Part shown: positions 1-17,506 of the stretch, in pieces
Numbering within the stretch: the stretch's first letter is position 1
Layout: each line of letters begins with the position of its first letter
Assembly (NCBI GenBank): GCA_946479905.1
Contig: CAMLIA010000076.1
Span: 1 to 17,506 of the forward strand
Direction of reading: 5' to 3'
Source of the DNA: an uncultured Frankiales bacterium
GTDB taxonomy: Bacteria > Actinomycetota > Actinomycetes > Mycobacteriales > SCTD01
DNA: 17,506 nt
Made by a program: the position numbers and the translations under genes
The notes under the pieces: generated by a model
Databases searched by the model: none
What the model was told of the DNA's origin: nothing
Seen by the model: only the letters and a program-made list of their open reading frames with translations

Positions 1-101
1 CCAGGGTGCTGGGGCTGGCCGAGGGGACCGTGAAGGCGCAGCTGCACGCCGGGCGCAAGGCACTCGGCAGGCGCATCGAGAGCAGGGGTGGCATGCCGTG
101 A
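1..101 (+). CDS. ECF-type RNA polymerase sigma factor, C-terminal fragment
   Basis: Only the last 32 codons are in the window (reading frame begins at base 3), ending at TGA 99-101. The visible peptide contains LGLAEGTVKAQLHAGRKAL, which is the second half of a sigma-70 region 4 helix-turn-helix (recognition helix GTVKAQLHAGRKAL) of the kind found in ECF/SigE-like factors; in that family this helix contacts the -35 element. A basic tail of about a dozen residues follows. The stop codon overlaps the GTG of the next gene (GTGA, 98-101), so the two are probably translationally coupled and the downstream membrane protein is the natural candidate for its regulator. The family is clear from the motif; the subclass cannot be decided without region 2. 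Confidence 0.75.
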   Translation, partial: RVLGLAEGTVKAQLHAGRKALGRRIESRGGMP

Positions 102-1144
102 CCGATCCCCTCAGCGCGCGAGCGCTGCGCGCCCGCGCCAGCCTGGAGGCCGCCAGTCGCGACCGTCCCATCCCGCTCCTGCGCGCCTCGTCGCCGCGGC
201 GGCCGGTGCTGCGGACCGCACTTCCCGCGCTCGCCGCCCTCGCGGTCGTCGTCATCACGTTCGCTTCCGTGTGGGGCGGTGACCGGGTGCCGCGGCGGGT
301 CGTGTCCCGAGGGGTCGTGAGCACCGTCGCGGTCGCAGAGCGGCCGGGCTCCGTCGCGACGGATGGTGAGCTGATCTGGGTCGCGGACGAGGGCCGCGGT
401 GAGGTCGTGGCCCTCGACGCACGCACGCTCACCACCAGCTGGCGCACCTCGACCGGCAGCCGGCCGGTGGGCATGGCGCTCGGCGCCGGCGCGCTGTGGG
501 TCGTGACGGCCGACGCACGACTGCTGAGGCTCGACCCGCGGCGAGGAGGAGTGCTCGTCGAGCGCCGGACCTCACTCGACCCCGTTGCCGTCGACGTCGC
601 GTTCGGCGCGGTCTGGGTGCTGTCTCGCGGCAACCAGACGCTCGACCGCTATGCGACGGGTCCCGTTGCGCAGACCGCTTCGGCCGTCATCGGCCCGGGC
701 GGGTCGGGTGTCACGCACACTGCCGGCGAGCTGTGGGTCTGCGTCGACGGTGGCCTGCGTCGGGTGTCCCCGGCGGCCACCGGGGCGCTGGCGGTCCAGC
801 CGGTCGTGGTCGCCGGTGGGTGCGCGTCCGCCGCGGCCGACGCCGGCGCCGGGCTGTGGGTCAGGTCCGCCCGTGGGCGGGTCACGGCCCGGTCTGCGAC
901 CTCCGGCGTCGAGGTCGCCCGGGTCGCCCTGAGTGCTCCGGCAACCGTCGTGGCGGCGATCGGTGACCGGCTGCTGATCACGACCGTCGACGGCCAGCTG
1001 CACGAGGTCCCGCGTCCGGGGGCGGCCGCCGAGCGGATCGCCGACCTCGGCGGCGGTCTCGACGCCCTGGCTGTGCACGCCGACCTCGTCGTCGGAACCG
1101 CTCGCTCGACAGCGCTCCTCTACGCGACGGAGGTCGCCCCGTGA
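98..1144 (+). CDS. Membrane-anchored beta-propeller protein, possible anti-sigma partner
   Basis: 348 residues. A short Arg-rich cytoplasmic N-terminus (about 1-36) is followed by one hydrophobic helix (about 37-60, ALPALAALAVVVITFASVW) and then an extracytoplasmic beta-propeller. Blade signatures recur as LIWVADE, LWVVTAD, VWVLSRG, LWVCVDG and LWVRSAR, with two weaker ones near the end, fitting about seven blades of the YVTN/NHL-like type. The GTG start overlaps the sigma-factor stop, and the stop overlaps the next start (GTGA at 1141-1144), so this is the middle gene of a tight operon. Being coupled to a sigma factor and having a cytoplasmic tail, it could act as a transmembrane regulator, but no zinc-binding anti-sigma motif (HxxxCxxC) is present. 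That role is inference; the topology and repeats are seen. Confidence 0.75.
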   Translation: MTDPLSARALRARASLEAASRDRPIPLLRASSPRRPVLRTALPALAALAVVVITFASVWGGDRVPRRVVSRGVVSTVAVAERPGSVATDGELIWVADEGRGEVVALDARTLTTSWRTSTGSRPVGMALGAGALWVVTADARLLRLDPRRGGVLVERRTSLDPVAVDVAFGAVWVLSRGNQTLDRYATGPVAQTASAVIGPGGSGVTHTAGELWVCVDGGLRRVSPAATGALAVQPVVVAGGCASAAADAGAGLWVRSARGRVTARSATSGVEVARVALSAPATVVAAIGDRLLITTVDGQLHEVPRPGAAAERIADLGGGLDALAVHADLVVGTARSTALLYATEVAP

Positions 1145-2136
1145 ACAGACCCTCGCTCGCGCTCCTTGCCTGCACCGCTGCTCTTGCCGCGTGCGGCGGC
1201 ACGTCCGGTCCCCGCGCGGTCACTCCGAGCGGCTCCGCCTCGCCGTCGCTGCCTCGCCAGGTGCAGGCGGTCATCAAGACAGACCATGGGCCGGCCGACA
1301 TCGTCGTCGGCCGGGAGGCGCTGTTCATCGGCACGCATCGGGGCGGGAGCATCCAGCGCCTCGACCCGACCACGACGAGGATCACCGGGACGGTGCGCGT
1401 CGGCGGCCAGCTGGTGCTCGAGAGCAGCACCTCGTGGGGCGGGTTGCCCGCGGTCGACGAGAGCGCGACCTACCTGTGGGCCTGCAGCAACACCGACGGC
1501 ATGCTCAACCAGGTCGACCCTCGATCGATGCGGGTGAGCGCACGCGTACCCGGGCACTGCGACGGCGGCTGGCGCACCCGGGTCGGTGGTGCCCTGTGGG
1601 CCGTGCCGGGCGGAGATGCTCGCGACCTGCTGGTCGTCGACATCCGAACCGCCAGGGTGCTGCGCCGACAGCCGCTCGGCGACCCGGGCCCGGGATGGGG
1701 CGCCGCGGTCCTCGCCGGAGGACGTGTGCTGATCGGCGGGGCGACGACACCGGTCCTCACGACCCACGGGGTGCTGCTCCGGCGCTCGCCTGTGCCGACG
1801 CCGTGGATCACCGCGACCGGTGGCCGCCTGTACCGGATGCCGGAGGACGGGGAACTCGCCGAGCTCGACCCGAGGACCCTCGCCGTCGTGCGGACCTACC
1901 GCGTCCCCGAGCACCACGACGTCGACCCGCTGCTGGTCTCCGACCGCAGCAGCCACCTGTTCTACCGACCCGACACGATGCACGTCTACGTGCTGGACCG
2001 CGAGAGCGGAGACGTGCACCTGCTGCTCACGCTGCCCTCTGCCGAGACGCCGACCTCGATGGCCTGGGCCTTCGGGTCGCTGTGGGTCACGAACTTCGAC
2101 GACGACAGCGTCTGGCGGATCGACCCGACCGTCTGA
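1141..2136 (+). CDS. Beta-propeller lipoprotein
   Basis: 331 residues. The N-terminus is a lipoprotein signal peptide with lipobox L15-A-A-C18, so the mature protein should be lipid-anchored outside the membrane. The rest carries about seven propeller-blade motifs, for example YLWACSNTDGMLNQVDPRS, ALWAVPGG, RLYRMPEDGELAELDPRTL and SLWVTNFDDDSVWRIDPTV; the W/F-V-x...-L/V-D-P-x-T pattern is typical of YVTN or virginiamycin-B-lyase-like propellers. A good ribosome site (GGAGG, 1129-1133) lies 7 nt before the GTG start, and that GTG overlaps the stop of the preceding propeller gene. Ligand unknown. Operon position suggests an extracellular sensor or binding partner for the membrane-anchored propeller upstream; this is inference. 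Confidence 0.8.
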   Translation: MNRPSLALLACTAALAACGGTSGPRAVTPSGSASPSLPRQVQAVIKTDHGPADIVVGREALFIGTHRGGSIQRLDPTTTRITGTVRVGGQLVLESSTSWGGLPAVDESATYLWACSNTDGMLNQVDPRSMRVSARVPGHCDGGWRTRVGGALWAVPGGDARDLLVVDIRTARVLRRQPLGDPGPGWGAAVLAGGRVLIGGATTPVLTTHGVLLRRSPVPTPWITATGGRLYRMPEDGELAELDPRTLAVVRTYRVPEHHDVDPLLVSDRSSHLFYRPDTMHVYVLDRESGDVHLLLTLPSAETPTSMAWAFGSLWVTNFDDDSVWRIDPTV

Positions 2137-2139
2137 CCG

Positions 2140-3969
2140 TCAGCGCCGGAAGGCGATGCCGTCGATGATGGCCTTGCCGCCGCGCGCGACCAGCGTGACC
2201 GTGTAGGGCCCCGGGCCGAGGACGACCGTCCCGACCCGCACGAGCGCGACCCGGTCCAGGTGGTAGCCGGCCGGTGCAGCCAGGTAGGTGTGGGCCACCG
2301 CCACCCGGCGGCCGTTCACGAGCAGGTCGACGCTGCGGCACGAGCTGCACATCGCGCCCATCACCGTGATGAGGTTGCCGCTGCCGCGGAAGGTCGCCCG
2401 GCTGCCGTCGGCGAGCACGTGCTGCTTGCCCAGGAAGGCCTGCGGGGCGGTCAGCACCGAAGTCGGGCCGGAGTAGCTGAAGGACGCGTCGTCGTACGGC
2501 ACGACGGCCGGCGGCTGGACGGTGGGCAGCGTCGCGTTGCCGAAGCCGTCGAAGACCTGCACCCGGAACGTGTAGCTGTCACCGGCCCGGCTGGTGGTGC
2601 CGAGGTCCCGGCCGAACACGAAGCTGCCGGACCCACCCGTGGCGATGCGCACGAAAGACCCGGTGCCGTTGGTGCGGACCGAGAGGTTGTAGGTCCCGAC
2701 CGGCATCGGGACCTCGAAGGAGGGCGTGCTGCTGCGCAACGACGTCGGGGACGGGGTGCGGATCTCGGCGACCCGCGGCTGCATCGAGATGACCGCCTCG
2801 GAGGCGGCCGGGTGGCCGGAGCGGTCGACCGCCGTCAGGGCGTAGGTGTAGGTCGTGCCGGTGTCGGTGAGCGGTAGCTCCTCGGTGAAGCTCGACAGCG
2901 GTGCGGGGACGTAGCGGACCTTGGTCGGCTGCCCGTCCGCGGTGCGCACGAGGGAGACGCCCGACAGGTCGGCGTCGGGAGGCAGCGTCCACCGGATGAC
3001 CGGTCGCAGCCCCAGGGTCACCGACGGGGCGGTCACGGGCCCGGGGGCGGTGCCGTCGTCGAGCCGGGCCGGGGCGACCGCGGTCTCGTGGACATCAGGG
3101 GTGGCGGTCAGGTTCGTGGGCGTGCCGCCTGCCGTCGGCACCGACCAGATGTCGTCGTCCTGGTGCCAGTAGAGGCGGGACGCGTCCTGCGAGAAGTGCG
3201 GGAGGTCGCCGGTGAAGTGCGGGACCACCAGCGTCGACGGCCCGACGGAGTACGACGGGGTGCTGCTGCCCGCGACGAGCGGCGCCACCGACAGCTGGTG
3301 GAAGCCGGAGTCGACGTGCACGAAGGCGATCTGGCTCCCGTCGGGGGAGACCGAGAAGCTGCTCACCCCGCCGGCGGGGAGCCCGGTGACGGCGCGCCGG
3401 GTGCCGAGAGGCGTGACACCGACGACCGTGAACCCCTTCAGGGCGAGCATCGTGAGCCCGTTGGTCAACGGCACCGGTGAGCTCAGGCCGGTGGTGTTCG
3501 GGATCGGGCGCACACCGCGGCCGGGTGTGGCGATCAGGCCGGCGCGCAGCGACGTGCCGGTGGCGGTGCGGATCGTCCAGACCGCCTGGTTGCCGTCGGG
3601 AGTCAGGGCGGGATCCGCCAGGTAGGCGCCGTCGTACTGCCCGTCGAGGTAGCGGACCAGGCGACCACCTGCGTCGCGCACCACGACCCGGGTGCTGAGC
3701 GGTCGGCCTGCCTGGGCCGGCTGCTGGAGGACGTACACGAGACGTGACCCGTCGGCGGAGGTGCGCAGGCCGCCCTGGCTGGACCCGGGGACCGTCGCCA
3801 CTCGCTCCTCGACCTGCGTGGCCGTGAGGTCGGCGTCGCCCCGCGCGAGGTTCCCGTCCTGCACGACGAGCACCACCGGTCCCGTCGCCGGCACCGGCGC
3901 CGCGTGCGCGACCGGAGCCGCGACCAGGAGGAGGGGGGCGAGCAGCGCGACGGCGGCACGACGGGTCAC
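2140..3969 (-). CDS. Secreted multidomain protein: TolB-like propeller, fibronectin-like and C-terminal beta-sandwich
   Basis: 609 residues, GTG start. Residues 1-23 form a signal peptide ending AHA-AP. Residues about 30-300 carry TolB/WD40-like PD repeats (SADGSRLVYV, LTPDGNQAVW, SVSPDGSQIAFV, SQDASRLYWH). Two fibronectin-III-like or Ig-like segments follow (about 310-400 with YTYALTAVDRSGHPA, and about 405-485 with YTFRVQVFDGFGNAT). The last 110 residues look like a carbohydrate-binding-type beta-sandwich (CSSCRSVDLLVNGRR, LGPGPYTVTLVARGG) with a CxxC pair. No catalytic motif was recognised, so an adhesin or extracellular binding role is a guess. It starts 5 bp after the crotonase stop on the same strand and ends 3 bp from the convergent lipoprotein gene. 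A GGAG element precedes the start by 11 nt. Confidence 0.75.
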   Translation of the reverse strand: MTRRAAVALLAPLLLVAAPVAHAAPVPATGPVVLVVQDGNLARGDADLTATQVEERVATVPGSSQGGLRTSADGSRLVYVLQQPAQAGRPLSTRVVVRDAGGRLVRYLDGQYDGAYLADPALTPDGNQAVWTIRTATGTSLRAGLIATPGRGVRPIPNTTGLSSPVPLTNGLTMLALKGFTVVGVTPLGTRRAVTGLPAGGVSSFSVSPDGSQIAFVHVDSGFHQLSVAPLVAGSSTPSYSVGPSTLVVPHFTGDLPHFSQDASRLYWHQDDDIWSVPTAGGTPTNLTATPDVHETAVAPARLDDGTAPGPVTAPSVTLGLRPVIRWTLPPDADLSGVSLVRTADGQPTKVRYVPAPLSSFTEELPLTDTGTTYTYALTAVDRSGHPAASEAVISMQPRVAEIRTPSPTSLRSSTPSFEVPMPVGTYNLSVRTNGTGSFVRIATGGSGSFVFGRDLGTTSRAGDSYTFRVQVFDGFGNATLPTVQPPAVVPYDDASFSYSGPTSVLTAPQAFLGKQHVLADGSRATFRGSGNLITVMGAMCSSCRSVDLLVNGRRVAVAHTYLAAPAGYHLDRVALVRVGTVVLGPGPYTVTLVARGGKAIIDGIAFRR

Positions 3970-3974
3970 GGCAC

Positions 3975-4808
3975 TCAGAGCTCCGATCGCTCGGGCAGCA
4001 GGTCGGCGTACTTCGCCTCCCGCTTCTCGGCCTTGGCGGTGAACGCCTCGACCATGTCGGCCGGCTGGAACATGCCGGCCTGCCAGGTGGCGATCTGGTC
4101 GAGGGAGTCGGCGACGCTGTGGTCCCGTGCGAAGTTCATGGCGACCTTGGTGCCGTGGATCGCCAGCGGCGACTTGCTCGCGATCTCTCGGGCGGTGTCC
4201 AGGACGCCGGCGACCAGCGCGGCGTGGTCGGGGTAGACCTGCTGCACCAGGCCGACCTCGTACGCCCGCTGGGCCGGCATCCGCCGCCCCGTGAAGGCCA
4301 GCTCACGGGCGACGCCCTCCGGGACGCACTTCCCCAGGCGCTGCAGGGTGCCGACGTCGGCCGTCATCCCGATGTTGATCTCCTGCACGACGAAGAAGGC
4401 GTCGGCGCTGCAGTAGCGGAGGTCCGCCGCGGTCGCGAGGTCCAGGGCACCGCCGATGCAGCCGCCCTGCACGGCCACCAGCACCGGGACCCGGGCCTCC
4501 TCCAGGCAGGACGCCGTGTGCTGCAGCGCCTTGACCGTGCCGCGCATCCGGGCCTGCCGGCGGCCCAGCTCGACCTCCTGCTCGTCCTGCTGGCCGGCGA
4601 AGACGGCGAGGTCCATGCCCGCGCAGAAGTGCTTGCCCGTGCTGGACAGCACGATGGCCCGCGCGCTGGCGTCGCGGCTGATGGCGTCGACGATCTCGGG
4701 GAGCTCGCGCCAGAACTCGGCGACCATCGAGTTGTACTCGTCAGGCCTGGTCATCCGGACGTGGGCGACCTGGTCGGTGATGTCGACGTCGAAGCAGCGG
4801 TAAGCCAT
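3975..4808 (-). CDS. Enoyl-CoA hydratase/isomerase (crotonase) family, dienoyl-CoA isomerase-like
   Basis: 277 residues from ATG 4808; an in-frame GTG at 4826 adds six residues but neither start has a convincing ribosome site, so the ATG is chosen by homology to usual N-termini. Crotonase features: oxyanion-hole stretch KHFCAGMDL and the second loop VQGGCIGGALDL. The region around VQEINIGMTADVGTLQRLGK closely resembles delta(3,5)-delta(2,4)-dienoyl-CoA isomerase (ECH1). Three acidic residues, D123, E143 and D151, have the same 20- and 8-residue spacing as the rat enzyme's catalytic Asp176, Glu196 and Asp204. The expected reaction is isomerisation of 3,5-dienoyl-CoA to 2,4-dienoyl-CoA during beta-oxidation of unsaturated fatty acids with odd-numbered double bonds. 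Its pairing with a secreted protein gene looks incidental. Confidence 0.88.
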   Translation of the reverse strand: MAYRCFDVDITDQVAHVRMTRPDEYNSMVAEFWRELPEIVDAISRDASARAIVLSSTGKHFCAGMDLAVFAGQQDEQEVELGRRQARMRGTVKALQHTASCLEEARVPVLVAVQGGCIGGALDLATAADLRYCSADAFFVVQEINIGMTADVGTLQRLGKCVPEGVARELAFTGRRMPAQRAYEVGLVQQVYPDHAALVAGVLDTAREIASKSPLAIHGTKVAMNFARDHSVADSLDQIATWQAGMFQPADMVEAFTAKAEKREAKYADLLPERSEL

Positions 4809-4833
4809 CCCACGATCTTGCCGCACCCCTGGG

Positions 4834-4839
4834 TAGCGT
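4834..4839 (+). promoter_or_regulatory. Candidate -10 element (TAGCGT) of a leaderless promoter
   Basis: TAGCGT fits the actinobacterial TANNNT -10 pattern and ends 7 nt before the GTG start of the ABC ATPase at 4847, the spacing expected when the transcript begins at the start codon. No good -35 sequence sits 16-18 bp upstream, and no Shine-Dalgarno sequence precedes the GTG, which also favours leaderless expression. Prediction only. Confidence 0.4.
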
Positions 4840-4846
4840 CGCCTGC

Positions 4847-5629
4847 GTGTCAGTGCTGTCGATGTCCGGCGTCACCGTGGTGCGCGAGGGCGCAACCCTG
4901 CTGGCCGACATCGACTGGGTCGTCGAGGAGGGCCAGCGCTGGGCGCTGCTCGGGCCCAACGGCGCGGGGAAGACCACGCTGCTCGCAGTCGCCGGCGCGT
5001 CGCTGCTGCCGTCGGCGGGGACGGTGACGCTGCTGGGCCAGCGCTTCGGGGAGGTCGACCTCGGGGAGCTGCGCACCCACGTCGGGCTGTCGACCGCGGC
5101 GCTGTCGGACCGCATCCCGCCCCACGAGCGCGCCGTCGACGTGGTCGTCACCGCCGCCTACGGCGTCGTCGGTCGCTGGAGCTCCGGGTACGACCCGGCT
5201 GACCTCGCCCGGGCGAACGATCTGCTCGCCCGGGTCGGGCTGCGGGCCTTCGCGGAGCGGCGCTACGGGTCGCTGTCGGAGGGCGAGCGCAAGCGGGTGC
5301 TGCTCGCCCGGGCGCTGATGACCGACCCGGAGCTGCTGCTGCTCGACGAGCCGGCGGCCGGCCTCGACCTGGGGGCGCGGGAAGCTCTGCTGCGACTGCT
5401 GACCCGGCTCACCGGTCCGGGGGCGCCGCCGACCGTGCTCGTCACCCACCACGTCGAGGAGATCCCGGCGGGAACGACGCACGCGCTGCTGCTGTCACGC
5501 GGTCGGGTCGTCGCCTCGGGGCTGATCGCGGACGTGCTCACCGGGCCGTTGCTGACCCAGTCGTTCGGCATCCCGCTGCAGGTCACGTCGGCAGAGGGAC
5601 GCTGGTCCGCGCGCTTCGCCGGGAGCTGA
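4847..5629 (+). CDS. ABC transporter ATP-binding protein (orphan, ModF/COG1119-like)
   Basis: 260 residues, GTG start. All ATPase motifs of an ABC nucleotide-binding domain are present: Walker A GPNGAGKT (36-43), a variant signature LSEGE (143-147, in place of LSGGQ), Walker B LLLLDEP (163-169), D-loop GLD (172-174) and H-loop H201 or H202 in VTHHVEE. The Asp/Glu pair D167-E168 and the Walker lysine K42 are intact, so ATP hydrolysis is expected. No permease or binding-protein gene is adjacent; the flanking genes are a divergent crotonase and a convergent zinc-ribbon gene. The short single-domain form with a SEGE signature resembles ModF/YlmA-type ATPases whose partners are unclear. Transport substrate cannot be assigned. 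Confidence 0.88.
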   Translation: MSVLSMSGVTVVREGATLLADIDWVVEEGQRWALLGPNGAGKTTLLAVAGASLLPSAGTVTLLGQRFGEVDLGELRTHVGLSTAALSDRIPPHERAVDVVVTAAYGVVGRWSSGYDPADLARANDLLARVGLRAFAERRYGSLSEGERKRVLLARALMTDPELLLLDEPAAGLDLGAREALLRLLTRLTGPGAPPTVLVTHHVEEIPAGTTHALLLSRGRVVASGLIADVLTGPLLTQSFGIPLQVTSAEGRWSARFAGS

Positions 5630-5634
5630 GACGA

Positions 5635-5665
5635 CGACGGCCGCCCCCGTCGGGAGCGGCCGTCG
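5635..5665. terminator. Bidirectional hairpin terminator
   Basis: A perfect 10-bp inverted repeat, CGACGGCCGC (5635-5644) and GCGGCCGTCG (5656-5665), with an 11-nt loop, lies between the stop codons of the convergent ABC ATPase and zinc-ribbon genes. There is no T-run on either side, as is common for GC-rich actinobacterial terminators. Position and symmetry suggest it serves both strands. Confidence 0.7.
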
Positions 5666-5681
5666 AGCGAAGGTCAGGGGG

Positions 5682-5900
5682 TCAGGGCTCGACCACCGCG
5701 GTGTCCACCCGGTCCGTCTCGTCCAGCCACTGCAGCGCGGTCTCGCGCAGGTTCGCCTCGTAGGCCTTGGCGTGGTGAGCGCAGAACAGCAGGTCGCCGG
5801 AGGCCAGCACGACGCGCACACGGGCCTGCGCGCCACAGCGGTCGCAGCGGTCGGCGTTGGTCAGGGTGGTGGGGGCGGGAGGTGTCACAGTTCCGGTCAC
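5682..5900 (-). CDS. Small zinc-ribbon protein (DUF7455-like)
   Basis: 72 residues from GTG 5898-5900. Two further in-frame GTGs at 5906 and 5909 would lengthen it by two or three residues, and no ribosome site decides between them. The core is ADRCDRCGAQARVRVVL followed by GDLLFCAHHAKAYEANL: Cys19, Cys22, Cys40 and His43 (or His42) make a plausible single zinc site, and a short acidic C-terminal helix with LDETDRVD follows. This matches the small conserved actinobacterial family annotated as DUF7455. The biochemical role of the family is unknown to me. Its conservation next to varied genes argues for a basal cytosolic function. It is encoded convergent to the ABC ATPase and divergent to the CoA-transferase. 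Confidence 0.82.
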   Translation of the reverse strand: MTGTVTPPAPTTLTNADRCDRCGAQARVRVVLASGDLLFCAHHAKAYEANLRETALQWLDETDRVDTAVVEP

Positions 5901-5957
5901 GTTCACCACAACACCACACTTCGGGCTCGCGTTCCCACTCGGGGCAGGATGTGCGGC

Positions 5958-7088
5958 GTGTCGCAACACGGAGTTCACGGACCACTCGCCGGCCTGCTGG
6001 TCGTCGACTTCTCGCGGGTGCTCGCCGGACCGTTCGCGACGATGATGCTCGCCGACCTCGGCGCCCGCGTGATCAAGGTGGAGAAACCGGACACCGGGGA
6101 CGATTCGCGCTCCTACGGGCCGTTCGTGGCCGACCGCTCGCTGTACTTCGCCCGGGTCAACCACGGCAAGGAGTCGCTCGCCGCCGACCTGCGCGACCCC
6201 GCGGACCTCGCGCTCGTTCGCCGGCTGGTCGCTCGCGCCGACGTCCTCGTCGAGAACTTCCGCCCGGGGGTGATGGCCCGGCGGGGTCTCGGGTACGACG
6301 ACTGCCGCGCCCTCAACCCGCGGCTGGTGTACTGCTCCGTCAGTGGCTTCGGTCACACCGGCCCCTGGTCGCAGCGGCCCGCCTACGACGCCGTCGTCCA
6401 GGGGATGAGCGGGCTGATGACCATCACGGGTGCCGCCGACGGGCCGCCCGTGAAGCCGGGCTCGCCGGTCGCGGACCTGTCCGCGGGCCTCTACGCCTTC
6501 GGCGGGATCTGCGCCGCCCTGCGCGGCGGTCAGGGCACGCACCTCGACGTCGCGATGTACGACGCGACGATCTCGTTGCTGGAGGGCGCGGCCCTCAGCT
6601 GGCTCGCGACGGGCCGGGAGCCGGGCCGCATCGGCAACGCCCACTTCTCGATCGCGCCGTTCGACACCTTCTCCTGCGCCGACCGCGACATCACCGTCTG
6701 CGCCGCCAACGACCTGCTGTTCGGGGCGCTCTGCACCGCGCTCGGGCTCCCGGGGCTGCTGACGGACGACCGCTTCGCCACCAACGCGCTCCGCCACGAG
6801 CACCGCGACGAGCTGAAGAAGCTCCTCGAGGAGGTGCTCGTCACCGACACCGGAGCGCACTGGCTCCAGGTGCTGGAGCGCGCCGGCATCCCGTGCGGAC
6901 CGATCAGTGACATCGCCGAGGCCGTCGGGTCCGAGCAGTCGCGGGTACGGCAGATGGTGGTCGACGCCGAAGGCGTGCCGGTGCCCGGCAACCCCGTGAA
7001 GCTGTCGGCCTGGCCGGACCCGGGCTTCCGGCCCGCGGAGCCGCTGCTCGACGAGCACGGCGACGCGATCCGCGCCGAGTTCGGATGA
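5958..7088 (+). CDS. CaiB/BaiF family (family III) CoA-transferase
   Basis: 376 residues from GTG 5958, chosen because AGGA (5946-5949) lies 8 nt upstream; ATG 5949 would add three residues. The sequence runs through the family's hallmarks: N-terminal LLVVDFSRVLAGPFATMMLADLGARVIKVE, DVLVENFRPG, and PVADLSAGLYAFGGICAAL, where the Asp (about residue 173) sits at the position of the catalytic aspartate (Asp169 in formyl-CoA transferase). Family III enzymes move CoA between carboxylic acids through an aspartyl-CoA anhydride; alpha-methylacyl-CoA racemases share the fold, so the exact reaction and substrate remain open. Length is typical. The TGA overlaps the ATG of the DinB-like gene (ATGA), so they form an operon. 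Confidence 0.9.
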   Translation: MSQHGVHGPLAGLLVVDFSRVLAGPFATMMLADLGARVIKVEKPDTGDDSRSYGPFVADRSLYFARVNHGKESLAADLRDPADLALVRRLVARADVLVENFRPGVMARRGLGYDDCRALNPRLVYCSVSGFGHTGPWSQRPAYDAVVQGMSGLMTITGAADGPPVKPGSPVADLSAGLYAFGGICAALRGGQGTHLDVAMYDATISLLEGAALSWLATGREPGRIGNAHFSIAPFDTFSCADRDITVCAANDLLFGALCTALGLPGLLTDDRFATNALRHEHRDELKKLLEEVLVTDTGAHWLQVLERAGIPCGPISDIAEAVGSEQSRVRQMVVDAEGVPVPGNPVKLSAWPDPGFRPAEPLLDEHGDAIRAEFG

Positions 7089-7555
7089 GGTGCGACGCGT
7101 GCGCCTGGTCCTACGAGGACCTGGAGGTCGCCGAGGTCCCGACGACCTTGCGGGCACTGGCGGCGGACTACCCGGAGCTGAAGCCGACGCGGACGTCGCC
7201 GGAGGTCTGGTCCCCGCTCGAGTACGGCTGCCACGTGCGGGACGTCCTGCTGGTGCAGCGCGACCGGCTGGTGCGGGCCGTCGTCGAGGACGTGCCGTCG
7301 ATGCCGTCGATGGCCCGCGACGAGCGCGTCACGCTGCTGCGATACGCGGACAGCGACCCCGATGAGGTCCGCGGGCAGGTCGTGGTCGCCGCCGACCTGC
7401 TCGCGTGGGCCTGGGACGGGCTCACGCAGGACCAGCTGACGAGGGCGATGCACTACGGCTACCCCGAGCCCGCGGTGAGGGACATCGCCTGGCTGGGTCG
7501 GCACTCCGTCCACGAGCTGCGCCACCACCTCGACGACATCCTTCGTCAGGGGTAA
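7085..7555 (+). CDS. DinB-like four-helix metalloprotein
   Basis: 156 residues, ATG start overlapping the CoA-transferase stop. The pattern W-S-P-L-E-Y-G-C-H50 in the first half and H140-S-V-H143-E-L-R-H147 at the C-terminus fits the DinB/YfiT superfamily, where three histidines (here probably H50, H143, H147) bind a divalent metal inside a four-helix bundle. Some members are thiol-dependent transferases using mycothiol or bacillithiol, others have no known reaction; which applies here cannot be told. The N-terminus has a C3-x2-C6 pair (RCDACAW) that is not part of the usual metal site. Translational coupling suggests it is made together with the CoA-transferase, but a functional link is unproven. 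Confidence 0.82.
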   Translation: MRCDACAWSYEDLEVAEVPTTLRALAADYPELKPTRTSPEVWSPLEYGCHVRDVLLVQRDRLVRAVVEDVPSMPSMARDERVTLLRYADSDPDEVRGQVVVAADLLAWAWDGLTQDQLTRAMHYGYPEPAVRDIAWLGRHSVHELRHHLDDILRQG

Positions 7556-7563
7556 GCCGGGCG

Positions 7564-9534
7564 TCACCAGCCCCGCAGGACACTGCGCGGTGGGCTGTCG
7601 GCGTGGTGGCCGGTGGGCAGCGTCCAGCGCAAGCTGCCGTCGTCGAGCTGGGTGAGCGTGAAGACGGCGTGCTTGGCCTGGTGGTGGTGCTCGCAGAGGG
7701 AGCAGCCGTTGCTGATGCTCGTCGGTCCGGCGGGCCACGGGACGCGGTGGTCGCTGTCGCACCGCACGGCCAGCCGGCTGCACCCGGGGAAGCGGCACGT
7801 CTGGTCCCGCACCTTCAGGTGCCGGGCGAGCGGGCCGGTGAACGGATAGCGGCTGCTGTCCGGAGGCAGTGGCTGGACCGGGTTGCCGAGCAGGCCGTTG
7901 ACCGCGTGGGTCAGCGCCGCGCGGCTCCACGTCGGGCCGCGCGCCGGCGCTGTCGGCCAGCCGCCCGGGGGAGCGGGGCCGCGCGCTGCGGCGGGGATCC
8001 GGCTGCCGATGAGGCTGTGCACGACCTCGGCGGGCTCGGTCTGCGCCGCCCACTCCCGGTCGGCCGGGGTGGGTGGTCGGTCGCCGCCGTGCGGCTCGGG
8101 GTCCGGTGCGGGTCGTGGCACGGGCCAGCTGGGTTGCTGGCGCCGCAGCCACTGCTGGCGCAGGGCCCGCGCTCGTGCGCTCGGCTCCTCAGGCAGCTCG
8201 GCCGCAGCGTCGCGGGCGGTCATCGCCAGGTTGTCGTCGACGAACCCGTCCGGCCACGGCTGCTCCGGCGGCGAGGGCGGTTCCGGCGGTCGCGTGCCTC
8301 CCTCGGGGTCGGGCGGGTCGGGCCAGTGGATCCTGACCGTGCCGTCGCGGTCGATGAGGACGTTCGCGAGCCCTGGGGGCCGGCCGTCGGCGGCGATCAC
8401 GTCGAGGATCTGCCGCAGCTGAGCCTGTGCGGCCGGGTCCGGCGGGTGGGTGCAGGGCTGGCAGTGGTCGTGGAAGTCGCGAGCTGCCTGGCGCAGCGCC
8501 TGCTCCGGGTCAGCGACCGCGTCGAGCTGCTCGGCCAGCCAGTGCTCGTCCGCGGCCGTGTGGTCGAGCCCGTCGGCCTCGTCGGCCAGCGCCTGGTCGG
8601 TGACCGGCGCCGGCTCGACCTGGTCGGTCAGCAGCCGCAGCGGCTTCGGCGGTGGCGCCGGGCGGGCTCGCGCGGGCACGGTGTCCACACTGACGAGCTG
8701 GCCGGCGTCGTCCACGACGACGCGCCGGATGTGGGCGGCGTCCCGGACGATCCCCCGGGCCTCCGAGCCGGTCACGAACCCGAGGCCGGGGATCTCGGCC
8801 GGCTCGTCCCGCCCCTGCAGGGTCGCGAGGCTCACGAGGAGCTGCACGTGCGCCCCGACCGGGCTGATCTGGCCGCTGATGAGACCCAGCAGGGTGTCGA
8901 ACCGGCGCTGCGTCAGGCTGCGGTCGTCCTCGGGAGCCTTCGGCAGGCAGAGGGCGTCCAACCCGGCGAGCGCTGCGGCGACGGCACCCTTGGGACCGTT
9001 CATGAGCATCGAGGCGCTGCCGTCGCGCTCGTCGTAGCCGGTGACCGAGCGGTTCGTGCGGGCCTTCTCCGCCCGCTTCTCGGCGGCCTCGGGGTCGACC
9101 AGGAAGATCGCCGCCCGGGTCGCCTTGCGCAGCTGGTGCGGCGTCCGTGCCGCCCGCTGCCTGAGCACCAGGTCGAGCACCTGCGCCCGCTTGCCCCGGT
9201 CGACGGAGCCGGCCAGCTCGTCGAGGACCGCGTCCGCGTGGCGGACCGTCCAGGTCCCGGCCTCGACGAGCGCCCTGACCTCGGCGTGGTCCTCGAGCAC
9301 CAGGGAGTCGTCGATCCAGCGCTGCGTCGTGAGGCTCGACTCGGCCAGCACCACCGCGAGCTCGTCGCTGACGAACCTGCGGAGCCCGAACGGCGTCTCG
9401 TCCTGCCACAGCGTCACCAGCTTGGTCCGGAGCTGCAGCTCCAGCAGCGTCTTCTGCCTGACCAGGGCGGCGATGTCGTCGAGCAGCTCAGCGCGATCGG
9501 CGCTGGGCTCGAGGGTGGGGGCGCGTGTTCTCAT
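7564..9534 (-). CDS. DUF222 / 13E12-type HNH endonuclease domain protein
   Basis: 656 residues, ATG start. The first 370 or so residues resemble the DUF222 (13E12 repeat) domain: LLELQLRTKLVTLWQDE, WIDDSLVLEDHAEVRALVEAG and the LRKATRAAIFLVDPEAAEKR stretch. A long proline-rich linker follows, including PPEPPSPPEQPWPDG. The C-terminus has an HNH module: CRFPGC (580-585), DSDHRVPW with D595-H596, SNGCSLCEHHH with N609, C611, C614 and H616-H618. HNH domains of this type are metal-dependent nucleases; the physiological role of the family, abundant in actinobacteria, is unsettled. The gene has its own promoter overlapped by a LexA-like site. It lies 101 bp downstream of the flavoprotein gene on the same strand and ends 8 bp from the convergent DinB gene. 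Confidence 0.9.
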   Translation of the reverse strand: MRTRAPTLEPSADRAELLDDIAALVRQKTLLELQLRTKLVTLWQDETPFGLRRFVSDELAVVLAESSLTTQRWIDDSLVLEDHAEVRALVEAGTWTVRHADAVLDELAGSVDRGKRAQVLDLVLRQRAARTPHQLRKATRAAIFLVDPEAAEKRAEKARTNRSVTGYDERDGSASMLMNGPKGAVAAALAGLDALCLPKAPEDDRSLTQRRFDTLLGLISGQISPVGAHVQLLVSLATLQGRDEPAEIPGLGFVTGSEARGIVRDAAHIRRVVVDDAGQLVSVDTVPARARPAPPPKPLRLLTDQVEPAPVTDQALADEADGLDHTAADEHWLAEQLDAVADPEQALRQAARDFHDHCQPCTHPPDPAAQAQLRQILDVIAADGRPPGLANVLIDRDGTVRIHWPDPPDPEGGTRPPEPPSPPEQPWPDGFVDDNLAMTARDAAAELPEEPSARARALRQQWLRRQQPSWPVPRPAPDPEPHGGDRPPTPADREWAAQTEPAEVVHSLIGSRIPAAARGPAPPGGWPTAPARGPTWSRAALTHAVNGLLGNPVQPLPPDSSRYPFTGPLARHLKVRDQTCRFPGCSRLAVRCDSDHRVPWPAGPTSISNGCSLCEHHHQAKHAVFTLTQLDDGSLRWTLPTGHHADSPPRSVLRGW

Positions 9535-9543
9535 GCAAGAACC

Positions 9544-9571
9544 AATCTACCCCCTCTCGACCCAAAAGCAA
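9544..9571 (-). promoter_or_regulatory. Predicted promoter of the DUF222-HNH gene
   Basis: On the minus strand a TTGCTT -35 (9566-9571) and a TAGATT -10 (9544-9549) are separated by 16 bp, with the ATG 9 nt after the -10. This 101-bp intergenic stretch is visibly richer in A and T than its surroundings. A short or absent leader is implied. Confidence 0.5.
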
Positions 9572-9583
9572 ACACCTGTTCGA
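9568..9583 (-). promoter_or_regulatory. LexA (SOS) box overlapping the -35 element
   Basis: The minus strand reads TCGAAC-AGGT-GTTTGC. The mycobacterial SOS box is TCGAAC-N4-GTTCGA, so the left arm matches fully and the right arm at four of six positions. It overlaps the -35 hexamer of the DUF222-HNH promoter, where a repressor would block transcription. From memory, several 13E12-family genes of M. tuberculosis are LexA-controlled, which supports the assignment. Confidence 0.6.
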
Positions 9584-9635
9584 AAGAATCTTCGCGAGTT
9601 TTTGCCACGTGACAGCATGTCTCAGATGTCATGCA

Positions 9636-10745
9636 CTAATCGACGAGGTCGACCAGCCAGCGCACCCTGCGGCGCTGAAGCTGCTCGGCCATCGTCGTCC
9701 GGCCGCTCACCAGCTCCTGCAGCAGCGGCCACAGCGGCGGGGTGCGCATGACCTGGTGCACGACACCCGGCCGGCGGGTGAAGACGTGCAGCGCCCGCCG
9801 TCCCGCGGCCATCTCGGCCCCGAGTTCCGCCTCCACCGCCGCCTCGTACGAGGGGAGCCGGCCCACCGCAGCCAGCCCGGCCAGCCGCCCCGACCGCAGT
9901 GCGAAGGAGATCCCCTCACGGGTCCACGGCTCGAGCAGCCCTGCCGCGTCCCCGGCGACGAGCACCTGACCGCGGCGCAGCGGTGAGCCGGCCGCACGGA
10001 CCCTTGTCTGGTGGCCGCCGTCGTGCGCCGCCGTCGTCAGGTCGAGGCCGAGCGAGGAGACGAAGGAGCGGTAGTAGTCACGCATCTCTGCTCCGGCGTC
10101 GCGCGACCCGATGACTCCCACGGTGAGGGTGTCGCCCTTCGGGAACACCCAGCCGTAGCTGCCGGGCACCGGCCCCCAGTCGAGCAGCACGTGACCGTCC
10201 CAGTCGCTGCCCGTAGGGCGCGCCAGCTCGGCCTCGAGCCCGATGTCGACGAGGTCGCACTGCACCCCGACGTACGCCGAGGCGCGGGACGCCGACCCGT
10301 CGGCCGCGACGACCGCGCGGGCCCAGACGGGACCGACGGAGGTGCCGAGCGTGACCACGCCGGCCTCCTCGGCGTACGCGCCCACTGTGACCCGGGTGCG
10401 CAGCTCGGCACCTGCCGCCTGCGCGACGGCGACCAGCGCCGCGTCCAGCTCCGACCGCAGCACCATCGGCAGGAAGGGCGCCGCCGAGCGCTGGAAGCCC
10501 CGCCGGCCGCCCGAGGTGAAGGTGAACCGGCCGACGTGGTCCCGCGCGAGGGCGGTGACGTCCACACCGGCGTCAGCGAGCGCCTGCTGCGCGGGCCCGA
10601 TCAGGCCACCCCCGCACCGCTTGTAGCGGGGCAGCTCCGCCCGCTCCAGCATCAGCACGCGGGCGCCGGACGCCGCTGCCGCCCGGGCGGCCGCCGCCCC
10701 GGCCGGGCCGGCTCCGACCACAGCCAGGTCCCACACGTCCCTCAC
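9636..10745 (-). CDS. Geranylgeranyl reductase family FAD-dependent oxidoreductase
   Basis: 369 residues from GTG 10745; an in-frame GTG at 10778 would add 11 residues and is preceded by a weak CCAGG, so the start is uncertain. The Rossmann FAD site is WDLAVVGAGPAGAAAARAA followed by the acidic end of strand two (VLMLERA). The KRCGGGL motif is the one typical of geranylgeranyl reductases, and the second FAD motif is VLVAGDAAGLLEPWTREGI. These flavoenzymes reduce isoprenoid double bonds, for example in menaquinone side chains or lipid precursors; some relatives are halogenase-like or hydroxylases. Substrate is not given by the neighbours. It precedes the HNH gene on the same strand and is divergent from the lytic transglycosylase. 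Confidence 0.85.
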   Translation of the reverse strand: MRDVWDLAVVGAGPAGAAAARAAAASGARVLMLERAELPRYKRCGGGLIGPAQQALADAGVDVTALARDHVGRFTFTSGGRRGFQRSAAPFLPMVLRSELDAALVAVAQAAGAELRTRVTVGAYAEEAGVVTLGTSVGPVWARAVVAADGSASRASAYVGVQCDLVDIGLEAELARPTGSDWDGHVLLDWGPVPGSYGWVFPKGDTLTVGVIGSRDAGAEMRDYYRSFVSSLGLDLTTAAHDGGHQTRVRAAGSPLRRGQVLVAGDAAGLLEPWTREGISFALRSGRLAGLAAVGRLPSYEAAVEAELGAEMAAGRRALHVFTRRPGVVHQVMRTPPLWPLLQELVSGRTTMAEQLQRRRVRWLVDLVD

Positions 10746-10751
10746 AGAGGG

Positions 10752-10766
10752 TTGTCCATGAGACAA
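10752..10766. promoter_or_regulatory. Inverted repeat TTGTC-N5-GACAA, possible operator
   Basis: A 5-bp perfect dyad with a 5-nt centre (CATGA) lies 6 bp upstream of the preferred GTG of the flavoprotein gene, in the divergent region shared with the transglycosylase. Dyads of this size are typical of MarR- or TetR-like dimer sites, but no regulator gene is adjacent. If translation starts at 10778 instead, the repeat is inside the coding sequence. Confidence 0.3.
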
Positions 10767-10881
10767 TCTGGGTAACACCGGCCAAACCTGGGCAGCGCGA
10801 CGACTCCCCGCGCGCTACCCATCACGTCCGCCCAGACCTGCTCGTTGAGCACACCGGACTGCCTATCAGAGGAGGCACTGC

Positions 10882-11940
10882 GTGCGTCGCCCTGCCGCCC
10901 TGGCGACCTGCGCCCTGCTGCTCGCGGGGTGCGGCCTGTCCACCCACCGGCCCAGCGCTCCGCAGGCCGCCTCGGCGCCGTCCCCCGTGTCGCGGGCGGA
11001 CGCCCAGCACGCCTCCCGCTCGCGCGCCCTCCCGGTCAAGCCGCTGCGCAAGGCCGTGACGCCCGACCTGATGCTCACCACCCGTGCGCCGCTGACGCAG
11101 AAGCAGGTGGCCGGGATCCTTCGGCTGCGCGGGGTGACCAGCAGCAGCGTGCTCAGCACCGGAGCCGTCCGCGTGGGGCACCGGGCCGTCAACGCGATGG
11201 GCGTCGACCCGTCGAGCTTCCGGGCGTTCACGCCCCGGGACACGGCCCGCTCGGACGCGCTGTGGTCGGCCGTGGCGCAGGGCCAGCTGGCGGCGTCCTA
11301 CGCCGCTCGCCTGCCGCTCGGCAGCGTCGTGCACGTCTTCGGCCGGCACGGCCTCGACGCCCGGATCGGCGCCGTGGCCTCCTACGACCTGCCCGGGTCG
11401 GCGCTCGTCATGAACCGCGCGCTCGGCTCCGACGTGGGCCTCGTGACGAACACCATCGTGCTCGCGGCGCCGGAGCGACGGCTGAGCCGCCTCGAGAACC
11501 AGATCCGCGACGTCGTCGGGGAGCACGTGGTCTTCACCGAGCTGCGGCCCGCGCAGATCGTCGATCGGCGGCCCAAGACGTACAAGGAGCTCTACCAGCT
11601 CTCGGCGTCCTACTGCCCGGGGCTGTCGTGGACGATCCTCGCCGCCATCGGCCAGGTCGAGAGCGGCCACGGCCGCAACGTGGGCCCGTCCAGTGCCGGT
11701 GCGCTCGGCCCGATGCAGTTCCTGCCGTCGACGTGGGCGCAGTACGCCGTCGACGGGGACGGTGACGGCAAGGCCGACATCATGAGCCCGTACGACGCGG
11801 TGCCGGCCGCAGCGCTCTACCTGTGCCGCAACGGTGCCGGCCGTGGTGGGCAGGCGCTCTACGACGCGATCTTCAACTACAACCACGCCGACTGGTACGT
11901 CCGCGAGGTGCTCGCGATCGCCGCGCAGTACGCCGCGTAG
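10882..11940 (+). CDS. Lipoprotein lytic murein transglycosylase (SLT/MltB-like) with extra N-terminal domain
   Basis: 352 residues from GTG 10882, preceded by GGAGG (10871-10875) at 6 nt. A lipoprotein signal ends in L-A-G-C17. The C-terminal 120 residues are a soluble-lytic-transglycosylase fold: GQVESGHGRN with catalytic Glu260, GALGPMQFLPSTWAQY, and NYNHADWYVREVLAIAAQY. The loop DGDGDGKAD (291-299) matches a DxDxDG calcium-binding pattern, as in MltB/Slt35, which has an EF-hand-like calcium site. The enzyme should cleave glycan strands of peptidoglycan to anhydromuropeptides at the outer membrane face. Residues about 40-230 are not part of the known fold and look like an extracytoplasmic permease domain. 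It is monocistronic as far as can be seen. Confidence 0.85.
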   Translation: MRRPAALATCALLLAGCGLSTHRPSAPQAASAPSPVSRADAQHASRSRALPVKPLRKAVTPDLMLTTRAPLTQKQVAGILRLRGVTSSSVLSTGAVRVGHRAVNAMGVDPSSFRAFTPRDTARSDALWSAVAQGQLAASYAARLPLGSVVHVFGRHGLDARIGAVASYDLPGSALVMNRALGSDVGLVTNTIVLAAPERRLSRLENQIRDVVGEHVVFTELRPAQIVDRRPKTYKELYQLSASYCPGLSWTILAAIGQVESGHGRNVGPSSAGALGPMQFLPSTWAQYAVDGDGDGKADIMSPYDAVPAAALYLCRNGAGRGGQALYDAIFNYNHADWYVREVLAIAAQYAA

Positions 11941-12038
11941 CACTCGTAGGCCCTGGCACAGCTCCTGCTTCTACGTCCGACCGGGGGTTCGCCCGTTGTC
12001 TGCCGAGCCCAAGGTGCCGCCGGGCGTTCGTGCCGCGG

Positions 12039-12049
12039 GACGAATCGTC
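12039..12049. promoter_or_regulatory. Short palindrome GACGA-A-TCGTC upstream of the tethered sigma gene
   Basis: An 11-bp odd palindrome lies 62 bp upstream of the sigma-factor start, in the 171-bp gap that should hold its promoter. It may be an operator half-site pair or chance. A TAGGCT at 12066-12071 is a possible -10 but has no good -35 partner. Nothing else was seen in this gap. Confidence 0.2.
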
Positions 12050-12111
12050 GTGGACCTGCTGGCCGTAGGCTCCTCCGGGCGCCAGTGGAGCGCCGACGCG
12101 ACGGGGGATGC

Positions 12112-13086
12112 ATGGCAGCCGTGACGTGCCGGATGTCCGGTGTCCTCGGTGCGGCTGCCCCCCGCTGGGCGGAGGTGTGGGAGCACCACGACGAGCTCGT
12201 GAGGCTGGCACGATCCAGGGACGTGTCTGTCGAGGACGCGGAGGACGTCGTGCACGAGGTCCTGCTGCTGGCCGCTGAGGATGCCACGATCAGGCTGGAC
12301 AGCGTGGGCGCCTGGATGAACCGCGTGGTGCGCAACAAGGTCGCGGATCTCCACCGGCAGCGCGGGTACCACCGGCATCGTGTCCGGTTCCAGATGAGGA
12401 TGTCGGCGGGCGCTCCGCCGGTCGATGAGCGGGCGTGCGACGAGGACGAAGCGAGGTATCTCGCTCGCCGGCTCCTCGAGCTGCCACAGCGCCAGCAGCA
12501 CGCCCTGCTGCTGTCCGCGCGCGGCTGCTCCGCCGCGGAGATCGCTGACACGATGCTCGCCTCGCCCAAGGCGGTCGAGAACCTCCTGGGAAAGGCGAGA
12601 CGTGCTCTGCGCGCGTCGGTCGTGTCCCTGGCTGCCGGTTGGACCACAGGCGCCCTGAGGGTGCGCGCGGGCGGTCCTCGGCTGGTGACGGCAGGGATCG
12701 CGGTAGCGGTAGTCGGTGCGGTCGTGAGCCTGGGGCACCGCGGGACCGACGCGGGTGGACCGGTCACCGACGAGTTCGCTGCGCCTTCCGCGACGGAGAC
12801 GGTCTTCTCCGAGCGCGCGGCCGGGCCGCGCCGTCTCGTTGCGCGTGCTTCCAGCTCGGGTGAGGTCATCCGCGTCGCGCATGCGTCCGCTCCCCGGGAG
12901 CTCCGGCAGCTCGCGCCGGCCTTGCGCGTCCGGGTCGGCGACACCGACCTGCGGACGCCTGCCGTGACTCAGCACGGTTCGGCTCTGGACGTGGCCTCGA
13001 GCGTGCGCCGCTGCCTCCAGCGCGGACCTGTGGTGTCGGCGTCCTTCGTGGGCTGCCCCCGGGAGCATGGGCTTGCCGCCGAGTAG
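12112..13086 (+). CDS. Membrane-tethered ECF-like sigma factor (sigma domains plus TM and extracytoplasmic tail)
   Basis: 324 residues from ATG 12112; GTG 12085 would add nine, and the GGGGGA before the ATG is only 3 nt away, so the start is tentative. Residues 24-85 are sigma region 2 (VEDAEDVVHEVLLLAAED, DSVGAWMNRVVRNKVADLHRQRG). Residues 118-168 are region 4 (LLELPQRQQHALLLSARG then SAAEIADTMLASPKAVENLLGKARRAL). A hydrophobic segment at 191-208 (LVTAGIAVAVVGAVVSL) then crosses the membrane, leaving about 115 residues outside, with two cysteines (C301, C315). ECF factors are normally about 200 residues and soluble. This one resembles a sigma factor fused to its own membrane anchor, so release by proteolysis is a natural hypothesis. 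A propeller and an FtsH-like protease follow. Confidence 0.78.
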   Translation: MAAVTCRMSGVLGAAAPRWAEVWEHHDELVRLARSRDVSVEDAEDVVHEVLLLAAEDATIRLDSVGAWMNRVVRNKVADLHRQRGYHRHRVRFQMRMSAGAPPVDERACDEDEARYLARRLLELPQRQQHALLLSARGCSAAEIADTMLASPKAVENLLGKARRALRASVVSLAAGWTTGALRVRAGGPRLVTAGIAVAVVGAVVSLGHRGTDAGGPVTDEFAAPSATETVFSERAAGPRRLVARASSSGEVIRVAHASAPRELRQLAPALRVRVGDTDLRTPAVTQHGSALDVASSVRRCLQRGPVVSASFVGCPREHGLAAE

Positions 13087-13148
13087 AGCGACGAGCCGGC
13101 AGGAACGCCGTCGGGGAGGGGTGCGGCCTTCTCAAACGAAGGACCAGT

Positions 13149-13358
13149 GTGAATACGACCTCGCGCATGCTCGCCGTCCTCGGTCTTCTCGTCCTCGCCG
13201 CACTGTCCCTGAGCATCACCGCGCCTGAGGGCGGGATCCCTCGCAACGACGCGGTGGGACAGCTGTGCGTCGAGTCAGCCACGGAGCACGTGGCCGGGCG
13301 CACCGTCACCACCCCTGAGGTCTGCCTCCCGGACGCCCCCGTCGCTCGCCTGGGTTGA
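13149..13358 (+). CDS. Small secreted or single-pass membrane peptide, unknown function
   Basis: 69 residues, GTG start with GAAGGA (13138-13143) 5 nt upstream, a well-placed ribosome site that supports the gene. Residues 7-24 (MLAVLGLLVLAALSLSI) are a signal peptide or membrane anchor without a clear cleavage motif. The remaining 45 residues hold two cysteines (C40, C59) that could form one disulfide, and no recognisable domain. It sits 62 bp after the tethered sigma factor and 38 bp before the anchored propeller, all on one strand. A role as a small partner of that membrane system is possible but not shown. Confidence 0.6.
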   Translation: MNTTSRMLAVLGLLVLAALSLSITAPEGGIPRNDAVGQLCVESATEHVAGRTVTTPEVCLPDAPVARLG

Positions 13359-13361
13359 GGG

Positions 13362-13390
13362 ACGACAGGGACCGGGACGGCCGGGATACT
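13362..13390 (+). promoter_or_regulatory. Candidate promoter of the anchored propeller gene
   Basis: ACGACA (13362-13367) and GATACT (13385-13390) are spaced 17 bp apart, and the ATG at 13397 follows the -10 by only 6 nt, which suits a leaderless transcript. It begins just after the stop of the 69-residue gene. The match to consensus is moderate, and read-through from upstream is equally possible. Confidence 0.35.
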
Positions 13391-13396
13391 GGGGCC

Positions 13397-14977
13397 ATGC
13401 ACCTGTCGCCGAGACTGGTGAGTGCACGTCAGGGCGTGGGTTGGCTCCTGCTCGCGGCATGCGTCGTCCCGGGGAGCGGCCTGACACCCGGTGGTACGCC
13501 GGCACAGGCGGCCGGACAGGGCTACACCTACCTGGCGCCGGGCTACCACCAGCAGGTGGTTGCCGCACCTGGGTCCAGCGGTGACGCCTACGGGCACGTG
13601 GCGCTCGAGGGGGCAGCCGTCCGCGAGGACGGCGCGCTGGTCGTCGCCACCTCAGTCGAGCACCAGCCGTTCGCCCAGACCTCATCGACGCAAGGGGCTG
13701 ACCCCGGGTACCTGCACGTCCTCTCCTCAGGAACGGGAGCGCTCTCGGACTCGAACCGCCTGGGGCGCCCGCTGGACCTGTCCGGCGACGCGCTCCGAGA
13801 CGGGCTGCTCTACGGCATCGTGGCGACGAACCCGCACAACGACGGGCCGGACCCGCCGACCTACGACGTGCTCGTGGTCGACCCGTTCAGCCGCACGGTC
13901 GTGCGGAAGCTGACGGAGTGGTGGATCGCCGAGCTCCAGATCGCGGTCGACCCGGTGACGAAGCAGCTGGTCATGCTGGGCGAGTGCGGGCCCTGCGCTC
14001 AGCAGGCGAGCAACAGGGGCCACGTCGCCGGCGGTGTGCAGCTGGTCGACCCGGTGACCGGCCGGCGCACCGAGCTCGTGCCCGGGCCGAAGACCACCGA
14101 GGAGGCCGTCACCAGACCCTTCGGCGACGCCCTCGCGCTGAGCCCAGAGGGCGCGACCATCTACGTGGGGTACGAGTCGTCGTCGAGCTACGGCATCGAC
14201 GCCTTCAACCGATCAGGACGCCGGCTCTTCCACATCGCCACACCGCAATCGGTCTTTGCGCTCGCCTTCGGCACGCCGGGCACCTGTACGGCCGGACTGC
14301 TCTACTACCAGCTGCACGACGGCTCGGTCTGGGTGGTGAAGGACCCTGGGCCCGAGTCGGTCGCCGGAGCCGTGGTCGCCACTGGTCTTTCCACCACCGG
14401 GTACGGCAGATCCATGCTGTTCGACCAGCGAGGCAACCTGCTGGCCCTCACCGCACAAGGCGTGATCCGCCTGACTCCGCCCACTGCACCGGCGGGCGCC
14501 GACTCCTGCGGCCCGCGCCACCAGGGCCGGCCGGCCAAGGTGCCCGAGGTCGGGGACCACACGACCCATGCGCAGGGGGCCGGCGCCCCGCCGCCGTCGG
14601 CTCAGGGTTCCTCCTCGGCGCTCGGCGGACCCGGGCTCGGGAGCCCCGGTGGCGCACCGGCGGCGCAGAGCCAGCCAGGCACCCAGGCCGCGACGTCCGC
14701 TCAGCACCAAGGTGCGACGCAGACGTCGGTGGGGTCGCAGGCCGCCTCGCAGGCAGCGATGAACCCCAACGTCGCCGCGCTGGCCGACCTCACCGAGGAG
14801 GAGCCGGTGTACGGCCTTTCCGCAGCACCTCTCCGCCGACCGTCACCGGTGGTCTTCTTCGCCCTCGCCGGCCTGACCGTCGTGATGGGTGCCGCGTCCG
14901 TGGTTGCCAGCGACAAGACAGGAAGCCTCATGCCCACGACTCGCATCCCTCGTCGCCGCACCGGACGCCGCGCGTGA
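13397..14977 (+). CDS. Extracytoplasmic beta-propeller protein with C-terminal membrane anchor
   Basis: 526 residues from ATG 13397; an upstream in-frame ATG-like extension to 13355 lacks signal-peptide sense. A signal sequence (hydrophobic 13-25) is followed by A36-Q-A38 cleavage; L-A-A-C22 could alternatively be a lipobox. Residues about 45-380 carry six or more propeller-like strands (DVLVVDPFSRTVVRKL, GGVQLVDPVTGRR, ATIYVGYESSSSYGID, GSVWVVKDP, GNLLALTAQGVIRLT). A low-complexity Ala/Gly/Ser/Gln/Pro linker of about 80 residues leads to a membrane helix (485-505) and a short cytoplasmic tail rich in Arg (RIPRRRTGRRA). C197-G-P-C200 is a CxxC pair in a loop. The stop overlaps the start of the FtsH-like gene (GTGA, 14974-14977), so the two are coupled. 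Function unknown; a sensor or protease-partner role is inferred. Confidence 0.78.
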   Translation: MHLSPRLVSARQGVGWLLLAACVVPGSGLTPGGTPAQAAGQGYTYLAPGYHQQVVAAPGSSGDAYGHVALEGAAVREDGALVVATSVEHQPFAQTSSTQGADPGYLHVLSSGTGALSDSNRLGRPLDLSGDALRDGLLYGIVATNPHNDGPDPPTYDVLVVDPFSRTVVRKLTEWWIAELQIAVDPVTKQLVMLGECGPCAQQASNRGHVAGGVQLVDPVTGRRTELVPGPKTTEEAVTRPFGDALALSPEGATIYVGYESSSSYGIDAFNRSGRRLFHIATPQSVFALAFGTPGTCTAGLLYYQLHDGSVWVVKDPGPESVAGAVVATGLSTTGYGRSMLFDQRGNLLALTAQGVIRLTPPTAPAGADSCGPRHQGRPAKVPEVGDHTTHAQGAGAPPPSAQGSSSALGGPGLGSPGGAPAAQSQPGTQAATSAQHQGATQTSVGSQAASQAAMNPNVAALADLTEEEPVYGLSAAPLRRPSPVVFFALAGLTVVMGAASVVASDKTGSLMPTTRIPRRRTGRRA

Positions 14978-16851
14978 GACGCGGACAGCGGACGGTCATG
15001 GCCCTCGTGACCCTCCTCCTGCTCGAGGTCGTCGCCTTGATGGTGGGTCTGCGCGTCCTGAGCCCGCACAGCCAGGGCAAGCAGATCGGCTACGACCAGT
15101 TCGGCGCGCTGCTCGCGACGAGGCAGATCACCGCAGCGATGCTCAAGGACCAGGACGCCCGGCTGCAGCTGACGACGCGGCACGGGACGGCCTTCCTCGC
15201 CTACCCGACCAGCGGAAGCAGCGGGCCGCTGCTGCTGCAGCAGCTCAGCGCGGCCAAGGTCCCCACCCGCGTCGACCAGCAGACCAGCAAGCGGATCGTC
15301 GCGCTGCTCACCCAGTTCCTGCTGCCGCTGCTCATGCTGGCGACGATCTTCGGCGCCGTCACTCTGCTCGCACGCGGGTCCGGAGGTGGCCAGGTCAAGG
15401 AGCTGTTCGCGTTCTCGCGGCTCGGTGCCAAGCGAGCGAGCAGCGCCACCAATGCCCTGCGCTTCGCTGACGTCGCGGCTGCGGGCGAAGCGGTCACCGA
15501 GCTCGCGGAGGTCCGCGACTACCTGAAGGACCCGGGACGGTTTGCCGCGATGGGTGCGCTCCCGCCGAAGGGCGTGCTGCTCTACGGCCCTCCGGGCTGC
15601 GGCAAGACACTGCTCGCGAAGGCGCTCGCCGGCGAGACCGGCGTTCCGTTCTTCTTCATGAGCGGCTCGGAGTTCGTCGAGTCGCTGGTCGGTGTCGGGG
15701 CCGCGCGGGTCCGCGACCTGTTCGTCCAGGCCCAGCAGGTCGCACCCGCGATCATCTTCATCGACGAGCTCGACGCCGCCGGGCGACGTCGCGGCACCGG
15801 CGTCGGTGGCGGGAACGACGAACGCGAGCAGACCCTGAACGAGATGCTGGTCCAGATGGACGGCTTCGCGCCCTCCCTCGGCGTCGTCGTCATCGGTGCC
15901 ACGAACCGCCCGGACATCCTTGACCCTGCGCTGCTGCGACCGGGCAGGTTCGACCGGCACGTCGCCCTCGAACCGCCCGACGTGGTGGGGCGGCAGGAGA
16001 TCCTCCAGCTGCACGCCAGGAACCGGCCCTTGGACGGTTCGGTGGACCTGCGACAGATCGCGAAGGGCACCCCCGGCTTCTCGGGCGCCGACCTCGCCAA
16101 CGTCCTCAACGAGGCGGCGCTGCTCGCCGTTCGTCGCAGGGCCAGCACCATCGGGCAGGCCGATCTCGACGAGGCCGTCCAGCGCGTTCTCAACGGACCC
16201 CGACGCCGAGGCAGGCTCCTCACCGACAGCGAGATCACGCGGCTCGCCTACCACGAAGCCGGACACGTCGTCGTGGCGCACGCGGTCGACTACCCGGCCG
16301 AGATCAGCCGGGTCAGCATCGTGGCCCGCGGGCGGAGCGCGGCGCACACCGACCTGCTGCCGCAGACCGACCGCACCGTGCTGACCCGCTCGGAGCTCGA
16401 GGCCGAGCTCGCCATCGCCATGGCCGGTATCGCTGCCGAGGAGCTCGCCACCGGGGAGCCCTCGACCGCAGGGGAGGCAGACGTGGAACGGGCCACCGAC
16501 ATGGCCCGTCGCTACGCCGGCCAGTACGGGATGAGCCTCGATGTCGGCCGGCTCCGCGTGCTGCGTCGCGACACCGAGGCCTACCTCGGCCGGGACATGA
16601 CGAGCCTCGACACCATCAGCAGCCAGACCCTGCAGTCGGTCGACACCGCCATCAGCGGCCTGCTCGAGGAGGCCGAACAACGGGCGCTGTCACTGCTACG
16701 ACGACAGCGTTCCGTCCTCGACAGCATCGCCAAGGCACTGATCGAGCAGGAGACCCTGGAGCAGGCGGAGCTGCTGGCGCTGCTGGCCCGGCCGCGGACG
16801 AGCAAGACCAAGAGGTCCGGCACCTCGCTGTCGGCAGAAACCGGGGCGTAG
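14974..16851 (+). CDS. FtsH-like membrane AAA+ zinc metalloprotease (divergent paralogue)
   Basis: 625 residues from GTG 14974; ATG 14998 is an alternative, but the GTG overlaps the upstream stop and gives a basic N-terminus before TM1. Order: TM1 (about 9-28), a periplasmic-side domain of about 80 residues, TM2 (about 108-134), AAA+ domain with Walker A GPPGCGKT (205-212), Walker B IIFIDELDA and SRH ATNRPDILDPALLRPGRFDRH. The M41 peptidase has H427-E428-A-G-H431 and a third ligand D503 in EADVERATDMAR. All catalytic residues are kept, so it should be an ATP-driven membrane protease. The pore loop reads ESLVGVG where FtsH has EMFVGVG, with Leu238 replacing the conserved Phe. It is probably a second FtsH, not the housekeeping one, given its sensor-protein context. 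Confidence 0.9.
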   Translation: MRRGQRTVMALVTLLLLEVVALMVGLRVLSPHSQGKQIGYDQFGALLATRQITAAMLKDQDARLQLTTRHGTAFLAYPTSGSSGPLLLQQLSAAKVPTRVDQQTSKRIVALLTQFLLPLLMLATIFGAVTLLARGSGGGQVKELFAFSRLGAKRASSATNALRFADVAAAGEAVTELAEVRDYLKDPGRFAAMGALPPKGVLLYGPPGCGKTLLAKALAGETGVPFFFMSGSEFVESLVGVGAARVRDLFVQAQQVAPAIIFIDELDAAGRRRGTGVGGGNDEREQTLNEMLVQMDGFAPSLGVVVIGATNRPDILDPALLRPGRFDRHVALEPPDVVGRQEILQLHARNRPLDGSVDLRQIAKGTPGFSGADLANVLNEAALLAVRRRASTIGQADLDEAVQRVLNGPRRRGRLLTDSEITRLAYHEAGHVVVAHAVDYPAEISRVSIVARGRSAAHTDLLPQTDRTVLTRSELEAELAIAMAGIAAEELATGEPSTAGEADVERATDMARRYAGQYGMSLDVGRLRVLRRDTEAYLGRDMTSLDTISSQTLQSVDTAISGLLEEAEQRALSLLRRQRSVLDSIAKALIEQETLEQAELLALLARPRTSKTKRSGTSLSAETGA

Positions 16852-16878
16852 CCGAGAGGGCGGACGAGGCCTCGCGCG

Positions 16879-16968
16879 AAGGGAGGGTGCGAGCCGCTCC
16901 TCCGGCGGCTCCGCTCCGACAGTCACCGCGACTGTCGGTCTGCCAACCCAGAGAGGACACCCTCCCTT
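16879..16968 (+). promoter_or_regulatory. Structured 5' leader: three-way junction closing on the start codon
   Basis: An 11-bp perfect inverted repeat, AAGGGAGGGTG (16879-16889) with CACCCTCCCTT (16958-16968), would form a closing stem P1. It encloses hairpin P2, GAGCCGC/GCGGCTC (16891-16897, 16905-16911; 7-nt loop), and hairpin P3, CCGACAGT/ACTGTCGG (16916-16923, 16931-16938; 7-nt loop). The 3' strand of P1 includes the first two bases of the TTG start (16967), and the likely ribosome site GAGAGGA (16951-16957) lies in the single-stranded joint before it. Folding would hide the start codon. P2 and P3 could also terminate transcription from the upstream gene. No known riboswitch class was recognised. 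Confidence 0.6.
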
Positions 16969-17458
16969 GAAGCTCCCACGCGTCGGTCGCAGTCTGACCC
17001 GCCTCATCCCCGTCGTGGCACTCGCCGCGACCGGACTCGTCATCAGCGGAACCCCCGCGCAGGCCGCCAGCTGCACGGAGCTGTCGGGCAGCCAGTTCGG
17101 CGTCGACACCACCGCAGCGGTCGGGACCGTCATCGTCTACGACCTCATCGGGTTTGCCGACCTGTCTCCCGGTTGTGCCACCGGTGAGCTCGACATCGTG
17201 GCGGCCCCGGCCGTCGGAAGCGTCGGCACCGCCAGCACCTGCACGTTCGTCCTGCCGCAGACGCCGGGTGGCTCCGGCACCGGCTGCGACGGGCTCCTCG
17301 GAGTGTCCGGCGTCGGTGTCGGGGGCGGTGTCTTCCGGGTCACCCTCGCTGCTGAGCTGACCGCCGTCGGCACGGACGGCTCTCGGGTGACGAGGACGGC
17401 CACGTGCACCGTCGCGCCGCCGGCCTCACCTGGCTTCGGACCCCGCTGCCCCATCTAG
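16967..17458 (+). CDS. Secreted six-cysteine protein, unknown function
   Basis: 163 residues with a TTG start, supported by GAGAGGA (16951-16957) at a 9-nt spacing and by the signal peptide that begins there (KLPRVGRSL then a hydrophobic core to A31-Q-A33, cleaved before A34-S-C36). The mature part of about 130 residues is Gly/Thr/Ala/Val-rich, probably all-beta, with six cysteines (SC, GC, TC, GC, TC, RC contexts) that could pair as three disulfides. No domain is recognised. It follows the FtsH-like gene by 115 bp, and the gap is filled by the structured leader, so its translation may be separately controlled. It may be an envelope effector of the cluster; this is a guess. Confidence 0.75.
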   Translation: MKLPRVGRSLTRLIPVVALAATGLVISGTPAQAASCTELSGSQFGVDTTAAVGTVIVYDLIGFADLSPGCATGELDIVAAPAVGSVGTASTCTFVLPQTPGGSGTGCDGLLGVSGVGVGGGVFRVTLAAELTAVGTDGSRVTRTATCTVAPPASPGFGPRCPI

Positions 17459-17470
17459 CGCACGGAGTGA

Positions 17471-17503
17471 CGGCCACGACGAGGCGGCTCTGACCGCCGG
17501 CCG
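17471..17503 (+). terminator. Possible hairpin terminator after the secreted-protein gene
   Basis: Outer arms CGGCC/GGCCG (17471-17475, 17499-17503) and inner arms GGCGG/CCGCC (17483-17487, 17494-17498) can stack with an internal bulge on the left side. It begins 12 bp after the stop codon. No T-run follows within the window, which ends 3 bases later, so this is tentative. Confidence 0.35.
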
Positions 17504-17506
17504 GGC

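Follow-up and report, generated by a model that had tools for sequence, protein, structure and literature searches.

What does an FtsH protease do beside a secreted propeller protein and a membrane-tethered sigma factor? FtsH is usually regarded as a housekeeping quality-control protease, and the question is raised by a 17,506-nucleotide stretch from an uncultured Frankiales bacterium (hereafter the window), in which an initial annotation made from the sequence had described four neighbouring genes as a candidate envelope-signalling system. Its layout was borne out: a sigma factor gene, a small ORF, a propeller gene and an ftsH gene follow one another on the plus strand at 12112-16851.

Organization of the locus

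The first gene (12112-13086, plus strand, ATG start, 324 aa) encodes an ECF-type sigma factor with Sigma70_r2 (1.5e-6) and Sigma70_r4_2 (1.7e-8) domains, both above the Pfam cut-off. As the initial annotation had stated, it has its own membrane segment, a single hydrophobic stretch at about residues 186-210 by hydropathy, followed by a predicted extracytoplasmic C-terminal tail with two Cys. The two relatives found in the database (P0004 and P0005, 48 and 52% identity) have retained the tail and, judged by eye, also the hydrophobic stretch. A structure model of the tail (mostly pLDDT below 50) was too poor for reading function. The small ORF (13149-13358, plus strand, GTG start, 69 aa, two Cys) was considered the weakest of the four genes, because it was its own sole match when 5.8 billion proteins were searched by a word-based method. 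Its codon-position GC is nevertheless coding-like (0.74/0.54/0.84), and it has an N-terminal hydrophobic segment; the initial annotation had read it as a small membrane or secreted peptide.

The third gene (13397-14977, plus strand, ATG start, 526 aa) encodes a propeller-like secreted protein with a signal peptide (by eye) and a Pro/Gln-rich linker. Its last 85 residues (14720-14974, plus strand), aligned with other partners of this FtsH type, comprise the juxtamembrane motif EEEPVYGLSA, a hydrophobic segment (481-506), which agrees with the C-terminal anchor claimed earlier, and an Arg-rich tail. The protein matched nothing in Pfam or NCBIfam up to E 1, and a single-sequence search returned nothing relevant. 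The fold assignment rests on a three-sequence profile, which matched the WD40 protein PkwA (5yzv) at 1.2e-7. A structure model had low confidence (pLDDT 34) and was set aside as too poor for reading function; Foldseek matched it at E<=0.001 to IFT80 and to one WD-repeat domain, both with low TM-scores, and most of the 50 matches listed for it were propellers by title.

The last gene (14974-16851, plus strand, GTG start, 625 aa) overlaps the propeller gene by GTGA at 14974-14977, exactly as annotated. Its product is indeed an FtsH-like membrane AAA+ protease: it scored 643.9 bits with TIGR01241 (cut-off 600), matched Pfam AAA and Peptidase_M41, and has two TM segments (4-33 and 105-137), the Walker A/B motifs GPPGCGKT and IIFIDELD and the zinc motif HEAGH (HEXXH). 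When 11900-17100 was scanned, the intervals separating the four genes proved free of terminator-like sites, and no sigma-70-type promoter was found; two terminator-like sites lie inside the propeller gene and, on the minus strand, inside ftsH. The upstream neighbour, an SLT_2 lytic transglycosylase-like gene by Pfam (10882-11940, plus strand), was kept outside the module.

An accessory paralogue group of FtsH

The window propeller proved too divergent as a genome marker, with only weak partial matches in 3 of 296 genomes, and FtsH was therefore used as the search handle. The window FtsH lacks the canonical pore loop, FVEMFVGVGA, and reads FVESLVGVGA, with Leu in place of the pore-loop Phe. The form FVE[SA]LVGVGA was found at 38 of 39 accessory loci, the exception being L057, from a genome with masked stretches, whereas the 44 canonical loci read FVEMF (43) or FVEMY (1). 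The controls L199, L205 and L208 have the canonical loop. The two types were separated with a branch support of 100/100 in a 65-row tree and an SH-aLRT of 100 in a 49-row tree, and none of the 24 accessory rows in the former has lost HEXXH. L003, in which the FtsH reading frame is broken, entered neither the alignments nor the trees, and L256, whose FtsH is cut by a contig end, stands outside the 39 loci. L250, L268 and L269 entered through sigma or tail loci rather than by FtsH score, and an independent FtsH listing includes them. In the class sample, where the top candidates per genome were scored, accessory status was assigned at >=812 bits and canonical status at <=771. A second FtsH-like gene in L004 scored 975 bits with the accessory profile yet reads FVELY, and it was placed in neither group. 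By loop and phylogeny the window FtsH is thus assigned to an accessory paralogue group, a subfamily of FtsH, which differs from canonical FtsH also in its neighbourhood. Copy numbers, taken from related genomes rather than the window's own, reach ten full-length accessory FtsH in G442. Among 2019 plasmid records no place covered 80% of the window FtsH, and the ten matches listed look like ordinary FtsH.

Partner proteins of accessory FtsH

By one automatic rule, a C-terminally anchored secreted protein adjoins 30 of 39 accessory FtsH genes against 5 of 44 canonical ones (27/36 when restricted to loci picked by FtsH score). All five canonical matches were spurious by eye: L144 and L164 look like folP-type enzymes, L129 and L146 like enzymes of other kinds, and L065 like a fragment of a membrane protein. 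The same rule took a wrong ORF, a subtilase, in L268 and missed L204, although C-anchored tails are present in both, and it gave a few extra spurious matches in L004, L118, L196 and L197. Three further full-length FtsH copies of G442 each have a C-anchored protein in their cluster (L249 being one). Canonical genes lie, by eye, near hpt, tilS, folE or folP-like genes (L065, L129, L199, L205, L208). No C-terminal TM was found on the partners of L058, L127 and L128, and L061, L064 and L201 are accessory loci without a propeller neighbour. In L127 a two-AAA protein follows FtsH.

The partners share an arrangement with unlike ectodomains, namely NHL, PQQ_2, LVIVD and, mostly below the curated Pfam cut-offs, sortilin/BNR and vWA; the downstream partner in L207 gave no match. 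Because the window propeller could not be aligned significantly with the partners of L004 and L056 when profiles were compared, their likeness rests on architecture and tail rather than on the ectodomain. The initial annotation had expected the four genes to occur together. The exact window set, small ORF included, was absent from every locus compared; the protease/anchored-propeller pair recurs, with a sigma factor beside it at some loci, and the full set is not obligate. The unmatched set is what a chance cluster of unrelated envelope genes would give, but the control comparison with canonical loci, the FtsH trees and the repeated gene order of L250 (see below) already speak against such a cluster, which we consider very improbable. 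What holds up best as a unit is the final gene pair, which encodes the secreted propeller with its C-terminal anchor and the membrane-bound FtsH.

The shared C-terminal tail

Many partners end in a common tail (QEEE-x-QLAF, xAMS, TM, Arg), of which the window propeller is the most divergent row in the 85-residue alignment. A tail HMM matched beside FtsH at 20 of 39 accessory loci (12 of them training rows, 8 not) and at none of 44 canonical loci, and the C-anchored partners of G001, G144 and G230 did not match it. At E<=1e-7, 12 of the 13 class-sample genomes that have accessory FtsH carry the tail, against 0 of the 283 that lack it, a contrast whose weight is limited by partial scoring, by kinship among the genomes and by training overlap, since 9 of the 12 positive genomes supplied a training row; G458, G480 and G526 did not, yet match.

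These features recall the CTERM systems (GlyGly-CTERM/rhombosortase, PEP-CTERM and MYXO-CTERM/myxosortase), in which a motif, a TM and a basic tail occur on several secreted proteins and co-occur with a membrane enzyme that has an adjoining target gene (cf. PMC3237569, PMC11980579, PMC6219818, PMC1569441). Here too, the tail sits on several secreted proteins per genome in related genomes (at E<=1e-5, three or more in seven of 13 genomes, one in five and none in one), and FtsH is its recurrent neighbour in the locus comparison. Unlike those systems, the present case has an ATP-dependent FtsH as its candidate enzyme, cleavage of the targets is putative, and a many-to-one relation is clear in some genomes only. 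We are aware of no CTERM-like system in which the enzyme is an ATP-dependent protease.

The favoured reading, to which we tentatively give a probability of about 0.4, is that accessory FtsH and the C-anchored propeller may form the core of an actinobacterial envelope module, of which the window would be one instance, with FtsH dedicated to tail-bearing proteins and the sigma factor coupled to it in a subset of loci. Read directly from sequence are the separate paralogue group and its altered pore loop, the gene neighbourhood, the tail common to many partners, the co-occurrence and the recurrent sigma linkage; from them we infer physical interaction, the direction of regulation and proteolysis of either client. 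Accessory FtsH would most likely be dedicated to proteins with an acidic/Gln juxtamembrane motif, a single TM and an Arg tail; it would engage TM and tail, extract, trim or degrade them, and thereby set the amount of propeller or vWA protein remaining at the surface. A more far-reaching version, for which the odds appear rather long, makes accessory FtsH a dedicated processing or sorting enzyme of a surface propeller/vWA family with a new C-terminal signal, the tethered sigmas, also clients, reporting the state of the surface.

The propeller could instead be a regulatory subunit of FtsH, an extracytoplasmic gate resembling HflK/C, with the tail as docking element and the unlinked tail proteins as alternative regulators. 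Close pairing and gene overlap would fit such a subunit, as would the ratio of tails to full-length accessory FtsH, which is 1:1 in G458, G496, G503, G510 and G517 and close to 1:1 in G417, G442 and G526; on recount these genomes weakened a pure many-to-one model, which made the client and sorting readings slightly less probable and the subunit slightly more so. However, tails exceed full-length accessory FtsH in G427 (5 to 1), G407 (4 to 2), G535 (6 to 2, with 2 further partial copies) and G480 (4 to 1, with 4 partial copies that include at least one canonical). Furthermore, for 25 of the 43 tail matches (E<=1e-5, 13 genomes) the nearest 8 kb hold no FtsH, a pattern that would suit clients acting in trans, and the ectodomains vary widely. 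We regard a regulatory subunit as unlikely, though a serious competitor to client proteins of FtsH.

Linkage of the tethered sigma factor

A linked sigma factor was seen at 8 of 39 accessory loci (the window, L118, L127, L128, L202, L204, L250 and L268), a count from loci that were searched unequally. In one other genome, L250 repeats the window order of sigma, small gene, propeller and FtsH, its small gene looking by eye like an HTH regulator. In L118, L202 and L256 the sigma gene is divergent from and adjoins ftsH. Arrangements are kept between genomes in L118/L256 (beside guaA by eye), L127/L128 and L204/L268, and the sigma-linked loci are spread over several branches of the FtsH tree. Most modules compared have no known sigma, and no FtsH was found in the stretches covered around 12 sigma loci; the tethered sigma is not obligate in the module, yet its linkage recurs.

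Such sigmas may simply be abundant in lineages with accessory FtsH, in which case the sigma would play no part in the module beside which it lies. Most of the 58 sigma matches in 13 genomes (TM checked for a part of them; L091, L092 and L103 lack one by the rule used) are more than 5 kb away from any FtsH or tail protein, and 11 of 18 genomes with a sigma match at E<=1e-17 showed no accessory FtsH. On the other hand, 11 of the 58 matches are found no more than 5 kb from the module, where 2.1 were expected under uniform placement that ignores contig ends. The enrichment weakens but partly survives removal of the four sigmas defining one query: 4 of 54 have FtsH within 5 kb (P 0.019), 7 of 54 lie within 5 kb of either feature (1.9 expected, P 0.004) and 3 of 54 within 1 kb (P 0.053). 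Together with the L250 order and the kept arrangements, this makes a mere bystander doubtful.

Within 7 kb of 24 accessory loci, the window-type sigma profile found only the window's own sigma; at 42 canonical-type loci it gave seven ordinary sigma matches, none with a TM. The sigmas of L118, L202, L127 and L128 form a divergent subfamily missed by this profile and recognised by locus reading and Pfam region 2. The two-Cys end is absent from the sigma tails of L099, L100 and L103.

The initial annotation suggested that binding of a signal by the propeller leads FtsH to free the sigma domains from their membrane anchor. The recurrent linkage would suit such a release, an S8 subtilase also encoded at L118, L204 and L268 could make a first outside cut, and proteolytic release is expected for the tethered actinobacterial sigmas ECF48/52/53 (PMC8999054, PMC5826349). 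Against it, most modules compared have no known sigma, and seven linked or nearby sigmas (L118, L127, L128, L202, L249, L250, L252) show region 2 only in Pfam. As a rule FtsH degrades processively, so that degradation of a tethered sigma is more natural than its release. We hold release to be improbable and favour FtsH acting on anchored clients. In a subset of loci including the window, the tethered sigma would then be coupled to the same protease as a read-out: it would probably be another FtsH client, low while FtsH is active and spared once the state of the propeller occupies or inhibits the protease.

Relation to known systems and significance

The FtsH (TIGR01241)/HflK/C complex likewise joins a two-TM membrane AAA+ M41 protease with a partner on the outer side of the membrane, but that partner is an SPFH protein (cf. 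PMC12048511), and here it is a C-anchored propeller/vWA protein. ECF48/52/53 sigmas of Actinobacteria combine, like the window sigma, a sigma domain, a TM and an extracytoplasmic extension (PMC8999054, PMC5826349), and in the latter the protease acting on them is called "an uncharacterized protease". The window sigma differs in its shorter, two-Cys tail, with no zinc finger or carbohydrate-binding domain in Pfam or among the best 25 of 46 NCBIfam matches. MoxR-vWA ternary systems also bring AAA+, vWA and beta-propeller parts into one neighbourhood; they rely on MoxR together with an FtsH-type ATPase that has two AAA domains (PMC7159879), whereas here a membrane M41 protease stands with a secreted, anchored propeller/vWA protein. 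No MoxR AAA+ gene was found among the nine window proteins scanned, which lie outside about 4,000-10,800. A literature search, in which subscription journals were thinly covered, found no FtsH-propeller or FtsH-tethered-sigma system.

The partnership of FtsH with anchored propellers appears little noticed. It recurs in relatives, sometimes beside a tethered transcription factor, and may represent a new way of handling or sensing surface proteins. If this is true, one branch of FtsH would have become dedicated to managing surface receptors, its clients marked by a recognisable tag and the enzyme itself by a diagnostic change in the pore loop, and tag and enzyme would make a testable pair. It would also give a reason for the many FtsH copies of some actinobacteria, such as G442, and might explain what controls the membrane-tethered sigma factors of these bacteria.

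Gene content of the module

The four genes claimed by the initial annotation are all present on the plus strand of the window, and the end of the third and the start of the fourth overlap by GTGA. Gene 12112-13086 encodes the sigma factor, which contains a membrane segment, and 14974-16851 the membrane FtsH; both were firmly assigned, the former by Pfam and the latter by Pfam and TIGR01241. Between them lie a 69-aa ORF (13149-13358) of coding-like composition, for which relatives were sought and none found, and, at 13397-14977, the gene for a propeller-like protein that is secreted and anchored by its C terminus. A Pfam scan of this protein gave no match; in support of a propeller fold, its profile matched the WD40 protein PkwA at 1.2e-7, and the Foldseek matches to its poor structural model were, by title, mostly propellers. 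Directly after ftsH follows a secreted 163-aa protein (16967-17458, plus strand) with no Pfam or NCBIfam family. Elsewhere the window encodes three further propeller-like envelope proteins at 98-1144 (+), 1141-2136 (+) and 2140-3969 (-), the first two genes sharing 4 bases; one of the three matched DUF6923, one fell narrowly below it and one matched PD40. An SLT_2 transglycosylase was found close to accessory FtsH twice (window 10882-11940, +; L061:10317-14960, -), which may be coincidence.

Accessory and canonical FtsH

By its sequence, the window FtsH is not of the housekeeping (canonical) type and belongs to a group of paralogues termed accessory here. In a 65-protein tree a branch with 100/100 support parted 24 accessory from 41 canonical rows, and a second tree (39 accessory and 10 canonical rows) gave the same split with an SH-aLRT of 100; for trees read without a root, "group" is a safer word than "clade". 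Pore loop 1 read FVE[SA]LVGVGA in 38 of 39 accessory loci, the motif not being found in L057, from a genome with masked stretches, versus FVEMFVGVGA in 43 and FVEMYVGVGA in one of the 44 canonical loci. An aromatic residue of the pore grips the substrate. Every one of the 24 accessory proteins in the 65-protein tree retains the HEXXH motif. Outside Actinomycetota, three matches were examined for the pore motif, which was FVELF in L002 and L005 and unreadable in L006. By score, accessory FtsH occurred in 9/396 genomes of the phylum sample and 13/296 of the class sample; an extra phylum-sample genome (G182) carries a truncated copy with the pore loop off the contig, adjoining a tail-bearing protein. 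Downstream of its propeller-FtsH pair, at a distance of about 2 kb, L004 has another FtsH-like gene (13953-16403, +), which scored highly with the accessory profile and encodes FVELYVGVGA, HEAGH and two P-loops; its long branch made it not placeable in the tree.

Secreted neighbour of the accessory FtsH

Accessory FtsH usually has as its neighbour a long protein, secreted and carrying a C-terminal transmembrane segment (TM) and an Arg-rich end, and the pairing of FtsH and propeller as a unit is well supported. One automatic rule detected such a C-anchored protein in 30/39 accessory versus 5/44 canonical loci, the five latter appearing spurious by eye, and in 27 of 36 accessory loci chosen by FtsH score alone. 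The partner lies upstream of FtsH in the window, L004, L059, L206 and L250, remains as truncated upstream tails in L026 and L063, and flanks FtsH on both sides in L207; in most other accessory loci it lies downstream, in some with a soluble AAA gene between. Three additional full-length copies in genome G442 each have a C-anchored protein in their cluster, after an AAA gene. Soluble AAA proteins of about 750-860 aa follow accessory FtsH in L119, L120, L127, L128, L195, L197, L298 and L299, that of L127 having two AAA domains. The partner ectodomains scanned with Pfam contained NHL, and sortilin-Vps10/BNR and vWA mostly under the cut-offs; the secreted protein after FtsH gave a PQQ_2 match in loci L127 and L194, and that of L058 matched LVIVD. 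No propeller adjoins FtsH in L061, L064 and L201, the neighbours instead being a phosphodiesterase and SLT (L061) or PBP_like_2 (L064). Propellers without a detected C-terminal TM were present in L058, L127 and L128, L195 gave no match, and the L060 contig ends too soon.

Common C-terminal tail

Many partners end in a [Q/E]-rich, EEE/QLAF-like, acidic stretch and then xAM[ST], followed by a TM and RRR. The window propeller ends in TEEEPVYGLSAA, a TM and RRR, an agreement judged by eye, and is the most divergent row of the tail alignment (15% identity to the first row). The tail profile matched in 20/39 accessory loci (12 training rows and 8 others) versus 0/44 canonical loci. Of the 13 class-sample genomes with accessory FtsH, 12 carried the tail at E<=1e-7, versus 0 of the 283 without, whose best match was 1.2e-6 (G594); in the thirteenth, G408, a weak match (4.2e-4) adjoins the FtsH. 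Four genomes of the phylum sample matched at E<=1e-9: G005, G118 and G246, which encode accessory FtsH, and G182, with its truncated copy; other accessory-FtsH genomes of that sample, such as G001, gave no match. The genomes are kin, the class and phylum samples overlap, and the counts cover the part of the candidates scored in each genome. Training rows came from nine of these 12 class and two of these four phylum genomes; G458, G480, G526, G182 and G246 matched despite supplying none.

Among 18 genomes searched at E<=0.01, 15 matched the tail, G442 most often (up to 14), and G144 and G230 gave no match. At E<=1e-5, 18 of the 43 matches in 13 genomes lay within 8 kb of an accessory or partial FtsH and 25 did not. 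FtsH was present in the stretch in two (L269 and L270, the latter at a contig end) of 20 tail loci without a previously known FtsH link (L269-L288). Partial copies aside, tails outnumbered full-length accessory FtsH in G427 (5:1), G535 (6:2), G480 (4:1) and G407 (4:2), and were nearly equal to it in G442 (11:10), G526 (5:5) and G417 (3:3). The ratio was 1:1 in G458, G496, G503, G510 and G517, which would also suit a tail protein acting as a partner of FtsH. A protease dedicated to surface proteins with this tail would be in keeping with the unlinked tail proteins, the FtsH-propeller pairing, the sharing of one tail by unlike ectodomains, and its co-occurrence with accessory FtsH.

Linkage of sigma factors

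Both database sequences related to the window sigma retain the tail and also the TM, the latter judged by eye; among its genome-derived relatives many have a two-Cys end, with L099, L100 and L103 lacking it. In L099 and L100, from large genomes, the tethered sigma lies directly upstream of an operon that by eye resembles Mce/YrbE transport operons. At L096:8530-8895 and L249:7390-7866, tethered-type sigmas are followed by small secreted proteins with Cys residues, whose likeness to the window's 69-aa ORF is one of position.

Among 24 accessory loci, the window-type profile detected a nearby sigma at the window locus alone; near 42 canonical-type loci it detected seven ordinary sigmas, all without TM. 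The linkage to the module recurs with a divergent sigma subfamily. For example, L250 (G442) encodes a sigma (region 2 by Pfam), a 113-aa HTH-like gene, a tail-bearing propeller/vWA protein and accessory FtsH in one direction, which is the window's order. A sigma adjoins FtsH divergently in L118, L202 and L256, is divergent from the tail protein in L251, lies about 1.9 kb off in L127 and L128, and is within 5 kb, past the propeller, in L204 and L268. These loci fall on several branches of the FtsH tree (window; L118/L202/L204/L268; L250; L127/L128), and several linked proteins are putative sigma factors showing region 2 only. A sigma and a subtilase also stand next to guaA (by eye) in L255 (G526), with no FtsH.

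Of the 58 sigma matches in 13 genomes, 11 had an accessory FtsH or tail protein at a distance of at most 5 kb (2.08 expected, P 1.2e-5), four of the 11 having defined one of the two sigma queries. With the defining sigmas removed, the counts were 7/54 within 5 kb of either feature (1.94 expected, P 0.0038), 4/54 for FtsH alone (1.01 expected, P 0.019) and 3/54 within 1 kb of either feature (0.84 expected, P 0.053). When each set of orthologous loci was counted a single time, defining ones included, eight linked sigmas were left (P 0.0014). The sigma link is moderately supported. The initial interpretation is supported in part: the co-occurrence first proposed for the four genes stands for the FtsH-propeller pair and the recurring sigma linkage, but not for the 69-aa ORF. 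FtsH was absent from the fetched stretch in all 12 sigma loci listed (of 15 fetched).

Proposed function

No description of an FtsH-propeller pairing appeared among the entries listed by the literature searches. The MoxR-vWA-FtsH ternary systems (PMC7159879) have part names alone in common with the module. The window's tethered sigma resembles ECF48/52/53, but no zinc finger or carbohydrate module was found in it by Pfam or among the best 25 of 46 NCBIfam matches. By analogy, the tail and accessory FtsH may work like the tag and cognate membrane enzyme of CTERM systems, although the enzyme here is an FtsH, and the propeller may resemble the outer-side partner in FtsH-HflK/C, although it is not an SPFH protein.

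Judging from sequence comparison, accessory FtsH is most likely dedicated to tail-bearing surface proteins. An external protease could take part at some loci; S8 subtilases adjoin the propeller in the sigma-linked loci L118, L204 and L268. Where linked, the tethered sigma would be a second FtsH client and serve as read-out. The initial annotation suggested that the protease frees the sigma; degradation seems more likely, since FtsH usually degrades processively and sigma-32 is a substrate degraded by E. coli FtsH.
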